NCBI RefSeq assembly: GCF_016900045.1
Contig: NZ_JACSNP010000004.1
Span: 62,001 to 126,000, forward strand
DNA: 64,000 nt
Reading direction: 5' to 3'
DNA from: Fusobacterium mortiferum
Lineage (GTDB): Bacteria > Fusobacteriota > Fusobacteriia > Fusobacteriales > Fusobacteriaceae
Below the pieces are notes generated by a model. The model did not search any database and had not been told where the DNA came from. It worked only from the letters and a program-made list of their open reading frames with translations. Made by a program: the position numbers and the translations under genes. Position 1 is the stretch's first letter. Each line of letters starts with the position of its first letter. This document shows positions 1 through 64,000 of the stretch, one piece after another.

Positions 1-149
1 TTTAATAGAGATGTTCCTTTAACTTTCTTTCCAGCTTCGTTTTCAACTTCTATTTGAGAAGAAAAAGTCTTAGCTAAGCTAACGAACTCATTTCCTGGTC
101 TTGTATGTAATCCAGTTTCGTTTGTAATTTCAACAGTTTTACTTGTCAT
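1..149 (-). CDS. ptsH: HPr phosphocarrier protein, N-terminal part (cut by window edge)
   Basis: HPr relays phosphate from enzyme I to the sugar-specific EIIA proteins of the phosphotransferase system in the cytoplasm. The first 49 codons are visible and start at the ATG at 149-147, preceded by a GAGAGGGTGG ribosome site. The reading begins MTSKTVEITNETGLHTRPG, which holds the classic HPr active-site motif GLHTRPG with the phosphorylated His at residue 15. The region around Ser46 (KGTSLL) also fits the regulatory-serine segment of low-GC HPr proteins. HPr is normally about 85-90 residues, so roughly 40 residues lie outside the window. It diverges from the hydroxy-acid dehydrogenase gene. Identification is firm. 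Confidence 0.93.
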   Translation of the reverse strand, partial: MTSKTVEITNETGLHTRPGNEFVSLAKTFSSQIEVENEAGKKVKGTSLL

Positions 150-197
150 GTTTCTTCCACCCTCTCTTAACTTTATAAAAATTCTCTCATTATCAAT

Positions 198-226
198 AGA
201 TTACTTCATTTTCCAAAATTTGTCAA
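198..226 (-). promoter_or_regulatory. Putative sigma-70 promoter of ptsH
   Basis: Read on the minus strand, TTGACA (226-221) is followed after exactly 17 bases by TAATCT (203-198), about 50 bases upstream of the HPr start codon. Prediction by eye only. Confidence 0.55.
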
Positions 227-275
227 TTTTTTTTTAAATAAGTTATCAACTTATTATTAATTTGTTCTGTTTTAA

Positions 276-304
276 TTGACAATGTAATTATAATGGTATA
301 TCAT
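276..304 (+). promoter_or_regulatory. Putative sigma-70 promoter of the hydroxy-acid dehydrogenase / asparaginase operon
   Basis: TTGACA (276-281) and TATCAT (299-304) are separated by 17 bases, about 45 bases before the TTG start at 348. The same -10 hexamer TATCAT with a 17-base spacer occurs in front of aspA. Confidence 0.5.
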
Positions 305-347
305 AAAAAGTAAGAAATTTATCACTATTTAAGGGAGATGGATTAAA

Positions 348-1364
348 TTGGATATAAAAATTCTAAAAGAAAATGCTCGTGAAAAAATGAAAGGATATTG
401 TAATCTGTGTAAAACTTGTGATGGTATATGGTGTGCTGGTAAGGTTCCTGGTATGGGAGGAACAGGTACTGGTTCATCATTTAAGATAAATTATGAAAAT
501 TTAAAAAAAATAAAACTTGTTCTTAGAACAATACATAGTGCTACTGAGCCAGAATTAACTTGCTCTTTCTTTGGTAAAGAACTATCTTTTCCAGTATTTG
601 GTGCCCCTATTACAGGTACAAAATTTAATATGGGAGGAGGAGTTACAGAGGAAGAATACTGTAACGATATTATAGAAGGTTGTTTAGAAGCTGGTAGTAT
701 AGGTATGATAGGAGATACTGGAGATCCTACTTGTTATGAATTTGGACTAAAGGCTATAAAAAAAGTTGGAGGACTTGGAATAGCTATTATAAAACCTAGA
801 AGTAATGAGGAGATAATCAAAAGAATAAAGATGGCTGAAGAAGCTGGAGCTATTGCTGTAGGTGTAGATTTAGATGGAGCTGGACTTGTTACTATGAAAC
901 TATTTGGACAACCTGTTGGTCCAAAATCTATAAAGGATTTAAAAGAGTTAGTAAAATCTACAAAACTTCCATTTATAGCAAAGGGAATTATGAGTGTTGA
1001 TGAAGCTTTAGCCTGTGTAGAGGCTGGGGTAGATACTATTGTAGTATCAAATCACGGTGGTAGAGTCTTAGATTACTGCCAAGCAAGTTGTGATATATTA
1101 GAAGATATTGTAAAAGCTGTAGGAGATAAAATCACTGTCTTAGCAGATGGTTCTGTAAGAGAGGGAGTAGATGTTTTAAAATATTTAGCTATGGGAGCTA
1201 AGGGAGTACTTGTTGGAAGACCTCTTATCTGGGGTTCTATAGGTGGAAGAAAAGAGGGAGTAACTACTATTATGAACACCCTAAAATCTCAACTTTCTCA
1301 AGCTATGATTTTAACAGGAACTAGAGATGTAAAATCTGTTCCTAACAAAATTATAACTAAATAA
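348..1364 (+). CDS. FMN-dependent alpha-hydroxy-acid oxidising protein (lactate dehydrogenase-like)
   Basis: This is a TIM-barrel flavoprotein of the glycolate oxidase / L-lactate dehydrogenase (FMN) family, 338 residues. Visible family features are the AKGIMSVDEA strand with its flavin-contacting Lys, the catalytic-loop motif SNHGGR near residue 235, and the phosphate-binding tail ADGSVREGVDVLKYLAMGA then VGRPLIWG. The N-terminus carries a Cys cluster C18-x2-C21-x2-C24-x4-C29, a feature I associate with anaerobe members of this family and which could bind a metal or Fe-S centre (inference). The start is TTG at 348, spaced well from AAGGGAGA at 331-338. It lies directly upstream of asparaginase and is probably cotranscribed with it. 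The true substrate (lactate, glycolate or another 2-hydroxy acid) cannot be told from sequence. Confidence 0.85.
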   Translation: MDIKILKENAREKMKGYCNLCKTCDGIWCAGKVPGMGGTGTGSSFKINYENLKKIKLVLRTIHSATEPELTCSFFGKELSFPVFGAPITGTKFNMGGGVTEEEYCNDIIEGCLEAGSIGMIGDTGDPTCYEFGLKAIKKVGGLGIAIIKPRSNEEIIKRIKMAEEAGAIAVGVDLDGAGLVTMKLFGQPVGPKSIKDLKELVKSTKLPFIAKGIMSVDEALACVEAGVDTIVVSNHGGRVLDYCQASCDILEDIVKAVGDKITVLADGSVREGVDVLKYLAMGAKGVLVGRPLIWGSIGGRKEGVTTIMNTLKSQLSQAMILTGTRDVKSVPNKIITK

Positions 1365-1380
1365 TCAGGTGATAAAATTG

Positions 1381-2799
1381 ATGTTAGATAAGATAATGAT
1401 AATTAATACTGGAGGAACTATAGGAATGGTCCACAGTGATGAAAATGACCCTAATAGTCCCTTAAGACCAGCTAATGATTGGCACGAAATAACTAAGGAG
1501 CACCCTATCCTAAACAAATACTCCACAGATTACTATCAATTTGATCCTTTGATAGATTCTTCCGATATGTCTCCAGAGACTTGGAAGGATATAGCAAAAT
1601 TTATCTCTAAAAATTATGATAAATATAGAGGATTTGTAATTTTACATGGTACAGATACTATGGCTTTTACAGCTTCAGCTCTGTCATTTATGTTAAAAAA
1701 TCTTGATAAACCAGTTGTTTTAACTGGTTCCCAAGTTCCACTACAATTTCCGAGAAGTGATGCTTTACAAAATCTTATCACAGCTATACACATAGCTGGA
1801 AATGAGCTTTATGGAGTAAAACTTATTCCAGAGGTTTGTATATTCTTTAGGGATACTCTACTTAGAGGTAACCGTTCTAGAAAAATAGATGCTACAAATT
1901 ACTTTGGTTTCTCCTCTCCTAATTATCCAGCTATAGCTGAAGTTGGTGCAGATATCAGAGTTATTAAGGATAGAATACTTCCTGCAACTAAAGAAAAATT
2001 CTATGTAGATGCTGTAATTGATAGTGAGGTTATAGTTTTAGAATTATTCCCAGGATTAAAACCAGCATACCTAAAAACTATTTTTGAAAATAATAGTATC
2101 AAAGGAGTTATATTAAAAACCTTTGGAAATGGAAACGCCCCTACTAACAAGGAATTTTTAGATGTCTTAGAATATATCTCATCTAAGGGTATTGTAATAG
2201 TAGATATCACTCAATGTACTCGTGGATTTGTAAAGATGGGACTATATGAGGCTAGTGCAAAACTTACAGATGTAGGAGTTATCAGTGGTGTTGACTTAAC
2301 CCCAGAAGCTGCCGTTACAAAGCTTATGTATCTTTTAGGAAAAAATCTACCTATTGAAGAGGTCAAAAGACTTATGCAGATAGATATGTGTGGGGAGCAA
2401 ACTATTAGCCAGTATGATTTTCTTACTGAAGAGTTTAGAGATAGCTTTTCAGATAACTTTGAATATGAACTAGAGATTCCTAGTTCACTAAAGAAAGAGG
2501 ACCTTATAGAAGCTGTTGTGAGAATAAAAAATATATCTGAAAGAGAGAGCTGGAGTGAAGAGTTAAATATATCTGTTACTATTGAAGGTAAAAACTCTAA
2601 TTCTAGTGAGCAACTAAAGATTAATAACAATATTAATAAGATTTTACCTAGTGAGAAGAAAAACTTCCACGCTATATTTAATCATACTATAAAGTCTATC
2701 ATTGATAAAAATGATAAATTAAAAATAAAAGTTCAGAGCAATATGAAAATCTCTATGGAGGCTATAAAGTTTTCAATATTCTCAGAGTATTTAAGATAA
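1381..2799 (+). CDS. Type I-like L-asparaginase with C-terminal extension
   Basis: Hydrolyses L-asparagine to aspartate and ammonia; aspA downstream then makes fumarate, so the two genes form a degradation route. The first catalytic motif is NTGGTIGM at residues 9-16 (nucleophile Thr10) and the second is HGTDTM at 89-94 (Thr91-Asp92). I place the start at ATG 1381, eight bases after AGGTGA at 1367-1372; TTG 1378 is an alternative. Ordinary bacterial asparaginases have 330-350 residues, whereas this one has 472. The extra C-terminal part of about 110 residues, from roughly residue 360, is rich in alternating hydrophobic/charged strands and looks like a beta-sandwich; its role is unknown. There is no signal peptide, so the enzyme is cytoplasmic. 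The gene begins just 16 bases after the upstream stop codon. Confidence 0.9.
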   Translation: MLDKIMIINTGGTIGMVHSDENDPNSPLRPANDWHEITKEHPILNKYSTDYYQFDPLIDSSDMSPETWKDIAKFISKNYDKYRGFVILHGTDTMAFTASALSFMLKNLDKPVVLTGSQVPLQFPRSDALQNLITAIHIAGNELYGVKLIPEVCIFFRDTLLRGNRSRKIDATNYFGFSSPNYPAIAEVGADIRVIKDRILPATKEKFYVDAVIDSEVIVLELFPGLKPAYLKTIFENNSIKGVILKTFGNGNAPTNKEFLDVLEYISSKGIVIVDITQCTRGFVKMGLYEASAKLTDVGVISGVDLTPEAAVTKLMYLLGKNLPIEEVKRLMQIDMCGEQTISQYDFLTEEFRDSFSDNFEYELEIPSSLKKEDLIEAVVRIKNISERESWSEELNISVTIEGKNSNSSEQLKINNNINKILPSEKKNFHAIFNHTIKSIIDKNDKLKIKVQSNMKISMEAIKFSIFSEYLR

Positions 2800-2811
2800 T
2801 AATTAATTTTC

Positions 2812-2855
2812 AAAAAGATAATTTATGGTTAAAAATATCCATATTTTATCTTTTT
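2812..2855 (+). terminator. Rho-independent terminator after asparaginase
   Basis: Arms at 2812-2828 and 2839-2855 pair almost fully (AAAAAGATAA with TTATCTTTTT, then ATGG with CCAT) around a short A-rich loop, and the 3' arm runs into a T tract. It follows the asparaginase stop by a dozen bases. Confidence 0.75.
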
Positions 2856-2857
2856 TT

Positions 2858-3171
2858 CTTTTATTTTCAAGTAATTTTCGATTATTTTTTATCCGTTTTA
2901 TTTTATTTAACTATAAAAAAGAAAATAAATTTTTATATTTTTGGTGTAAAACTTTTATTTCTGTTTTTTATTAAAACTTATTTTATTTTATTACAATTAA
3001 AACAATTTTTTGTCAATATTTTCTATTTTTATTTGTGATAATTTATTTTTATTTTCTATATTTCTTCTACATATATTTTTAAAATTATTTATTTTATATA
3101 TAATTATTTAGATAATATATGTTTTTTAAAATGATTAATATATTTTTTGAAATCATTTTTCTATTTTTTGG
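2858..3171. other. Extremely AT-rich noncoding stretch upstream of aspA
   Basis: About 310 bases made almost only of A and T, without any ORF of substance, RNA gene or convincing repeat. Only the aspA promoter follows it. Long A/T runs of this kind can act as UP-elements or curved DNA, but nothing specific can be claimed. Confidence 0.6.
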
Positions 3172-3200
3172 TTGAAAAAAGATCAAAATAAAAGTATCAT
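3172..3200 (+). promoter_or_regulatory. Putative sigma-70 promoter of aspA
   Basis: TTGAAA (3172-3177) and TATCAT (3195-3200) are separated by 17 bases, 43 bases before the aspA ATG. Confidence 0.5.
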
Positions 3201-3242
3201 AATATTATAAGATAGATTTCTAAATAGTTGGAGGAATTCAAA

Positions 3243-4664
3243 ATGGAAAAATTTAGATTAGAGAGCGATTCAATTGGTACTTTAGAAGTTCCTGCTGGAG
3301 CTTACTATGGAGTACAATCTTTAAGAGGAAAAAATAATTTTCATATTACAGGATATACACTTAGTGATACATTTATTACAGCCCTTGCCTATGTAAAAAA
3401 AGCTACTTCAAGAGCTAACTATGAAGCTGGGGTAATCTCTAAAGAAGTGGAAGAGGCTATGATACAAGCTGCTGATGAGATTATAGCTGGAAAATTTAGA
3501 GACCAATTCATAACTGATGTTATACAGGGTGGAGCTGGAACATCTATGAATATGAACATGAATGAGGTTATTGCCAATAGAGCAAATGAGATTTTAGGTG
3601 GAGAGCTTGGAAAATATGATAGATGCCACCCAAATGACCATGTTAACTATGGACAATCTACTAATGACGTTGTACCTACTGCTGGAAAGCTTACAGTTCA
3701 ACTCCTTATAAAAGACCTACTTACAGATTTACAATATCTTTATGATACTTTACAAGCTAAGGGAGAGGAATTTGACCATGTCATAAAAATGGGTAGAACA
3801 CACCTTCAAGATGCTGTACCTATTAGACTAGGACAGGAGTTTAGAGCCTTTTCTCAACCTGTGCTTAGAGATATAAAAAGAATCTCTTCTGCCGTTGAAG
3901 AGTTAACATATGTAAATATGGGGGCTACTGCTGTGGGAACTGGTATTAACGCTGATGTAGAGTATGTAAAAAATGTTGTAAGAATACTTTCAGAGGTTAC
4001 TGGTTTTGAATTTAAACAATCTTCTGACCTTGTAGATGGAACTAGAAACCTAGATAGCTTTGTATGGTTGTCTTCAGCTTTAAAAACTTGTGCTGTAAAC
4101 CTTTCTAAAACAGCTAATGATATAAGACTTATGGCTTCTGGTCCTAAAGCTGGTCTAGCGGAAATTCTACTTCCTCAACAACAACCAGGTTCATCTATTA
4201 TGCCAGGAAAAGTAAATCCAGTTATCCCAGAGGTATTAAACCAAGTTTGTTTCCAAATATTTGGTAACGATATAACTATTACAAAGGCTGCTGAAGCTGG
4301 ACAACTAGAACTAAATGTTTTTGAACCAGTTCTATTTTTTAACCTATTCCAATCAATAGAGATTCTTAAAAACGGAATTGTTACTTTTATAGAAAATTGC
4401 TTGAAAGGAATCACTGCTCAAGAGGAAAACTGTAAATATTGGGTAGATAGAAGCGTTGGAATAATTACTGCCCTAAATCCTCATATAGGATATAAAAATG
4501 CTGCTGATATAGCTAAGGAATCTATCAGAACTGGTATTCCTGTAGCTCAAATAGTCCTACAAAGAGGATTACTTTCTAAAGAAGAGTTAGATATCATATT
4601 AAATCCATTTGAGATGACTAAACCTGGTATCCCTGGGAAAGCTTTATTAAAGAAAAAAAGATAG
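3243..4664 (+). CDS. aspA: Aspartate ammonia-lyase
   Basis: Deaminates L-aspartate reversibly to fumarate and ammonia; in amino-acid-fermenting anaerobes fumarate then serves as electron acceptor. The 473-residue product belongs to the fumarase/aspartase superfamily. Its signature GSSIMPGKVN starts at residue 316, with the catalytic-loop Ser318. Earlier superfamily motifs are GAGTSMNMNMNEV and GRTHLQDAVP. The distinction from class II fumarase rests on overall wording such as the GTSMNMN block and the genomic pairing with asparaginase. The start is ATG 3243, six bases after GGAGGA at 3231-3236. The gene ends at the hairpin at 4682-4730, so it is probably monocistronic from its own promoter. 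Confidence 0.93.
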   Translation: MEKFRLESDSIGTLEVPAGAYYGVQSLRGKNNFHITGYTLSDTFITALAYVKKATSRANYEAGVISKEVEEAMIQAADEIIAGKFRDQFITDVIQGGAGTSMNMNMNEVIANRANEILGGELGKYDRCHPNDHVNYGQSTNDVVPTAGKLTVQLLIKDLLTDLQYLYDTLQAKGEEFDHVIKMGRTHLQDAVPIRLGQEFRAFSQPVLRDIKRISSAVEELTYVNMGATAVGTGINADVEYVKNVVRILSEVTGFEFKQSSDLVDGTRNLDSFVWLSSALKTCAVNLSKTANDIRLMASGPKAGLAEILLPQQQPGSSIMPGKVNPVIPEVLNQVCFQIFGNDITITKAAEAGQLELNVFEPVLFFNLFQSIEILKNGIVTFIENCLKGITAQEENCKYWVDRSVGIITALNPHIGYKNAADIAKESIRTGIPVAQIVLQRGLLSKEELDIILNPFEMTKPGIPGKALLKKKR

Positions 4665-4681
4665 TTTCATTGTAACAAAAT

Positions 4682-4730
4682 GGGGCTGTTGCAAATTAAT
4701 GATTAAAAATCATCAATTTGCAACAGTCCC
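4682..4730 (+). terminator. Long hairpin after aspA, terminator or palindromic element remnant
   Basis: Arms 4682-4703 and 4709-4730 form a 22-base stem (one G:T, one A:C) with loop TAAAA. The stem begins GGGGCTGTTGCAAA. The T tract that follows is interrupted (TTAGTTTCTTTT). It can serve as the aspA terminator, but the GGnnCTGTTGCAAA wording also resembles the ends of IS6-family elements, and it sits on the left border of the defence island. Confidence 0.6.
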
Positions 4731-4731
4731 T

Positions 4732-5017
4732 TAGTTTCTTTTATTTAAATATTTTTAAGGCACATTCTTATAAGTTGTATTCTATCAATTAAAATAATAT
4801 TTTACCTTAGTCTAATTTTTATTATAAATTCTTTCTCCTCATCAAACTTTTAATAAAGAAAGTCTATTCTCACATAATACTTTTATTATCTTTGTAATTA
4901 TTCTTTTTTTTATAATTTTACAATTTGAAGATAATTATCTTGTAATCTATTCATTCTAAAAATAAAATATACCTTATAAAAATTTAAAAGTTTTTGCTTC
5001 AGACTTTTATACTTTTT
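4732..5017. other. AT-rich intergenic spacer between aspA and the island
   Basis: No gene seen. Near its right end a short stem AAAAGT / ACTTTT (4986-4991 with 5003-5008) lies just beyond the stop codon of the minus-strand 1202-aa gene and could be its weak terminator. Confidence 0.4.
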
Positions 5018-8000
5018 CTATTTTAATTCTTCTAAAAATTTTTCAAATTCTCCTAATACCACATATTTAATATCACTCTCAAATAGTGGATTTTTAAGAA
5101 AAATATTGTTTGTATAAGTTAAAAAAATAGGAATAATATTAATATCTTTTTTAAAATTATATTTTTTATTGCTGATAATAGTAGATATATTTTCTTTCAA
5201 ATATTTTTGTCTTTTTAAAAGTTGGTCTATATAAGAAAATTTACTTTTACTAGACTTTTTATAAAAGATTTTAGTCATAGTATTTTTTAAATCTTTAGTA
5301 CAAAAATCTTGTGTTATGTACTTACACTCAATATTTAAAACTAAATTTCTATCAGGAGAAAATACTAAAACATCAAAATCTCCTCCAATTTCTTCAACCA
5401 AAGGATGATTTCCATCTTTATCAAATTTTCTTAGATCAACTTCTCTTTCAACTATAGAAAATCCTTTAATTTTAAGTATTTCAACTACTTTATCAACTAA
5501 TTTTTTTTGAAAAAGTTCAGCAAGATTATCAACTGTATTTTGTATTTCTTGATATTCATTTCTATATGGTAATTTTCCATTTAAAATATGTCGAAAAAAT
5601 ACATGCATTGTTCTTTCACAACTCTCTCTAGAGAAATAATAAAATTCTCTTACTTTAATCAATGGCTTTATTGTCAAACGATAAGGTCTTTTATTAATTT
5701 CATCATAAGGTATAAATCCTTTTTCTTTTAGCTTATTATTTTCTAAAATACTTCCTAATTTTGAGGAATCAAGTAACATAAAGTCTATAATCTTCTCAAC
5801 TTCTTCTGTTTCATTTTCTTTTAAAATTTTAATTAATTCATTTTTTGTTACCATAATAACTTTTTCTAAAGAAGAATCATAGTTTTTTAAAATATCTAAT
5901 TTATTCAAAAAAGTTGTAAAGGTAAAATAATATTTTTCAAGGAATATTTGATTCAACTTTGAAAAAAATTCTTCTTTTTCTTCTTTTGAAAGGAGAAATT
6001 CAATATCATTTCCTTCATAAATAGAATTAATTATATATTTCTGCCAATCAAGTATTTTTTTCTCCATTGGATTTATAGCAGAAAGTAAATAATTATTTTT
6101 TATATTTAGTATAATATCTGTATCTATCTCATAATATATCATTTCTATTAAATAATAAACTTCTAAGATTTTTTGTCCAAAAGCATATAAATAATATAAA
6201 TCATCTAAAGTAATCTTTTTATCTCCATAAATATTTTTATATAATATATTTTCTAAAAGAAAAGTTAAAACTTTATAACTTTCTATATATTCTTGTTCTT
6301 TTTTCAAATAATAATCTGTAGTTTTGTAATAAATATTATTTTGATAAATTTCTTTATTAACTTTATTAGCAAAAAATATATCATCAAGGATTTCAAGTAT
6401 ACTTTTTACTATACTTACATCATATTTAACTAAAATTTCAAATAATTTTTGATTTAGCAATGTTCTAATATTTTGTAATACTTCTAGACTACTTTTACTA
6501 TCATAATTTCCAGGTAGTATTCCATTACTCTTTAATAATATAGCTATTTCTTTATTAATTTTAATAAAATATTTTTCATCAACTTCAAAACTATAATAAG
6601 GATTTCTATTTGGAATAACACTTCTAATCTGTGTTAATTTAAATTCGCTTTGTTGTTTCCAAAAATCTCTAACCTTATTTGAAAAAATGTTTTTAGTTTT
6701 TATAAAATTTAAACTTTTAAGTATTTCTATAAAAAGTTCAAGCTCTAATTTTTTAGTAAAATCTTTTATAAATTCATTTTTAGCTTTTTCAATATCTATA
6801 ATAACTCGAACTAAACTTTTATTTTTATCACTTAAAGTACTAATTCTAAAAATTTCTACTGGCTTCAATTGTTTTAATGATAAAAATTCTTCTTTTTCTA
6901 AAAGTTGAATAGGTAGAAGTTTTATAAAAATATTTTTGGATTCTAAAAAATATTCTTCCTTAATTAATAAATATCTAAAATCAATAAAATATTTTTCTAT
7001 CATTGAACTTATATCATTAATGAAGAACTTATTATCATTCCAAATTTCTCCAGAAAAATGAGCTTTAAGGATGTTTATACAAACTAAACTATTTTTTAAT
7101 TTTACATATTTAGAAAAATCCTTAGTCCTAAAATTATAGAAATGTATTTTAGTTTTTTCTTTTGATTTTTTCCAATTACAAGGATGTCCATACCTTTTAA
7201 ACTCTAATTCCAAACATTTTTTCTTTAAACTTTCAATTCTATAGATTTCTGCACTTTGAGAATCAATAAATCCTTTTATATAGTCTTCAGCTCCTCTAAT
7301 AATTTCTCCATTGCTTAACTTAAAGGTTGAAAATAAATTTATTCTTTCAAGTGATATAAAATTATCATATTTTTGAAGAAAATCTTCATATTCTTTAATT
7401 TCGTCTAATTTTTCTATTTCATCAAAAATATAACTAAATTCAAAAAATAACAATGATTGATATAAACTATTTTCAGAGAAAAAAATAGGAATATTATCTG
7501 GAACTAATTGAAGATTTATTTTATAAAATTTAACTTTTTTTATATTATCAATCAATAAAAATTTATTATTAAAATGAGAATAAAATTTAAATTTATCTTC
7601 TAGTATTTTTTCTTTATCATTTTGTAATATCTTTTCAATTTCTAAGTTGTTTTCAATATTGGAAGTAAAGAATAAATATAATTCTTCTCCTATTATAAAT
7701 CCAAAATCATATATAAAATCTTTTTTATCGCTATTTATCAAATAAAAACAACTTTTATAGTCATCATCAAATCTATTCAATACATATAAAACTACTCCTA
7801 TTTTTATATATTTATAAAAAATATCATTTTCTAAAAGTGGTTTCTTTTTCTCTTTATAAAAATATAGTAAATTAATTATAATATCTCTTGAAAACAAAGG
7901 ATAATACTCTCCATTATACTTGCATGATAATGGACTTGGAATAGCTTGTACCCAATTTTCTTCAATATTATTTAAAGAATTTACTTTAGAAGAATTTTCA

Positions 8001-8626
8001 AAAATATTAATATCTAGCATTTCATTAGAGCAAAATTCTTTTATTTTATAAAAATTTTCTTTTAAATATTTCCAATAATCATAATTAGGAACTTCAAAAT
8101 TTCCTTTCTCAATATCCTTATTTGAATTATTTAATATAATTATTCTCAATGTCATTTCTAAATAGTTTAATATAATTTTAAAATCTATTCTAAAATTTTC
8201 CTTATTTGGAATATAACAATATAAAGCATCAAATAATGAATAATACTCATATAAATAGCTATATATTCCTTCTGAAAAAACAGAATAATTTTTTTTATCA
8301 AAGAAAAAACTAATATCTCCTTTTTCTATTTCTAAAATACAATCTTCTTCTAAATAAAAACCTAAATTTAAAAATATAGAAATAATCTCTTTACAAAACT
8401 TTTTAAATTCTTTATAAGAAGTAATTCTTTGTGTATTTTCTTCTTGTTTTTCATCTAAACTAGCTAAAACATAATTAATAATATATATTTTGTGTAAGCT
8501 TGTTCTATTGTTAGGAAACCAAGAATTAAGAATATAAATAGACAAAATTACATCTTCTCTTTTATATTTGTTATAAATATTCCTTAATTTAGTGTATACA
8601 TCTATATTTGCTACTTCACAATTCAT
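5018..8626 (-). CDS. 1202-aa protein with C-terminal PD-(D/E)XK nuclease-like domain, partner of SIR2 gene
   Basis: I do not recognise the family. Residues 1 to about 1030 are a long, mostly helical, Lys/Asn/Ile-rich region without Walker A, HD, TIR or DNA-binding motifs that I can see. Near the C-terminus there is a restriction-endonuclease-like core: GGDFDVLVF (Asp1083/Asp1085), a turn, then LNIECKY with Glu1100 and Lys1102, giving the D-x14-E-x-K pattern of PD-(D/E)XK nucleases, and Glu1078/1079 upstream. The domain ends in further strands such as NIIPIFLTY. It is the second gene of a two-gene unit: its ATG overlaps the SIR2 stop by four bases (ATGA), implying coupled translation and probably a shared complex. 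Codon usage is very AT-rich. A role in phage defence is inferred from the partner and island, not shown. The nuclease call is fair; the rest is unknown. Confidence 0.7.
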   Translation of the reverse strand: MNCEVANIDVYTKLRNIYNKYKREDVILSIYILNSWFPNNRTSLHKIYIINYVLASLDEKQEENTQRITSYKEFKKFCKEIISIFLNLGFYLEEDCILEIEKGDISFFFDKKNYSVFSEGIYSYLYEYYSLFDALYCYIPNKENFRIDFKIILNYLEMTLRIIILNNSNKDIEKGNFEVPNYDYWKYLKENFYKIKEFCSNEMLDINIFENSSKVNSLNNIEENWVQAIPSPLSCKYNGEYYPLFSRDIIINLLYFYKEKKKPLLENDIFYKYIKIGVVLYVLNRFDDDYKSCFYLINSDKKDFIYDFGFIIGEELYLFFTSNIENNLEIEKILQNDKEKILEDKFKFYSHFNNKFLLIDNIKKVKFYKINLQLVPDNIPIFFSENSLYQSLLFFEFSYIFDEIEKLDEIKEYEDFLQKYDNFISLERINLFSTFKLSNGEIIRGAEDYIKGFIDSQSAEIYRIESLKKKCLELEFKRYGHPCNWKKSKEKTKIHFYNFRTKDFSKYVKLKNSLVCINILKAHFSGEIWNDNKFFINDISSMIEKYFIDFRYLLIKEEYFLESKNIFIKLLPIQLLEKEEFLSLKQLKPVEIFRISTLSDKNKSLVRVIIDIEKAKNEFIKDFTKKLELELFIEILKSLNFIKTKNIFSNKVRDFWKQQSEFKLTQIRSVIPNRNPYYSFEVDEKYFIKINKEIAILLKSNGILPGNYDSKSSLEVLQNIRTLLNQKLFEILVKYDVSIVKSILEILDDIFFANKVNKEIYQNNIYYKTTDYYLKKEQEYIESYKVLTFLLENILYKNIYGDKKITLDDLYYLYAFGQKILEVYYLIEMIYYEIDTDIILNIKNNYLLSAINPMEKKILDWQKYIINSIYEGNDIEFLLSKEEKEEFFSKLNQIFLEKYYFTFTTFLNKLDILKNYDSSLEKVIMVTKNELIKILKENETEEVEKIIDFMLLDSSKLGSILENNKLKEKGFIPYDEINKRPYRLTIKPLIKVREFYYFSRESCERTMHVFFRHILNGKLPYRNEYQEIQNTVDNLAELFQKKLVDKVVEILKIKGFSIVEREVDLRKFDKDGNHPLVEEIGGDFDVLVFSPDRNLVLNIECKYITQDFCTKDLKNTMTKIFYKKSSKSKFSYIDQLLKRQKYLKENISTIISNKKYNFKKDINIIPIFLTYTNNIFLKNPLFESDIKYVVLGEFEKFLEELK

Positions 8627-11424
8627 TTTTCCACCTCAGTATCAAACATTGTCTTTAAATATCCTTTTAAAATTGTATTATTTGTACTTGAATATAAATA
8701 CTTGTAAAGCATATTCATAAAACTTTTATTATTTTTTCCATTAGCTATAATTTGTTGTACTCCATACTCTGTAAAATTATTTAAATCTTTAATTGAAAAG
8801 TTACTATAATCAAAGTTTTCTCTATCTATATAATAGTTCCATTCTGTTTCTAACTCATATTTTTTTAAATATTTTTTAAAATTTTCATTATTATAATTTT
8901 TTAATTTATCTTTTATCTCATCAGAAAATTTATTACATTCAATTAATGAACATAATAAGTAAATGAAATTTTCATTAATTTCTCTTGTATTTTCTAAAGC
9001 TAGGATAATATTTTCTTCTAATTTTATATTAGATTCTATATAGTTAAATCTTAGTAATTCAAAATAAATTTTTAGATTAAAATCTTCATTTAATTCTTTT
9101 AATAATAGATTAACTTCTTTTTGCTTAATTTCCTCATTAAATAATCTTAAAAAGTATATCTTTAAAAATATATCATTTTTTGAAAAATAAGTTTTCAGTG
9201 CTTTTGTCAATCTTATTTTTGAAGAAACTTTTATCGAATAATAATAAGTAAGCATTCCCATAACATAATTACTAGACTTCTTCCTATTTTTTATTATAAT
9301 ACTAAAGATTTTTTTTAACATATTATCAGTAACAAATTCTATATTTTTATCAAGAATAGCTATAAAATAATTTTGTAATTCCTTATAAATATTGTCATTA
9401 TAAAAAACATCGAATTTTTCACTCTGAAATACAATATTAAAAAAATTATCAAACTGTTTTTGAGTTAACTTATGTCTATGTATTAAAAGAAAAATATTTT
9501 CTAATATCATTTTAAATTTATTAAAATGTATTTGTTCAGGTTTAAATAAACTCAATAAATTTTTTAAAGTAATTAAAAGTTTATTAAAATCTTCAATATC
9601 TGTTTCTAACTCATTTATATTATATTCCATTATTAAATTTTTTAAATCTTTTGTTGAAATCTCTAGCATGATAAAATAATCAAAATACTCAAATTTTTCA
9701 TATGTTAATATTTCTCCTATAGAAAAATTTCTTTTATCTTTATTATTTTTATATAAAATAAAAAGTATTTCTATATAATTTTTTAGTATATTATGAGTCT
9801 CTAAAAAATTATTTGGAATACCATTGTAAAGAATAAACTTGTAAAAATCTCTGACTATAAAGCTTGCTTTAACTAGAGGTGAATTTCCAAAAAAAGAACT
9901 GTTTTTACTATTTTTTACATTTTCTAAAGTTTTATACATTTCATTCCTACATTTTTCTAATGTCTTGAAATTGTTAATTTCATAATATAAATTTGTTTTT
10001 CTCTTAAAGTACTTATCATATATCTTCTCTAAATTTATTTTCTTTTTTACCTCTTCAAAAAAGAAAAATTTTGGATCAATTCTTTCTAAGTTCTCTAAAA
10101 GGAAATATGTCCATACAATTTTTATTTTATTGTTATCTTTTTGATATTCTTTTAATTTGCTTCTTAATACTTCACCAGCTAAATTATATTCCTCAAAGAA
10201 AATATATCCACTAACTATTAAATTTTCTTTAGCAATATCATTATTTTCCTCTATAAATTTAATAAATCTTTTTCTATCAAAGGTTAAAATGCAATCAAGT
10301 AAAAACTCTAATTTTTCTTGTTTTTTATTAAGATTTTCCATTTTATTAAAGTCTTTCAGTGTATTAATAGAAGAATCTTCATTAAATTGTATAATATTTG
10401 ATTTTATTAATATTTCTATATATTTATTCAACTCCATTATATCTAAACAATTTTCTTTATCAAAAGAAGCAATTTTTTTATTTGATAATATTTTATCCGT
10501 ATTAAATTCCACAATATTTAAATTTTTAATTAAAGCTTTTAAATTTGCTTCTGTTAAATAATCTAAATTAGAATAAATTAAACTATTTTCTTCTTCCAAT
10601 TTTTCTTCTCTTTTTTTATATAAATCTTCTAGAAAATCTGTTAGTAATTTTCCTTTATTCTCCAATAACTTCTCTTCTGAAATTCCTAAATATTCTTTTT
10701 TTTCTAAATTTGGTAAAATTATTTTATTAATAATCTTTTCATCTTTTAAACTACTTACTTTATCATTAGATTTAAAATCAACTAAGTAAACTTTTCTAAA
10801 ATCTTCTTTTAAAATTTTTCTTATCCAAGATAACATATTTTTTACATTAGGGTCATTTAATGAATACCCAATAAATAAAATAGTATTCGTTGTAAAAAGT
10901 CCTTTTATAAATGTTGAAATTAAAGGAAATTTCTTTGTATATTCCTTAAAATCACTTCTTTTTAATATAATATTTTTATTTTTTAAATCTCCATGCATTT
11001 TTATAATCATTTTATTTCTAGAAGAATGTGCTAAATCTTCATCTTTTTTTATAACATCATATTCATAACTTTTATTTAATTTTTTTTCTATCAAGGTATC
11101 AAAATTTGTAGTAATTATATAGTTTATTTCCAATTTCTCTAATATTTCATGAATAGAATTAGGAGAAAATTCTTTATTAAAAATTTTATCAAGGATATCA
11201 TAGAAAGGAACTTTACCAAAAATCTTATAATATTCTTCTGGAATATCAAGTATTTCATCATCAGATAGCTTTCCTTCTTTTAGTTTTAATTCTTTTGCAA
11301 AAGCTTGTATTAAAGTATTCCAACTAGGTAAATTACTATCTATTGAAGCTCCTGCCCCAACAAAGATAACTAATTTCTCTTTTAATAATTCCTCTGCTAA
11401 AAAATCTATATATAAATCATTCAT
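8623..11424 (-). CDS. SIR2-family NAD-hydrolase-like defence protein (933 aa)
   Basis: An N-terminal SIR2_2-type domain occupies roughly residues 8-260. Its NAD-binding and catalytic motifs are complete: FVGAGAS (21-27), TTNFDT (105-110), KMHGDL (142-147, candidate catalytic His144) and FIGYSLNDPNV (184-194). In defence proteins (Thoeris ThsA, DSR1/2, SIR2-HerA, short-pAgo SIR2) such domains degrade NAD+ once phage is sensed. The remaining ~670 residues are predicted by eye to be helical repeats, the typical place for sensing or oligomerisation. AAAGGAG lies seven bases before the ATG at 11424. It is the first gene of the pair with the PD-(D/E)XK protein. It is shorter than DSR2-type single-gene proteins (about 1000 aa) and lacks an adjacent HerA ATPase, so I cannot place it in a named system. 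Confidence 0.85.
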   Translation of the reverse strand: MNDLYIDFLAEELLKEKLVIFVGAGASIDSNLPSWNTLIQAFAKELKLKEGKLSDDEILDIPEEYYKIFGKVPFYDILDKIFNKEFSPNSIHEILEKLEINYIITTNFDTLIEKKLNKSYEYDVIKKDEDLAHSSRNKMIIKMHGDLKNKNIILKRSDFKEYTKKFPLISTFIKGLFTTNTILFIGYSLNDPNVKNMLSWIRKILKEDFRKVYLVDFKSNDKVSSLKDEKIINKIILPNLEKKEYLGISEEKLLENKGKLLTDFLEDLYKKREEKLEEENSLIYSNLDYLTEANLKALIKNLNIVEFNTDKILSNKKIASFDKENCLDIMELNKYIEILIKSNIIQFNEDSSINTLKDFNKMENLNKKQEKLEFLLDCILTFDRKRFIKFIEENNDIAKENLIVSGYIFFEEYNLAGEVLRSKLKEYQKDNNKIKIVWTYFLLENLERIDPKFFFFEEVKKKINLEKIYDKYFKRKTNLYYEINNFKTLEKCRNEMYKTLENVKNSKNSSFFGNSPLVKASFIVRDFYKFILYNGIPNNFLETHNILKNYIEILFILYKNNKDKRNFSIGEILTYEKFEYFDYFIMLEISTKDLKNLIMEYNINELETDIEDFNKLLITLKNLLSLFKPEQIHFNKFKMILENIFLLIHRHKLTQKQFDNFFNIVFQSEKFDVFYNDNIYKELQNYFIAILDKNIEFVTDNMLKKIFSIIIKNRKKSSNYVMGMLTYYYSIKVSSKIRLTKALKTYFSKNDIFLKIYFLRLFNEEIKQKEVNLLLKELNEDFNLKIYFELLRFNYIESNIKLEENIILALENTREINENFIYLLCSLIECNKFSDEIKDKLKNYNNENFKKYLKKYELETEWNYYIDRENFDYSNFSIKDLNNFTEYGVQQIIANGKNNKSFMNMLYKYLYSSTNNTILKGYLKTMFDTEVEK

Positions 11425-11442
11425 AATTGAACTCCTTTAGAT

Positions 11443-11473
11443 ATAAAGCTTGTCTTTTGTAGACAAGCTTTAT
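11443..11473 (-). terminator. Perfect 13-bp hairpin between the type ISP gene and the SIR2 gene
   Basis: Arms ATAAAGCTTGTCT (11443-11455) and AGACAAGCTTTAT (11461-11473) pair fully around a five-base loop, ten bases past the type ISP stop. The T tract is short (TTTATAT). It separates the restriction gene from the SIR2 pair, whose own promoter would have to lie in the roughly 20 bases before the SIR2 ribosome site or rely on readthrough. Confidence 0.65.
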
Positions 11474-11484
11474 TTAATAATTAT

Positions 11485-14400
11485 TTAAAACTCAACTTTA
11501 GGCAACTCCTTAACTAGCTCATTAGTTTTCAATGAAAGAGTTATTATACTTAATAAAAGATTTAAAATATATTTAGAGTCATTATGCTCATCACACCAAA
11601 GGTTAGGGTCATTTGTAATACCACTATCTTTATTTGTTGTTACAGCATATCTTTCCATTATCCATTCAATAGCACTCTTTCCATTAACTTGGTAATCATA
11701 AGCTTCTAAAGGAATATTTTTTATAGTTATACTGCTGTTATAAATTATAGTATCTTTTACTCCTTTTTTTATGAAACTCATTTTTTCAACTCTATAATTT
11801 CCTAATTCTTCTCCTTCAACTATAATTCCTTCAGGTCTTTCAAGAGTTTCATAGTTTAGATGAAGTTCTGCTAATTCTCTTCCTATATCAGAATACTTTT
11901 TAAAATCTTGGTATTCGTCAACTAAAGGTAATTTCGGTACAGTTTTCTTTAAATCTGCTTCAAATTCTTTTCTATAATCTTGATTATGTAAGAATCCATA
12001 GACATAATAGAAAATATCCTCTTTAGTTATTCTTGGTACTCCATATTTTTCCCTAGATAAATTATAGATAAAATCTGTTATTCCATCTTGTTTATTTTCT
12101 TTAGAAGTAAATAAAGTACTATTTGAACTTTCTTCACTATAATATAAAGGATAAAAATTCGCATTTTGAAAAGTTTGAATATCTCCAATTTCTTTTAAAA
12201 TAAGAGAAGAAAAATTATGTTTTCCTCCAATTCCTATTGTTCCAATTGATAAATATTTTTCAAATTTTCTTTGTTGCGAAGGAATTTCTATCCATAATTT
12301 ATTAAAATATAAATTTTGTTTTGTAAAAGGTCTATACATTGATAGAGCAATATCTTTTGCTTCATAAATATCTTTTACTTGTTTTTTCAAAGAATTTTTT
12401 AACGCTCTTGACCAACTAATATTATTAGGATTAGTATCTATAATATCTTCTGTATCAATATTTTCATCTTTTTTTCTAACCTTTTCTATCTTATCAATCT
12501 GAGTATTGTAGAATTTTATAGTATCTCTCATCTGTTTTTCTAATTGTCCTTTTGAATAAGAATACACCCATGTATCTCTATTAGTTACTACTCCGTTAGA
12601 TGAAATATTGAAGAAAGTATTTTTATTATTTTTATTATCTTTATCAATTAAAGGAATAAAAGTATCAAACTTTTCATTTCTTTGATTAATCCAATCTCCA
12701 TCTTGATTAGGAGTTAATATTGTCCAATCTATATTTTTTACTGATTTAAAATTAGAGATTATTTTTAATTTTTCTTCTCTTGTTAAATAATCGCCTATAT
12801 CATGATAGTAAATAGAAGCTTTTTCTTTCTTAATATTAGGATTTTTTATTAAAAATGTTATTGCGATTGGAGTTCTTGAGCCACTACCAAATATTTTTCC
12901 ACCTTCTTTTCTTGAAAGTTCTCCTGAAGTTCTTTGATTTCCTCTTAAATTAAATACATAAATTGAAGTAAATTCTTTTTCAATAACTTTTCTAAATCCT
13001 GAAGTAGAACCACCATCAATCCAAGCTCCATTTGTTACAAAGCCTATTATCCCACCTGTTTTATCTAATCTATCAGTTGCCCATCTAAATGCTTTAATAT
13101 ATGCATCATATAATGCTTTATTTAATCCTGCAGAAGATTCTTTTGAATATGTTTCTAATATTTTATTATCTAATTTAGGATATTTTTTATTTTGAGCATT
13201 ATCATTAGCAGAACTTTGTCCTATTGTATATGGAGGATTTCCTATTATAATTTGTAATGGTGCTTTCTTCTGTCTGTTTACTCTTTCAGAGTTTTCTTTA
13301 AAAGCTAAGTCAAACATTTGAATCTCATCATCATCTTCACTTAATTGGAAAGTATCTGTTAAACAAATTCCTCCAAATTCTTTATAACCAACCTCTCCAA
13401 TAGAATTTTCCTTTTCTAAATCATGATACACATTCTCTATATTTACAGTTGCTATGTAGTAAGCTAAAAGAACTAACTCATTAGCATAGATTTCATACTT
13501 ATACTTTCTTTCTAAATCTTTATTTTTGATTATTCTGCTTTGTAAAAGTCTTGAGATAAAAGTTCCTGTTCCTGTAAATGGGTCTAAAATATTAACATTT
13601 TCATCACTTAAACTTCTTCCAAACTCTTTATTTAAAAGCTCCTCTACTGAATTAATAATAAAATCAACCACCTCAACAGGAGTATACACTATTCCCAATT
13701 TGTCTACTAATTTAGGAAAAGCTGTTTTAAAGAACTTGTCATATAACTCAACTATAATTCTTTGTTTTCCTTCAGCGTTATCAATATTTCCTATTTTAAG
13801 TTTAACATCTTCATAGAATTTATTTAATTCTTCAGTTTCCTTTTCTATTTGCCCTTGTAATAATAAATCTAAAATATCTTGCATAGAATGAGATATAGGA
13901 TTATTCTTAACAAATGAATACCCCTCAAATAAAGCTTCAAATATAGGTCTTGTTATTATATGTTGAGATAACATCTCTATTCCTTGCTCTTCATCAATAT
14001 CAGGACTAATATTTTTTTGTAATCCTTCTATAAATTTGTTGAAAGCCTTTCTATATTCCTTATCTCTAGCAATTAAATCTCTTATTTTATCAATTTGAAT
14101 CTCTGCTATTCTAGCGACATCTTTAGCCCAACGTTCAAAGTATTTTCTATCTCCAACTTTTTCAACCATCTTAGCGTATATAGCATTTTGTAATTTATCT
14201 ACGTCCATACTAAGACTCATTTGTCTTTCGTTTATTTCAAATTTATCCCCTTTATATCTTCTTTCTTTTCCTGTGTTATCTACTGTCCCTATTAAGATAT
14301 TTTTAGGTTTTCTTTTATTTAAATCTATTTTATTAATTTCAGCATTAAATCTATCGTCATGAGCTCTCAAAGCATTTAATACACTCCAAACTACTTTATA

Positions 14401-16290
14401 TGTTTCATTATCATTTAGAGCTTCTTCAGGTTTTTTATCTGCTGGAATAACAACAGGAATTATTATATATCCATATTTTTTTCCTTCTGCTCTTCTCATA
14501 ACTCTACCAACAGATTGAACTACATCTACTTGTGAGTTTTTAGCTGATAAAAATAGTACTGCGTCAAGTGTAGGAACATCTACTCCTTCACTAAGACATC
14601 TAGCATTAGTAAGAATTTTACACTCTCTTTCATTCTCACTATCCTGTTTCAACCAAGATAATAGATTTTCTCTTTCAAGAGCATTCATTCCCCCATCAAT
14701 ATGCTTAGAGGAAACTTCAACCATCTTTTCCTGTACTTCTTCTTTTAATGAAGATATATAAGTATTTGAAAACTCATTTAAATCACTTGTAATCTTTTTA
14801 GATGTTTTTATATCTCTACAAAAAGCAACTGCTCTCTTCATTGGGTCAGGGTCAGAAGCTTTTACTATCCCCTCTTTATCAAGAATTTGTTTAGATAATC
14901 CATTAATACACCCCATTAGTTTAGAAGCATCATCTATCTTAAATTCAACTTCTTCATTAGAAATTAAAGCTTGTATCTCTCTAGGAACTTGACTATGATT
15001 TAATGTCAAAATTAAAACTTTATAATCTGTTAATAATCCTCTTTGAACAGCTTCTCCAAATCCAATTCTGTATATTTCATCTCCATAGATTCCTCTATCG
15101 TCCATAGAACATAGATAAGCATTATTTTCTTTAGCTTTAGATTTTGAGTTATCATCATAAAGTCTTGGTGTAGCTGTCATATAGAGTCTTTTCTTAGCTT
15201 TTATAAACTCATTATCATGAACTTTTATAAAATTACTTTCCTCTTCATCAGCAAGAGCTACTCCCGTTGTTCTATGTGCTTCATCACAAACTATTAAATC
15301 AAAGACACCAAAAGTAGAATCTTTAGCTAATATTTCCTGTTGAGCCTTAAAAATTACATCTATTGATTGATAAGTTGAAAAAACAACTTTTAAACCTTCT
15401 TTAACCTTTAAAGTTTCTAATTGACTTACAATTTTATTTACATCAGTAGTGGCTGGTAAAGCTAAATCAACAACACTCATTCCTGTACTATCACTATTAG
15501 TTTTCTTAGTAATTTTTGAATCTGAACATATGCAGATAGGATATAATTTCCCTTCTATATCACTAGACCACTCTCTTAGTGTTTGTCCTAATAATGCTAT
15601 TGAAGGTACTAAAAATAAAACCAAGCCATTTCCATTAGTTTCATTTTCAGCTATCTTTAGTGAAGTAAAAGTCTTTCCTGTCCCACAAGCCATGATTAAC
15701 TTTCCTCTATTAGCATTTTTAAAATGTGAATGAACAGCTTTTAAAGCTGATTCTTGATGTTCTCTAATCTTTTTCTTCTCTTTTCTAGCTTTATTTCCTG
15801 TATTTCCTAAATATAATTTATCCCAATCTACCCCTGAATCTTCAAGAGTATTTAATGAAATTCTTACAACAGGTATCTCTTGATTTTCTATTAAATCACT
15901 AGCTTTTTTAGACCAATGGTTGGTTGTAGAAACGAATAATCTACTTGAAAATTTTACCTTTATTCCATCAACTTCAAAAAGTTTAGCCGAAGTAGAAATA
16001 AATGTATCTACATCTGCTTTATCTATATGTTTATCTGAACTATAAAATTTACATTGTACAGCTTGATATTCATTCTTATCTGTCAAAATAACCAAATCTA
16101 TTCCACTATCACTTCCACCAAATTGATTTCTGTATGGAAATTCATTCCATAACCATATTTCTTTAATATCATCACAATATAGTGGAGCTGATAAAAACCA
16201 ATTTTTTATTAATTCTTCAAATCTTGTCCCCTTATCTCTTAAAGAAAAGGAATCTCTTTCCATTTTTTTTAAAATATTTTCTAAGCTCAT
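11485..16290 (-). CDS. Type ISP-like restriction-modification enzyme (nuclease-helicase-methyltransferase fusion)
   Basis: The 1601-residue length and domain order match single-polypeptide type ISP enzymes such as LlaGI/LlaBIII. An Mrr-like nuclease comes first: GGSDSGIDLV with Asp65, then QCK at 79-81. An SF2 translocase follows: Walker A ACGTGKT 201-207, DEAH 336-339, SAT-like TATPR and a late QSVGRVMRR arginine-finger motif. After a coupling region comes an N6-adenine methyltransferase: SAM site DPFTGTGTF 903-911 and catalytic NPPY 1018-1021. The last ~450 residues are the expected target-recognition part. One protein therefore both methylates one strand at its site and, when sites are unmodified, translocates and cuts. 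All catalytic motifs are intact. The start ATG at 16290 is preceded by AAAGGAG. Target sequence is unknown. Confidence 0.88.
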   Translation of the reverse strand: MSLENILKKMERDSFSLRDKGTRFEELIKNWFLSAPLYCDDIKEIWLWNEFPYRNQFGGSDSGIDLVILTDKNEYQAVQCKFYSSDKHIDKADVDTFISTSAKLFEVDGIKVKFSSRLFVSTTNHWSKKASDLIENQEIPVVRISLNTLEDSGVDWDKLYLGNTGNKARKEKKKIREHQESALKAVHSHFKNANRGKLIMACGTGKTFTSLKIAENETNGNGLVLFLVPSIALLGQTLREWSSDIEGKLYPICICSDSKITKKTNSDSTGMSVVDLALPATTDVNKIVSQLETLKVKEGLKVVFSTYQSIDVIFKAQQEILAKDSTFGVFDLIVCDEAHRTTGVALADEEESNFIKVHDNEFIKAKKRLYMTATPRLYDDNSKSKAKENNAYLCSMDDRGIYGDEIYRIGFGEAVQRGLLTDYKVLILTLNHSQVPREIQALISNEEVEFKIDDASKLMGCINGLSKQILDKEGIVKASDPDPMKRAVAFCRDIKTSKKITSDLNEFSNTYISSLKEEVQEKMVEVSSKHIDGGMNALERENLLSWLKQDSENERECKILTNARCLSEGVDVPTLDAVLFLSAKNSQVDVVQSVGRVMRRAEGKKYGYIIIPVVIPADKKPEEALNDNETYKVVWSVLNALRAHDDRFNAEINKIDLNKRKPKNILIGTVDNTGKERRYKGDKFEINERQMSLSMDVDKLQNAIYAKMVEKVGDRKYFERWAKDVARIAEIQIDKIRDLIARDKEYRKAFNKFIEGLQKNISPDIDEEQGIEMLSQHIITRPIFEALFEGYSFVKNNPISHSMQDILDLLLQGQIEKETEELNKFYEDVKLKIGNIDNAEGKQRIIVELYDKFFKTAFPKLVDKLGIVYTPVEVVDFIINSVEELLNKEFGRSLSDENVNILDPFTGTGTFISRLLQSRIIKNKDLERKYKYEIYANELVLLAYYIATVNIENVYHDLEKENSIGEVGYKEFGGICLTDTFQLSEDDDEIQMFDLAFKENSERVNRQKKAPLQIIIGNPPYTIGQSSANDNAQNKKYPKLDNKILETYSKESSAGLNKALYDAYIKAFRWATDRLDKTGGIIGFVTNGAWIDGGSTSGFRKVIEKEFTSIYVFNLRGNQRTSGELSRKEGGKIFGSGSRTPIAITFLIKNPNIKKEKASIYYHDIGDYLTREEKLKIISNFKSVKNIDWTILTPNQDGDWINQRNEKFDTFIPLIDKDNKNNKNTFFNISSNGVVTNRDTWVYSYSKGQLEKQMRDTIKFYNTQIDKIEKVRKKDENIDTEDIIDTNPNNISWSRALKNSLKKQVKDIYEAKDIALSMYRPFTKQNLYFNKLWIEIPSQQRKFEKYLSIGTIGIGGKHNFSSLILKEIGDIQTFQNANFYPLYYSEESSNSTLFTSKENKQDGITDFIYNLSREKYGVPRITKEDIFYYVYGFLHNQDYRKEFEADLKKTVPKLPLVDEYQDFKKYSDIGRELAELHLNYETLERPEGIIVEGEELGNYRVEKMSFIKKGVKDTIIYNSSITIKNIPLEAYDYQVNGKSAIEWIMERYAVTTNKDSGITNDPNLWCDEHNDSKYILNLLLSIITLSLKTNELVKELPKVEF

Positions 16291-16461
16291 ATCCTAACTC
16301 CTTTATCTTCTAAAATTCTTACTTTGTATTATAACATATATTCTTTATTAAAACTAAAAATTATTATCACAACTTTTTAAAAATTTATATAACTTTAACT
16401 TTTTACTCCTTTCCATATTAAACTCTTTGTGGTAAACTTTAACTAAAGAGGGGGATTTATT

Positions 16462-19203
16462 ATGGAAAAGAAATATGATAAATATGGTTATGATACGAAT
16501 GGATTTGATAAAAAAGGGATTCATAGACTTACAAAAACGAAATATGACTATTTTGGGTATGATGTTGATGGATTCAATATTAAAAAATTTAATAAAGATG
16601 GTATCCATAAAATAACTAAAACAAAATATGATGAAGAAGGATTTAATATTAAAGGGTATAATAAATATGGATTTGATAGAAAGGGAATACATAAAAGTAC
16701 TCATACTAAATATAATTTAGAAGGATTCGATATTGCTGGATATAATAAAAATGGATTCAATAAAGATAAACTTCATAAAGATACTCTCACAAAATATGAT
16801 TTAAACGGATTTAATTATGAAGGATATAATTCTAAAGGATACAACAAACGAGGATTTAATAAATTAGGATACCATTATCTAACTGAATCTAAATATGATG
16901 AAGAAGGATTTGATAAATATGGATACAATAAAGATGGATTTAATAGAAATGGTATTAATAAGTTTACCTTAACTAAATATGATACAGCTGGCTATGATAT
17001 TAATGGTATTGACAAACATGGAAAAACAAAAGGTGGAATAACTAATAAGAAAAAAGAAATTATTCTTCATAAAGAAAATAGCTTTAAAAATATAGAAAAA
17101 GAAAACTATGACCAAAAGAATATAGTTGAAATTACTCCTATAAGAAAAAAAGTTGTTATAGATAGATTTAAAGATATTGGAGAATTAAATTATTCATACC
17201 CTATTAACAAGAAAAATATTCTTTTTGCTTTAGAAGAGGAAGAACATATTAATAAAAGATTTTGTGAATACACTGTAACTAATATCGTACAGGAAAGTAT
17301 AGGACTCTATTCTGTTACCCTTACACAAAAAGAGGGAGAAGCACACCCTTTTAGTAGAAAAATACAGATAGATGAAGTCATGGAAGGAGGAAATATTTGG
17401 TGGGAAATCAATAACACTCCTGCTTATGCTGAAATTTTTCTAGTTTTTCCTGAAGAAGAGAAAATAGCTTTTAGATTTTTAAAAGGTCCAGCTCCAAGGG
17501 TAGGAACTGTTGTTAGAATATATTTACCAAATTACATAGAACCCCTTATTAAATGCTGGGAAAATAATTATTATGTAACTATGGTGAATACTTGGTTAAA
17601 AGATATAGAAAATTATACTCCAAATGTAACTGATTATAAAATAAATGGTTATTACAACAGTTGGCTTAGAGCTAATCAAAGAAAAGCTTTCAACCTTTTA
17701 AATATGAAGGCTGGTTTATTATGGGGTCCTCCTGGCACGGGAAAAACTACTACTATGAGTGCTATGATAGCTGAATATGTTGAGAGTAATCCACATGATA
17801 GTATTTTAATTGTAGGAAATACGAACTTGGCTGTTGATACTATATTTACAGGGTTTGATAAAATTTTAGATAAAGTTCCAAATAAAGATTTTATTAGAAA
17901 ATATTCAGTTAGGTATGGAGAAGCTTTTAACAGTAAAATGTATAAAGATAGAGAATATCTTCTCGCTAAAAATAATGATGAACATATTATGAGAGAACTT
18001 TTTATACTTGAGCAAGAAAAAGAAAAAATCCCTAATACTGATGTAGTAGCTTTAGCTAATTGGCAAGATAAATATGATAGATTAAAGAAACAATTAAAAT
18101 CAGCTTTAGAGAATGTAGTTCAAAATTATTCAGTTATTGCAATGACTTCTACTGTTGCTCTCTATAATTTTGAGCTATTACTAGACAATAAGTTTAACTT
18201 AGTAATTTTAGAAGAAGCTAGTCAAATAAATTTATGTCAAGCTCTTATGCTAACTCTTTTAGGAGAAAAAATAATATTTACAGGAGATGATAAACAACTA
18301 TCTCCAATTGTTCAAAGTAGTAATAAGGAAGCTCAAGAATATCTCGGTTATTCTATTTTTAAATATAAAACTTCCTATTTAAATGATAAAGTTTTTTTCC
18401 TAAATGAACAATCAAGAATGACAGAAAATATATGTAAAGTAGTTAGTCAAACATTTTATAATGGAGAATTAATTTTAGCCAAAAGTATTCCTAATCCTGA
18501 AAATTGGAAGAAAGAGAGAAAACTCAATAAAGATGATAAATTTAAGGGAAAAGATGTCATGGTAGTTGATATAGATGAAGATTCTAATTGGTCAAAACAA
18601 TATGGAGGAGCTATTAGATATGATTCTTGTTATGAAATAACAAAAATCTGTGAAAATCTAATAGACCACTATGATTCTAAACAAGAAGATATAAATATTT
18701 TAACTCCTTTTAGAGCTCAAAAAAATATGATTAAATCATTTTTAAAGAAAAGTCATTTACCTAGAATAAAAGTAAACACTATACATAAGAGTCAAGGTAG
18801 TGAATGTCATACAATTATTTTTGACCCTGTTGACGGAGAGAGTAAATTCTTAAGTACAAAAGAAGCTCAAAATATGATAAATGTCGCTATTAGTAGAGCC
18901 AAAGCAAGATTGATAGTATGTCTTAGTAAAAAAGATTACACTAATAAATCTCTTAATAAAATTGCTCATTTAATAGCACAACTCTCTGATACTACAAATA
19001 AAAATTTTGTTCCTCATATTAGTGAATTTATAAATAAGTCAGATTTTCCTAAAAATACTATTGGAAAAATTCTTGATTTTGAAAAATCTGGAATTTGTAA
19101 AGTTTTAAAATTTGATGAAAAGAGTATAACAGTTGCTATCCCTAATAAAGAAGCTATGACTAAAAAAATTTCTTTAGAGTTCTTATATAAAAAATATCTT
19201 TAA
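16462..19203 (+). CDS. UPF1-like SF1 helicase with N-terminal tandem-repeat array
   Basis: The C-terminal two thirds is an SF1B helicase of the UPF1/DNA2 type: Walker A GPPGTGKT 422-429, Walker B variant VILEEASQ, motif III FTGDDKQLSP, motif V NTIHKSQGSE and motif VI NVAISRAKARL. The first ~190 residues are six copies of a 28-residue unit (one of 33) built on a G(F/Y)(N/D)xx five-residue pattern and ending in KYD; see the repeat entry. Between residues 200 and 400 lies a unique region, perhaps the 1B-like or an OB domain. It starts at ATG 16462 behind GAGGGGG and is divergent from the restriction enzyme. Such helicases act in several defence systems and in RNA/DNA turnover; the target here is unknown. 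The repeats suggest a variable binding surface (inference). Confidence 0.8.
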   Translation: MEKKYDKYGYDTNGFDKKGIHRLTKTKYDYFGYDVDGFNIKKFNKDGIHKITKTKYDEEGFNIKGYNKYGFDRKGIHKSTHTKYNLEGFDIAGYNKNGFNKDKLHKDTLTKYDLNGFNYEGYNSKGYNKRGFNKLGYHYLTESKYDEEGFDKYGYNKDGFNRNGINKFTLTKYDTAGYDINGIDKHGKTKGGITNKKKEIILHKENSFKNIEKENYDQKNIVEITPIRKKVVIDRFKDIGELNYSYPINKKNILFALEEEEHINKRFCEYTVTNIVQESIGLYSVTLTQKEGEAHPFSRKIQIDEVMEGGNIWWEINNTPAYAEIFLVFPEEEKIAFRFLKGPAPRVGTVVRIYLPNYIEPLIKCWENNYYVTMVNTWLKDIENYTPNVTDYKINGYYNSWLRANQRKAFNLLNMKAGLLWGPPGTGKTTTMSAMIAEYVESNPHDSILIVGNTNLAVDTIFTGFDKILDKVPNKDFIRKYSVRYGEAFNSKMYKDREYLLAKNNDEHIMRELFILEQEKEKIPNTDVVALANWQDKYDRLKKQLKSALENVVQNYSVIAMTSTVALYNFELLLDNKFNLVILEEASQINLCQALMLTLLGEKIIFTGDDKQLSPIVQSSNKEAQEYLGYSIFKYKTSYLNDKVFFLNEQSRMTENICKVVSQTFYNGELILAKSIPNPENWKKERKLNKDDKFKGKDVMVVDIDEDSNWSKQYGGAIRYDSCYEITKICENLIDHYDSKQEDINILTPFRAQKNMIKSFLKKSHLPRIKVNTIHKSQGSECHTIIFDPVDGESKFLSTKEAQNMINVAISRAKARLIVCLSKKDYTNKSLNKIAHLIAQLSDTTNKNFVPHISEFINKSDFPKNTIGKILDFEKSGICKVLKFDEKSITVAIPNKEAMTKKISLEFLYKKYL
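16468..17025 (+). repeat. In-gene tandem repeat, 84-bp units (28 aa) encoding KYD-G(F/Y)(N/D) modules
   Basis: KYD/KYN triplets recur at residues 27, 55, 83, 111, 144 and 172 of the helicase, that is, steps of 28, 28, 28, 33 and 28 residues. Each unit reads roughly KYDxxGFDxxGYNxxGFNxxGIHxxT. The 33-residue unit holds one additional five-residue submodule, as expected if arrays grow or shrink by slippage or recombination. The DNA copies are similar but not identical. Confidence 0.85.
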
Positions 19204-19222
19204 TATACTTTGAAATAAATTT

Positions 19223-19271
19223 TTGATTCTTTCCAAGATTAATATCCACTATTATTTTTGGAAAGAATCAA
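19223..19271 (+). terminator. Terminator after the repeat-helicase
   Basis: A perfect 14-bp inverted repeat, TTGATTCTTTCCAA (19223-19236) and TTGGAAAGAATCAA (19258-19271), sits 20 bases after the helicase stop and before the convergent pseudogene. It may work in both directions. Confidence 0.7.
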
Positions 19272-19290
19272 TTTAATTATATCTTTTCTA

Positions 19291-20259
19291 TTATTTTTTA
19301 ATAGCCTCATATAGAGCAAATTCTATATCTCCATTATTTGTTTCTTCATATAAAATCTCATTTTGTTCCTGCATAGTCATCTCTCTAATATATACATCTC
19401 TTAGATTATTACTTGGTTTAATATTTTTTAATCTAAGATATCCATTTTCTTCATTAATCGTTGTAAATACAAGTGATTCCTTATCTAATTTTTGTCCAAC
19501 TAACTCTCTTGCTAATAAAGCAGTAATAAAAGTTTTTCCAAGTCCCACTACATCAGCCAAAAAAACTCCATTATATCTATCCAACATTCTCTTTGCTTGA
19601 TTTACAGCATCTGTTTGATATTTATAGTTTACAAATCCTGGAGGTAAATCTGAAGTATTTACTCCAATTTTATCTTCATTTATCTCATCTGCAAAATATT
19701 CAAATAAAAATTTTAAATAAAGTTCATAAGGAGTTATATCTTCTTTTATCCATGTATCATTTTTTAAGGTAGAAATATACTCATCATTTAAAGGTTCACT
19801 GACTTCCCACAATTTATCAAATTTTTCGAGAGCGTATTTTACATCTGATGAGTTTTTTAACTCCACATTAAATTCTAAATTACCCTTTAATCCACTATAT
19901 GAGAAATTACTTGATCCAGTTATTACTTTTCCAAAATCCTCTGATTTTTCTAAATCCTTTCTCATTATATAAACCTTGGCATGAATTTTATCATATGGAT
20001 ATACTCTTATTTCTATTTTTCCTTCTTGTATATATTGAATAAACTTTCTTACGCCTAAATCAATTTCATAAGTGTCTTCTGAATTTTCTAGTTCTTGTTT
20101 AATTGCTTTTTTAGTAAACATTTTTATTTCTTTAGTTGAAAAATAATATTTTTCTCCATCAGAACTTTTGGCGATATTATTTAATAGAGCAACTTCTTCA
20201 TCAACATTTATTCCCACTAATATTCTAATTTTCTCTACATTCTCTAATTTAATTACTCT
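19291..20259 (-). pseudogene. Remnant of a PLD-SNF2 helicase (5' truncated, internally deleted)
   Basis: The reading frame is open from 20259 (after a TAA at 20260-20262) and its first residues already resemble the inside of a phospholipase-D-like domain (KIRILVGINVDEE), so the true N-terminus is missing; a GTG at 20217 is the first plausible start left. HAKVYIM and TGSSNFSYSG are the PLD-type motifs. They lead into an SNF2 helicase beginning (YQTDAVNQA, then Walker A ADVVGLGKTF). Right after that motif the protein jumps to a typical C-terminal tail without motifs II-VI, so several hundred residues have been lost in frame. PLD-SNF2 proteins occur in defence islands. It is very unlikely to be an active helicase. 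Confidence 0.75.
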
Positions 20260-20383
20260 TTAATATTTTATCATAAAATCATTTTAAAAAAAACTTTTCA
20301 TTTTTAATTTTATTATTCATTTTTATTATACATTATTTCATCACTCTTTTTCCACCTTTCTTATCCTAACTAAATTTATTTTG

Positions 20384-20412
20384 TAGACATAATTGGTAAA
20401 ACATATTATAAT
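20384..20412 (+). promoter_or_regulatory. Putative promoter of the TtcA-like pair
   Basis: TAGACA (20384-20389) and TATAAT (20407-20412), 17-base spacer, about 30 bases ahead of the start codon at 20445. Confidence 0.5.
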
Positions 20413-20444
20413 ATATTGTATTTACTATAATTTTAGGAGGACCG

Positions 20445-21239
20445 ATGAGTAAAGGAGAATTAGCTCTAGAGAGCATTAGAACTACATATAGAAAGAAAAT
20501 TTGGAGTAAGTTTATAAAAGCTGTAAAGGATTTTGATTTAATAGAAGATGGAGATAGAATAGCCGTTGGAGTATCTGGTGGTAAGGATAGTCTTTTACTA
20601 TGTAAGCTATTCCAAGAATTAAAAAAGGATAGAAGTAAGAACTTTGAAGTTGCCTTTATATCTATGAATCCAGGGTTTGGTGCTATGGATATGGAGCAAT
20701 TCAAAAAAAATCTTGAAGAGTTAGATATCCCTTGTGAGATATTTGATGCTAACGTATGGGAGGTAGCATTTAGAGAGGATCCAGAGGGACCTTGTTTCCT
20801 ATGTGCTAAGATGAGAAGAGGTGTACTATACAACAAGGTAGAGGAGTTAGGTTACAATAAGTTAGCTCTTGGACACCACTTTGATGACGTAGTTGAAACT
20901 ACTATGATAAATATGTTCTATGCAGGAACTGTAAAAACAATGATACCAAAGGTTAGCTCAACAAGTGGAAAGATGTCAGTAATTAGACCTCTTGTATATA
21001 TCAAAGAGAAAGATATCATAGCATATACTCAAAGAAACGAGATATCACCTATGAGCTGTGGTTGTCCAATAGAAGCTGGAAAGGTTGATTCTAAGAGAAA
21101 GGAGATTAAAAATCTTCTAGCTGAATTGGAAAAAACTAATCCAAATGTAAAACAAAGTATATTCAACTCTATGAAAAATATAAATATAGATTATGTAATG
21201 GGATATACTAGAGGAAACAAGGTAAAAGGTGAGATGTAA
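20445..21239 (+). CDS. TtcA-like PP-loop ATPase, copy 1 (tRNA 2-thiolation family)
   Basis: N-type ATP pyrophosphatase of the TtcA/CTU1 group, whose members activate a tRNA base with ATP and exchange oxygen for sulfur (cytidine-32 in TtcA). The PP-loop VGVSGGKDS lies near residues 44-52, the CxxC pair in PCFLCAKMRRG near 116-122, and LGHHFDDVVETT follows. A further Cys pair, MSCGC, near residue 205 stands where TtcA-like proteins supply additional ligands for a 4Fe-4S cluster. At 264 residues it is shorter than E. coli TtcA (311). The ATG at 20445 follows AGGAGG closely. It is head-to-tail with a second copy; only one base separates stop and start. Whether each copy modifies a different tRNA position is unknown. 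Confidence 0.85.
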   Translation: MSKGELALESIRTTYRKKIWSKFIKAVKDFDLIEDGDRIAVGVSGGKDSLLLCKLFQELKKDRSKNFEVAFISMNPGFGAMDMEQFKKNLEELDIPCEIFDANVWEVAFREDPEGPCFLCAKMRRGVLYNKVEELGYNKLALGHHFDDVVETTMINMFYAGTVKTMIPKVSSTSGKMSVIRPLVYIKEKDIIAYTQRNEISPMSCGCPIEAGKVDSKRKEIKNLLAELEKTNPNVKQSIFNSMKNINIDYVMGYTRGNKVKGEM

Positions 21240-21240
21240 G

Positions 21241-21996
21241 ATGGAAAAGGAAAAGAGTAACTCTATCTTAAAAAATATTGAGGGAAAAGGATTTGGAAAA
21301 ACTATATGGAGCCCAATAGGGAGAGCTATGCACAAGTACAATATGGTGGAACCTGGAGATAGAATAGCTGTTGGGGTATCTGGTGGTAAAGATAGTATGA
21401 CAACTCTAAACGCCCTTGTTAGAGTAAAGAAGATAGCACAAATTGATTTTGATATCATTCCTATACATATACACCCTAACACTGATAAAGCTTCATATGA
21501 GAAGATAGAAAAATATTGTGAAAGCTTAGGATTAAAATTACAAGTTGAGCCTACTAACCTTAGTGAGATGCTATTTGGAGAGAAAGAGGTAAAAAATCCT
21601 TGCTTCCTATGTGGAAGAATAAGAAGGGGGATACTATACAGAATGATGAAGGAGCAAAATATAAATAAGCTTGCTCTTGGACATCATAAAGATGATATTA
21701 TAGAGACTTTCCTTATGAATGTATTCTATCAAGGAAATATGAAAATGATGAAACCTAGCTATGTATCTGAAGAGTATGGAGTAAGGGTAATCAGACCTCT
21801 TGCCTATGTTGAGGAGAGTGACATCATCAGATATGTAAAAAAACAGGAGTTACCTGTGGTAGCCTCAGATTGTCCATACGAGACTAGTGAGAACTCTAAG
21901 AGACTTAGAGTAAAAAATCTTATCAAAGAGTTGTCTACTGAAAACAAAGATGTTAGAAGTGTTGTTTTCAATAGTATTAAAGAGTTACTAGATTAA
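21241..21996 (+). CDS. TtcA-like PP-loop ATPase, copy 2
   Basis: A 251-residue paralogue of the upstream gene. It has VGVSGGKDS near residue 43, PCFLCGRIRRG with the CxxC pair, and LGHHKDDIIETF. The start is ATG 21241, with the ribosome site AGGTGAG (21227-21233) inside the last codons of copy 1, so the two are translationally linked. Copy 2 has a single Cys (SDCPYE) where copy 1 has MSCGC, so the set of possible Fe-S ligands differs between the two. This suggests that they are not simple duplicates but may form a heteromer or act on different substrates (inference). Confidence 0.83.
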   Translation: MEKEKSNSILKNIEGKGFGKTIWSPIGRAMHKYNMVEPGDRIAVGVSGGKDSMTTLNALVRVKKIAQIDFDIIPIHIHPNTDKASYEKIEKYCESLGLKLQVEPTNLSEMLFGEKEVKNPCFLCGRIRRGILYRMMKEQNINKLALGHHKDDIIETFLMNVFYQGNMKMMKPSYVSEEYGVRVIRPLAYVEESDIIRYVKKQELPVVASDCPYETSENSKRLRVKNLIKELSTENKDVRSVVFNSIKELLD

Positions 21997-22055
21997 TTTA
22001 TTCTAGTTAAATATCTTATGTCATATACTCAAATATTTCTATTTTTTTTAGAATA

Positions 22056-22064
22056 TGATATAAT
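22056..22064 (+). promoter_or_regulatory. Extended -10 promoter before the response regulator
   Basis: TGATATAAT at 22056-22064 is a textbook extended -10 element; no good -35 is visible. It lies about 40 bases upstream of the start at 22107 and would drive the five-gene block to 28248. Confidence 0.5.
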
Positions 22065-22106
22065 TAGAAAAACAAGATGACATAATGAAATTTGAAAGGT
22101 GAAAAG

Positions 22107-22781
22107 ATGAATATTCTCGTGGTACAAAGAGAGAAAAAACAGGGTGAGTATATAGCTAAGGGACTTAAGGAGTCTGGATATAGTGTAGATTATACTGATA
22201 ACTTAGAGGAAGCTTCACATCTATTGGAGATGATTTCCTACAATTTAGCTATAATTGATACTGTCATCTCTAAAAAATCGGGGGTAGATTTTTGTAAGAG
22301 TATTAAGAGTATTAACAACTCTATTGGGATACTTTTCTTATCCTCAGATACTGATATCAATATAAAGGTCAAAGCCTTAGAGTGTGGTGGAGATGACTAT
22401 GTAGTAAAACCTTTTCCTTTTATAGAGCTTCTAGCTAGAGTTAAAGCTATCTTACGTAGAACAGGAGCAAAGAGCGTGGTCAATAATACATTAAGTATAA
22501 AGGGATTGACTCTTAACTATCTAACTAGAGAGGCCTATAGAGAAGAGAGAAAAATTGAATTAACATCAAAGGAGTTTTCTCTTCTAGAGTATTTTATGAG
22601 GAATAAAAATATAGTTCTCACTCGTACAGTTTTAAAGGAGCAGATATGGGGAATAGACTTTCTATCTGATACCAATATTGTAGATGTATATGTTACCCAT
22701 CTAAGAAACAAGATAGATAAAGAATTTAATTACAAGTTTCTTCATACAGTAAGGGGAGCTGGCTATATTTTTAAGGGGTAG
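22107..22781 (+). CDS. OmpR-family response regulator, orphan
   Basis: A 224-residue two-domain regulator. The receiver domain (1-120) has the phosphoacceptor Asp51 in AIIDTVIS, a late Lys in VVKPFPF and a conserved acidic start; the C-terminal winged helix (about 130-224) has ELTSKEFSLLEYF and the recognition part NIVDVYVTHLRNKID ending in RGAGYIF. I start it at ATG 22107, because AAGGTGA at 22096-22102 fits that start and not the TTG further upstream. No histidine kinase is encoded nearby, so its partner is elsewhere. It leads a cluster with a 48-aa protein and two acyl-activating fusion enzymes and may control lipid remodelling (inference from position only). Confidence 0.9.
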   Translation: MNILVVQREKKQGEYIAKGLKESGYSVDYTDNLEEASHLLEMISYNLAIIDTVISKKSGVDFCKSIKSINNSIGILFLSSDTDINIKVKALECGGDDYVVKPFPFIELLARVKAILRRTGAKSVVNNTLSIKGLTLNYLTREAYREERKIELTSKEFSLLEYFMRNKNIVLTRTVLKEQIWGIDFLSDTNIVDVYVTHLRNKIDKEFNYKFLHTVRGAGYIFKG

Positions 22782-22796
22782 TGAAGGGAGTTAATT

Positions 22797-22943
22797 ATGA
22801 ATTTTTATGAAAAGATGTTAATAAAAGTATTAGAAAAAAGTATGTCTGCACAGGATAGTGAGATACTAAAAAAATTAAAATCTGGAATAGATTTAAGTGC
22901 CCAAGATAAAAAAGAGCTTGAGGAGTTAATCGATAGCTTATAG
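22797..22943 (+). CDS. 48-aa charged small protein
   Basis: ATG at 22797 behind GAAGGGAG, stop TAG at 22941-22943. The product begins MNFYEKMLIKVLEKSMSAQD and ends in a Lys/Glu/Leu-rich helix (KKELEELIDSL). It is likely a single amphipathic helical hairpin, without membrane segment or Cys. It is tightly packed between the response regulator (15-base gap) and the acyl-ligase fusion (12-base gap with its own AGGAGG site following), which argues that it is really translated. Function unknown. Confidence 0.65.
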   Translation: MNFYEKMLIKVLEKSMSAQDSEILKKLKSGIDLSAQDKKELEELIDSL

Positions 22944-22955
22944 GCAGGAGGAGTT

Positions 22956-25445
22956 ATGAAATTTATATATGATAGAAATAAGACAGCTGTCATTTTTGGA
23001 GAGAAGGAGTATAGTTACAAAGAGATTATCAGAGGTATAAAGTACTACTCTACTCTTCTGAAGGAAGCTGGAAAAGTGGTTGTAACTATGGAGAATAGAC
23101 CAGAGATGATATGTTCTATCTTCTCTATCTGGAATAGTGAACAAACTGCTGTTGTTTTAGATTCTGGGTATACTGGAGAACAGTTTGCTTACGCTTTTTC
23201 TGATTCAGAGCCTAGATATATTTTCACATCTAAAAAAGTTGTGGAAAGAGTAAAAGAGGGAATTGAGTTATCTAAAAAAAATATAGAGATAATAGTAATA
23301 GATGATATCTCTATCCCAGAAGATTTTACACCTGATAACTATGAGGTAGTTATTGAAGATTTAGAAAGAGTTGCTCTTCTACTATATACTTCTGGAACTA
23401 CTGGTAATCCAAAGGGAGTTATGCTTACATTTAATAACTTAGAATCAAATATAAAGGCTGTAAGAGAGATTGATCTTGTAAATGATAGTGATAGAGTTTT
23501 AGCAATTCTACCTTATCACCACATTTTACCTCTTAATCTAACAATGTTGATGCCTATGTATTTTGGAACATTCCTAGTAATACTTGAGGAGTTATCTTCA
23601 GAGGCTTTAAAAACAGCTCTAAAAAAACACAGAATAAGTGTTATAATTGGAGTTCCTAGAGTTTGGGAGATGTTACATAAGGCTATTATGGGTAAAATCA
23701 ACAGTAGTTCTCTAACTAAGAAAATTTTTAATATATGTAAGAAGATTGATAATCTAACATTGAGTAAGAAGGTATTTAAAAAGGTATCTGATGAGCTTGG
23801 TGGATGTATGAGAGTAGTTGTTTCTGGTGGGGCAAAACTTGACCCAGAAATTTCCGCTGACTTTAAAGCTTTAGGACTTCCTATCATTGAGGGGTATGGA
23901 CTTACTGAAACATCTCCTATAATTGCTTTTAATCGTCCTAATAACAATGTTCTTGGTTCGGCTGGACAACTTATCCCAGATGTTGAAGTTAAGATTGCCC
24001 AAGATGAGGAGATATTAGTTAGAGGAGCCAATGTAATGAAGGGGTATTACAACAACCCTAAGGCAACTGCAGAGGCTATAGATAGTGATGGTTGGTTCCA
24101 CACTGGAGACCTTGGAAAATTTGAGGGAGACTCTCTATTTATAATAGGAAGAAAAAAGGAGATGATAGTTTTATCAAATGGTAAAAATATCAACCCTGGA
24201 GATATTGAATCAGCTATTCTAAAGGAGACAGATTTAATAAAAGAGATAGCTGTAATGGAGTATAACAACCATTTAATGGCTGTAGTTTATCCTGATTTTG
24301 ACCTTATCAAAAGAAGAAAAATAGCTAATATCAAAGAGACTTTAAAGTGGGAAATCATTGATAAGTACAATGTGACAGCTCCTAAGTATAGAAAAATATT
24401 GGAGATAAAAATTGTAAAAGATGAGCTTCCTAAAACTAAGCTTGGTAAGATTAGAAGATTTATGTTAGCAGACTTCTTAAAAAAGGCTGATGAAGAGGTT
24501 AAAGATAGCTCTCAATTAAAGAAAGAACCTGTTGCTATTCCTCAAGATTTACTGTCTGAGTATGAAACTCTGAAAAAATATTTAGAATCTACTTTTAACG
24601 TTGAAGTAGAGCCAGATCTTCATCTAGAGTTAGATTTAGGTTTAGATTCACTAGATATTGTAGAGATTCTATCATTTATTGAAACAAGTTTTGGAGTAAA
24701 AATTAGTGAGGAACAGTTTAGTAATTTAAAAAATATCTTAGATATAGCTAAATATATAAAGGACAATGGAGGAGAGTATCATCAAGAGAACTTAGATTGG
24801 AAGAGCATTCTTAACCAAGATATAGATGTACCACTTCCTAAATCAAGTTTCATGATTGGATTTACAAGATTACTATTCAAACCTATATTTATGTTGTATT
24901 TCCGTCTACGTAAACTAGATACTGATAAGATACCTGAATCTCCTGCTATATATGTAGGTAACCATCAAAGTTTCCTAGATGCTTTTATCTTCAATCAGGC
25001 TATGCCTAGTTCAAAGTTAAAAGATACTTACTTCATAGCTGTAGCTGTACACTTTGATACACCACTTAGAAGATATCTTGCAGATAGAGGAAATATTATT
25101 ATCATTGATATCAACAAGAACTTAAAAGAGACACTTCAAATCTCTGCTAAAGTTTTAAAAGAGGGTAAAAATCTAGTGATATTCCCAGAGGGAGCAAGAA
25201 CTAGAGATGGAGAGTTACAAGAGTTTAAAAAGACATTTGCTATACTTTCTAAGGAGTTAAATATTCCAGTTGTACCTTTTGGTATCAGAGGAGCTTATGA
25301 AGCTATGCCATATGGAAGTAGTTTCCCTAAGGCTACTCCTATTGATATTAAGTTCTTTGATGAGATAGAGCCAGAAGAGTTAACTATAGATGAGATAGTT
25401 AAGGATACTAAAAAAGAGATACATGATTGGCTATCAGAGGAGTAA
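22956..25445 (+). CDS. Acyl-ACP synthetase / ACP / PlsC acyltransferase fusion, copy 1
   Basis: An 829-residue three-part enzyme. Residues 1 to about 510 form an ANL adenylating domain: LLYTSGTTGNPKGVML (P-loop), GYGLTETSP, GWFHTGDLG and a late KTKLGKIRR lysine motif. Residues ~535-610 are a built-in acyl carrier domain with DLGLDSLDIVE, in which Ser565 should carry phosphopantetheine. Residues ~640-829 are a PlsC acyltransferase: NHQSFLDAF with HX4D at 670-675, then FPEGARTRDG. Predicted action: activate a fatty acid with ATP, load it on the fused carrier and pass it to a glycerophospholipid acceptor, in the manner of Aas but with its own ACP. No strong membrane segment except a weak one before PlsC. 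A paralogue lies just downstream. Confidence 0.87.
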   Translation: MKFIYDRNKTAVIFGEKEYSYKEIIRGIKYYSTLLKEAGKVVVTMENRPEMICSIFSIWNSEQTAVVLDSGYTGEQFAYAFSDSEPRYIFTSKKVVERVKEGIELSKKNIEIIVIDDISIPEDFTPDNYEVVIEDLERVALLLYTSGTTGNPKGVMLTFNNLESNIKAVREIDLVNDSDRVLAILPYHHILPLNLTMLMPMYFGTFLVILEELSSEALKTALKKHRISVIIGVPRVWEMLHKAIMGKINSSSLTKKIFNICKKIDNLTLSKKVFKKVSDELGGCMRVVVSGGAKLDPEISADFKALGLPIIEGYGLTETSPIIAFNRPNNNVLGSAGQLIPDVEVKIAQDEEILVRGANVMKGYYNNPKATAEAIDSDGWFHTGDLGKFEGDSLFIIGRKKEMIVLSNGKNINPGDIESAILKETDLIKEIAVMEYNNHLMAVVYPDFDLIKRRKIANIKETLKWEIIDKYNVTAPKYRKILEIKIVKDELPKTKLGKIRRFMLADFLKKADEEVKDSSQLKKEPVAIPQDLLSEYETLKKYLESTFNVEVEPDLHLELDLGLDSLDIVEILSFIETSFGVKISEEQFSNLKNILDIAKYIKDNGGEYHQENLDWKSILNQDIDVPLPKSSFMIGFTRLLFKPIFMLYFRLRKLDTDKIPESPAIYVGNHQSFLDAFIFNQAMPSSKLKDTYFIAVAVHFDTPLRRYLADRGNIIIIDINKNLKETLQISAKVLKEGKNLVIFPEGARTRDGELQEFKKTFAILSKELNIPVVPFGIRGAYEAMPYGSSFPKATPIDIKFFDEIEPEELTIDEIVKDTKKEIHDWLSEE

Positions 25446-25446
25446 A

Positions 25447-25758
25447 ATGAATATTATAATAGAAGATAAAGTGTTAAACTATATTTTGGAGAAGAACTAT
25501 GAAGGACTTCTCCTAAAGACTAGAAATCAATCCTTTGGTTGAGCGGGTTGTAAAAGAGTAATTCTAGTTGAATTTATAAAAGAGTATTCTAAAATAATAG
25601 AAAATAGATTCAGTTGTAAAACTTATAAGGTTGATGGAATAAAAGTGCTTATTCCATATGAACTGGATTTAGAAGGTGTAATAGAGTTAAGAATATCAGA
25701 AGTATTCAGTAGTTTTAGCAAAGAGATGCTTTTAATTGTTGAAACTACAGATATATAA
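25447..25758 (+). CDS. Putative selenoprotein with UxxC motif (in-frame TGA), 103 codons
   Basis: The ATG at 25447 follows AGAGGAG and lies one base after the preceding stop. Codon 32 is TGA (25540-25542); the frame then stays open for 71 more codons to TAA 25756-25758, next to the following gene's ribosome site. Reading TGA as selenocysteine gives SFGUAGCKR, a canonical UxxC redox motif. After the TGA there is no early ATG/GTG/TTG with a ribosome site that would explain separate translation. Size and strand pattern vaguely recall HesB/IscA-like proteins (GLLLKTR strand, later VDGIKVLIPYEL), some of which are known selenoproteins; this family guess is weak. A Cys codon mutated to TGA (pseudogene) is the main alternative. 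Selenocysteine machinery is not in this window. Confidence 0.62.
25560..25574 (+). promoter_or_regulatory. Candidate bacterial SECIS hairpin downstream of the TGA
   Basis: AATTC (25560-25564) and GAATT (25570-25574) form a 5-bp stem with loop TAGTT, starting 17 bases after the TGA. Bacterial SECIS elements have a short stem-loop about 16-37 bases after UGA with a G in the apical loop. Distance and loop G fit, but the stem is short and A/T-rich. Confidence 0.35.
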
Positions 25759-25779
25759 TTGTCTATTGAGGGGGATAAA

Positions 25780-28248
25780 TTGAACTTTGTAAAAGATTAT
25801 AATAAAACTGCTATTATCTATGATAATAAAAATATAAGCTATAGAGAGATTATTGAAAAGAGTAAGTATTTCTCTACTTTTTTTGATATTCAATCTCAAG
25901 ATAAGGTTATCATCTTTATGGAGAATAGACCTGAATTACTTTATAGCTTCTTAGGTATCTGGGATAAAAGAGGAACTTGTGTCTGTTTAGATGCTAGTTT
26001 CAGTGGAGAAGAGTTAGTTTACTATGTAAATGACTCTGATGCTAAGTTCATCTATACTTCTAAAGAGTGTTTTAAAAGTGTAGAGGAAGCTTTAGCTTTA
26101 ACTGGAAAACAGGATAGTATCTCAGTTATTGTTGTAGATGATATAGTTGTGGAAAAAATTGAGATTCAAGAGTATCTATTAAAAGCTCCAGAGAGAGAGG
26201 ATATAGCTCTTATGCTATATACATCAGGAACTACTGGTAATCCAAAGGGAGTTATGCTAAAATTTGATAATATTCTTGTAAATATTGAGGGACTTGATAA
26301 ATACAAGATGTTTATTTCAGAGGATATTGTTTTAGCTTTACTACCTATGCACCATATATTCCCACTTTTAGGAGCTGGAGTTGTACCTCTTGCTAAGGGG
26401 GCTACTATTGTATTCCTAAAGGAGTTATCATCTCAAGCTATGGTAGATGCTTTTAAAACTCACAAAGTTACTATGATGATTGGTGTTCCTAGACTTTGGG
26501 AGATGTTACATAAGAAAATTATGGAAAAAATCAACAGTAGTAAAGTGACTAAGACAATTTTTAAAATAGCTCAAAAAATTGATAGTATATCTATAAGAAA
26601 GAAAATATTTAAGAAAGTACATGATGGATTTGGAGGAAATGTTAGATTTTTCGTATCTGGAGGTTCTAAACTAGACTCTCAAATTTCAAAGGATTTCCTA
26701 ACTCTTGGAATACAGGTTTGTGAAGGTTATGGAATGACAGAAACATCTCCTATGATCTCCTTTACTCCTATAAATGAGATAGTTCCTGGTTCTGCTGGAA
26801 AAATACTTCCAGGTGTAGAGGTTAAAATCTCTGATGACGGAGAGATTCTTGCTAGAGGTAGAAACGTTATGGCTGGGTACTATAAAAGAGATGATGCTAC
26901 AGCTGAGGCTATAGATAGTGAAGGATGGCTTCATACTGGAGACCTTGGAGAGTTAAAAGATGGATATCTGTATGTTACTGGACGTAAAAAAGAGATGATA
27001 GTTCTTTCTAATGGAAAGAATATCAACCCTATTGAGATAGAACAATGGATAATGGCTCATACAGATCTTATACAGGAGATGGCAATAGCTGAGATAGACT
27101 CTGTTCTTACTGCTATTGTATACCCAAATTTCCAAAAAATAGTTGAAGAGAAAATAACTAATATAAAAGAGACTCTTAAATGGGGAGTTATTGATAAATA
27201 TAATGGTAAAGCTCCTAACTATAGAAAAATTTTAGATATTAGAATTGTTCAAGAGGAGTTACCTAAAACTAAACTTGGTAAGGTTAGAAGATTTATGTTA
27301 GAGTCTATTCTTAATAAGAAAGAAGAGGAGAACATAAAAATAGAGGAACCTGATTTTCAAGAGTATTTTGAATTAAAAGAATACCTAGAAAAGATGAAGA
27401 ATAAAAAGATAACTCCTATGGCTCATCTTGAACTTGACTTAGGACTTGATTCTCTTGATATGGTTGAACTACTTACATATCTTGAGACAACTTTCGGAAT
27501 TAAGGGAGAAGAGAGTGTCATAGTAAATAACCCTACAGTTGAGAAATTAGCTAAATATATTCAGGAGAATAGAGGAGAGGGAAAATTTGAGGAGATAAAT
27601 TGGAAAGAGTATCTAACTCAAGAAAAAAATCTAACTCTACCTCATTCTAGCATGGCTATTCATTTTATAAAAGCTCTACTTTGGTTACCTTTTAAAACTT
27701 ATATCAGAGTTAAAGAGCAAGGGATAGAAAATATTCCTACAAACAGACCTGTTATCTTTGCTGGAAACCATCAAAGTTTCCTTGATGCTCTTATTTTTGG
27801 ACATGCTACTCCATTTAAAATTTTGGTTAACTCTTACTCACTTGCCAAGATAAAACACTTCAACAAGTGGTATATGAAATTTTTAGCTAACCATTCCAAT
27901 GTTGTTTTAGTAGATATTAATAACAATCTTGGAGAGGTACTACAAACAATGGCTAAGGTTTTAAAAGAGGGAAAAAATGTAGTAATATTCCCAGAGGGAG
28001 CAAGAACTAGAGATGGAAAGATGTTAGAATTTAAAAAATCTTTTGCCATCTTAGCAAAGGAGCTTGAAGTTGATATCATACCATTTGGTATTAGAGGGGC
28101 TTTTGAAGCTTTCCCTTCATCTTCAAAATTCCCGAAACCATCTCAAGTTGAAATTAAATATTTTGAGCCTATATCTTCTAAGGATAAATCATATGAGGAT
28201 ATAGTAAAAGAAACAAGAGATACAATTTTAAAATGGGTAGGTAAATAA
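25780..28248 (+). CDS. Acyl-ACP synthetase / ACP / PlsC acyltransferase fusion, copy 2
   Basis: An 822-residue paralogue of the gene at 22956, with the same order: ANL domain (LMLYTSGTTGNPKGVML, GYGMTETSP, GWLHTGDLG), carrier domain with Ser558 in DLGLDSLDMVE, and PlsC domain with HX4D at 664-669 (NHQSFLDAL) and FPEGARTRDG. I choose TTG 25780 as start, since GAGGGGG (25768-25774) sits six bases before it and the resulting start (MNFVKDYNKTA) lines up with copy 1 (MKFIYDRNKTA). The copies have drifted clearly, most around the carrier domain and the PlsC entry, which suggests different acyl or acceptor preference. The stop lies inside the terminator hairpin that closes the operon. Confidence 0.86.
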   Translation: MNFVKDYNKTAIIYDNKNISYREIIEKSKYFSTFFDIQSQDKVIIFMENRPELLYSFLGIWDKRGTCVCLDASFSGEELVYYVNDSDAKFIYTSKECFKSVEEALALTGKQDSISVIVVDDIVVEKIEIQEYLLKAPEREDIALMLYTSGTTGNPKGVMLKFDNILVNIEGLDKYKMFISEDIVLALLPMHHIFPLLGAGVVPLAKGATIVFLKELSSQAMVDAFKTHKVTMMIGVPRLWEMLHKKIMEKINSSKVTKTIFKIAQKIDSISIRKKIFKKVHDGFGGNVRFFVSGGSKLDSQISKDFLTLGIQVCEGYGMTETSPMISFTPINEIVPGSAGKILPGVEVKISDDGEILARGRNVMAGYYKRDDATAEAIDSEGWLHTGDLGELKDGYLYVTGRKKEMIVLSNGKNINPIEIEQWIMAHTDLIQEMAIAEIDSVLTAIVYPNFQKIVEEKITNIKETLKWGVIDKYNGKAPNYRKILDIRIVQEELPKTKLGKVRRFMLESILNKKEEENIKIEEPDFQEYFELKEYLEKMKNKKITPMAHLELDLGLDSLDMVELLTYLETTFGIKGEESVIVNNPTVEKLAKYIQENRGEGKFEEINWKEYLTQEKNLTLPHSSMAIHFIKALLWLPFKTYIRVKEQGIENIPTNRPVIFAGNHQSFLDALIFGHATPFKILVNSYSLAKIKHFNKWYMKFLANHSNVVLVDINNNLGEVLQTMAKVLKEGKNVVIFPEGARTRDGKMLEFKKSFAILAKELEVDIIPFGIRGAFEAFPSSSKFPKPSQVEIKYFEPISSKDKSYEDIVKETRDTILKWVGK

Positions 28249-28264
28249 CCTACTCATTTTTTTC
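28237..28264 (+). terminator. Operon terminator overlapping the stop codon
   Basis: GTAGGT (28237-28242) and ACCTAC (28248-28253) form a 6-bp stem with a five-base loop that contains the TAA; a T-rich tract (28255-28264) follows. Confidence 0.65.
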
Positions 28265-28295
28265 TTGACAATTAGTATGTATATATAGGTATAAG

Positions 28296-28495
28296 ATTTT
28301 ATTGATTGTATTAGGAGATACTGAATTTACAATTTTAGAAACACCTGGACATACACCTGGTGGGCTATCTCTTATGTTTCCTATAAAAGAGAGCGATAAA
28401 GAATACACTGCTATATTATGGGGTGGTACTGGAGTTCCTAGAGATAGAGAATCTCAATTAAAAACGCTGATGATGCTCTAAAAAACAGTAAATAA
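28296..28495 (+). pseudogene. Fragment of a metallo-beta-lactamase-fold hydrolase
   Basis: Without a proper start, the frame from about 28296 reads LGDTEFTILETPGHTPGGLS and then ALWGGTG-like text (ILWGGTGVPRDRESQL), the HTPGHTPG metal-ligand region of MBL-fold enzymes. It then needs a +1 shift near 28462 to continue as NADDALKNSK and stop at 28493-28495. The N-terminal HxHxDH part is missing. It is a decayed central/C-terminal piece only some 65 codons long. Confidence 0.6.
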
Positions 28496-28502
28496 TTAAA
28501 AT

Positions 28503-28557
28503 CTCTTTAACAAAAAATAGGATATATGATATTATATATATAAATATTGTTAAAGAG
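28503..28557 (+). promoter_or_regulatory. Inverted repeat over the MarR gene start (operator or ribosome-site sequestering stem)
   Basis: CTCTTTAACAA (28503-28513) and TTGTTAAAGAG (28547-28557) are perfect 11-bp inverted arms with 33 bases between them. The right arm overlaps the AAAGAGG ribosome site of the MarR gene. TTGTTAA/TTAACAA half-sites are typical of MarR-family operators, so autorepression is plausible. Confidence 0.5.
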
Positions 28558-28974
28558 GTGATAACAATTAATACTTTAGTCTATGATATCTGTTATACAG
28601 CTAGAAAGATTTATCAATTTTTAACTAAGGAATTTAAAAAATTCGATATTACTCCTAAACAATTTATTGTACTTGCAACTCTATTTGAACAGGAGGGAAT
28701 CTCTCAAATGGACTTAGCATTGAAATTGGATAAGGATAAAAATACAGTTAAGGCAATTATTGATAGTTTAGAAAAGAAGGGATTTTTATTTAAAGGAGAG
28801 AATAAAATTGATAAAAGAGCCTCTCTCTTTGTAACTGAAAAATCAAAAAAGATAATTCCTATTTTAAGAGAGTGTGAAAAGGATATTATTAATACCCTAA
28901 TGTGGAATATAACCTTAGAGGAAAGTAAAGTCTCTTCTGCTATTTTAAGTAAAATTAGAGAGAATACAAAATAA
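28558..28974 (+). CDS. MarR-family transcriptional regulator
   Basis: About 135 residues with the MarR winged-helix layout: dimerising N-terminal helix (YTARKIYQFLTKEFKKF), helix-turn-helix ISQMDLALKLDKDKNTVKAIIDSLEKKGF, wing with the DKRASLFVT signature, and C-terminal dimer helix. The start is unclear: GTG 28558 overlaps the apparent ribosome site AAAGAGGTG, and if that site is the true one the start would be the rare ATT at 28567. Neighbours are an MBL fragment upstream and convergent DUF4438. MarR proteins usually repress themselves and a nearby transporter or stress gene; the inverted repeat at 28503-28557 supports autoregulation. The ligand is unknown. Confidence 0.85.
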   Translation: MITINTLVYDICYTARKIYQFLTKEFKKFDITPKQFIVLATLFEQEGISQMDLALKLDKDKNTVKAIIDSLEKKGFLFKGENKIDKRASLFVTEKSKKIIPILRECEKDIINTLMWNITLEESKVSSAILSKIRENTK

Positions 28975-28988
28975 TCTAGTAAAAGGAG

Positions 28989-29086
28989 AAGTAACTATTC
29001 AGCTACTAAAATAATTTAAGAAATATTTAAGCGTTGTATATTTTTTAGAACAACTCTTTATTTTCTTTTAAGCTGAGTAATTACTT
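28989..29086. repeat. Long inverted repeat in a convergent intergenic region
   Basis: AAGTAACTATTCAGCT (28989-29004) matches the reverse complement of AGCTGAGTAATTACTT (29071-29086) in 14 of 16 positions, flanked by AAAAGGAG and TTTTTCCTTTTT that extend the pairing. The 66 bases between arms are AT-rich. It may act as a bidirectional terminator for the MarR and DUF4438 genes or be a small palindromic element. Confidence 0.5.
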
Positions 29087-29116
29087 TTTCCTTTTTATTT
29101 ATTTTTAATAAAAAAA

Positions 29117-29983
29117 CTATCTCATAACTCCCATATAGTAAGCTATATTAGCATTTTTATCCTTTCTACCTCTTATTTTTGAAGTTGGACAACTCATAAT
29201 TGTTGTAACTCCTGGTCCATGTCCTGCCTTTACACAATCACTGTGAACTATTACTCCGATTGTTACTGAACCTTTTAAGTAATCTCTTCCAAAGCAGTTA
29301 TTACAATCTTGTAATAAAACTATATCTCCAAATCTAAGCTCATTTATTCCATACTTTTCATTTGCTTCAGCATCTCCAGTCATAATATCATAATCACCAG
29401 AAAAAGCTGTTGCACTACCTACTCCAGACCCCATCAAATACGGTGGTATCTCTGTTACAACTGGCACTTCCAAACATCCATCTTCTGTAACTCTTATATC
29501 CATCTTTTCTAAAAGTTCTGGATCTATATTCATACAAGTTATATCTTCAAATCCCTCTATCTCAAGTCCTTGACCAAAAGCTTTAACTAAAATTTTATCA
29601 TCTAAATTTAATTTTTCTAAAGTCTCCTCATCAAAATATACAAGAGTATGCTCTATTCCACCATGTCCTCCTGTTACAAATCCCTCTGCTCCCTTGGCAT
29701 CTCCAGATACCACTCTAGCTTTATTTCCTATACAACTCAATACCATAAGTGCAGTATTTTCAGATGTATTTTCATTTCTTATACTCACTCCTGGCTCTAC
29801 GTGGTCTCCAACCCATTTCATACATGAGTCTCCAACTTTGACATTATATGATATCCCTCCAGTAGCTGGTAATATCATTGGTTTTCCATCTCTACTAACT
29901 CTATATGGAGTTGAGATAATAGGGCTGTGAACTTTTCCACCTACAGATTGCATAACAAGATTCTCTTTATTTGTTTTTATCAT
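29117..29983 (-). CDS. DUF4438 family protein
   Basis: 288 residues, started at ATG 29983 eight bases after GAGGAGGT rather than at the upstream TTG that is part of the ribosome site. The text has the DUF4438 style: VGGKVHSPIISTPYRVSRDG, GDSCMKWVGDHVEPGVS, a glycine-rich GDAKGAEGFVTGGHGGIEH and a late VHSDCVKAGHGPGV. There are no signal peptide and no membrane segments. Members are widespread in anaerobes; a crystal structure exists for the family but no established biochemical activity is known to me. The conserved His/Asp/Glu clusters would suit a metal- or nucleotide-binding enzyme (inference). It is isolated, divergent from the ACT/UPF0210 pair. Confidence 0.75.
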   Translation of the reverse strand: MIKTNKENLVMQSVGGKVHSPIISTPYRVSRDGKPMILPATGGISYNVKVGDSCMKWVGDHVEPGVSIRNENTSENTALMVLSCIGNKARVVSGDAKGAEGFVTGGHGGIEHTLVYFDEETLEKLNLDDKILVKAFGQGLEIEGFEDITCMNIDPELLEKMDIRVTEDGCLEVPVVTEIPPYLMGSGVGSATAFSGDYDIMTGDAEANEKYGINELRFGDIVLLQDCNNCFGRDYLKGSVTIGVIVHSDCVKAGHGPGVTTIMSCPTSKIRGRKDKNANIAYYMGVMR

Positions 29984-30133
29984 TGTATACCTCCTCAAAA
30001 TGTTTAATTTTTTATATCTTAATATATTTTTCTGTTCAAGTAAAGAGCAAATTTAAATATCTCCTTTTATTATTTGACATCACTCACAAATTAATGTTAT
30101 ATTTTATATAATAACTATTTTTAGGAGGTCCTT

Positions 30134-30403
30134 ATGAAATGTATTATAACTGTTCTTGGAACAGATAAGGTTGGAATTATTGCTAAAGTTTGTACTTATC
30201 TTGCTGAGGTAAATATCAATATTCTTGATATCTCTCAAACTATTGTAAGTGGATATTTTAATATGATGATGATTGTTGATGCTGAAAAAGCTTCTAAATC
30301 TTTAGAAGGGTTCACAGATGACCTTATTGAGATTGGAAACAAGCTTGGAGTTAAAATAACAGTACAACATGAAGATATCTTCAAATGTATGCACCGTATA
30401 TAG
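30134..30403 (+). CDS. ACT-domain protein (UPF0237)
   Basis: An 89-residue single ACT domain, the amino-acid-binding regulatory fold: MKCIITVLGTDKVGIIAKVC is the first strand-loop-helix, with the conserved GIIAKV turn, and DISQTIVSGYFNMMMIVD the next strands. The ATG follows AGGAGG closely. It is 15 bases upstream of the UPF0210 gene, an arrangement seen in many bacteria, so the pair probably works together with the ACT protein as sensor (inference). There is no catalytic domain of its own. Confidence 0.85.
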   Translation: MKCIITVLGTDKVGIIAKVCTYLAEVNINILDISQTIVSGYFNMMMIVDAEKASKSLEGFTDDLIEIGNKLGVKITVQHEDIFKCMHRI

Positions 30404-30418
30404 TAAGGAGGATTTTTA

Positions 30419-31777
30419 ATGATTACTAGAGTAGAGATTGAAGAAACTAATAGAATGATTGCTGAATCTAACTTAGACGTACGTACTATTACTATGGGAA
30501 TAAGTCTTTTAGATTGTGCAGATCCAGATGTTGAGAAATTCAATGAAAATATCTATAAAAAGATTACAACTTATGCTAAAAACTTAGTTAAAGTTGGAGA
30601 TGATATAGCTAGACAATATGGAATTCCTGTTGTTAATAAAAGAATATCTGTAACACCTATAGCTATTGCTGCTGCTGGTTGTAAAACAGATTCCTATGTA
30701 AGTATTGCTAAAACTTTAGATAGAGCCGCTAAAGATTGTGGTGTAAACTTTATCGGTGGATTTTCAGCTCTTGTTCATAAAGGATGTACTCCTGCTGATA
30801 AAATTTTAATAGATTCTATACCAGAAGCTATGAAAGTTACTGAGAGAGTTTGTGCCTCTGTCAATGTAGGTACATCAAGAAATGGTATAAATATGGACGC
30901 TGTTAAAAGAATGGGAGATATTATTCTTGAAACTGCTGAGCTTACTAAGGATATTGATTGTTTAGGTTGTGCTAAACTTGTAGTATTTTGTAATGCCGTT
31001 GAAGATAATCCATTCATGGCTGGAGCTTTCCACGGTGTTGGAGAAGCTGATTGTGTTATAAACGTTGGAGTAAGTGGACCAGGTGTTGTAAAAAGAGCTC
31101 TTGTTGAAGCTAAGGGAGCCGACTTTGAAACTCTTTGTGAAGTTGTTAAGAAAACAGCTTTTAAAATAACTAGAGCTGGACAAATAGTTGCCCAAGAAGC
31201 TGCTAAAAGATTAAATGTTCCTTTTGGAATAATAGATCTATCTCTAGCTCCTACTCCTGCTGTTGGTGACAGTATAGCTGAAATTTTCCAAGAGATGGGA
31301 TTAGAACACGCTGGTGCTCCTGGAACTACAGCTGCTCTTGCTATTTTAAATGACAACGTTAAAAAAGGTGGAGTAATGGCTTCATCATATGTAGGAGGAT
31401 TAAGTGGAGCTTTCATTCCTGTAAGTGAAGATCATGCCATGATAGAAGCTGCTAAGATAGGAGCTCTTACCCTTGAAAAACTTGAAGCAATGACTTGTGT
31501 TTGTTCTGTTGGACTAGATATGATAGCTATTCCTGGAGATACTTCTGCTTATACTATATCTGGTATAATTGCTGATGAATCAGCTATTGGAATGGTAAAT
31601 AATAAAACTACAGCTGTAAGAATCATTCCTGTAATAGGAAAAGGTGTAGGAGAGATGGTTGAGTTTGGTGGACTTCTTGGTTATGCTCCTATTATGGCTG
31701 TAAATAAATTCAAATGTGATGACTTTATTAAAAGAGGTGGAAGAATTCCAGCTCCTATCCATAGTTTTAAAAACTAA
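30419..31777 (+). CDS. UPF0210 / PFL-like family protein
   Basis: 452 residues, ATG at 30419 behind AAGGAGG. The sequence is strongly glycine/alanine-rich with blocks typical of the UPF0210 family: [47 protein letters not shown], and [14 protein letters not shown] near residue 300. The family is distantly related to pyruvate formate-lyase-like folds but lacks a glycyl radical motif, and its reaction is not established. Pairing with the ACT-domain gene is the main functional clue, pointing to amino-acid-dependent regulation. A terminator follows at 31841. Confidence 0.85.
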
Positions 31778-31840
31778 TAGATAAAGTTTCAAAAGAGAGA
31801 AATTACGACTTTAAATAAGCTATATAAAATATAAAAATAT

Positions 31841-31909
31841 AAGAAGAAGATTTTATTTAAATTATCATACTAATATATATGATTATTTTATAAAATTTTC
31901 TTCTTTTTT
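31841..31909 (+). terminator. Terminator after UPF0210
   Basis: AAGAAGAAGATTTTAT (31841-31856) pairs with ATAAAATTTTCTTCTT near 31889-31905 (one mismatch), followed by TTTT. Confidence 0.6.
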
Positions 31910-31970
31910 CTTGAGATATTACTTTAATTTTATGGTATAATACAGTATTATATTACAAGGAAGTGGAAAG

Positions 31971-33329
31971 ATGAAATTATCAAATGATTTGGGAAAAGAT
32001 TCTATACTGAGTCTAGTTTTTAAATTGGCTATCCCAGCTATGCTATCACAGTTAGTTAACCTACTCTACAGTATAGTGGATAGAATGTATATTGGAAATA
32101 TTCCAGAAATAGGAGCTATTGCTCTAGCTGGTGTTGGAGTTTGTGGACCTATCGTTACTTTTTTAGCCTCTTTTGGTACTCTGATTGGATTGGGAGGTTC
32201 TATCAATATGTCCATACAGATGGGGGCTAAAAATGATGAAAAAGCTAAACAGATTTTAGCTAATAGCTTTTTAGCCTTATCTCTTGTTGGCATTGTACTT
32301 ACAATTATTTTCTTACTTTTAAAAGATAGTTTAATTATGTTGTTTGGAGCTAGTGAGATCTCTTTTCCATATGCTAATACCTATCTTACTATCTATACAT
32401 TAGGAAGTTTCTTTGCTATTATGGCTATTGGATTAAATTTCTTTATAACTTGCCAAGGCTTTGCTATGATTGGAATGTTTACTGTTATAATCGGAGCTAT
32501 TACTAATATTGTTCTAGATACAATATTTATATTTATACTTAATATGGGAGTGGCTGGAGCAGCTTGGGCTACAGTTATTGCTCAGTTTCTTTCATTCTTA
32601 TTTGCTTTTTTATTCCTAAGAAGTAAGAAAATACCTATCCCTATTACCTTTGGAAATTATTCTAAAAAAATTATGGTAGATATTATTACATTTGGTTTTT
32701 CTCCATTTTTTATTTTAGCTACAGATAGCTTTATTCTAATTATTTTAAATATGATGTTACAAAGATATGGTGGAGCTATTGAAGGGGATTTGTTGATATC
32801 ATCAGCTACTATTATTCAAAGTTATCTTTTACTTATAACAGGACCTCTTATTGGTTTAACTGGGGGTACACAACCAATTCTAAGTTATAACTATGGAGCA
32901 AGAAAAATTCATAGGGTTAGAAAAGCTGAAAAATATATTGTTATCTTTGCTCTTTTTTTAACTTCAACTATGTTTTTTTCAACAAGCTTTTTAGCTCCAT
33001 ATTTTATAAGGTTCTTTACTGAAAATATTCCTCTTTCAGAAGTTTCACTCTGGGGAATAAAAGTCAGTGTATTAGCTGTAATTCCTCTATCTTTTCAATA
33101 CTGTTTTGTAGACGGATTCACAGCTGTTGGTAGAATAAAAACTGCTTTCTCTCTATCTGTATTTAGAAAGTTTATATATATGGTAAGTGCCTATCTTTTA
33201 CCACTATTTTTTACAGCAAGATTTGCTTTTTATGCTCAACCAGTGGCTGATTTAATGGGTTCAATTGTTTCTACTACAATTTTTTATTTTATTTTCAATA
33301 AACATTTAAAAAGAAGAATTTTAAAATAA
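31971..33329 (+). CDS. MATE-family multidrug/Na+ antiporter
   Basis: 452 residues with about 12 hydrophobic segments and two homologous halves, as in MATE exporters. The beginning, DSILSLVFKLAIPAMLSQLVNLLYSIVDRMYIGNIPE, is the usual first helix with its Q/N-x-VDRMYIG motif; the second half has GPLIGLTGGTQPILSYNYGA, the matching motif. ATG follows AAGGAAGTGG. It would sit in the inner membrane and expel cationic compounds using Na+ or H+. A 7-alpha-HSDH-like gene follows 80 bases later, so a role against bile compounds is conceivable but unproven. Confidence 0.9.
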   Translation: MKLSNDLGKDSILSLVFKLAIPAMLSQLVNLLYSIVDRMYIGNIPEIGAIALAGVGVCGPIVTFLASFGTLIGLGGSINMSIQMGAKNDEKAKQILANSFLALSLVGIVLTIIFLLLKDSLIMLFGASEISFPYANTYLTIYTLGSFFAIMAIGLNFFITCQGFAMIGMFTVIIGAITNIVLDTIFIFILNMGVAGAAWATVIAQFLSFLFAFLFLRSKKIPIPITFGNYSKKIMVDIITFGFSPFFILATDSFILIILNMMLQRYGGAIEGDLLISSATIIQSYLLLITGPLIGLTGGTQPILSYNYGARKIHRVRKAEKYIVIFALFLTSTMFFSTSFLAPYFIRFFTENIPLSEVSLWGIKVSVLAVIPLSFQYCFVDGFTAVGRIKTAFSLSVFRKFIYMVSAYLLPLFFTARFAFYAQPVADLMGSIVSTTIFYFIFNKHLKRRILK

Positions 33330-33410
33330 AGGAAATTTATAAATTGTGGAGTATAATATACTAGGTCTTAGAATATTAGGGAGAAAGACATACTAAAAGG
33401 AGTTGAAGTT

Positions 33411-34184
33411 ATGTCAATAAAAGAAAAATATGATTTAACAGGAAAAGTTGCCATCATCACTGGTGCTGGAGATGGGATTGGAAAGGCTAGTGCTTTAAAA
33501 CTTGCTGAAGCTGGAGCAATAGTTGTGTGTAGTGATTTAAATGAAGAAAAAGCTAAGATAACAGCTGAAGAATCCAAAAAATTTGGTGTAGATGCTCTTG
33601 GAGTGAAATGTAATGTATTACAAGAGGAAGATCTAAATAATCTTGTAGATATCACTGTAAAAACCTTTGGAAAAGTTAATATTTTAGTAAATAATGCTGG
33701 TGGTGGAGGTGCTGGACGTGAGTCCATTGAATCTCTTACTCTAGAATATATTACTAGAACTTATACTTTAAATCTTTTTAGTGGACTTATCTTAACAAAA
33801 CTTTGTGCTCCCCATATGAAAGCTGATGGTTATGGTTCTATAGTAAATATTAGTTCTATGTCTGCTAATATGGTAAGCCATAATATGATTATATATGGTA
33901 GTTCAAAAGCTGCTGTTAACCAAGCTACTAAATATGCTGCTTATGATTTAGGGCCTGAGATTAGAGTTAATGCTATTGGACCAGGAGCTATTAAAACACA
34001 CGCTCTAGGAACTGTTCTTACTCCAGAGATAGAAGCTAAGATGCTAGCTAAAACACCTTTAAAAAGACTTGGAGATGTAGAAGATATCTCTATGGCTGTA
34101 TTATATTTTGCTAGTCCTGCCTCAGCTTGGACAAGTGGACAAGTTATCTATGTCAATGGTGGAGGAACTCAAGAACTAGATTAA
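33411..34184 (+). CDS. Short-chain dehydrogenase resembling 7-alpha-hydroxysteroid dehydrogenase
   Basis: 257 residues, classical SDR. The NAD(P) site is TGAGDGIG near residue 17, followed by NNAGGGG; the catalytic triad is Ser149, Tyr162 and Lys166 (IYGSSK). The acidic residue after the second strand (CSDLN) suggests NAD+ rather than NADP+. The wording matches what I remember of E. coli HdhA unusually well: NNAGGGG, TPEIEaKML, TPLKRLG and the C-terminal GGGTQELD (GGGVQELN in HdhA). I therefore propose oxidation of the 7-alpha hydroxyl of primary bile acids; a general SDR of other specificity remains possible. ATG 33411 follows AAGGAG. Confidence 0.72.
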   Translation: MSIKEKYDLTGKVAIITGAGDGIGKASALKLAEAGAIVVCSDLNEEKAKITAEESKKFGVDALGVKCNVLQEEDLNNLVDITVKTFGKVNILVNNAGGGGAGRESIESLTLEYITRTYTLNLFSGLILTKLCAPHMKADGYGSIVNISSMSANMVSHNMIIYGSSKAAVNQATKYAAYDLGPEIRVNAIGPGAIKTHALGTVLTPEIEAKMLAKTPLKRLGDVEDISMAVLYFASPASAWTSGQVIYVNGGGTQELD

Positions 34185-34220
34185 CAGTAAATAAAGTTTA
34201 ATTAAATAATGATGTAGATA

Positions 34221-34273
34221 AAAGAAGAAATTTACTCCAAACAATAGTTGAAGTAATATTTTCTTCTTTTTTC
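34221..34273 (+). terminator. Terminator after the SDR gene
   Basis: AAAGAAGAAATTTACT (34221-34236) can pair with AGTAATATTTTCTTCTTT (34251-34268), then a T run. Confidence 0.6.
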
Positions 34274-34414
34274 ATTTCTTAAAATTTTTAAATATTTATT
34301 TGAAAATAATTTTAATATTTATTTTAATTGGTGTTTCTCTCTATATTATTAGGGTAAAAACTATCTCATAAATTTAATTTGATTATAAAAATATTTTTAT
34401 TTTTAATTTTTTTC

Positions 34415-34443
34415 TTGACTTTTTTAGTAAATTAATATATAAT
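34415..34443 (+). promoter_or_regulatory. Orphan sigma-70 promoter
   Basis: TTGACT (34415-34420), 17-base spacer, perfect TATAAT (34438-34443) on the plus strand with no plus-strand gene downstream. The next plus-strand signal is the terminator hairpin at 34496. Confidence 0.5.
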
Positions 34444-34449
34444 TCAATT

Positions 34450-34540
34450 AATCCTTTCTTTTAAAGTATTTTAATTTACTTAATTAACAAAATATAAAAG
34501 CTGTCAGTGCATTCAAAAATCTGACAGCTTTTATATTTTT
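34450..34540 (+). ncRNA. Candidate small RNA of about 90 nt
   Basis: Inferred only from architecture: a strong orphan promoter just upstream, no ORF, and a strong intrinsic terminator about 50-90 bases downstream. The body is AT-rich with one small possible stem (AAGTA / TACTT near 34464-34481). No family recognised. Confidence 0.3.
34496..34540. terminator. Strong bidirectional terminator
   Basis: AAAAGCTGTCAG (34497-34508 region) and CTGACAGCTTTT (34521-34532) form a 12-bp stem, with T runs on either strand. On the minus strand it ends the chorismate mutase gene; on the plus strand it would end the candidate small RNA. Confidence 0.75.
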
Positions 34541-34547
34541 TGTAAAA

Positions 34548-34823
34548 TTATTTCTTTAATAAAATATCTTTTTGATATTCTTTAGATATTCTCATCATAT
34601 TTTCTAAAAAATCTACATAATATTCTTTTAACTTTTCATTCTTTAATAGTTTAGAATTTTTTTCTATTACCTCTTTCTCTCTTCCACTATCTAAAATCTC
34701 TAAATTATTTTCCACCTTATAAGAAATTACATCTTCTACTTCTCTCATTCTCTCTTCAAATAACTTAGCTATCTCTCTATCTATTCTGTTTATATTTTCT
34801 CTAGCTTTCTCTAATTTATTCAT
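34548..34823 (-). CDS. Chorismate mutase, AroQ type (monofunctional)
   Basis: A 91-residue all-helical AroQ domain: LEKARENINRIDREIAKLFEERM is the first long helix with the catalytic Arg/Lys positions and the conserved R-x2-I-D-x2-I-x2-L-x2-R spacing, then a YKVEN turn and the ILDSGREKEVIE segment. The reaction converts chorismate to prephenate for Phe/Tyr synthesis. In many bacteria this domain is fused to prephenate dehydratase; here it stands alone. The ATG at 34823 follows AAAAGGAG. It has its own transcription unit between two terminators. Confidence 0.85.
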   Translation of the reverse strand: MNKLEKARENINRIDREIAKLFEERMREVEDVISYKVENNLEILDSGREKEVIEKNSKLLKNEKLKEYYVDFLENMMRISKEYQKDILLKK

Positions 34824-34887
34824 ATTTTTACTCCTTTTTTAATGTTCTTATTTCTATTATATAATTTTTTTTCAAATTATAAAATAA

Positions 34888-34930
34888 AAAACTATATGGA
34901 TACATCTTATAGCCTTATCCATATAGTTTT
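34888..34930 (-). terminator. Terminator after cstA
   Basis: AAAACTATATGGATA (34888-34902) and TATCCATATAGTTTT (34916-34930) are perfect 15-bp arms. Read on the minus strand a T-rich tail follows. It closes the ilvE - unknown - cstA operon. Confidence 0.75.
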
Positions 34931-34949
34931 ATACTGTTTTAATTCTTAA

Positions 34950-36652
34950 CTAAGCTGTTGCACTAACTTTTTTTCTATGCTCCCACAGAATTTTCATACC
35001 TTCTACAACTAAAACAAGAGCCAAAATAAAAATAGGTAATGATACAACCACTTGAAGCCCTTGAACGGCTATTTTTCCCTCTCCATTTAAAAGAAGAAGT
35101 AGATTTGTTTTAAACGATATTAGAAGTGAACTCATCGTTGCAAATAACATAAAGAACATTGGAATTAATAACATAAAATTTTTCTTTCCTTTCTTAGCTA
35201 GCCAAACTGATACTCCTAAGAAACATGGAACTGCTACTAGTTGATTGCATGCTCCAAATAATGGCCATATATTTTGGTATCCTCCTAAACATAAAATAGC
35301 TCCAATTCCAACTGTAATAAAAGTTCCAACATACATATTTCCTAAACATTTTTGTAATTTATTCTCTTTTTCTTTATTTTTCGTTATAAACAACTCTTGA
35401 AATAGAAATCTTCCTAATCTAGTTGCTGTGTCTAAAGATGTTAAAGCAAAAGCTGAAATAGCAAGAGAGATTACTGTAAACGTCGTATTTACTGCTACTT
35501 CCCCCATACCTAGTTTTCTAAAAAAACCAGAGATTGCTGAAGCAAAAACCACTGCTGGAGTCCCTTGAGGCATCTTTCCATTTGAAAAAAGAGCTCCAAC
35601 CGCAATAAGAGCAATAACAGCTAATACACACTCTATCAACATTGACCATAACCAATTAACTTTGCATCTTTTTCACTATCTAATTGTTTTGATGTTGTTC
35701 CAGAAGCGATTAAACTATGGAAACCAGAGATTGCTCCACAAGCAACTGTAATAAAAAGATATGGAAACATAACTTGCCCATTAAAACTACTTGTCCACCC
35801 TGTAAATGCTGGTAAATTAATAGTAGGATTTGTTCCAAAAATTCCAATTACAGCAGCCACAATCATAAAATATAGTAAAAAACTATTTAAATAATCTCTT
35901 GGTTGTAATAAAATCCATACTGGAGTAACTGAAGCTATAAAGATATAAAAAAAAACTACACCAAGCCAAAAATTTTTACTAAAATATATAGGATATTTTA
36001 ATCCTACAGCGATACATATAGCTAACAATACCACTCCAGCTATAGATGAAACTGCTAATGGTGCATTTTTTCTATATACAAGAAAACCAAAAGCTATAGA
36101 TAATGGAATAAATAACATTGAAGCTGTAGCAACTGAACCATTAGCTGGATACATAATTTTTGTTCCATCAGGATTAATTGCATATCCTTGGAAAGTTGAA
36201 GCTACTATATCAGAAAAAGCTGCTACTACTAAAAGTAAAACTAGCCAAGAAAAAATTGTAAATAATAGTTTACATCTATGTCCAATATTTTCTTCTATTA
36301 CCTCACCTAAAGATTTTCCCTTATGTCTAATTGAAACTACAATAGCTGAAAAATCTTGAACAGCTCCAAAAAATATTCCTCCCAATACAATCCATAATAG
36401 TACAGGTACCCAACCAAATACAGCAGCTTGAATAGGTCCATTTATTGGACCAGCTCCTGCAATAGAAGCAAAATGATGTCCCAAAAGAACAGGTGCTTTA
36501 GCTGGAATATAATCTATTCCATCTTCAAATTCATGTGATGGAGTTTTTCTTTTAGGGTCAATATCCCATTGCTTTGCAAGCCACGAACCATAAGTAACAT
36601 ATGCAACAAAAAAGCAAAAAATTGTTGCTAATAAAATTGTAACTCCTTTCAT
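34950..36652 (-). pseudogene. cstA: CstA-family carbon-starvation / peptide transporter, frameshifted
   Basis: Two consecutive frames make one CstA protein of about 567 residues, with roughly 16 membrane segments. The first frame (36652 down to 35636) starts MKGVTILLATIFCFFVAYVTYGSW and has the family motif LGHHFASIAGAGPINGPIQA. It ends SEKDAKLIGYGQC-stop. The second frame (35642 down to 34950) resumes as MLIECVLAVIALIAVG, where intact members read on directly (IGYGSMLIE). The sequence GGTTATGGTCAATG needs a single T restored (GGTTCA) to join the frames. CstA-type proteins take up peptides or pyruvate across the inner membrane. This is a true one-base deletion, a programmed or phase-variable shift, or a sequence error; no long homopolymer is present. 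It is downstream of the 172-aa gene by 19 bases. Confidence 0.85.
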
Positions 36653-36671
36653 AAAATCCTCCCTATTTTAT

Positions 36672-37190
36672 TTAAATAAAATGTTTATATAGTTTTTCTA
36701 ATTTTTTCCCCATCTTATTTGTAGTTATTTCCTTTCTTTCTAAATCAATTAAAACTATTCTACTTTGAATATATCCTCTGATTAAAAAAAGGTAATTTCT
36801 TTCAAATTTATATTTTTTTATTCTTTTTTTCATTTCAATATCATCTATGTTATTAGTTATAAAAATTAAGGTAACATAACTATACATATGATTTCTATCT
36901 GGATATTTTTTTCCCCGTCTTATTAAATCTGGTTCAATTTTATTAGGAATAAATGAGAGAAATTTTTCTAAAATTTCCATATTTAGATTCTCTCTTTGAA
37001 TAAAAAATATATGTTCAAACCCTCTTGTTTCCCATAGTTGAACTTCCCTAGTCAAAAAATATTTTTCATTTTGAGAATTAAAATACCCATATGCATCTAT
37101 AATTTCATTATCTATTTTATAATTTTCATAGATATCAAATTTTTTTCTATACTCATTCAAAATTCTCTCTAAATATCCTAATCTCTCCAT
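36672..37190 (-). CDS. Conserved-looking hypothetical protein, 172 aa
   Basis: I do not recognise it. The product is soluble, rich in Tyr, Lys, Glu and Ile: MERLGYLERILNEYRKKFDI at the start, a central segment LWETRGFEHIFFIQREN and strands such as VTLIFITNN. No Cys, signal peptide or membrane span. ATG 37190 is preceded by AAGGGAGAG. Gaps of 17 bases to ilvE and 19 bases to cstA show it is the middle gene of a three-gene operon. A regulatory or accessory role to the transporter is possible but only positional. Confidence 0.75.
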   Translation of the reverse strand: MERLGYLERILNEYRKKFDIYENYKIDNEIIDAYGYFNSQNEKYFLTREVQLWETRGFEHIFFIQRENLNMEILEKFLSFIPNKIEPDLIRRGKKYPDRNHMYSYVTLIFITNNIDDIEMKKRIKKYKFERNYLFLIRGYIQSRIVLIDLERKEITTNKMGKKLEKLYKHFI

Positions 37191-37207
37191 AAATCTCTCC
37201 CTTTTGC

Positions 37208-38272
37208 TTATACTACTTCAACTGTCCACCCATATTTGTCTTCTAATTTTCCATATTGAATTCCAGTTAATGTATCATATAATTTTTGTGTTACACTTCC
37301 TGTTTTAAAGTTATTTATAACTTGTTTTTCTCCCTTATAGAATAACTCTCCTATCGGTGAAATTACTGCTGCCGTTCCTGTTCCAAAAGCCTCTTGTAAT
37401 CTTCCTTCTCTAGCCGCTTCCATTAAGAAATCAATTGTAAAATGTTCTTCATGTACTTTATATCCCCATGATTTTAAAAGTTCTATACAAGAATCACGAG
37501 TAATTCCTGGAAGTACAGTTCCATCTATAGGAGCTGTATAAATTTCATTATCTACTATAAACATAGCATTCATAGTTCCAACTTCTTCAACATATTTTCT
37601 CTCTACTCCATCTAACCAAAGGACTTGAGTATAACCTAATTTTTGTGCCTTTTCTTGAGCTATTATACTAGCAGCATAGTTTCCACCACATTTTGTAAAA
37701 CCAGTTCCTCCCTTTGTAGCTCTTACATATTCATCTTCAACATAAATTTTTACTGGATTTACACCCTCTGGATAATAATTTCCAACTGGAGATAAGATAA
37801 CTACAAATTTATATGATTTAGCTGGATGAACTCCTACTGCTACCTCTGTAGCAAACATGAATGGACGAATATATAGTGAAGTTCCTTCAAGATGAGGTAC
37901 CCAATCTTTCTCACAAGCTACAATCCTTTTAACAGCATCTACAAAAAGCTCCTCAGGAACAGCTGCCATACAAAGTCTTTCATTTGACTTTATCATTCTT
38001 CTTGCATTCATCTCTGGTCTAAATAGAAGAATTCTTCCATCTTCTGTTCTATAAGCTTTTAATCCCTCAAAAGTTTCTTGAGCATAGTGTAATACCATAG
38101 TTGCTGGATTCAATGAAATTGGTCCAAAAGGAATAATTTTCTTATTATGCCAACCTTTATCTTCAGTATAATCCATTACAAACATATAATCCGTAAAGTA
38201 TTTTCCAAATCCCAAATTTTTTTCATCTGGTTTTTCCTTTAAAATTTCTAACTTTTCAAATGTCACTTTCAT
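37208..38272 (-). CDS. ilvE: Branched-chain amino acid aminotransferase
   Basis: A PLP fold-type IV transaminase of 354 residues, the larger (type II) BCAT size. It interconverts Leu/Ile/Val and their 2-oxo acids with 2-oxoglutarate/glutamate. Recognisable parts are LHYAQETFEGLKAYR near residue 60, IRPFMFATE, GTGFTKCGGNYAAS with the Lys/Gly loop and the cofactor-binding QVLWLDGVERKYVEEVGTMN; LPGITRDSC and FGTGTAAVISPIG complete the active site. ATG 38272 follows AGGAGG. First full gene of the operon with the 172-aa protein and cstA, so it may serve amino-acid catabolism after peptide uptake (inference). A terminator lies only about 45 bases upstream. Confidence 0.92.
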   Translation of the reverse strand: MKVTFEKLEILKEKPDEKNLGFGKYFTDYMFVMDYTEDKGWHNKKIIPFGPISLNPATMVLHYAQETFEGLKAYRTEDGRILLFRPEMNARRMIKSNERLCMAAVPEELFVDAVKRIVACEKDWVPHLEGTSLYIRPFMFATEVAVGVHPAKSYKFVVILSPVGNYYPEGVNPVKIYVEDEYVRATKGGTGFTKCGGNYAASIIAQEKAQKLGYTQVLWLDGVERKYVEEVGTMNAMFIVDNEIYTAPIDGTVLPGITRDSCIELLKSWGYKVHEEHFTIDFLMEAAREGRLQEAFGTGTAAVISPIGELFYKGEKQVINNFKTGSVTQKLYDTLTGIQYGKLEDKYGWTVEVV

Positions 38273-38316
38273 AAAATATCCTCCTAGATGTTTTAAATAA
38301 ATTTTTTTATATAAAA

Positions 38317-38340
38317 AAAACAGCCCAGTCAGGCTGTTTT
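38317..38340 (-). terminator. Terminator/attenuator in front of ilvE
   Basis: AAAACAGCC (38317-38325) and GGCTGTTTT (38332-38340) form a 9-bp stem; on the minus strand it is followed by eight T. It ends about 45 bases before the ilvE ATG and follows the 46-aa ORF. Confidence 0.75.
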
Positions 38341-38382
38341 AAATTTTTTAATAATTCCATACACATTATAAAAATACATTAT

Positions 38383-38523
38383 TTAATTTACTAATGCTTT
38401 AAAATATAATCTATATAAAAAGATATCAAAAATACTACCTAACATAAGTAATTGTCTATTTATTTTTTTATAATTAGCCACTATATACACGACAACTATT
38501 ATGCTGAGTATTATAAATATCAT
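38383..38523 (-). CDS. 46-aa hydrophobic small protein or leader peptide upstream of ilvE
   Basis: ATG at 38523 has an excellent ribosome site, GAGGGGGAAGAAAG. The product begins MIFIILSIIVVVYIVANYKK and continues NRQLLMLGSIFDIFLYRLYF to the stop at 38383-38385. Residues 2-16 can span the membrane with a positive cytoplasmic side after it. Among the first 15 residues, ten are Ile, Leu or Val, which also suits a leader peptide for an ilv-type attenuator; however these codons lie more than 130 bases ahead of the terminator and I found no competing antiterminator. Small membrane protein is the simpler reading. Confidence 0.6.
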   Translation of the reverse strand: MIFIILSIIVVVYIVANYKKINRQLLMLGSIFDIFLYRLYFKALVN

Positions 38524-38640
38524 CTTTCTTCCCCCTCAATTATATGTTGGAATTAGTATACTACTATTTTAAAAAAAAATCAAGTACTTTTAAAAAAAAT
38601 ACACCTTCCATTTCTATAATTTCAGGTGTATTTTTAAATA

Positions 38641-40353
38641 TTACATTCTTTCTAATGTTTTAATTCCTAGTAAATCTAATCCATCTTTTATAGTTTCTCC
38701 AGCTACTTTAGCAAGTAATCCTCTTGAGAATAGAGTTTCATCATCTTGATTTAGTATTGGACAACTGTTATAGAAGCTATTGAATTTCTTAGCTAATTCA
38801 AATAGATAATCGGCTATTACATTTGGTTTAAATGTTTCAGAAGCTTTTATAACTGCCATTGGGAAAGCTGCTATATGGTTAGCTAAAGCTCTCTCTTGGC
38901 TAGTTTTTACTAGTATACTCTTAGTATAATCTATTGCTTTTCCTTCTGATTCAGCTTTTCTTAAGATAGATTGTATTCTAGCATAAGAGTATTGAAGATA
39001 TGGAGCTGTGTTTCCTTCAAAACTTAGTATCTTATCCCACTCAAATATTATTGGACTTTGTCTATTTTGAGATAGGTCAGCATACTTTATAGCTCCTATT
39101 CCCACTACTTCAGAGATATTTTCCTTTTCCTCTTCTGATAGTTCAGGGTTCTTCTCATTTACTATATCGTAAGCTCTCTTCTTACCTTCATCCATAAGTT
39201 GCTCTAATCTGATTACATTTCCCTTTCTTGTAGAGAATACTCCATCAGCAAATCTCATTATTCCAAACCAAATATGGTGCTTAGGGACATCCCAACCTAA
39301 CATATCAGTTATCTTAAAGAACTGCTTAAAGTGGTCTTGTTGTCTCTCATCAGTTAGATAGATTATCTTATTGATATTGTAATTATCTTTTCTAAATTTT
39401 ACAGTAGCTATATCAGATGTAGAGTATAGGAAAGCTCCATCTTTCTTTTGTACTATACATGGGAATAGGTTGTCTTCTTCTGGGAAGAATACTACCTTTG
39501 CTCCATCATCTTCTACTGCTATCTTCTTCTCTACTAACTCTTCAATAACACCTTGCATCATATCATGGTAGAATGATTCTCCATAGTAAGTATCAAAGTG
39601 TACATCTAATCTTCCATAAAGTTTTTCATACTCATCTAGAGAAACTCTTATAAACTCTTTCCAAAGAGCAAAGTTTTCCTCATCTCCATCTTGTAACTTC
39701 TTAAGTTCAAGTCTTGCTTCCTCTTCAAGTTCTGGATGCTCCTCTGCTTGTCTTGTGAACTCTACATATACTCTTTCTAATTCTTCAATAGCATTAGCTT
39801 CATAAGCCTCTCTATCTAGCCATCTTCTATATCCTATTATTAACTTTCCAAATTGAGTTCCCCAGTCACCTATATGGTTATCTGCCACTACATGGTAACC
39901 TAGATATCTATAAATTCTAGCTATAGAGTCTCCTATTATTGTTGAACGTAGATGCCCTATATGCATTCTTTTAGCTATATTTGGAGAAGAGAAATCTATA
40001 ACTACATCTCCCTCTCTATTTAAGAATGAAAAATCATATTTTTCCTCTCTTGATTTTTTCAATAACTCTCCTAAATATTCACTTTTTAAGAATATATTGA
40101 TAAATCCTGGTCCAGCTATCTCAAGTTTCTCTATAACATTATTTTCTACTAAGTTATCTACTATCTCTTGAGCTATTGCTCTTGGATTATTTCCTATTAT
40201 TTTAGAGTTCATCATAGCAAAGTTAGTTTGAAAATCTCCAAACTTTTCATTTGTAGCTACTGATATCTCTATCTTTTTTAACTCTTTATCACCATACAGT
40301 TTAGCAACTGTTTCTTCAAAAATTCTAGCTATCTCTTTATCTATAATATGCAT
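38641..40353 (-). CDS. argS: Arginyl-tRNA synthetase
   Basis: Charges tRNA-Arg with arginine using ATP. The 570-residue class I enzyme has the HIGH-type motif in SSPNIAKRMHIGHLRSTIIGD (residues ~125-145), preceded by the N-terminal Add-1 domain, and KMSKS is replaced by a relaxed FSTRKGNVIRL as often in ArgRS. The anticodon-binding DALR domain ends the protein in LLGIKTLERM. ATG 40353 follows GAAGGTGAAG. It lies downstream of the structured RNA, whose terminator separates the two. Confidence 0.95.
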   Translation of the reverse strand: MHIIDKEIARIFEETVAKLYGDKELKKIEISVATNEKFGDFQTNFAMMNSKIIGNNPRAIAQEIVDNLVENNVIEKLEIAGPGFINIFLKSEYLGELLKKSREEKYDFSFLNREGDVVIDFSSPNIAKRMHIGHLRSTIIGDSIARIYRYLGYHVVADNHIGDWGTQFGKLIIGYRRWLDREAYEANAIEELERVYVEFTRQAEEHPELEEEARLELKKLQDGDEENFALWKEFIRVSLDEYEKLYGRLDVHFDTYYGESFYHDMMQGVIEELVEKKIAVEDDGAKVVFFPEEDNLFPCIVQKKDGAFLYSTSDIATVKFRKDNYNINKIIYLTDERQQDHFKQFFKITDMLGWDVPKHHIWFGIMRFADGVFSTRKGNVIRLEQLMDEGKKRAYDIVNEKNPELSEEEKENISEVVGIGAIKYADLSQNRQSPIIFEWDKILSFEGNTAPYLQYSYARIQSILRKAESEGKAIDYTKSILVKTSQERALANHIAAFPMAVIKASETFKPNVIADYLFELAKKFNSFYNSCPILNQDDETLFSRGLLAKVAGETIKDGLDLLGIKTLERM

Positions 40354-40403
40354 CTCTTCACCTTCTTTTCAACATATTTTGTGACATTTTCCTTAGAAAT
40401 AAA

Positions 40404-40635
40404 AAAAAGGGACAAAGTCCCAAAAGAAAAGCTCCAACCTACCGTCTTCAATACAGTTTTAGTCGCCAAAACCATAAGTGGTAGTCAGTTACTAACAGCA
40501 TACAGAGTCCGTAATCGACTTAAGCTCTAAGCCATTCGTGACTTTGCTGAGCTACTGAGAGCAGCGCCAACCCCGTGACGACATTAGGCCCAAAACCTCA
40601 AGAAATAACGTGTAGGTCAGATATCTATTCTTGTT
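40404..40635 (-). ncRNA. ssrS: Structured RNA, probably 6S RNA
   Basis: A GC-richer stretch without ORF, with its own strong promoter and terminator (GGGAC TTT GTCCC then eight T at 40421-40403). Nested pairings make one long irregular rod: GACCTAC with GTAGGTT (40618-40612 / 40442-40436), AGGTTTT with AAAACT, GTCGTC with GGCGAC, an asymmetric central bubble whose 3' side holds a small ACCA/TGGT hairpin, then CAGCA with TGCTG, AGTC with GACT and an apical GGCTTA/TAAGTC hairpin. This is the 6S design, which mimics an open promoter and binds RNA polymerase. Location beside aspS matches, as far as I recall, the B. subtilis 6S-1 gene. No RNase P, tmRNA or SRP signature is present. Covariance search was not possible. 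Confidence 0.62.
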
Positions 40636-40641
40636 AAGGAA

Positions 40642-40670
40642 ATTATATCACTTATTTATAATTTTTTCAA
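40642..40670 (-). promoter_or_regulatory. Consensus sigma-70 promoter of the structured RNA
   Basis: On the minus strand TTGAAA (40670-40665), 17 bases, TATAAT (40647-40642). Transcription should start near 40635. It lies between the aspS stop and the RNA. Confidence 0.75.
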
Positions 40671-40694
40671 GTACTAATATTTTTTGTTTTAAAA

Positions 40695-42491
40695 TTATTC
40701 CTCTGTTTTTTCCTCTTCTTTATAAGTTACAGCAATATTTAACTCATCTAATTGCTCTTTGTCAACAATATTAGGTGCTTCTGACATTAAACATTGACCT
40801 TTATTTGTTTTAGGGAAAGGAATAACCTCTCTTATAGACGCTTCTTTTAACATTACCATTAGCCATCTATCTATTCCAAAAGCAAGCCCTCCATGAGGTG
40901 GTGCTCCATATTTAAATGCATCTACGAAGAATCCAAATTTCTCTCTAGCTTCTTCATAAGATAATCCTAATCTTTCAAATACTTTATTTTGGATTTCTGG
41001 ATTGAATATTCTTATTGAACCTCCTCCAATTTCAAATCCATTTAATACCATGTCATAAGTATTAGTTCTGATACTATCTGTTTCTCCAGCTAAGAAAGCT
41101 TCCATATCCTCTGCCTTGATAGAAGTGAATGGGTGGTGTTCAGCCTTGTATCTTCCTTCCTCTTCATCATAAGTAAACATTGGGAAATCTACTACCCATA
41201 GGAATTTAAACTCATCATTGTTGATTAAGTCTAACTCTTTTCCTATTCTAAGTCTCATAGCTCCTAAAGCTCCATATACTACTTTTGCCTTATCAGCTAT
41301 TATTAAGATTACATCTCCTGGATTTGCTTCAGCCTTAGCTATTATAGCTTTCATCTCATCTTCTGAGAAGAATTTAGCTATTGGAGAAGTTATAGCTCCA
41401 TCTTCAGCTATCTTTATATATGCCATTCCTTTTGCACCAAAGTATCTCTTAGCATACTCTTCATACTCTCCTAAAACTTTTCTTGAGAATTTCTCAAAAG
41501 CCTTTGGAGCTGTTATACATTTTACTAACCCACCATTTTCAGCTACATCTTTGAAAGCTTTAAATCCACAAGTTTTAGCTATCTCTGTTAAGTCCTTTAA
41601 CTCTACACCAAATCTTACATCTGGTTTGTCAGAACCATATCTTGCCATAGCTTCAGCATAAGGCATTCTTGGGAATTGGTAATCAGCTGTTTCTCCTGTT
41701 ATAGCTGTAAATACACTCTTAGCTAGACCTTCAATTGTATTCATTACATCATCCATCTCAACGAATGACATCTCAACGTCTAATTGAGTGAATTCAAATT
41801 GTCTATCTGCTCTTAAGTCCTCATCTCTAAAACATTTAGCTATTTGGAAATATCTCTCTACTCCACCTATCATTAAAAGTTGTTTGAATAGTTGTGGAGA
41901 TTGAGGTAAAGCATAGAAAGTTCCTGGATTGATTCTACAAGGAACTAAGAAGTCTCTTGCTCCCTCTGGAGTAGATTTATTTAGTAATGGAGTATCCACA
42001 TCAATAAATCCTTCCTTATCCATGTAGTTTCTTATAGCCATTATCATCTTATGTCTCATTCTAAGATTATTTAACATCTTAGGTCTTCTAATATCTAAAT
42101 ATCTATATTTTAATCTGATATTTTCATTTAAGTTATCCTCAGTTCCAGTTATTTGGAATGGTAATACATCACAATTATTTAAGATAGTTAGTTCAGTAGC
42201 AAATACTTCTATCTCTCCAGTTGGGATATTCATATTTTTGCTATGTCTCTCTCTTACAGTCCCAACTACTCTTATAACTGCTTCATTTCTTAATTTTTGA
42301 GCTTGCTCTACTACATCTTTTGGAGCTACATCTATATCAAAAACTACTTGAGTTTTTCCCTCTCTATCTCTTAAATCGACGAAAGTTAACCCTCCTAAGT
42401 CTCTAGTTGTATCTACCCAACCAGATAGTGTAACTGTTTGTCCGATATTTTCTTTTCTTAATTCACCAAGATTATGAGTCCTGTAAATCAT
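40695..42491 (-). CDS. aspS: Aspartyl-tRNA synthetase
   Basis: A 598-residue bacterial-type class II enzyme that charges tRNA-Asp. N-terminal OB fold for anticodon binding ([22 protein letters not shown]), catalytic core with [20 protein letters not shown] (motif 2) and a C-terminal [14 protein letters not shown] (motif 3); the bacterial GAD insertion lies between them. ATG 42491 follows GGAGAGGG. The final ~20 residues are Glu/Lys-rich. It is the last gene of a rarA-hisS-aspS run with gaps of 13 and 25 bases. Confidence 0.96.
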
Positions 42492-42516
42492 TTTACCCTC
42501 TCCTTAATATAGTTAT

Positions 42517-43758
42517 TTATTTTTTTATTATCTCAATAGCTTTTTCTAAGCTCATCTCTTCTTGAGTTCTAGCATTAAAATCCTTCAATACTACTACATC
42601 TTTATTCATCTCATCTTCACCAATAATTATACAGTAGTTAACTGCTAATTTATCAGCTTTTTTCATATGAGATTTCATTCCTTTAGAATTAAAATCAACG
42701 AAAGTCTTTATTCCATTATCTCTTAATACTTTAGCTACTTTTAATCCAAACTCTTGAGTAGCCTCTCCTAACCAAGCTACATATACATCTGGATTATTTT
42801 TAGGATAATCTTCAAGAAGCATCATCATTCTCTCTACTCCTGCAGCAAATCCTACAGCTGGTATATCTTTATCTCCTAACTGTTTTAATAGGTTGTCGTA
42901 TCTTCCTCCACCTAATACAGTTCCTTGTGCTCCTAATTTATTAGTTACTATCTCATAAACAGTACTTGAATAGTAATCAAGTCCTCTTACAAGTCTTGAA
43001 TCTTCAACATACTTCACACCAAAAATATCTAAATATCTTTTTACAGTTTCGTAGTGAGCTCTCTCTTCATCATTTAATGAATCTATGATGCTTGGAGCAT
43101 CTTTTGTAAGCTCTTTACACTTATCAACTTTACAATCTAGAACTCTTAGAGGATTTTTCTCCATTCTCATTCTACAATCTTCACAAAGTTCCTCTTTCAT
43201 TGGTTCTAAAAAGTTCAGTAGCATCTCTCTGTACTTAGTACGAGAAGCATTAGTTCCTACAGAGTTTACGTGTACTTCTAAATCTGTAATTCCTAATTTT
43301 TCTAATAGAGAGTAACTCATTGCTATAACTTCAGCATCTAATATAGGTGAGCTCTCTCCTAAAACCTCAACTCCTATTTGGTTAAATTCTCTTTGTCTTC
43401 CAGCTTGAGGTCTCTCATATCTAAACATTGAACCATTGTAGTAGTATTTAGTAACATCCTCTTTTCCATAGATAGCATTTTCTAGGTATGATCTAACAAC
43501 AGAAGCTGTATTCTCTGGTCTTAAAGTCAAACTTCTATCTCCTCTATCCTTAAAAGTGTACATCTCCTTCTCTACTACATCTGTTCCCTCTCCGATTCCT
43601 CTTTTGAATAGGTCAGTCTCTTCAAATATTGGAGTCTTTATAAATGTATATCCATAACTCTCAAATATCTCTTGAGCCATTTTTGAGATATATGTATATT
43701 TTACTGCGTCTTCTCCAAAAATATCCTTTGTTCCTCTAGCAGCTTTTATAAGTTTCAT
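42517..43758 (-). CDS. hisS: Histidyl-tRNA synthetase
   Basis: 413-residue class II enzyme. Opening KAARGTKDIFGEDAVKY is typical of HisRS; motif 2 is MFRYERPQAGRQREFNQIGVE, the HisA peptide is VRGLDYYSSTVYE and motif 3 VGFAAGVERMMMLL. A Cys-rich stretch (CEDCRMRMEKNPLRVLDCK) matches the insertion of bacterial HisRS. C-terminal anticodon-binding domain from about residue 325. ATG 43758 follows GAGGTGAAG. Cotranscription with aspS is the common bacterial arrangement. Confidence 0.96.
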   Translation of the reverse strand: MKLIKAARGTKDIFGEDAVKYTYISKMAQEIFESYGYTFIKTPIFEETDLFKRGIGEGTDVVEKEMYTFKDRGDRSLTLRPENTASVVRSYLENAIYGKEDVTKYYYNGSMFRYERPQAGRQREFNQIGVEVLGESSPILDAEVIAMSYSLLEKLGITDLEVHVNSVGTNASRTKYREMLLNFLEPMKEELCEDCRMRMEKNPLRVLDCKVDKCKELTKDAPSIIDSLNDEERAHYETVKRYLDIFGVKYVEDSRLVRGLDYYSSTVYEIVTNKLGAQGTVLGGGRYDNLLKQLGDKDIPAVGFAAGVERMMMLLEDYPKNNPDVYVAWLGEATQEFGLKVAKVLRDNGIKTFVDFNSKGMKSHMKKADKLAVNYCIIIGEDEMNKDVVVLKDFNARTQEEMSLEKAIEIIKK

Positions 43759-43771
43759 TCCTTCACCTCTT

Positions 43772-45004
43772 TTATTTTCCCCATAATTTTTCTAATTTTT
43801 CTTTTATGAGCTTTTCATTTTTATTATCTCCAGGGATATAATACTCCCTCTTTTTATTACTATACCTTTGTTTTACAAAGTTCCCTTGATAATCATGTGG
43901 ATACAAATAGCCCTTAGGGTTATGACAGATATTTGCTGGTACACTCTCCATATCTCCCTTTTCAATATCCTCTAAAGCCTTATTTATCCCCATATAACAA
44001 GAGTTGCTCTTTGTAGAGATTGAAATATATATTACAGCCTGTGCCAAAACTATTCTAATCTCTGGCATACCTATTCTCTCACTAGCCATCATAGCACTGT
44101 TAGCTATAAGCATAGCCTCTGGATTGGCCATTCCTATATCTTCACTTGCATGAACTACAAGACGTCTAGCTATATACCTTGGGTCCTCTCCACCAGCAAG
44201 TAATCTTCCTAACCAATATAGAGCTGAATCTGGGTCACTCCCTCTCATACTCTTTATCATTGCAGAGATAAGATTGTATTTATCTTCAGCCTTATGATAT
44301 GAAGCCTGCCTTGTTCTAAAAATATCTAATACCTCATCAACCTTTAAATCTGTACAACTATTTTTGTACATCTCTAAATAGTTAAGAGCTATTCTACTAT
44401 CTCCCTGAGATATATCTAGTATACACTCCACTATCTCATCTGGTACATCTTTTAAAGACAGTTTCTCTATGGCTCTTCTTACAATTTTCTCAATATTCTT
44501 TCTCTCCAAAGCCTTAAATTCAAAAATCATAACTCTTGAAAGAAGGGCATTATTAAGTGAATAGTAAGGATTTTCCGTAGTTGCTCCTATTAAAGTGATA
44601 GTTCCATTTTCACAATAAGAGAGAAGTGCGTCCTGTTGCATCTTATTAAATCTGTGTATCTCATCTAAAAAAAGTATTGTCTTTTTTCCATAAAACTCTA
44701 TATTTTTTTTGGCTCTCTCCACTACATCTCTTAAATCGTTCAAAGATGCTGTAGTAGCGTTTAGTGTTTCAAAATTACTGTTGATACTCTTGGATATTAT
44801 CTCCCCTAAAGAGCTCTTTCCACAACCTGGAGGACCATAAAAAATCGAATTAGAGATACTCTGTTTCTCTATAAGTTTTCTAAGAATTCCACCCTCACCT
44901 AAAAGCTTCTCCTGTCCAATAAAGTCATCTAAACTCTGTGGACGCAACTTTACAGCTAAAGGTTTTACCTCTTCATAATTACTTCCAAATAGATTGTTTG
45001 TCAT
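43772..45004 (-). CDS. rarA: Replication-associated recombination protein A
   Basis: AAA+ ATPase related to clamp-loader and RuvB subunits, which acts at stalled replication forks. 410 residues: KLRPQSLDDFIGQEKLLG, Walker A YGPPGCGKSSLG near residue 57, Walker B LFLDEIHRFNKMQQDALL, sensor 1 IGATTENPYYSLNNALLSR. The C-terminal tetramerisation domain includes SALYWLGRLLAGGEDPRYIARRL, a hallmark of RarA/MgsA/WRNIP1. ATG 45004 is immediately followed by an NNLFG sequence that resembles a clamp-interaction peptide (inference). Thirteen bases separate it from hisS. Confidence 0.93.
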   Translation of the reverse strand: MTNNLFGSNYEEVKPLAVKLRPQSLDDFIGQEKLLGEGGILRKLIEKQSISNSIFYGPPGCGKSSLGEIISKSINSNFETLNATTASLNDLRDVVERAKKNIEFYGKKTILFLDEIHRFNKMQQDALLSYCENGTITLIGATTENPYYSLNNALLSRVMIFEFKALERKNIEKIVRRAIEKLSLKDVPDEIVECILDISQGDSRIALNYLEMYKNSCTDLKVDEVLDIFRTRQASYHKAEDKYNLISAMIKSMRGSDPDSALYWLGRLLAGGEDPRYIARRLVVHASEDIGMANPEAMLIANSAMMASERIGMPEIRIVLAQAVIYISISTKSNSCYMGINKALEDIEKGDMESVPANICHNPKGYLYPHDYQGNFVKQRYSNKKREYYIPGDNKNEKLIKEKLEKLWGK

Positions 45005-45020
45005 TTTATCATCTACCTAT

Positions 45021-45048
45021 AAAAAAGACGTATTGGACCCAATACGCC
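45021..45048 (-). terminator. Terminator after secG
   Basis: GACGTATTGG (45027-45036) pairs with CCAATACGCC (45039-45048); on the minus strand six T follow. It lies only ~17 bases before the rarA ATG, so rarA depends on readthrough or an overlapping promoter. Confidence 0.7.
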
Positions 45049-45055
45049 TCTTACT

Positions 45056-45280
45056 CTATTTTACTAAGTATAATAAAAGTGCACTCACGATAAATAGTGT
45101 CGCCACAACTTCTGTTGCTCTAGCTAAAGGTCCTCCATCTTTTGATATTCCAAATACAGTGTTTGATGCTCCTAATCCCATACTTGCAGATGTTCCATGG
45201 CTCCTGTCTGGTTGTATAAGCACTAATACTATTAATGAAATGGCAAAGATAAATAGCAGAACTGTAAATAAAGTTTCCAT
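45056..45280 (-). CDS. secG: Preprotein translocase subunit SecG
   Basis: 74 residues, with two membrane helices (3-22 and 54-72) connected by a Gly/Ser-rich cytoplasmic loop: VLVLIQPDRSHGTSASMGLG, the usual (L)IQ(x)GKGxG-like turn, then TEVVATLFIVSALLLYL. SecG assists SecYE/SecA protein export in the inner membrane. ATG 45280 follows GGAGGAG. Own promoter at 45319-45348 and own terminator, so monocistronic or leaking into rarA. Confidence 0.92.
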   Translation of the reverse strand: METLFTVLLFIFAISLIVLVLIQPDRSHGTSASMGLGASNTVFGISKDGGPLARATEVVATLFIVSALLLYLVK

Positions 45281-45318
45281 ATTACTCCTCCAATAATTTT
45301 CTTTAAATAATCCATTAG

Positions 45319-45348
45319 ATTATACCATAATTACTCAATCTCGGTCAA
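45319..45348 (-). promoter_or_regulatory. Putative secG promoter
   Basis: Minus-strand TTGACC (45348-45343), 18-base spacer, TATAAT (45324-45319). Confidence 0.6.
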
Positions 45349-45352
45349 TAAA

Positions 45353-45377
45353 AAAACGAGGAAAATTCCTCGTTTTT
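45353..45377. terminator. Terminator after rpsO
   Basis: AAAACGAGGAA and TTCCTCGTTTT are perfect 11-bp arms around a three-base loop, ten bases after the rpsO stop, with A/T runs on each side that let it work on the minus strand. Confidence 0.75.
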
Positions 45378-45387
45378 ACTTTTAAAA

Positions 45388-45651
45388 CTATTTTCTGATT
45401 CCTAATCTAGCGATTAAGTTTCTGTATCCTTCTAAGTCTTTCTTAGTTAGGTAAGCAAGTAATCTTTTTCTTTGTCCTACCATTTTTAATAATCCTAATC
45501 TTGAGTGGAAATCTTTCTTGTGAGTTCTTAAGTGCTCAGTTAAGTGGTTGATTTTTTCAGTTAATAGAGCGATTTGTACTTCTGTTGATCCAGTATCTCC
45601 TTCGAATTTTCCAAACTCTTTAATTATTTCTGCTTTACTTCTCATAGCCAT
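45388..45651 (-). CDS. rpsO: 30S ribosomal protein S15
   Basis: 87 residues, the standard S15 length. [36 protein letters not shown] contains the 16S rRNA-binding helix-loop with the conserved GDTGS(T/P)[28 protein letters not shown] is the second signature. Two in-frame ATGs (45651 and 45645) are possible; AGGAGG at about 45668-45663 favours the first. The untranslated leader upstream may allow autoregulation. Confidence 0.97.
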
Positions 45652-45680
45652 TTTAAGTTTCCTCCTAATTATATATTATC

Positions 45681-45720
45681 TAAGCTAAGTAATACGAGGC
45701 TAACCGTAAAACTGAGCTTA
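45681..45720 (-). promoter_or_regulatory. Folded rpsO leader, possible S15 autoregulatory structure
   Basis: On the minus strand TAAGCT (45720-45715) pairs with AGCTTA (45686-45681), and an inner ACG/CGT stem forms below a TTAGCCT loop. S15 controls its own mRNA in several bacteria through different leader folds. This leader is only predicted by eye. Confidence 0.35.
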
Positions 45721-45732
45721 AATTCTTTTGTT

Positions 45733-45761
45733 ATTATAGCATAAAATATCTCTCTTGTAAA
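45733..45761 (-). promoter_or_regulatory. Putative rpsO promoter
   Basis: Minus-strand TTTACA (45761-45756), 17 bases, TATAAT (45738-45733). The transcript would begin about 75 bases before the start codon. Confidence 0.65.
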
Positions 45762-45777
45762 GTAGATATAGATATTT

Positions 45778-47910
45778 TTACTCCTCTATCTCTACATTTC
45801 CCACTTCTGAAATATCCTCTACCTTTTCTACCTCTTCACTTTCAGCTGGAATAGGCTCTCCCTTCATTATAGCTTCAAACTCCTCTCTATTTAGGTGCTC
45901 TCTAGCTAATAGAGCTTTTGCCACAGCATCTAGTTTATCATAGTACTTAGTGATAGTTTCAAGAGTTTCTTTATACATTGTTTGCACAATTTTAAATATC
46001 TCTTCATCTACCTCTTTACCAGTTACATCACTATAATATTTTTGTTGGAAGTAATCTCCCTCTTTAGTATTATCAAGTAAGATTGGTCCAAACTTCTCAT
46101 TCATACCAAATCTTGTAACAATAGCATGAGCTATTGCTGTAGCTCTTTCGATATCGTTACTTGCTCCAGTAGTTATATCTCCAAATACTATTTGCTCCGC
46201 TGCTCTTCCACCATAAAGTATTCTCATCTCATCTAAAAACTCATTTTTAGACTTATAGCTTCTGTCCTCTTCTGGTAAAGCCATTGTATATCCACCAGCC
46301 ATACCTCTTGGAACTATAGATATTTTATGAACAGGGTCTGTATTAGGTAGTGCATAGTGCATTATAGCATGTCCAGCCTCATGATAAGCTGTTATTCTTC
46401 TCTCTTTTTCTATAACTTTTTTAGATTTTCTCTCTGGTCCTATACTTACCTTTTCAGAAGCCTCTTCTAAGTCCTCCATAGTAATCTCTTCTCTATTATC
46501 TCTAGCCGCTAATATTGCTGCTTCATTTAATAGGTTTGCTAAATCAGCTCCAACAAATCCAGGAGTTTTCTTTGCAATAACTCTTAAATCAACATCTTTA
46601 GCTAACTTTTTACCTCTTACATGAACCTTTAAAATAGCCTCTCTTCCATCAATATCTGGGCTATCTACAAAAACTTGTCTATCAAATCTTCCCGGTCTCA
46701 TCAATGCTCTATCTAGAATTTCTGGTCTGTTTGTTGCTGCTAAAACTATTATTGTCTCGTCAGTTCCAAATCCATCCATCTCTACAAGAAGTTGGTTAAG
46801 AGTTTGCTCTCTCTCATCATTTCCTCCACCTTGTCCAGAACCTCTTTTTCTACCTACAGCATCTATCTCATCTATAAAGATTATACATGGAGCATTTTTT
46901 CTAGCCTTACTAAATAGGTCTCTAACTCTTGAAGCTCCTACCCCTACGAACATCTCTACGAATTCAGAACCTGACATACTGAAGAATGGAACTTTTGCCT
47001 CCCCAGCTACAGCCTTTGCAAGTAAAGTTTTACCTGTTCCAGGTGCCCCTAATAAAAGTACCCCTTTAGGTATTCTTGCTCCTATATTCTTAAATTTCTC
47101 AGGCTCTCTTAAGAATTTTACAACCTCTTCTAATTCCACTTTTGCCTCTGTAATTCCAGCAACATCTGCAAAAGTTACCTTAGATACATCTTCTCCGTTC
47201 TCCTTTGCCTTAGATTTTCCTACATTGAAAATTTGTGGTCCTCCACCATTTCCTTTTCCCATCTTGTTCATCATAAATATCCATACCCCAATTAGTAGTA
47301 ACATTGGGAACCAAGATATTAATATATTTAGAAGTAGTGGCATCTGTTGAGGTGCTACAGATTTTATAGTTGCTCCATTTTCCTCAATGATATCAACTAA
47401 TTTAGCATCTCCACCTAGTCTATCAGTTATCATTCTAGCATTGTATACTTCCTTCTCATCAGCTGTATAACCGTAAACATACCCTTCTTTTTCATCTACT
47501 TTTTTAATTTTTCCATCTTTTACAGATTGGACAAATTCACTGTATGATATCTCACTGCTCGGTGTTTTTCCTGTTCCAGATAACATTGATGGTAAAGACA
47601 TTACTAAAGTAATTATGAAAAGCAACATGATGAAACCTTTAAAGTTAAATTTTCCACCTAATTGTTTAAACTTGCTCTCCTCTTCCTTATCCTCTTTATC
47701 ATCTTTTTTCTGAGACATTCCCTCTTTAAGCTTATTTCTTAGCTCCTCTTTTCTCTCTTTTACCTCATCTTCGAACTCTTTTTTTCTCTCTTCATCAACT
47801 TTTGGTTCTTCAGATTTTTTCTCTTCCTCTTTCTCTTCAGTAGGTTTTTCTTTTTCCTTCTCTTCTATTTTTTGATTTTCGTTTTCATCAAATAAATCCT
47901 TGTTGTTCAA
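45778..47910 (-). CDS. ftsH: ATP-dependent zinc metalloprotease FtsH
   Basis: 710 residues. Membrane-anchored AAA+ protease that degrades unneeded membrane and regulatory proteins. Two membrane helices (about 93-112 and 198-216) flank an external domain; Walker A GAPGTGKT, Walker B IIFIDEIDAVG and the SRH RPGRFDRQ follow. The zinc site HEAGH is at residues 510-514. Unusual is the ~90-residue N-terminal cytoplasmic tail made almost only of Glu, Lys and Asp. The start is TTG 47910, placed directly after the tilS stop with AGGAGGA as ribosome site inside the last tilS codons, so translation is coupled. tilS-ftsH is a common bacterial pair. Confidence 0.95.
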   Translation of the reverse strand: MNNKDLFDENENQKIEEKEKEKPTEEKEEEKKSEEPKVDEERKKEFEDEVKERKEELRNKLKEGMSQKKDDKEDKEEESKFKQLGGKFNFKGFIMLLFIITLVMSLPSMLSGTGKTPSSEISYSEFVQSVKDGKIKKVDEKEGYVYGYTADEKEVYNARMITDRLGGDAKLVDIIEENGATIKSVAPQQMPLLLNILISWFPMLLLIGVWIFMMNKMGKGNGGGPQIFNVGKSKAKENGEDVSKVTFADVAGITEAKVELEEVVKFLREPEKFKNIGARIPKGVLLLGAPGTGKTLLAKAVAGEAKVPFFSMSGSEFVEMFVGVGASRVRDLFSKARKNAPCIIFIDEIDAVGRKRGSGQGGGNDEREQTLNQLLVEMDGFGTDETIIVLAATNRPEILDRALMRPGRFDRQVFVDSPDIDGREAILKVHVRGKKLAKDVDLRVIAKKTPGFVGADLANLLNEAAILAARDNREEITMEDLEEASEKVSIGPERKSKKVIEKERRITAYHEAGHAIMHYALPNTDPVHKISIVPRGMAGGYTMALPEEDRSYKSKNEFLDEMRILYGGRAAEQIVFGDITTGASNDIERATAIAHAIVTRFGMNEKFGPILLDNTKEGDYFQQKYYSDVTGKEVDEEIFKIVQTMYKETLETITKYYDKLDAVAKALLAREHLNREEFEAIMKGEPIPAESEEVEKVEDISEVGNVEIEE

Positions 47911-49236
47911 TTATCTTGTCCTCCTCACACTTAATTTTATACATTTGTCCATCAAACTACTATATTTTTCATTTCCTCTAATACCAGCTATCCAGACAAT
48001 GTCATTGTTATAGACTACAAGAGGAATATAATCCCTCTTCTCTTTACCTATTTTTTCATTTATAAAAATATCCTTTAGCTTTTTTTCCCCCTTCATACCT
48101 GTTGGAGTTATCTTATCCCCATCTTTTCTCCCTCTTACCATAAGAGTATCTCCTACTTTGAGATTAGTATAGAAACAATTTCTATTTTGCTCTTTTCTCT
48201 CTGTAAACTCTGCTATTATCTCATACTCTCCATACTCTACTCTACCAGGTATCTCAAATCTAATCTCTTGAATCTCATCTTTTAAAACATTTTTTTTCTC
48301 TACTTTTAATATGTTATACTCTTTTTTTAATATATACTCACTATCAAGTGATATCTCTTGAGTTCCACCCTTTTCCAATATACTTTCAATAAGAGAGATT
48401 TTCTTTCTATTTACTTCTAATCCATATTTATAAAGATAGTTGCTTAAAATTTTACCCCTTATACTCTTAGGAAAACTTGAAATTTCATCTATTTTTATCT
48501 CACTTTGATTAGCAAAGCTCTCTATCTCCTTTTCAATAAAAAGATTATTATCTCTAATCTCCTCTATAAGTGAGAAAATCTTATCTTTAAATTTAGGATT
48601 ATATCTATTTTCAATAAAAGGAATTAAGTCTAGTCTTATACTATTTCTAGTAAACTCATTTTCTAAGTTTGTACTATCTATACAGTAAGCTATACTGTTA
48701 CTATCTAGGTACTCCACTATATCACTCTTATATATCTCAGAGATTGGACGAATATATCTATCTCTTTTAGAAGCTATTCCCTCTAGTCCAGAAAGCCCTG
48801 TTCCCCTTGTCAATCTAAAGAGAAAAGTCTCTATCTGGTCATCTTTATTGTGGGCTAAAGCTATCTTATTGCTGTTAGTTTTCTCCAATACTTCATTGTA
48901 GAAACTGTATCTCCCTTCACGACCAGCCTCTTCCAATGATAGTCCCTTCTCTTTACCAAGAGAGGTAATATCTATCTTTCTTGCAAAGACCTCCAATCCT
49001 CTACTTCTTCCATACTCTATAGAAAAATCCTCATCTCTTTGTGCCTCCTCACCCCTTAACAGATGATTTATATGCACTAAGACAATATTAAAATCCAATT
49101 TTTCTCTTAATTTTAGAAGCATCTCCACTAAGAAAACAGAATCTGGACCTCCAGAAAAACCAACTACTATTCTATCTCCACTCTCTATTAGAGCTTCTTT
49201 TTTATTCTTATTTGCTATCTTTTCAAATAATCTCAT
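47911..49236 (-). CDS. tilS: tRNA(Ile)-lysidine synthetase
   Basis: Converts C34 of tRNA-Ile(CAU) to lysidine so that it reads AUA codons. 441 residues: PP-loop VVGFSGGPDSVFLVEML near residue 24, HINHLLRGEEAQRDE, LAHNKDDQIETFLFRLTRG and PISEIYKSDI, all TilS-specific. A C-terminal TilS domain with GDTLMVRGRKDGDKITP and KLKDIFINEKI binds the tRNA. ATG 49236 is preceded by AAGAGTG, a weak ribosome site. First gene of the tilS-ftsH pair. Confidence 0.94.
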   Translation of the reverse strand: MRLFEKIANKNKKEALIESGDRIVVGFSGGPDSVFLVEMLLKLREKLDFNIVLVHINHLLRGEEAQRDEDFSIEYGRSRGLEVFARKIDITSLGKEKGLSLEEAGREGRYSFYNEVLEKTNSNKIALAHNKDDQIETFLFRLTRGTGLSGLEGIASKRDRYIRPISEIYKSDIVEYLDSNSIAYCIDSTNLENEFTRNSIRLDLIPFIENRYNPKFKDKIFSLIEEIRDNNLFIEKEIESFANQSEIKIDEISSFPKSIRGKILSNYLYKYGLEVNRKKISLIESILEKGGTQEISLDSEYILKKEYNILKVEKKNVLKDEIQEIRFEIPGRVEYGEYEIIAEFTERKEQNRNCFYTNLKVGDTLMVRGRKDGDKITPTGMKGEKKLKDIFINEKIGKEKRDYIPLVVYNNDIVWIAGIRGNEKYSSLMDKCIKLSVRRTR

Positions 49237-49314
49237 AAAATCACTCTTTTCATAAAATTATAACATAAATCAAGGTATTTTTCCAAAGAATTTTATATAT
49301 TTTTTACTTTATTA

Positions 49315-50976
49315 CTATACTAATTTTTTTATCACTTTACTACTTCTATCTCTATAGTCAAAGAACACATATATATCCTCAAATTCCTTAGTAAAAATAT
49401 TGTAGCTAAATCTCTCTAGCTCACTATTTTTATGTCCCTCTCTAATACTCTTATAGTTTCTCTCTCTGATAAGCTCATCATAAAGCTCTCCATCTTTTTC
49501 ACTCTTAAACCACTCTGGATAAAATCCAGTTTTCCCTAACATTAAATAATCATATTTTAAATACTCTACAAATATCTCTCTCTCTTTTAATCCCTTATCT
49601 AAATAGAACTCATATAAAAGTGTAAAAAGAGTACTCTCTTTGTGATTTACTTTTAAATATCCTCTCTTGTCAAAATAATCTGCCACATCTTCATAAAAAG
49701 AGAAAGCACTTTCATAGTGATTCTCTATTATCCATTGTACACTCTCTGGGAATTTCTCTGAATTATAATAAAAATCCAAAACTTTTTCAAGATTTTTTAA
49801 TTTTACCATCTCAGCAAAGCTTATAAACTCATTTGAGAATACCTCATATGGTGGCTTAGAAAAATACTTATATCTATATTTCTCTCTCTCATCATACATC
49901 TTTGTTCCCTTTAAAAGCTTTAAAAATCCAAGTTGTATCATCTCTGGTTTTAATCTATGAACATAATCAAAAGATTCTCTAAACTTATCATAAGTTTCAT
50001 ATGGTAATCCAGCTATTAAATCTAAGTGTAGATGTATATTTCTACTTATTCTTCTAATGTTATGTTCTAACTTCTCCAATTTATTTATTCTTCCAATACT
50101 TTTCATAGCCTGAGCATCTATTGTTTGTACCCCTATTTCAAATTGGAAGTATCCCTTTGGCACTGTCTCTAAAAAATCCAATGTCTCATCATCAAAGATA
50201 TTGGCATTTATCTCAAAGTGAAAAGTTATCCCCTCTCTATAGTTTTCCAATAAAAATCTCCATATTGCCATATACTTCTCTTTACTCAAGTTAAAAGTTC
50301 TATCAACAAATTTTAAAAGCTTTATTGGAGAGTCTATAAATCTCTTTAAGTCCTCCTTTGTTCTATCTATGGAATAATATCTAACACTCTTATCAATAGA
50401 AGACATACAGTAGGAACAATTAAATGGACACCCTCTTGAAGACTCATAATAAAATATCTTTGTTCTATCTTGTAACTCCTCGTCATCATATGGGAATGGA
50501 ATTATATCCAGATTTTCTATTAGAGGCTCTATCCCGTTGTATTTTAGGTTATCTCCCTCTCTATATACAACTCCCTTTACCTCTGATATATCCTTTGTAA
50601 AGAAATTAAGTAAAACCTTTTCTCCCTCTCCCGTAAATATATAATCTATCTCTTGATTTTCTGCCATAATCTTATCCCATTCATAAGATACCTCTGGTCC
50701 TCCTAAGGCTATCTTTACATCTGGAAGTATCTTCTTCAATTCCTTAGTTATTGAAAATACATACTCTTTGTTCCAAATATATGTTGAAAAGATTATCATA
50801 TCTGGTTGTTTTTCAAATAGGTCCTTTATAATATTCATCAACTGATTATTTATATTAGTTTCATATATATCTAATTTTATATCACTATTTTTTTCTACAT
50901 ACTTCTTTAAATATCTTACAGCCACATTTAAGTGCACATATTGACTATTTATTGCAGTTAAAACAATTTTTTTCAT
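49315..50976 (-). CDS. B12-binding-domain radical SAM protein
   Basis: 553 residues. N-terminal Rossmann-like cobalamin-binding domain (about 1-130: VLTAINSQYVHLNVAVRYLKKYV, later ALGGPEVSYEWDKI) but without a clear DxHxxG motif, as in many class B relatives. The radical SAM core begins with the 4Fe-4S motif SSRGCPFNCSYCMSS (CxxxCxxC) near residue 180. Further elements are EINANIFDDETLDFL and LDLIAGLPYETY. The C-terminal ~180 residues resemble the DUF4080 region of this subfamily. The substrate is unknown; related proteins methylate or rearrange metabolites or tRNA. ATG 50976, own unit between tilS and mltG. Confidence 0.85.
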   Translation of the reverse strand: MKKIVLTAINSQYVHLNVAVRYLKKYVEKNSDIKLDIYETNINNQLMNIIKDLFEKQPDMIIFSTYIWNKEYVFSITKELKKILPDVKIALGGPEVSYEWDKIMAENQEIDYIFTGEGEKVLLNFFTKDISEVKGVVYREGDNLKYNGIEPLIENLDIIPFPYDDEELQDRTKIFYYESSRGCPFNCSYCMSSIDKSVRYYSIDRTKEDLKRFIDSPIKLLKFVDRTFNLSKEKYMAIWRFLLENYREGITFHFEINANIFDDETLDFLETVPKGYFQFEIGVQTIDAQAMKSIGRINKLEKLEHNIRRISRNIHLHLDLIAGLPYETYDKFRESFDYVHRLKPEMIQLGFLKLLKGTKMYDEREKYRYKYFSKPPYEVFSNEFISFAEMVKLKNLEKVLDFYYNSEKFPESVQWIIENHYESAFSFYEDVADYFDKRGYLKVNHKESTLFTLLYEFYLDKGLKEREIFVEYLKYDYLMLGKTGFYPEWFKSEKDGELYDELIRERNYKSIREGHKNSELERFSYNIFTKEFEDIYVFFDYRDRSSKVIKKLV

Positions 50977-51006
50977 TATCTACTCCTCAACTATCTCTTT
51001 CTAATT

Positions 51007-51963
51007 TTATCTCTTATTATCCCTTTGAAATTTTAGATGCTCCCTATATGTTCTACTAAAATAATGACTTCCATCTCCCTTTGCCACAAAGAATAGATAA
51101 TCTGTATCAGCTGGATTGTAAGCTGCCTCTACAGAATCTACAGCTGGATTACATATCGGTGCTGGTGGTAACCCCTTATATTTATAAGTATTATATGGTG
51201 AGTCTACCTTTAAATCCTTATAATAAATCCTCTTTTTGCTATAATCAAATACAAAGTTTACTGTTGCATCTGAAGATAGTGTCATTCCCTTTTTCATTCT
51301 ATTGTAGAATACAGATGCCATTATTGGTTTTTCACTCTTTACCATAGCTTCCCTCTCTAGTATAGAAGCCATTATCAATTTTTGATAAAACTCATCTTTA
51401 TTTGAATATTTTTCAACTGGGAATCTCTTTAAAAACTCCTTTAACATCGTCTCTACTAAGATTTTCTCATCATAGCTCTCAGGTAAGAAATATGTTTCTG
51501 GATATAGATACCCTTCAAAATTTCCATCTGGTGTAGGATATGGAAACCACTTACTTGCTTCATTTAATTCTGCATAAAACTCATCTTTTTGTATCTGTCC
51601 AACTTTTTCTAAATGTTCCACAATCTGCTTTATACTAAAACCTTCTGGTATTGTAACCTTTACCATTCTCCCCTTACCAGATTCTAGTATATCTATTATC
51701 TCCTTTAGTGAGTAATTTCCCTCAATATGATATTGTCCAGCTTTTATTCTTTTTCCTCCATCTCTAAATCTTAGATAGATTTTAAATACTAAACTATCTG
51801 ACTTAGAAAGTGGAGCTAAAGATTTCATAAGAGGTTGATTTTTTTCAATTGTAAGGGTTGTATTATACTCCTCTTTTCCTTCAATTTGAAAATATAGGTA
51901 CCCTCCTAACACTATTGATAATAAAACTACTATACCAACTATACTTAAATAGATTTTTTTCAT
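51007..51963 (-). CDS. mltG: Endolytic murein transglycosylase MltG
   Basis: 318 residues from ATG 51963, which follows CAGGAGAAG; the upstream GTG is unlikely. One membrane helix at residues 3-23, then a LysM-like subdomain (KVTIPEGFSIKQIVEHL) and the YceG/MltG catalytic domain: FEGYLYPETYFLPES, ASILEREAMV with the catalytic Glu, and SVFYNRMKKGMTLSSDATVNF; the end SPYNTYKYKGLPPAPICNP is a family hallmark. It cuts nascent glycan strands in the periplasm and terminates their growth. Start is 31 bases... beyond the radical SAM gene start, so the two genes likely form one transcript. Confidence 0.93.
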   Translation of the reverse strand: MKKIYLSIVGIVVLLSIVLGGYLYFQIEGKEEYNTTLTIEKNQPLMKSLAPLSKSDSLVFKIYLRFRDGGKRIKAGQYHIEGNYSLKEIIDILESGKGRMVKVTIPEGFSIKQIVEHLEKVGQIQKDEFYAELNEASKWFPYPTPDGNFEGYLYPETYFLPESYDEKILVETMLKEFLKRFPVEKYSNKDEFYQKLIMASILEREAMVKSEKPIMASVFYNRMKKGMTLSSDATVNFVFDYSKKRIYYKDLKVDSPYNTYKYKGLPPAPICNPAVDSVEAAYNPADTDYLFFVAKGDGSHYFSRTYREHLKFQRDNKR

Positions 51964-52065
51964 TTTCTTCTCCTGTCTCACTCTTATAATTTTTTTACTC
52001 AGTTATTATATCATAATATTTAATATTCTTAAAATAAAAAAAACTAAAATTTTTTCATTTTTTTC

Positions 52066-52094
52066 TTGACTTATTTTTATTATTATGATAATAT
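52066..52094 (+). promoter_or_regulatory. Putative promoter of the tRNA cluster
   Basis: TTGACT (52066-52071) with TAATAT at 52089-52094 (17-base spacer); a perfect TATAAT lies three bases further (52092-52097). About 20 bases before the first tRNA. Confidence 0.55.
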
Positions 52095-52113
52095 AATTTT
52101 TGTGATGAGCAAT

Positions 52114-52189
<76 letters not shown>

Positions 52190-52197
52190 TTTCATCT

Positions 52198-52274
52198 GGG
52201 GATATAGCCCAGTTTGGGAGAGCGACGCACTTGCACTGCGTAGGTCAGCGGTTCGATCCCGCTTATCTCCACCA
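52198..52274 (+). tRNA. tRNA-Ala (anticodon TGC)
   Basis: Acceptor GGGGATA pairs with TATCTCC (one G:T at the third pair, the identity position of tRNA-Ala being G3:T70). Anticodon stem ACGCA/TGCGT, loop CTTGCAC, T loop GTTCGAT, CCA encoded. Confidence 0.95.
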
Positions 52275-52275
52275 T

Positions 52276-52352
52276 GCCTAGATAGCTCAGTTGGCTAGAG
52301 CATACGGTTCATACCCGTACGGTCGATGGTTCGAATCCATTTCTAGGCACCA
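52276..52352 (+). tRNA. tRNA-Met (anticodon CAT), probably elongator
   Basis: Acceptor GCCTAGA pairs fully with TCTAGGC; anticodon stem TACGG/CCGTA, loop TTCATAC; CCA encoded. It lacks the initiator features (unpaired first position, three G:C pairs in the anticodon stem). A tRNA-Ile with lysidine cannot be fully excluded. Confidence 0.9.
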
Positions 52353-52365
52353 TCTTTGTTTATAG

Positions 52366-52395
52366 CACTCTTTCAGACGAAGGAGTGTTTTTTTT
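52366..52395 (+). terminator. Terminator of the tRNA cluster
   Basis: CACTCTTTC (52366-52374) and GAAGGAGTG (52379-52387) form a 9-bp stem with loop AGAC followed by eight T. Confidence 0.85.
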
Positions 52396-52472
52396 ATTTC
52401 TATTTAACTAATCCAGTTTTTTCATAAATTAACTTATTCTTCAAATAATTAACAATTTCCTTGGACATAAAA

Positions 52473-52511
52473 AAAGAGAGCTCTACTCTTCTCTAGGTAG
52501 AAACTCTCTTT
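52473..52511 (-). terminator. Terminator after the PepSY gene
   Basis: AAAGAGAG (52473-52480) pairs with CTCTCTTT (52504-52511); on the minus strand a T run follows. Confidence 0.6.
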
Positions 52512-52516
52512 ATTTT

Positions 52517-52930
52517 TTAATCCTGCCAAGAATCAACTTTAATTTTTATAACTTCCTTTGTTTCAGCATCTATATCAAACTCATACTCAAAACCATTGTG
52601 TAAAAACTCTACTTCATACACATAGTTTACTCTTTTTCCCTTTATAATCTTGTAATCATCCTCTTCTTCTAGCTTCGCCTTGATATATTGTACCTCTTTA
52701 GGATTTACCTCTGCTGTTTTTAGTGCTATATCCTTTGCTTCATCTGAACTAATCAAGTTCAATCCACTCTTTGAAACCTTGTTTAAAATGAGTCTTTGCT
52801 CTATCTCCTTTGCTTGTTTTTCTTTTAAAGAGTCTGCATAAGTTACTCCTCCTATCCCAAGCATGAAGACAGATAACCCTAAACCCACTAAAAACTTTTT
52901 TCCAAATTTTTTAATATTTACATCTTTCAT
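52517..52930 (-). CDS. Exported PepSY-domain protein
   Basis: 137 residues. Residues 1-33 are a Sec signal peptide: KKFGKKF, hydrophobic VGLGLSVFMLGIGGV and a cleavage-like TYADS. The mature part carries one PepSY domain at about 58-135: SSDEAKDIALKTAEVNPKEV is the first helix and YVYEVEFLHNGFEYEFDIDAETKEVIKIKVD the beta sheet, complete with the EYEFDIDAxTGxV-like signature. PepSY domains are thought to inhibit peptidases or bind cell-wall ligands. ATG 52930 follows TAGGAGG. Single-gene unit; location periplasmic. Confidence 0.83.
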   Translation of the reverse strand: MKDVNIKKFGKKFLVGLGLSVFMLGIGGVTYADSLKEKQAKEIEQRLILNKVSKSGLNLISSDEAKDIALKTAEVNPKEVQYIKAKLEEEDDYKIIKGKRVNYVYEVEFLHNGFEYEFDIDAETKEVIKIKVDSWQD

Positions 52931-53051
52931 ACTACTACCTCCTAAATCTCTCTTTCATTATGAATCTATTATATAGTTCAATTATTAAAGGAAGATTAAA
53001 ATAAAAATTTTTTTATAAATTTTTATACTAGGTGGCAGTAGTATCTTATCT

Positions 53052-54182
53052 CTATAAAGTTACATTATTTTCTGTAGCCATATCAAAAAGGTGGCACTTA
53101 TTCATATCAAAATAAAAACTTTCCTTCTCACTAAAGTTTGCTCCTGTAGATTTTTCAACTGGTATTCTACTTGTATATTGTGTATCCCCTAGCATAAAAT
53201 ACACAAACTCCTCATTACCCATCTGCTCTACAAGGTTTATCTTTGCCTCTACAAAGTTTTTCTCTACCCCTTCTGGAGCTGTTAATCTATTTCCTATATT
53301 TTCTGGTCTTATACCTAACCAGAACTCCTCTCCAACTCTATCTTTTACCTTTTCAGCCTTTGCTTCAGGAAGTTCTAATAGTTCATCATTTGATAATTTT
53401 ACATATAATTTTTCATTTTTAGAAACCAACTTAACTTTTACCAAGTTCATAGCTGGTGAACCAATAAATCCTGCTACGAATTTATTTGCTGGCTTATTAT
53501 ATAGATTTAGAGGTGTATCAACTTGCATAATCTTTCCAAAATTAAGTACACAAATTCTATCTCCCATTGTCATAGCTTCCACTTGGTCATGTGTTACATA
53601 TATCATTGTAGCATTTTGTCCCTCTGCCTTTAGTTGTTTATGAAGTTGAGTTATCTTAACCCTCATTGATACTCTTAATTTTGCATCTAAGTTAGATAGC
53701 GGTTCATCAAATAGGAAAACATCTGGCTTTCTAACGATAGCTCTTCCTACTGCTACCCTTTGTCTTTGCCCTCCTGACATCTCCTTTGGTTTTCTATTTA
53801 AAAATTGAGTAATCTCAAGTTTCTCTGCTGCTTCCTTTACCCTTCTATCTATCTCATCTTTTGGTACCTTAGCCATCTTTAATCCAAAAGCCATATTTTC
53901 ATAAACTGTCATATGTGGATATAGTGCATAGTTTTGGAAAACCATTGCTATTCCTCTATCCTTTGGAGGTAGATCGTTTACAAGTTTATCACCTATCCAA
54001 ATCTCTCCTCCAGTTATCTCTTCTAAACCTGCTACCATTCTAAGAGTAGTTGATTTTGCACAACCTGATGGTCCTACAAAAACCATAAACTCTCCATCTT
54101 TAATATCTAAATTTATCCCATGTACTGCTTTAAATCCATTTGGATACTGTTTTTCAACTTGTTTTAGTGTAACTCTTGCCAC
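53052..54182 (-). CDS. ugpC: ABC transporter ATP-binding protein, UgpC/MalK family
   Basis: 376 residues. Energises the sugar-phosphate importer. Walker [11 protein letters not shown] near 37-46 (Cys-Ala in place of the more usual Ser-Gly-Cys-Gly wording but with Lys-Ser intact), Q loop [20 protein letters not shown], signature [15 protein letters not shown], Walker [15 protein letters not shown] loop [13 protein letters not shown]. The C-terminal TOBE/regulatory part from ~240 is of MalK type. Last gene of the five-gene unit, 43 bases after ugpB. Such an ATPase may also serve other sugar importers. Confidence 0.87.
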
Positions 54183-54225
54183 TTTTCTACCTCCTATAAC
54201 TTACTACATATATCTCTATTATAAT

Positions 54226-55518
54226 CTATTTACTCTTGTTTAGTCTATTATATCTTTTAATAACTCTATCAGAATCTTTAACAACTTTATCAATTACCTT
54301 ATCTAATTTCTCATTTCCAACATATACTTTCTCCATAGCATCTGTCATTAATTTTCTAAGCTCTGGGAATACTCCAACTACTGCCCCTGAAGTTGCTGGA
54401 GTCTTTTTAGTATTTTTTATCTCATTTACAGCAACCAATTTTTGTGGAGTTTTCTCTAAGTCATTTTTTAATAAGTCTAAATTGTACGCTTCTTTATTAA
54501 CTGAATAATACCCTGTTGAAGAAGCCCAAAGTGCTTGACTCTCCTTTGAAACAGCATATTTTATAAAGTCCCAAGCCGCTTCCTGTTGCTTTGTAGGTAC
54601 AGAGTTTGTTACCCATAAACTAGCTCCCCCTATAGGTACTCCTACAAACTCTCCACTCTCACTTGGAACATAAGCTGTTCCTATTTCAAAATCTGCTAAT
54701 TCAGTCAACTGTTGTATTCCAGATGAACTATCCATATACATAGTAACTTTTCCAGAAAGGAAAGCTGCTCTTGTATTTTGATACTCCTTTCCATATGAAG
54801 TTGCTGTATTTGTACGGTACATATCATTTAACCAAGAGAAGATAGCTTTTATCTTATCCCCTTCATATGCCACTCCAGTTGGCGCCTTTCCAGCTCTTCC
54901 ATTCTCCTCATTTACATATAGAGTATTCTCATTTGCTAATAATTGCTCTATAAACCAAGCGTCCATTATCATTGCAAAACCATATCTCTCAGTTCCCTTT
55001 GTTAACTTCTTAGCTGCTTCACTTATCTCCTTATAACTTCTTGGAGCTTTCTCTGGGTCAAGCCCTACCTCTTTAAAAGCATCTTTATTGTATAGTAAAA
55101 CTGATGCTGAAGAGTTAAAAGGCATTGAATAAAGAGTTCCATTTATTGTATAGTAGTTTATCAATGTATCCTCTAACTTACTTAAATCATAACTATCTCT
55201 ATTTACAAAGTTTTGCATAGGAGTAATAGCTCCACTATTATACATATACTCTGTTGAAATCTCATTTAATTGAACTAGAGCTGGAGCCTTATCTGTCCCC
55301 TGTACACTTTTAAATTTATTTAAAGTCTCTTGATAAGAACCTTGATATAGAGCTTCTACCTCATACTCATCTTGTGACTTGTTATACTCCTCTACTATCT
55401 TATTCAATGTTGGTTGGAAATTTCCTCCCATTGCGTGCCAAAATACTATCTTTTCCTTAGCTGCTGCCATTGTTGATATTCCTAAAAGTAATAGTGATAC
55501 CGCTGTTTTTACTCTCAT
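54226..55518 (-). CDS. ugpB: Glycerol-3-phosphate-type ABC transporter substrate-binding protein
   Basis: 430 residues, exported by a Sec signal (KTAVSLLLLGISTMAAAK, cleavage after AAA; no lipobox). The mature start IVFWHAMGGNFQPTLNKIVEEYN is typical of UgpB, with the FWHAM(G/S)G motif that binds the phosphate group; ALVQLNEISTEYMYNSG and VPIGGASLWVTNSVP also fit. Binds sn-glycerol-3-phosphate or its diesters in the periplasm. ATG 55518 follows GGAGGAG. Adjacent permeases and a phosphoesterase support the assignment, though other sugar-binding members read similarly. Confidence 0.85.
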   Translation of the reverse strand: MRVKTAVSLLLLGISTMAAAKEKIVFWHAMGGNFQPTLNKIVEEYNKSQDEYEVEALYQGSYQETLNKFKSVQGTDKAPALVQLNEISTEYMYNSGAITPMQNFVNRDSYDLSKLEDTLINYYTINGTLYSMPFNSSASVLLYNKDAFKEVGLDPEKAPRSYKEISEAAKKLTKGTERYGFAMIMDAWFIEQLLANENTLYVNEENGRAGKAPTGVAYEGDKIKAIFSWLNDMYRTNTATSYGKEYQNTRAAFLSGKVTMYMDSSSGIQQLTELADFEIGTAYVPSESGEFVGVPIGGASLWVTNSVPTKQQEAAWDFIKYAVSKESQALWASSTGYYSVNKEAYNLDLLKNDLEKTPQKLVAVNEIKNTKKTPATSGAVVGVFPELRKLMTDAMEKVYVGNEKLDKVIDKVVKDSDRVIKRYNRLNKSK

Positions 55519-55556
55519 AATTCTCCTCCAATTTATCTCAATCTAGATTTTTAATC

Positions 55557-56396
55557 TTATTCTTTTACTGCTCCACTTGTAATTCCCTTTTGTAACTGTG
55601 TCTGTCCTAAAAATAGAACCAATAATGATGGTATTGTAACCATTATTACAGCTGCCATTATAACTCCATAGTCAGCTATTCCATCTGACATATTCATCAT
55701 TCTCAACCCTATTTGAATAGTTCTTGATTCTGGTCTTGTAGATGTCATCAGTGGCCATAGATACATATTCCATAGATTTAAGAATGAATACACCCCCCAA
55801 GTTCCAAGTATTGATTTTGAAAGAGGCATAACTATTTTTGAATAGATATAGATATGACTACATCCATCTATTTGAGCTGCCTCAACTAAGGATTTACTCA
55901 AGCTTTTAAATTGTTGAACCATCAGAAAAGCTCCCAGTCCATTTGTTAAAAATGGAAGTAGTATAGCTAGTTTTGTATCTATAAGGTTCATTCTCAACAC
56001 TGTAATGTAGTTTGGAATAAATATCGCTTCCCAAGGTATGAACATAGATAGTAATATAAGTAGGTACATTCCTTTTTTCCCTTTGAACTCTATGAAAACC
56101 ACAGCATATGCAGCTAAGCTACACGTTATTATTTGGAATATCATTCCTAAGATAGAGACAACAAGAGAGTTATAGAAAAATGTTCCTATTGGTATCTTAT
56201 CCTTCAATACCTTGTAGTTCTCAAAGCTGAAAGTTTCTGGGAATAATCTTCCAGCCATTATATCTCTATTGCTCATAAAACTTGTTAAAAATGCGTATAT
56301 GATTGGTGAGAACACTATTATTGTCATAAAAATTAAGATTGCATAACATATTAGCTTATTGATATTCTCTCTATTAAAATTTATTTTACTTTTCAT
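55557..56396 (-). CDS. ugpE: ABC transporter permease, UgpE type
   Basis: 279 residues and six membrane segments. The MalG-like EAA loop is EAAQIDGCSHIYIYSKIVMPLSKSI near residue 180, contacting the ATPase. N-terminal segment ends with PIIYAFLTSF and GRLFPETFSFENYK, as typical for UgpE/MalG. It starts one base after the ugpA stop (ATG 56396) with a ribosome site inside ugpA. Pairs with UgpA in the membrane. Confidence 0.87.
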   Translation of the reverse strand: MKSKINFNRENINKLICYAILIFMTIIVFSPIIYAFLTSFMSNRDIMAGRLFPETFSFENYKVLKDKIPIGTFFYNSLVVSILGMIFQIITCSLAAYAVVFIEFKGKKGMYLLILLSMFIPWEAIFIPNYITVLRMNLIDTKLAILLPFLTNGLGAFLMVQQFKSLSKSLVEAAQIDGCSHIYIYSKIVMPLSKSILGTWGVYSFLNLWNMYLWPLMTSTRPESRTIQIGLRMMNMSDGIADYGVIMAAVIMVTIPSLLVLFLGQTQLQKGITSGAVKE

Positions 56397-56397
56397 C

Positions 56398-57267
56398 TTA
56401 ATAATGTACTCTCCTTTCTAATTTAAACTTTATACACATAACTATTGTAATTATTATCAGTAGGATAACTCCCTTTACACTTGCATAATCAAATCTATAA
56501 TCTACAAAAGCTGTTCTATATAGGCTGTACACAAGAATATTTGTAGAGTTAGCTGGTCCTCCATCTGTCATAATATCTATCTGTCCAAAACTTTGGAAAG
56601 ATTTTAAAGTAGTTGTTATCAGAAGATAAAATAGACTCGGGCTAATTAGAGGTAGTGTTATCTTAAATAACTTTGAAAAATATCCTGTTCCATCTATCAT
56701 ACAGCTCTCCTCTACCTCTGTACTTATATTTTGTAATCCAGCAGTTAGAACGATAAATCCAAATCCAATATTCATCCATACAGTTGAGATTATCACTGCC
56801 ATCAGTGTATATCTACTATCTGTAAACCAGTTAATTGGTAAAAATCCTAGCTCAACTAAAATCGAATTTATAATTCCTACACTTGGGTGAAACATAAATA
56901 AAACTATAGTAGAAGCGGCTGAAACTGATATTCCCATTGTAGATGAGAAAAATATTCTAAACATCGGTATCCCTTTTAACTTTTCATTACAAAGTATTGC
57001 TAAAAACAGAGATACTAAAATACTAAATATCGTCGTGTAGAATACAAACTTAAAAGTTACATACAAACTATAGTAGAAATTGCTATCTGTGAATAGCTCT
57101 ATATAGTTTTCTATCCCAGCAAACTCAATTAGTTCTCCACTATTTCCTGTAAAATAGAATGAGTATAATACTGTCTTTAATAATGGATAGATATAGAATA
57201 TTATTGTAATTATTAGAGCTGGTAGGAAAAATATCCTTCCATTTATCTCGTTTGTTCTATTTTTCAT
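56398..57267 (-). CDS. ugpA: ABC transporter permease, UgpA type
   Basis: 289 residues, six membrane segments. N-terminal FFLPALIITIIFYIYPLLKTVLYSF and LLSIL-type helices; the EAA loop is EVEESCMIDGTGYFSKLFKITLPLISP near residue 190. The late GGPANSTNILVYSLYRTAF motif is usual in UgpA. ATG 57267 follows GGAGGGAG and lies three bases behind the phosphoesterase stop. Forms the translocation pore with UgpE. Confidence 0.87.
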   Translation of the reverse strand: MKNRTNEINGRIFFLPALIITIIFYIYPLLKTVLYSFYFTGNSGELIEFAGIENYIELFTDSNFYYSLYVTFKFVFYTTIFSILVSLFLAILCNEKLKGIPMFRIFFSSTMGISVSAASTIVLFMFHPSVGIINSILVELGFLPINWFTDSRYTLMAVIISTVWMNIGFGFIVLTAGLQNISTEVEESCMIDGTGYFSKLFKITLPLISPSLFYLLITTTLKSFQSFGQIDIMTDGGPANSTNILVYSLYRTAFVDYRFDYASVKGVILLIIITIVMCIKFKLERRVHY

Positions 57268-57270
57268 TCT

Positions 57271-58626
57271 CTACTCCCTCCAGATTGAGTCTTTTATCTC
57301 AAACCATTTTTTTATCTGAGGCTCTACTCTATCTATAGAATTATGAACTGGATTTATTACTACAAAAATCTCATGGTCTATATCAGTAGCCTCTACCCTT
57401 AGGTACTCTTTTTCATCTACTTCATGAGCTGCGATAAGCTCTTTCCCTTCAACTGTCTCAATAACTCTATTATTTTTTATAACTTTCCAAATTAGGTTTT
57501 TATCTCCCTTAACTTTTATCTCTACTTTACCCTTTACCTCTTCCCCTGGATATATTAGCTTTCCATTGTTTCTATACTCTAACTCTAACTCCCCTATTCT
57601 AGATACATAGCTTCTTCCAAGCTTTAAACTCTTTAAGATATTATCTGTTGAGTACTCATCTAATCTTATATAGTTCAAAGGATCTCCTAAAACCATTCCA
57701 TGATTATCACTTCCAGCTACAGCAAATACCTTGTATCCATTACTCCAAAGTATATCTAAAGCCTCTAAAGCTTTCTTATCATAGTAAGGATTTCTTCCCT
57801 CCACTGTAGGTGAATTTATTACCTCTAAAAAGTCTAAATTCTCTAAATCTATATTATACATAAGTCCTAAAGGCATTCTACGACTATTGTGAAATGGGTG
57901 ATTTAAAGATATCATTCCACCTATGCTCTTCACCTTTTCAAATATTTTCCTTAAACTCTCCTCTTTTGCTTCTCCCTCTTCAATAAGTGAGTAGTAATCA
58001 ATAAATTCTTTCAGCCCAAAGAAATTAAAATGTCCTAAATCATCTAAAGTTAACTCCGTTGATGGTATTACAGGAATATCTATATTGGGATACTTAGTTA
58101 ATACACTGTTATGCTCTGTTGGGAATATGAAGTCCAACTTCTTCTCAACTATTTCCTTTTCTAACTCTTCTAAAGATATCTTTCCATCAGAAACCCTTGT
58201 ATGATTATGTAACTCTCCAAAATACCACTCTTTTTTATCTGCAAATCTTTCAGTTAATACCACATCTTTAAACTTAGTTTCACCATTTGTTATCTCTCTA
58301 TTTCCTAATATCTCAATCTCAAATTCACTATCTACTATATAATTCTTTAATAATCTTACCTTCCATTCTCCAGCTGGAATCTCTCCAGCTATACAGCAGT
58401 TAGAAGTTTTTTTATTATCTTTACTGATGTAATACTCCTTTTCAAAAGTTTTAAATGAAGTCAATGCTCTATACTTCCCTTTACTATCTACAAGTTGTAT
58501 TATTACATGTTGAAAAGGTCCTTTCTTTATAATCAGCTCTATCTCCTTTACTCCCTCTTCAACTAAGAAATTGTACTCAAGCTTTTCAACATTTTTTGTA
58601 CAATCAAAACTTCCTTTAATTAACAT
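57271..58626 (-). CDS. PHP-domain phosphoesterase (CehA/McbA-type) in the Ugp operon
   Basis: 451 residues. The N-terminal ~125 residues look like a beta-sandwich (LEYNFLVEEGVKEIELIIKK). The PHP metallo-phosphoesterase domain follows: GELHNHTRVSDG (HxH plus Asp), IFPTEHNSV, GGMISLNHPF and AGSDNHG supply the metal-binding His/Asp/Glu. A C-terminal small beta domain ends the protein. There is no signal peptide, so it should be cytoplasmic. As first gene of the ugpA-E-B-C unit (three-base gap) it probably hydrolyses imported glycerophosphodiesters or phospho-sugars, replacing UgpQ, which is of a different fold (inference). ATG 58626; AGGAGG is about 12 bases away. Confidence 0.82.
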   Translation of the reverse strand: MLIKGSFDCTKNVEKLEYNFLVEEGVKEIELIIKKGPFQHVIIQLVDSKGKYRALTSFKTFEKEYYISKDNKKTSNCCIAGEIPAGEWKVRLLKNYIVDSEFEIEILGNREITNGETKFKDVVLTERFADKKEWYFGELHNHTRVSDGKISLEELEKEIVEKKLDFIFPTEHNSVLTKYPNIDIPVIPSTELTLDDLGHFNFFGLKEFIDYYSLIEEGEAKEESLRKIFEKVKSIGGMISLNHPFHNSRRMPLGLMYNIDLENLDFLEVINSPTVEGRNPYYDKKALEALDILWSNGYKVFAVAGSDNHGMVLGDPLNYIRLDEYSTDNILKSLKLGRSYVSRIGELELEYRNNGKLIYPGEEVKGKVEIKVKGDKNLIWKVIKNNRVIETVEGKELIAAHEVDEKEYLRVEATDIDHEIFVVINPVHNSIDRVEPQIKKWFEIKDSIWRE

Positions 58627-58746
58627 TTACTATTCTTTCCTCCTATTTCTCTTATCTTTACTCTATTATTCTATTCAACAGATGTTAATTCTCTATTAAT
58701 TTTCAGTAAAAAAAAGGTAAAATAGAAGTAAAATAAATTTTTACAT

Positions 58747-58815
58747 AAAAAAGAGAGGTTTCACCCTTAAAATTAGTACACTCACACTAATTCTTTAAGT
58801 AAAACCTCTCTCAAA
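58747..58815 (-). terminator. Terminator after tgt
   Basis: AGAGAGGTTT (58752-58761) pairs with AAACCTCTCT (58802-58811); inside, ATTAGT / ACTAAT extend a long hairpin. On the minus strand a run of T follows. Confidence 0.7.
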
Positions 58816-58850
58816 TTTTAACCTATTTTTAACTCTATTTTAAATTAATT

Positions 58851-60029
<1,179 letters not shown>

Positions 60030-62213
60030 CTATGATCTATCTACTGATATTATCTCTTTCATTTTTAACATATTATTCAATAGATATTTATACTCATTTT
60101 TATTTGAAATCTCTATTGTAATTTGGAAATTCATAAAGTTTTCACCATTTTTATTTATCTGATTACTATTTATTGTAACTAGGTGAATCTTATGATTTGC
60201 TATTAAGTTTATTATATTCATAAGTACATTTGGTTTATCATAAACCAGCACATTGAATGTAAACTTATATTTATTCTCTTTCTGGTCTAATATCTTACTA
60301 TCCCAATTTACCTCTATCTCTCTAGTTGGGTCTTGAGCCACCATACTTTGAAAGTTTTTACAATCTCTTCTATGTACAGTTATCCCTGTCAATTTAGTTA
60401 CATATCCACCGATATCATCTCCAGGAAGTGGTGTACAACATCTAGCAAATCTAATTAGAGTATTATTTACTCCATCTATTACTATTCCATAATCATTCTT
60501 ACTTGAAGAGCTCTTTTCCTTCTCTTTTTTCTTCTCCATTAACTCTTCAATATTAATATTCTCTATCTTTCTCTCTTTTTCTATCTTAGTTCTAAGCTTA
60601 TCTATAATGACATCTATCTTACTTCTCTTCTCTCCAACATGGTAATAAAACTCATCTAGTGATGTGATATTATTTTTTTCCATATGTTTTTTAATAATTG
60701 GATCCTCTTCCATCTCTTTCAGAGTTATACCAAGTTTTCCAAGCTCTCTTTCAAGATTTTCTCTTCCAATTTTTATAGTCTGGTCTCTTACTAAATCCTT
60801 TAGAACCTTTCTAATCTTACTCTTTGCTCCATGTGTTACAACTATATCCAACCAATCTTTACTAGGTCCTTTAGAGTTTTTAGATGTTATTATCTCAACT
60901 CTATCTCCATTTTGAAGCTTATAATCTAATGTTACTATCTTCCCATTTACCTTAGCTCCTACACATTTACATCCTATCTGTGTGTGTATAGCAAAAGCAA
61001 AATCTAATGGAGTAGCCCCTTGTGGTAACTCTGTTATATCCCCCTTAGGTGAAAAAACAAATACTGTCTCATTCATTATATCCTTAGTTACACTATCTAT
61101 GAACTCCTGAGCTGTCTCTGTCTCATTTTGTAACTCAAGTATATTTCTAAGCCAACCATAGACTTGATCACTCTTAGTTACCTTAGTATGCTCCTTATAA
61201 CTCCAGTGGGCTGCAATTCCCTCTTCAGCTACCTTATCCATCTCCTCTGTTCTTATCTGAATCTCTATAAACTTTCCTTGAGGTCCAACTATAGTGGTAT
61301 GAATTGATTGATAGTTATTTGACTTAGGCACAGCTATATAATCTTTAAATCTTCCTGGTACTGGTTTAAAATGGCTATGTATTACTCCAAGGGTATTGTA
61401 ACACTCTCCCTCAGTTCCTACGATTATTCTTACCCCCATCAAATCATATATGTCATCAAAATCTTTATTCTTTTCATACATCTTTTTATAGATACTGTAA
61501 AAGTGTTTAAATCTTCCCTTTACACTTCCCTTTATTCCACTTTCATGAAGTAAAGTTACTATTTTTTCTATAAACTCCTCTATGTAGTCCTCTCTCTCTT
61601 TTTTCTTAGAGTCAACTAAAGATTTGATGTGCATATACTCCTTTGGTTTCAAATAACGTAGGGCTAAGTCCTCTAACTCCCATTTTATTTTGGCTATTCC
61701 TAATCTGTGTGCAAGAGGAGCATATATATCCAAAGTTTCTTGAGATATAGCAATCTGTTTCTCTGGCTTCATATATTTTAAAGTTCTCATATTATGAAGT
61801 CTATCAGCTAACTTTATAATTATTACTCTCAAATTTTGAGCCATAGCCAGAATCATTTTTCTAATATTCTCATCTTGCTTTTTAGTACCATTAGGAAGAG
61901 TTTTTAGCTTAGTAACTCCATCTACTAAAGTTGCTACTGTATCTCCAAAGTTATACTTAATATCCGCTAAAGTAATCAATGTATCTTCAACTATATCATG
62001 TAATATTCCAGCTACAATAGTATCTGTATCCATCTTCATATCTATTAAAATTTTTGTAACTTCAACAGGGTGCATAATATAATCTTCACCAGATTTTCTA
62101 TACTGTCCCTCATGGCACTCTTCCGCAAAGAAAAAAGCCAATTTAATCTTTTCAATATCAACTTTTAGATTATTTTTCTCTATCTCTTTTAGTATCTCTT
62201 CCCAATAATTCAT
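60030..62213 (-). CDS. rel: Bifunctional (p)ppGpp synthetase/hydrolase, RelA/SpoT family
   Basis: 727 residues. Stringent-response alarmone enzyme. HD hydrolase at the N-terminus with intact metal motif (YIMHPVEVTKILIDM, GILHDIVEDT), so hydrolysis should be active; synthetase domain with KDFDDIYDLMGVRIIV, KPVPGRFKDYIAVPKSNNYQSIHT and EIQIRTEEMD. TGS domain (VFVFSPKGDITELPQGATPLDFAF), helical and zinc-finger regions including RCCTPLPGDDIGGYVT, and a C-terminal ACT domain complete the long-Rel plan. ATG 62213 follows AAAGGAG. Synthetic and hydrolytic halves are both present, unlike E. coli RelA. Confidence 0.95.
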   Translation of the reverse strand: MNYWEEILKEIEKNNLKVDIEKIKLAFFFAEECHEGQYRKSGEDYIMHPVEVTKILIDMKMDTDTIVAGILHDIVEDTLITLADIKYNFGDTVATLVDGVTKLKTLPNGTKKQDENIRKMILAMAQNLRVIIIKLADRLHNMRTLKYMKPEKQIAISQETLDIYAPLAHRLGIAKIKWELEDLALRYLKPKEYMHIKSLVDSKKKEREDYIEEFIEKIVTLLHESGIKGSVKGRFKHFYSIYKKMYEKNKDFDDIYDLMGVRIIVGTEGECYNTLGVIHSHFKPVPGRFKDYIAVPKSNNYQSIHTTIVGPQGKFIEIQIRTEEMDKVAEEGIAAHWSYKEHTKVTKSDQVYGWLRNILELQNETETAQEFIDSVTKDIMNETVFVFSPKGDITELPQGATPLDFAFAIHTQIGCKCVGAKVNGKIVTLDYKLQNGDRVEIITSKNSKGPSKDWLDIVVTHGAKSKIRKVLKDLVRDQTIKIGRENLERELGKLGITLKEMEEDPIIKKHMEKNNITSLDEFYYHVGEKRSKIDVIIDKLRTKIEKERKIENINIEELMEKKKEKEKSSSSKNDYGIVIDGVNNTLIRFARCCTPLPGDDIGGYVTKLTGITVHRRDCKNFQSMVAQDPTREIEVNWDSKILDQKENKYKFTFNVLVYDKPNVLMNIINLIANHKIHLVTINSNQINKNGENFMNFQITIEISNKNEYKYLLNNMLKMKEIISVDRS

Positions 62214-62244
62214 ATAACTCCTCTTTTCTATCCAAAATTTTAAA

Positions 62245-62340
62245 GAGAGTGATTAAAAAAAGCCAAAACAACCCCCACTTAAATTAATTAATTTAAGTCT
62301 GATAAGAAGTTGTCTTAGGCTCTATCCATTCACTCTCTCT
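62245..62340 (-). terminator. Large nested hairpin after apt
   Basis: Three nested pairings lie between apt and rel: AGAGAGTGA with TCACTCTCT (outer), AGCC/ACAAC with GTTGT/GGCT (middle), and a palindrome ACTTAAATTAATTAATTTAAGT (inner). On the minus strand the middle stem is followed by seven T (GGCTTTTTTT), giving an intrinsic terminator. Confidence 0.65.
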
Positions 62341-62343
62341 AGC

Positions 62344-62856
62344 TTAATACTTCATTAATGTTAAAACTGGATAATCTTTTAATTTTTCTCTTCCATTAAG
62401 TTCTTCTAACTCAATTAAAAAAGCTAAACCTGCTACAACTCCACCTAATGCTTCTACTAATTTTACAGCAGCTTCCATAGTTCCTCCAGTAGCTAAAAGA
62501 TCATCTACTATAAGTACTCTTTGCCCTGGTTTTATAGCATCTTTATGCATACATAGAGTATTTGAACCATATTCTAAATCATAAGAAAATTCAATAACCT
62601 CTCTAGGTAATTTCTTTGGTTTTCTAACTGGTACAAATCCTATTCCCATAGCATAAGAAACTGGACAACCAAATATAAATCCTCTTGCTTCCGGCCCAAC
62701 TATTAAATCTACTTTTTGTTCCTTTGCAAATTTTACTATCTCATCTGTAGCAGCTTTAAAAGCTTCTCCATCATTCATTAGAGGAGTAATATCTCTAAAT
62801 AGTATTCCCTCTTTTGGAAAGTCTTTTACATTTGCTACATATTTTTTTAAATCCAT
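62344..62856 (-). CDS. apt: Adenine phosphoribosyltransferase
   Basis: Salvages adenine to AMP with PRPP. 170 residues from ATG 62856, chosen because CGGAGTGA lies six bases before it; the upstream GTG would add three residues. Apt features are [31 protein letters not shown] and the PRPP loop [17 protein letters not shown]. The type I PRTase hood is short, as in Apt. Placed between the TPR lipoprotein gene and rel, with its own terminator, a neighbourhood (apt-rel) common in bacteria. Confidence 0.96.
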
Positions 62857-62906
62857 TCTCTTCACTCCGTTTTCTTTATTCTTTTTCTCTCTTTACCCCT
62901 CAAATT

Positions 62907-63686
62907 CTATCTGACTATTAATTTGTAGACACTTTCAGCCTTTTGAATATCTCCATCTTTTAAGTACATCTCCCTTAATTGTAACAAAATATTCTCATCA
63001 TTACCATTTCTAACAATGTAATCTAAAAGTATCTCCTGAGCCTCTCTATTCATATTATAAAGCTCTACTAAATTTTGAGTATATCTCAATGTGTACTCTT
63101 TATTATCCATAAAAATTGGATAACTCTCTCTCATAAAAGAGTATAACTCCATCTTTTTATCTAACTCTTTTAAAAGCTCCATATTTTTTAAAGTACACTC
63201 CTCATCAAAGCTTTCTCTTTTCATTTTCCTAAATAGCTCATAAGCTTCAATTTTATCTCCAGTTTCATAATTTATTAAAGCCTTTAATTTTAAATAGTAA
63301 TCACTATTAGGATTATAACTTTGACTTACAACATCAAAAACTTTATCATAATCTCTCTCTTTATAGTAAAGAGTTGCTAAGTTTTTTATTGTATTATCAT
63401 CTTTTGGAGATATTTCCAAAGCTTTTGTCCAAAATTCTTTAGCTCTGTTATAATCTCCAAATTGATAGTAACAATATCCCAACTCCTTCAAAAGAATCAA
63501 ATTCTCTGGGTCTAAACTATAAGCTTTTTGATATTCTACCATAGCTTTCTCATACTGTTGCTGTTTAGATAAGTTCACTCCACGTAATATCGAGTACTCT
63601 ATCTCCTTATTATCTTTTTGTGTGTTACTACATCCAAGTAAAAATATTGACAGTCCTAAAAATAGTGTTTTTTGGCTATTTTTCAA
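62907..63686 (-). CDS. TPR-repeat lipoprotein
   Basis: 259 residues. The lipobox is FLLGC-SN at residues 15-20, so the protein is lipid-anchored on the outer face of the membrane. Tetratricopeptide units follow: YEKAMVEYQKAYSLDPEN, GDYNRAKEFWTKALEISPKD, TLYYKERDYDKVFDVVSQSY and weaker ones to the end (GDIQKAESVYKLIV). The start is TTG 63686 with AGGAG nine bases earlier; it overlaps the DUF502 stop by 11 bases, indicating translational coupling. Probably a scaffold for envelope proteins; no enzyme motif. Confidence 0.82.
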   Translation of the reverse strand: MKNSQKTLFLGLSIFLLGCSNTQKDNKEIEYSILRGVNLSKQQQYEKAMVEYQKAYSLDPENLILLKELGYCYYQFGDYNRAKEFWTKALEISPKDDNTIKNLATLYYKERDYDKVFDVVSQSYNPNSDYYLKLKALINYETGDKIEAYELFRKMKRESFDEECTLKNMELLKELDKKMELYSFMRESYPIFMDNKEYTLRYTQNLVELYNMNREAQEILLDYIVRNGNDENILLQLREMYLKDGDIQKAESVYKLIVR

Positions 63687-64000
63687 CCCTCTCTATCTCC
63701 TTTTTCTCTGGTAATATCACTCCACCAGATATTATTAATTTTACAGCATCATCTATTTTAATATCTAAAATTTTTACTTCATCCTCAGGTACTATAATAA
63801 ACATTCCAGAAGTTGGATTTGGAGATGTTGGTATAAAGACATTACACATCTTTTTTCCATTTCCAATAACTTCACTAATTAAAAAGTTATCCTCTGAAGT
63901 TAAAAATCCAATACTATATATACCCTTTCTTGGATATTCTACTATTACAACTTTCTGATATGATTTCTCTCTATCAGACATAGTCAAATCTATTATTTGG
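63676..64000 (-). CDS. DUF502 membrane protein, C-terminal part (cut by window edge)
   Basis: The last 107 codons of a gene that continues past the window end; the frame is open through 64000, so the internal TTG/ATG near 63987 is not the start. VVIVEYPRKGIYSIGFLTSE, FIPTSPNPTSGMFIIVPEDEV and KLIISGGVILPEKK are the hallmarks of the DUF502 family, which has two N-terminal membrane helices (not visible here) and a soluble domain. Function unestablished. It precedes the TPR lipoprotein gene. Confidence 0.83.
   Translation of the reverse strand, partial: QIIDLTMSDREKSYQKVVIVEYPRKGIYSIGFLTSEDNFLISEVIGNGKKMCNVFIPTSPNPTSGMFIIVPEDEVKILDIKIDDAVKLIISGGVILPEKKEIERVEK

Follow-up and report, generated by a model that had tools for sequence, protein, structure and literature searches.

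Background

SIR2 domains are found in several described defence systems. The nearest to the SIR2 protein considered here is DSR2 (defence-associated sirtuin 2; PDB 8k98 among other structures), and work on the DSR2 family (PMC11087589) is the basis for the NADase activity, trigger and outcome proposed below. The SIR2 domain is also found in ThsA of Thoeris and in the two-gene systems SIR2-HerA (GAO_19/Nezha) and SIR2-APAZ/pAgo (SPARSA). In addition, restriction-modification (R-M) loci have been proposed to carry Sir2 and other suicide domains, which are held in check by the immune enzyme (PMC3506569). The papers searched describe no two-gene system made of a SIR2 protein and a PD-(D/E)XK protein. 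Upx is an anti-phage PD-(D/E)XK protein that forms a single-gene defence system (Gao et al. 2020), and its PADLOC and NCBIfam models are single-protein ones. No mechanism of Upx was found in the papers searched.

The locus lies in a window of 64,000 nucleotides, the whole stretch of DNA that was analysed, from Fusobacterium mortiferum (source genome 2.04 Mb in 283 contigs). An initial annotation had proposed an undescribed two-gene defence system, perhaps with two killing activities in one complex. The explanation preferred here, at a probability of roughly 0.62, is an exchangeable abortive-infection slot behind a type ISP R-M gene. The slot would be filled by a DSR2-like SIR2 NADase and an Upx-like nuclease that are co-transcribed and separable.

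The gene pair

8623..11424, minus strand: SIR2 protein P0001, gene 1 of the pair, 933 aa; N-terminal SIR2 NADase domain and about 700 residues of Fusobacteriota-specific sequence, a putative sensor
10756..11412, minus strand: SIR2 catalytic domain of P0001, residues about 5-223, with Asn107 and His144
5018..8626, minus strand: Upx-like protein P0002, gene 2, 1202 aa; ATGA overlap with gene 1
5021..5536, minus strand: PD-(D/E)XK nuclease domain of P0002, residues about 1031-1202
5321..5374, minus strand: nuclease core D1085-x14-E1100-x-K1102 of P0002, invariant across the relatives aligned

The initial annotation had described the SIR2 motifs of gene 1, the D-x14-ExK core of gene 2, the overlap joining them and a restriction enzyme next door, and each of these descriptions held, as did the lengths, strand and coordinates given for the two ORFs. 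The motifs of P0001 are GAGAS at 23, TTNFD at 105 (Asn107), MHGD at 143 (His144) and GYSLND at 186, and the Pfam model SIR2_2 matches with E=8e-26. At the junction (...gaggtggaaaaATGA), the end of P0001 and the start of P0002 share a 4-base stop/start overlap, ATGA, and a ribosome-binding-like GAGGTGG stands just before the P0002 start. As the overlap suggests, the two genes are probably co-transcribed and co-translated. A promoter scan gave no excess over shuffles.

The DSR2-like SIR2 protein

Among proteins of solved structure, P0001 comes closest to DSR2 (E=1.5e-38 over residues 11-216) and to ThsA, and both alignments are confined to residues up to about 220. The Dsr2 model scores 87 bits over residues 5-216 only, against a cut-off of 1400 bits, so P0001 is not a full-length match. 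The PADLOC ThsA model likewise matches the SIR2 part (E=7e-40). A profile of the C-terminal part found no DSR2 chain and no detectable sequence relation to DSR2, and it returned no relatives from IMG/VR. The roughly 700 residues beyond about position 220 are common only to the Fusobacteriota orthologues. The catalytic Asn and His are retained in every orthologue that still has the SIR2 domain.

P0001 is most likely DSR2-like in its action: the long C-terminal part would keep the SIR2 NADase at the N-terminus inactive, and its binding to a phage product that arises in the course of infection would release the enzyme. NAD+ would then be hydrolysed, and the infected cell would no longer support the phage.

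The Upx-like second gene

By sequence, P0002 has no match in PADLOC, Pfam, NCBIfam or PDB. Its C-terminal motif GDFD-x14-ECK is conserved, with D1083, D1085, E1100 and K1102 invariant in eight of eight aligned sequences. The nuclease fold was borne out by a model of residues about 1031-1202, which reaches block-mean pLDDT values of 62-93 and shows the order alpha-beta-beta-beta-alpha-beta.

Several comparisons point to Upx. One Enterobacterales relative of P0002 weakly matches two Upx models (NF042954, E=4e-7; another, E=2e-5). Against the curated cut-off of 1900 bits of NF042954, a Photorhabdus relative scores 27.5 bits and P0002 itself gives no match. The profile of the P0002 family aligns collinearly with Upx sequences in hhalign at 94.8% (E=4.8e-8 over 348 columns); control profiles, either reversed or unrelated, gave 0.1-0.2%. 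The separate model of the nuclease region has the Upx cryo-EM structure 9wuf as its best Foldseek match (E=2e-6), ahead of an R2 retrotransposon nuclease, then Shedu and, further down the ranking, McrBC. The whole-length AlphaFold model is poor (mean pLDDT 47) and was used only through its Foldseek match, the best of which was again 9wuf (E=2e-7). A BFVD search with the P0002 model gave no significant match. Large parts of the P0002 models are unreliable, which keeps the TM-scores low, and the claim is therefore one of remote homology, not of membership at the curated cut-off. On these sequence and model comparisons, P0002 is a distant relative of Upx. Its action is most likely Upx-like: this large PD-(D/E)XK protein would recognise and cut nucleic acid during infection.

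Distribution of the two genes

Full-length members of the P0001 family are present in seven genomes. The six others are Fusobacteriota with 37-56% identity to P0001: G026 (56%), G042 (39%) and the clade G064/G068/G070/G073 (about 37%). The copy in G068 is frameshifted and adjoins a fragment of a REase of the AlwI-type clade. Gene 2 is absent near the SIR2 orthologue in all six. In the closest of them, G026, a T-tailed hairpin terminator lies within about 50 bases after the SIR2 gene and no partner follows downstream, so that the missing second gene is real and not due to a contig edge.

The P0002 nuclease was found in one of 98 Fusobacteriota genomes. A scan of 84,980 species genomes yielded seven loci of its family (one in Lactococcus, five in Enterobacterales, one in a UBP11 MAG), and two further relatives, on a Lactococcus plasmid and an E. 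coli chromosome, were found separately. Searches of IMG/VR with P0002, as single protein and as alignment, and of phage records found no relatives. Alignments to the Enterobacterales relatives span the greater part of P0002 as two blocks (E=6e-31 and 7e-15), at 24% identity. Where the upstream region was present for judgement, in Photorhabdus, RIT693, Klebsiella indica and E. coli, the relative stands second behind a 1248-aa gene, P0004. The E. coli and Klebsiella copies of the relative are 97% identical, and in view of such closeness the Enterobacterales copies were counted as one event. SIR2 never adjoins the Enterobacterales relatives, and P0004 is unrelated to it. Homology of the C-terminal part of P0001 to P0004 was also considered and was rejected, as the comparison showed none. 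The two Lactococcus relatives have no large partner and both look broken: the copy on pFI430 (L003:6042-8720) is truncated at the N-terminus beside IS981, and the Upx-like copy in L. garvieae (L037:7193-10688) carries a frameshift. So, on two occasions the P0002 family has become associated with a large defence-like gene, each time an unrelated one, and it has no constant partner.

A side observation concerns the P0004 family. Its members (L033:3406-7152, L038:3497-7246, L039:5212-8958 and the plasmid loci L040-L044) have about 1250 aa and an invariant N-terminal GWDG...WExG...KA..D..KR, and are often annotated as HTH regulators. The family has no match in Pfam, PADLOC or NCBIfam. P0004 occurs on 23 plasmids; inspection of five of these records showed no such nuclease annotated directly after it. 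An uncharacterised defence gene is a possible reading of this family.

These distributions bear on the idea of a true two-gene system, in which P0002 would sense or process phage DNA and switch on the SIR2 NADase within a complex, thus combining two killing activities. The genes lie on one strand, and the 4-base overlap with the adjacent GAGGTGG is what an obligate pair would be expected to have. Both also fall within a single block whose edges are common to the congener G009 (see below), and the Enterobacterales relatives again stand second behind a very large, unrelated gene, so that the gene-2 family may need a partner. This idea is nevertheless unlikely, because the pair was seen once, the SIR2 orthologues of six genomes lack gene 2 and the relatives of gene 2 lack SIR2. 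An obligate two-gene complex likewise finds no comparative support and is equally improbable. The shared low GC of 19-20% was considered as a sign of joint arrival and was rejected as evidence: GC stays near 20% in the SIR2 orthologues whichever gene adjoins them, and the gene-2 relatives, too, are richer in AT than the DNA around them.

The proposal of an undescribed two-gene system thus stands in part. Both proteins are of defence type, and the pair is unnamed in PADLOC, NCBIfam and the papers searched. However, no recurrence of the pair was found in independent genomes, the SIR2 gene being paired only here among its seven genomes, and the nuclease half remotely matches a named single-gene system. 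Comparative evidence says that each gene is probably a separable module and not half of an obligate complex. The case shows that what looks like a two-gene system can turn out to be a one-off pairing of two known kinds.

R-M neighbours of the SIR2 gene

11485..16290, minus strand: type ISP restriction-modification enzyme, 1601 aa, full-length; upstream neighbour of P0001 on the same strand
11444..11471, minus strand: hairpin AAAGCTTGTC-tacaaaa-GACAAGCTTT between the R-M gene and the SIR2 gene, read from the sequence
4745..4803, minus strand: 3'-end remnant of an Mrr-type gene, 93% over 59 bases against the whole gene in G009; it marks the boundary of the exchanged block on the side beyond P0002
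4454..20280, no strand assigned: defence island that varies between strains; the assembly of the conspecific G196 lacks it, and its contigs end or begin at these points

The adjacency of the SIR2 gene that does recur is to R-M genes, which the initial annotation had mentioned merely as a neighbour. It is seen in four of four independent contexts. The type ISP enzyme lies upstream of P0001 in the window, and an MmeI-type R-M gene lies upstream in G026. A type III mod gene follows the SIR2 gene in G042 after a gap of a few bases, and an AlwI-type R-M/REase gene overlaps it downstream in G064, G070 and G073. In the type III locus of G042 (L026:4505-8495), a YhcG-like nuclease stands between mod and res, and res is split into two ORFs. 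The gap between the MmeI-type gene and SIR2 of G026 retains a degenerate 3' end of the same ISP enzyme gene, with in-frame stops; its 75% identity over 260 bp (E=1e-40) runs into SIR2. This remnant indicates that ISP-then-SIR2, now known from two genera, is the older order and that the R-M gene was replaced later. The constant neighbours of this SIR2 clade are thus R-M genes of four kinds.

Searches with three Pfam models for methyltransferase families returned only a few matches in each genome, and part of these are probably not R-M enzymes, which makes chance adjacency to SIR2 unlikely. The known tendency of defence genes to cluster is a confounder here.

One reading of this adjacency is that the SIR2 protein guards the restriction enzyme in the manner of PrrC/EcoprrI, kept idle by the R-M protein and firing once restriction is inhibited or evaded by a phage. 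The four contexts, the older ISP-then-SIR2 order and the proposal of suicide domains checked by an immune enzyme (PMC3506569) all fit. A single protein contact is, however, hard to square with R-M genes of four unrelated types that lie now on one side of SIR2 and now on the other, a hairpin separates the R-M gene from SIR2, and the same R-M enzyme in G009 has CBASS instead, as a cargo slot would. We regard such a guard as improbable.

A proposed exchangeable slot in a variable island

The conspecific G196 has no copy of P0002 or of the ISP gene and lacks the window from about 4454 to 20280, which marks the island as strain-variable. In the congener G009, the ISP gene is 95% identical, and identity ends just past its stop codon (window 11480). 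In the window, 60 bases with the hairpin inside separate the ISP gene from SIR2; in G009, a different hairpin stands at the same place and is followed by a short type II CBASS made up of a cyclase, an E2 protein and a 4TM effector, and then by an Mrr-type nuclease, part of whose 3' end is the remnant at 4745-4803 of the window. The edges are common to both and the block between them differs: SIR2 and P0002 here, CBASS and Mrr there. This exchange fits the idea of checked suicide domains (PMC3506569) without proving functional coupling. With a near-identical R-M enzyme accompanied by SIR2 in one strain and by CBASS in the other, the notion of interchangeable suicide modules as a backup to restriction becomes directly testable.

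Further genes were observed in and around the island. A 913-aa SF1 helicase (16462-19203, plus strand) is MkoA-like over residues 393-820 (E=2e-53), matches no assigned family in its N-terminal half and is perhaps Mokosh-like. A 308-aa PLD-helicase fragment (19291-20217, minus strand; PbeA/PLD_Helicase-like) is apparently truncated, and a stretch of 190 bases within it (19304-19493) matches the end of the ATPase gene in G009 (L063 7261-7450) at 95% identity. In that genome (L063:6129-17293; G009:C3), the ISP gene has a pair of AAA ATPase genes upstream and CBASS with Mrr downstream. Two TtcA-like PP-loop genes lie in tandem at the island edge (20445-21996, plus strand).

Plain clustering in a defence island, in which R-M, SIR2 and Upx-like genes would be neighbours through joint transfer and for no functional reason, is the strongest competitor, at somewhat less than even odds. 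The region is strain-variable, it holds other defence-like genes such as the helicase and the truncated PLD gene, and in G009 both flanks of the ISP gene have been exchanged. However, in three contexts the SIR2 gene overlaps its neighbour or is separated from it by a few bases, which indicates operons and not loose clustering. More speculative, and rather doubtful, is that the locus is a hybrid immune operon in which the Upx-like nuclease and the DSR2-like NADase act jointly, or that the SIR2 clade is a second-line guard beside unrelated restriction enzymes which fires when restriction fails. The exchangeable slot with separable contents remains the preferred reading.

Comparison with known systems

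Like DSR2, P0001 is a single large polypeptide with an N-terminal SIR2 domain, conserved Asn and His and a long C-terminal part. No second defence-sensor gene accompanies the closest relative of P0001, that of G026, but R-M genes always adjoin the SIR2 gene. P0001 differs from DSR2, whose NADase is switched on by phage tail tube protein, in that similarity ends at residue about 220 and the score lies far below the Dsr2 cut-off. ThsA of Thoeris also has a SIR2 domain; in contrast, P0001 aligns over that part only, no SLOG domain was found in it, and a TIR-domain ThsB, looked for among the annotated neighbours, is absent.

In SIR2-HerA and SIR2-APAZ/pAgo, as here, a SIR2 effector is paired with a second gene, whereas P0002 matches neither the HerA ATPase nor pAgo. 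The initial annotation was correct that no HerA, STAND, pAgo or TIR partner is present in the adjacent genes. The likeness to PrrC/EcoprrI is one of gene adjacency, a suicide-type gene adjoining R-M genes; the SIR2 protein has an NADase-type domain and not an anticodon nuclease, and it accompanies several R-M types.

P0002 resembles Upx in its length of about 1200 aa, in the position of its C-terminal PD-(D/E)XK core, in collinearity over about 350 residues and in the best fold match of two models. It differs from Upx by an identity of only about 15%, by the lack of a direct model match and by its place as the second gene of a pair. As a remote homologue, P0002 adds a divergent branch to Upx.

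Follow-up and report, generated by a model that had tools for sequence, protein, structure and literature searches.

A probable selenoprotein subfamily with a predicted IscA/HesB-like fold in Fusobacteriaceae

We analyzed a 64,000-nucleotide stretch of a Fusobacterium mortiferum genome (contig NZ_JACSNP010000004.1, positions 62,001 to 126,000; hereafter the window) and found a gene, interrupted by a single in-frame TGA, whose product is in all likelihood a selenoprotein with an IscA/HesB-type fold. Taken separately, the selenoprotein reading, which comes from sequence comparison, is close to certain, and the fold, which comes from a structure model, is highly probable. With its relatives the gene very probably makes up a selenoprotein subfamily that is maintained by selection and shares this IscA/HesB-like fold, as judged from sequence and model together. 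The subfamily adds to the known selenoproteins; routine gene calling would truncate it at the UGA, no NCBIfam model reaches its cut-off on it, and no Pfam match to it is convincing. The literature that we searched, mostly short of full texts, held no description of it under this form. The features of the locus are listed in Table 1.

Table 1. Coordinates of the proposed selenoprotein gene, its elements and its neighbours in the window.
Feature	Position	Strand	Basis
Proposed selenoprotein CDS, 103 aa, selenocysteine (Sec) as residue 32	25447..25758	+	Frame, relatives, dN/dS
Ribosome-binding-like sequence AGAGGAG ahead of ATG 25447	25436..25442	+	Direct reading
TGA codon, proposed Sec32	25540..25542	+	TGA in 17/17 UAG-subfamily sequences; column of IscA Cys35
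TGT codon, Cys35, proposed partner of Sec32 (U-A-G-C)	25549..25551	+	Cys at +3/-2/+1 in 28/28 TGA copies
SECIS-like hairpin 1, stem AATTC/GAATT, loop TAGTT, G at 25567	25560..25574	+	Conservation, covariation, RNAalifold
Hairpin 2, GGAATAAAAGTGCTTATTCC, 7 pairs in the window, 8 in 15 relatives, ~100 bases 3' of the TGA	25636..25655	+	
Upstream AMP-binding / phosphopantetheine / acyltransferase fusion	22956..25445	+	Pfam
Downstream AMP-binding / phosphopantetheine / acyltransferase fusion	25759..28248	+	Pfam

An earlier note on this DNA had described a 103-codon frame broken only by a TGA at codon 32 and set tightly between two acyl-ligase fusions. When we re-read 25447-25758 we obtained the same frame, with one internal TGA and the read-through sequence F-G-U-A-G-C, and Pfam identified both neighbours as fusions. 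The spacing was as tight as described: the frame of the upstream ligase ends at 25445, which leaves a 1-base gap before the ATG at 25447, and the downstream ligase frame opens at 25759, directly after the stop of the gene. The likelier start of that downstream ligase is TTG 25780, which lies behind GAGGGGG.

The mechanism that we propose is that the SelA, SelB, SelD and tRNA-Sec encoded in the same genome would decode UGA codon 32 as selenocysteine. The earlier note had asked for selA, selB, selC and selD and had named a lack of such machinery as an argument against the gene; SelA, SelB, SelD and tRNA-Sec were all found. In the genome of the window (2.04 Mb in 283 contigs), tRNA-Sec scored 69.1 bits against a cut-off of 47 and SelB scored 330.8 bits, and SelD, SelA, SelB, YedF and a Se/S-carrier-like gene lie on one contig in one run that ends at tRNA-Sec. 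SelD itself has an in-frame TGA, reads SIGGUASKIG and is followed after the TGA by a predicted hairpin; the SelD genes read in three relatives also run through a TGA. Since SelD reads through its TGA, UGA recoding would already be needed in this genome, and the SelD codon appears to serve as an internal positive control for it. A plain ORF list places the start of this SelD downstream of its TGA (L088:9077, contig C111). We found no glycine-reductase B (GrdB) in the genome of the window, and its sole formate-dehydrogenase-like match had no in-frame stop. With the proposed gene, Sec use in these Fusobacteriaceae would extend beyond SelD. In a related genome, G019, roughly 5 kb separate the end of the sel run from the selenoprotein gene downstream of it. 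The run in G019 (L124 with L070) consists of selD, selA, selB, yedF, the Se/S-carrier gene and selC, and is followed directly by two PP-loop genes, a regulator, a ligase and the selenoprotein gene. Its selA appears as two separate frames, of 360 and 84 aa; in L125 selA is intact.

We searched for relatives with the protein and with a profile. The protein search matched 25 of 98 genomes of the phylum, and in 22 of them the aligned frame held a single TGA; the remaining three matches, with TAG or TAA, were rejected as chance, their frames being cytidine-deaminase-like by eye. The profile search matched 31 of 389 genomes, to which the phylum contributes at most 98; all 31 belonged to the family of the window and none lay outside it, 27 carrying a TGA copy and four carrying stop-free copies only. 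With a same-species genome from the protein search, this brought the TGA copies to 28 Fusobacteriaceae genomes, all of which were read. All 28 fall among the 50 genomes, out of the 98 from the phylum, in which tRNA-Sec exceeded its cut-off (a raw count, with relatedness unweighted), and in 22 of these 50 we found no TGA copy. Neither profile nor protein matched in 29 of the 61 Fusobacteriaceae genomes. Within the window's genus the gene is missing only from G024, a 71% complete genome in which tRNA-Sec likewise did not pass its cut-off. Among the GTDB 220 contigs a single locus was found, in a MAG labelled Fusobacterium sp.; the patterns used there had been back-translated with Cys, so TGA sites were reachable only through the other pattern. 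The plasmids searched gave no match and the viral contigs searched no relative.

The relatives fell into three subfamilies, reading U-A/V-G-C or U-A-G-P (the UAG subfamily, to which the window belongs), U-C-A/S-G (UCAG) and S-K-U-C-P (SKUCP), and protein identity to the window among the TGA copies went down to 20%. By hhalign, the U-C/C-C group is homologous to the UAGC core group (96.9%, E 1.9e-10). We noted that Cys stands at +3, -2 or +1 of Sec in all 28 TGA copies and that no other Cys is common to the family. A site of the IscA fold in which Sec is fixed and the partner cysteine moves in this way bears on how such sites work. The earlier note had asked what stands at residue 32 in fusobacterial homologues and had regarded Cys in all of them, with the TGA missing from close strains, as pointing to a nonsense mutation. 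TGA stands there in the 28 genomes, and Cys was found at this place in L064, a stop-free sister-subfamily copy that reads S-K-C-C-P, against S-K-U-C-P in three genomes of the same genus; the L064 genome is 82% complete and is without tRNA-Sec over cut-off. Stop-free copies reading G-C-S-C came from two genomes that are also without tRNA-Sec over cut-off, and one reading G-C-C came from G043, a genome with tRNA-Sec. G041 and G042 have stop-free matches to the NCBIfam model NF041239, yet tRNA-Sec is present in both. Inside the UAG subfamily we found no Cys homologue; the Cys pairs are with sister subfamilies.

The plainest alternative is that the TGA is a true stop that leaves a 31-aa peptide from a nonsense-mutated or truncated gene. 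By translation table 11 the frame does end at codon 32, and TGA also closes ordinary frames elsewhere in these genomes, L063 being one case. If the part after the TGA were dead, its dN/dS would be expected to approach 1. When the window was compared with L016, its nearest distinct relative (69% identity), dN/dS was 0.09 over the 31 codons before the TGA and 0.23 over the 69 codons after it. The value after the TGA was below 1 in 9/9 pairs, ranging from 0.08 to 0.57 in the eight further pairs, where the three highest (0.45, 0.57 and 0.51) came from one close group; it exceeded the value before the TGA in 6/7 pairs for which both halves could be computed, which would fit a true stop. Because dN/dS stayed below 1 yet was mostly above the value before the TGA, the sequence after the TGA is constrained by purifying selection, though less tightly than the first 31 codons. 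Relaxed selection downstream, which the earlier note had listed as evidence against the gene, was not borne out in the sense of neutrality, although the constraint was weaker than before the TGA in 6/7 pairs. The same TGA in 28 genomes at identities down to 20%, together with dN/dS below 1 in every pair and the conservation of hairpin 1 described below, makes a true stop so improbable that we rejected a nonsense mutation despite the higher values after the TGA. With the machinery, the 28 genomes and the constraint in hand, the claim that this is a real gene for a UxxC selenoprotein appears sound.

The short stem-loop that had been noticed in the window, 17 bases after the TGA and with a G in its loop, was confirmed (hairpin 1). 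Taken alone, the hairpin of the window is predicted to be weak, with an energy between -1.2 and -1.7 kcal/mol, and was matched by 1062/5000 synonymous resamplings drawn with pooled codon usage, which is within chance. In the UAG subfamily, on the other hand, the five pairs were kept in 17/17 distinct sequences (null mean 3.44, maximum 10, n=5000 resamplings), so the significance of hairpin 1 appears only across relatives, where 0/5000 resamplings were as high; the resampling treats the sequences as independent and the figure is thus not a strict probability. The UCAG group kept 32/35 pairs, again with 0/5000 resamplings as high, and in the two SKUCP sequences the hairpin was no better than chance (1534/5000). 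Over 26 sequences from the three subfamilies, 96.2% of the hairpin-1 cells were paired and 13 cells had changed on both sides, which was beyond all 500 shuffles, and the covariation score was reached by 0/500 shuffles. Two of the five covariation measures were within chance, namely pairs with two-sided change (2/5) and further pair types (4), which were matched by 382 and 360 of 500 shuffles. RNAalifold recovered hairpin 1 unprompted. Its energy was -0.6 to -1.2 kcal/mol in the UAG group and -2.2 to -4.6 kcal/mol in the UCAG and SKUCP groups. The bacterial SECIS (bSECIS) model, as set out in PMC13188914, has a spacing of 16-37 nt, a loop of 3-9 nt, an upper stem of at least 4 bp, a G within the first two loop places and a minimum free energy of -7.5 kcal/mol or lower. 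Hairpin 1 of the window fits this model in spacing (22 nt), stem and loop size and departs from it in two respects, a G that comes third among the five loop bases and an energy above -7.5 kcal/mol. The comparison across relatives nevertheless strongly indicates that this short hairpin would guide the recoding.

We detected a second conserved hairpin inside the coding sequence (hairpin 2). Codons 64-70 read GGR ATA AAA GTG TTT ATY CC in most UAG-subfamily sequences, and the same codons recur in L016-L026 and L028-L031. Eight pairs were formed in 15/17 sequences of the subfamily (null mean 2.63, maximum 8, n=5000). The loop holds a rare and near-invariant GTG, present in 16/17 sequences although GTG makes up 9% of Val codons in pooled usage. 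Covariation was modest: three sequences had a both-side change at one pair, and the paired share and the covariation score were matched by 26 and 13 of 500 shuffles, respectively. RNAalifold on this stretch returned hairpins 1 and 2 and nothing else, and Rfam gave only weak, chance-level matches on the segment. Hairpin 2 is absent from the UCAG and SKUCP subfamilies; it is thus present where hairpin 1 is weakest and absent where hairpin 1 is somewhat stronger, and a shared role of the two is a conjecture. With AGUG as its loop, hairpin 2 obeys the rule for SECIS loops, but it stands about 100 bases from the TGA. We considered whether it is a general SECIS or repeat and rejected this: of 29 pattern matches with up to 2 mismatches in 24/61 genomes, 17 were in the selenoprotein gene (0-1 mismatch) and the 12 elsewhere all had 2 mismatches, with 4 matches for a reversed control pattern. 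In the genome of the window the pattern occurs once, in the selenoprotein gene. By this distribution of matches, hairpin 2 is specific to the gene. It is possible that hairpin 2 acts as an internal start or as a message-stability element. An internal start at the GTG would be in line with the GG-rich sequence about 6 bases before it; speaking against such a start, L027, the sole sequence that has lost the stem (five pairs, no predicted fold), has also lost the GTG. With hairpin 2, control by RNA in addition to the usual SECIS becomes open to test, and if it is a true distal element it would lie outside the published bSECIS model (PMC13188914).

The earlier note had likened the protein to the HesB/IscA family, and the structure model (pLDDT 85.5) agreed with this. 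Foldseek returned two matches under E 0.001, SufA (1.9e-4) and IscA (2.1e-4), followed by other IscA-like or Fe-S-biosynthesis entries. VIA gave Z 8.1 to IscA over 90 residues, a Z of about 8 being middling by the tool's own note. The best ten VIA rows (Z 4.9-8.1) were IscA (three), SufA, DsrR, a YneR complex model, two putative Fe-S biosynthesis proteins, AQ_1857 and HI1723, the last two of which we take to be HesB-family proteins; the best row outside the IscA-like group had Z 3.9. In an alignment of 13 sequences that included E. coli IscA, SufA and ErpA, Sec32 was the sole invariant column and aligned with IscA Cys35, and the C-terminal CGC tail was absent. The ligands of A-type carriers are three cysteines, Cys35 and those of the C-terminal CGC. 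Kinship to IscA by sequence was weak (hhalign probability 12.3%, E 0.0024), and we rejected it as a sequence-level assignment, the hhalign values against the three E. coli carriers being only 12.3% and 1.6%.

Comparison with known families gave partial likenesses. The window protein matched no NCBIfam or Pfam model, sequence searches of the PDB returned nothing relevant, and PHROGs gave nothing convincing. We also scanned A1, an alignment of 21 family members including the window protein. NF041239, the "CC/Se motif family (seleno)protein" (Moor_selen_rel), matched 17/21 members when E values up to 10 were admitted, the best being 4.5e-9. Its cut-off of 40 bits was not reached, the highest member scoring 36.3, the window protein giving no match and 0/98 genomes lying over it. 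The likeness to NF041239 lies in these sub-cut-off matches and in sister subfamilies that carry U-C or C-C; it differs in that its motif is CxxU (PMC13188914), whereas the partner Cys of the window protein is at +3 (UAGC). The HesB-like selenoprotein TIGR01911 has a UxGP motif according to the same source, and relative L025 reads U-A-G-P, but none of the 21 A1 members matched TIGR01911 at E up to 10 with HMMER filters on. In Methanococcus maripaludis, mutagenesis and 75Se labelling identified a HesB-like selenoprotein whose function is described as not clear (PMC11097638). The hypothetical protein DG (NF049953) has a GUxG motif (PMC13188914), the same G-U-x-G form as in the window protein, a likeness of motif alone; no match was reported among the 21 A1 members, NF049953 itself possibly being outside the model release searched. 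For this protein the deep-Sep report gives a Desulfosediminicola source with Cys homologues (PMC12013277). IscA, SufA and ErpA (PF01521) resemble the window protein in the model fold and in a G-[C/U]-[S/A]-G site and differ from it in the CGC tail that the window protein lacks. PF01521 matched 1/21 A1 members at E 0.11, and three SKUCP sister genes gave E 5.2e-4 to 3.1e-3, below cut-off.

By the model and the alignment, the product would be of the IscA/HesB-type fold; Sec would occupy the position of the first IscA cysteine, a partner Cys would follow at +3, and the CGC would be lacking. Sec32 and Cys35 may form a selenenylsulfide redox pair, or alternatively a two-ligand metal or persulfide site, and electrons or metal or sulfur would be passed to partner proteins, rather than an Fe-S cluster being held at the canonical three-cysteine carrier site. 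We slightly favour thiol/selenol redox activity over Fe-S or sulfur transfer. A role in Fe-S, iron or sulfur transfer, with Sec as a ligand and the protein replacing A-type carriers that the lineage lacks, is possible though rather less probable. It would suit the IscA/SufA fold and the position of Sec in the column of IscA Cys35. PF01521 was over cut-off in 0/61 Fusobacteriaceae against 9/14 control genomes, which agrees with the absence of A-type carriers in Fusobacteria reported for one genome (PMC2682760). The missing CGC ligands speak against such transfer, as does the lack of an isc or suf gene among the identified subset of neighbours; with no match in 29/61 family genomes the role would not be universal. 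A more elaborate version we consider improbable. In it the Sec protein takes over from A-type carriers, its ligands being one selenium and one sulfur, and Sec insertion or dosage is set by two hairpins, a weak one at the usual SECIS place and a stronger, distal one that binds SelB or is autoregulatory. The redox reading remains the one that we prefer.

The earlier note had also proposed a joint action of the gene with the lipid-acylation genes that flank it. In lipid metabolism such a protein might be a specific partner of the acyl-ligase/ACP/acyltransferase fusions, for instance one that keeps a thiol or thioester reduced. At least one fusion does adjoin the gene directly on the same strand, at a gap of 1-156 bases (1 base upstream in the window), in 11/11 gene-bearing genomes of the window's genus; 5 of these have fusions on both sides and 6 on one side. 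In a second genus, however, no fusion was found in the 12-14 kb read in 7/7 genomes (one stretch reaching only 1.5 kb on one side), and the neighbours differ, with an F420-ligase-domain gene in four genomes (domain scanned on one). In a third genus the fusion lies one gene away on the opposite strand in the 3 examined of 7 genomes. Given 11/11, 0/7 and other-strand placement across the three genera, the fusion neighbourhood is a habit of one genus and not a rule of the family. The proposed partnership thus did not hold as a general rule, direct fusion neighbours being confined to one genus, and we regard a lipid role as unlikely.

Several further observations were made on the neighbourhood. 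In G027 (L073), which is counted among the genomes with a fusion on one side, both fusions appear broken into two frames each and the selenoprotein gene is intact; the split could be a sequencing error or decay. The F420-0:glutamate-ligase-domain protein (~397 aa, PF01996 scanned on the L077 copy) adjoins the gene in two genera (L077, L079, L081 and L082; L072-L076). Two adjacent PP-loop (TtcA-like) genes at 20445-21996, upstream of the regulator and the ligase, are conserved in several relatives. Farther upstream, 16462-19203 encodes a 913-aa protein that begins with a tandem peptide repeat (KYDxxGFxxxGYNKxGF-like) and continues, by eye, with a helicase-type part.
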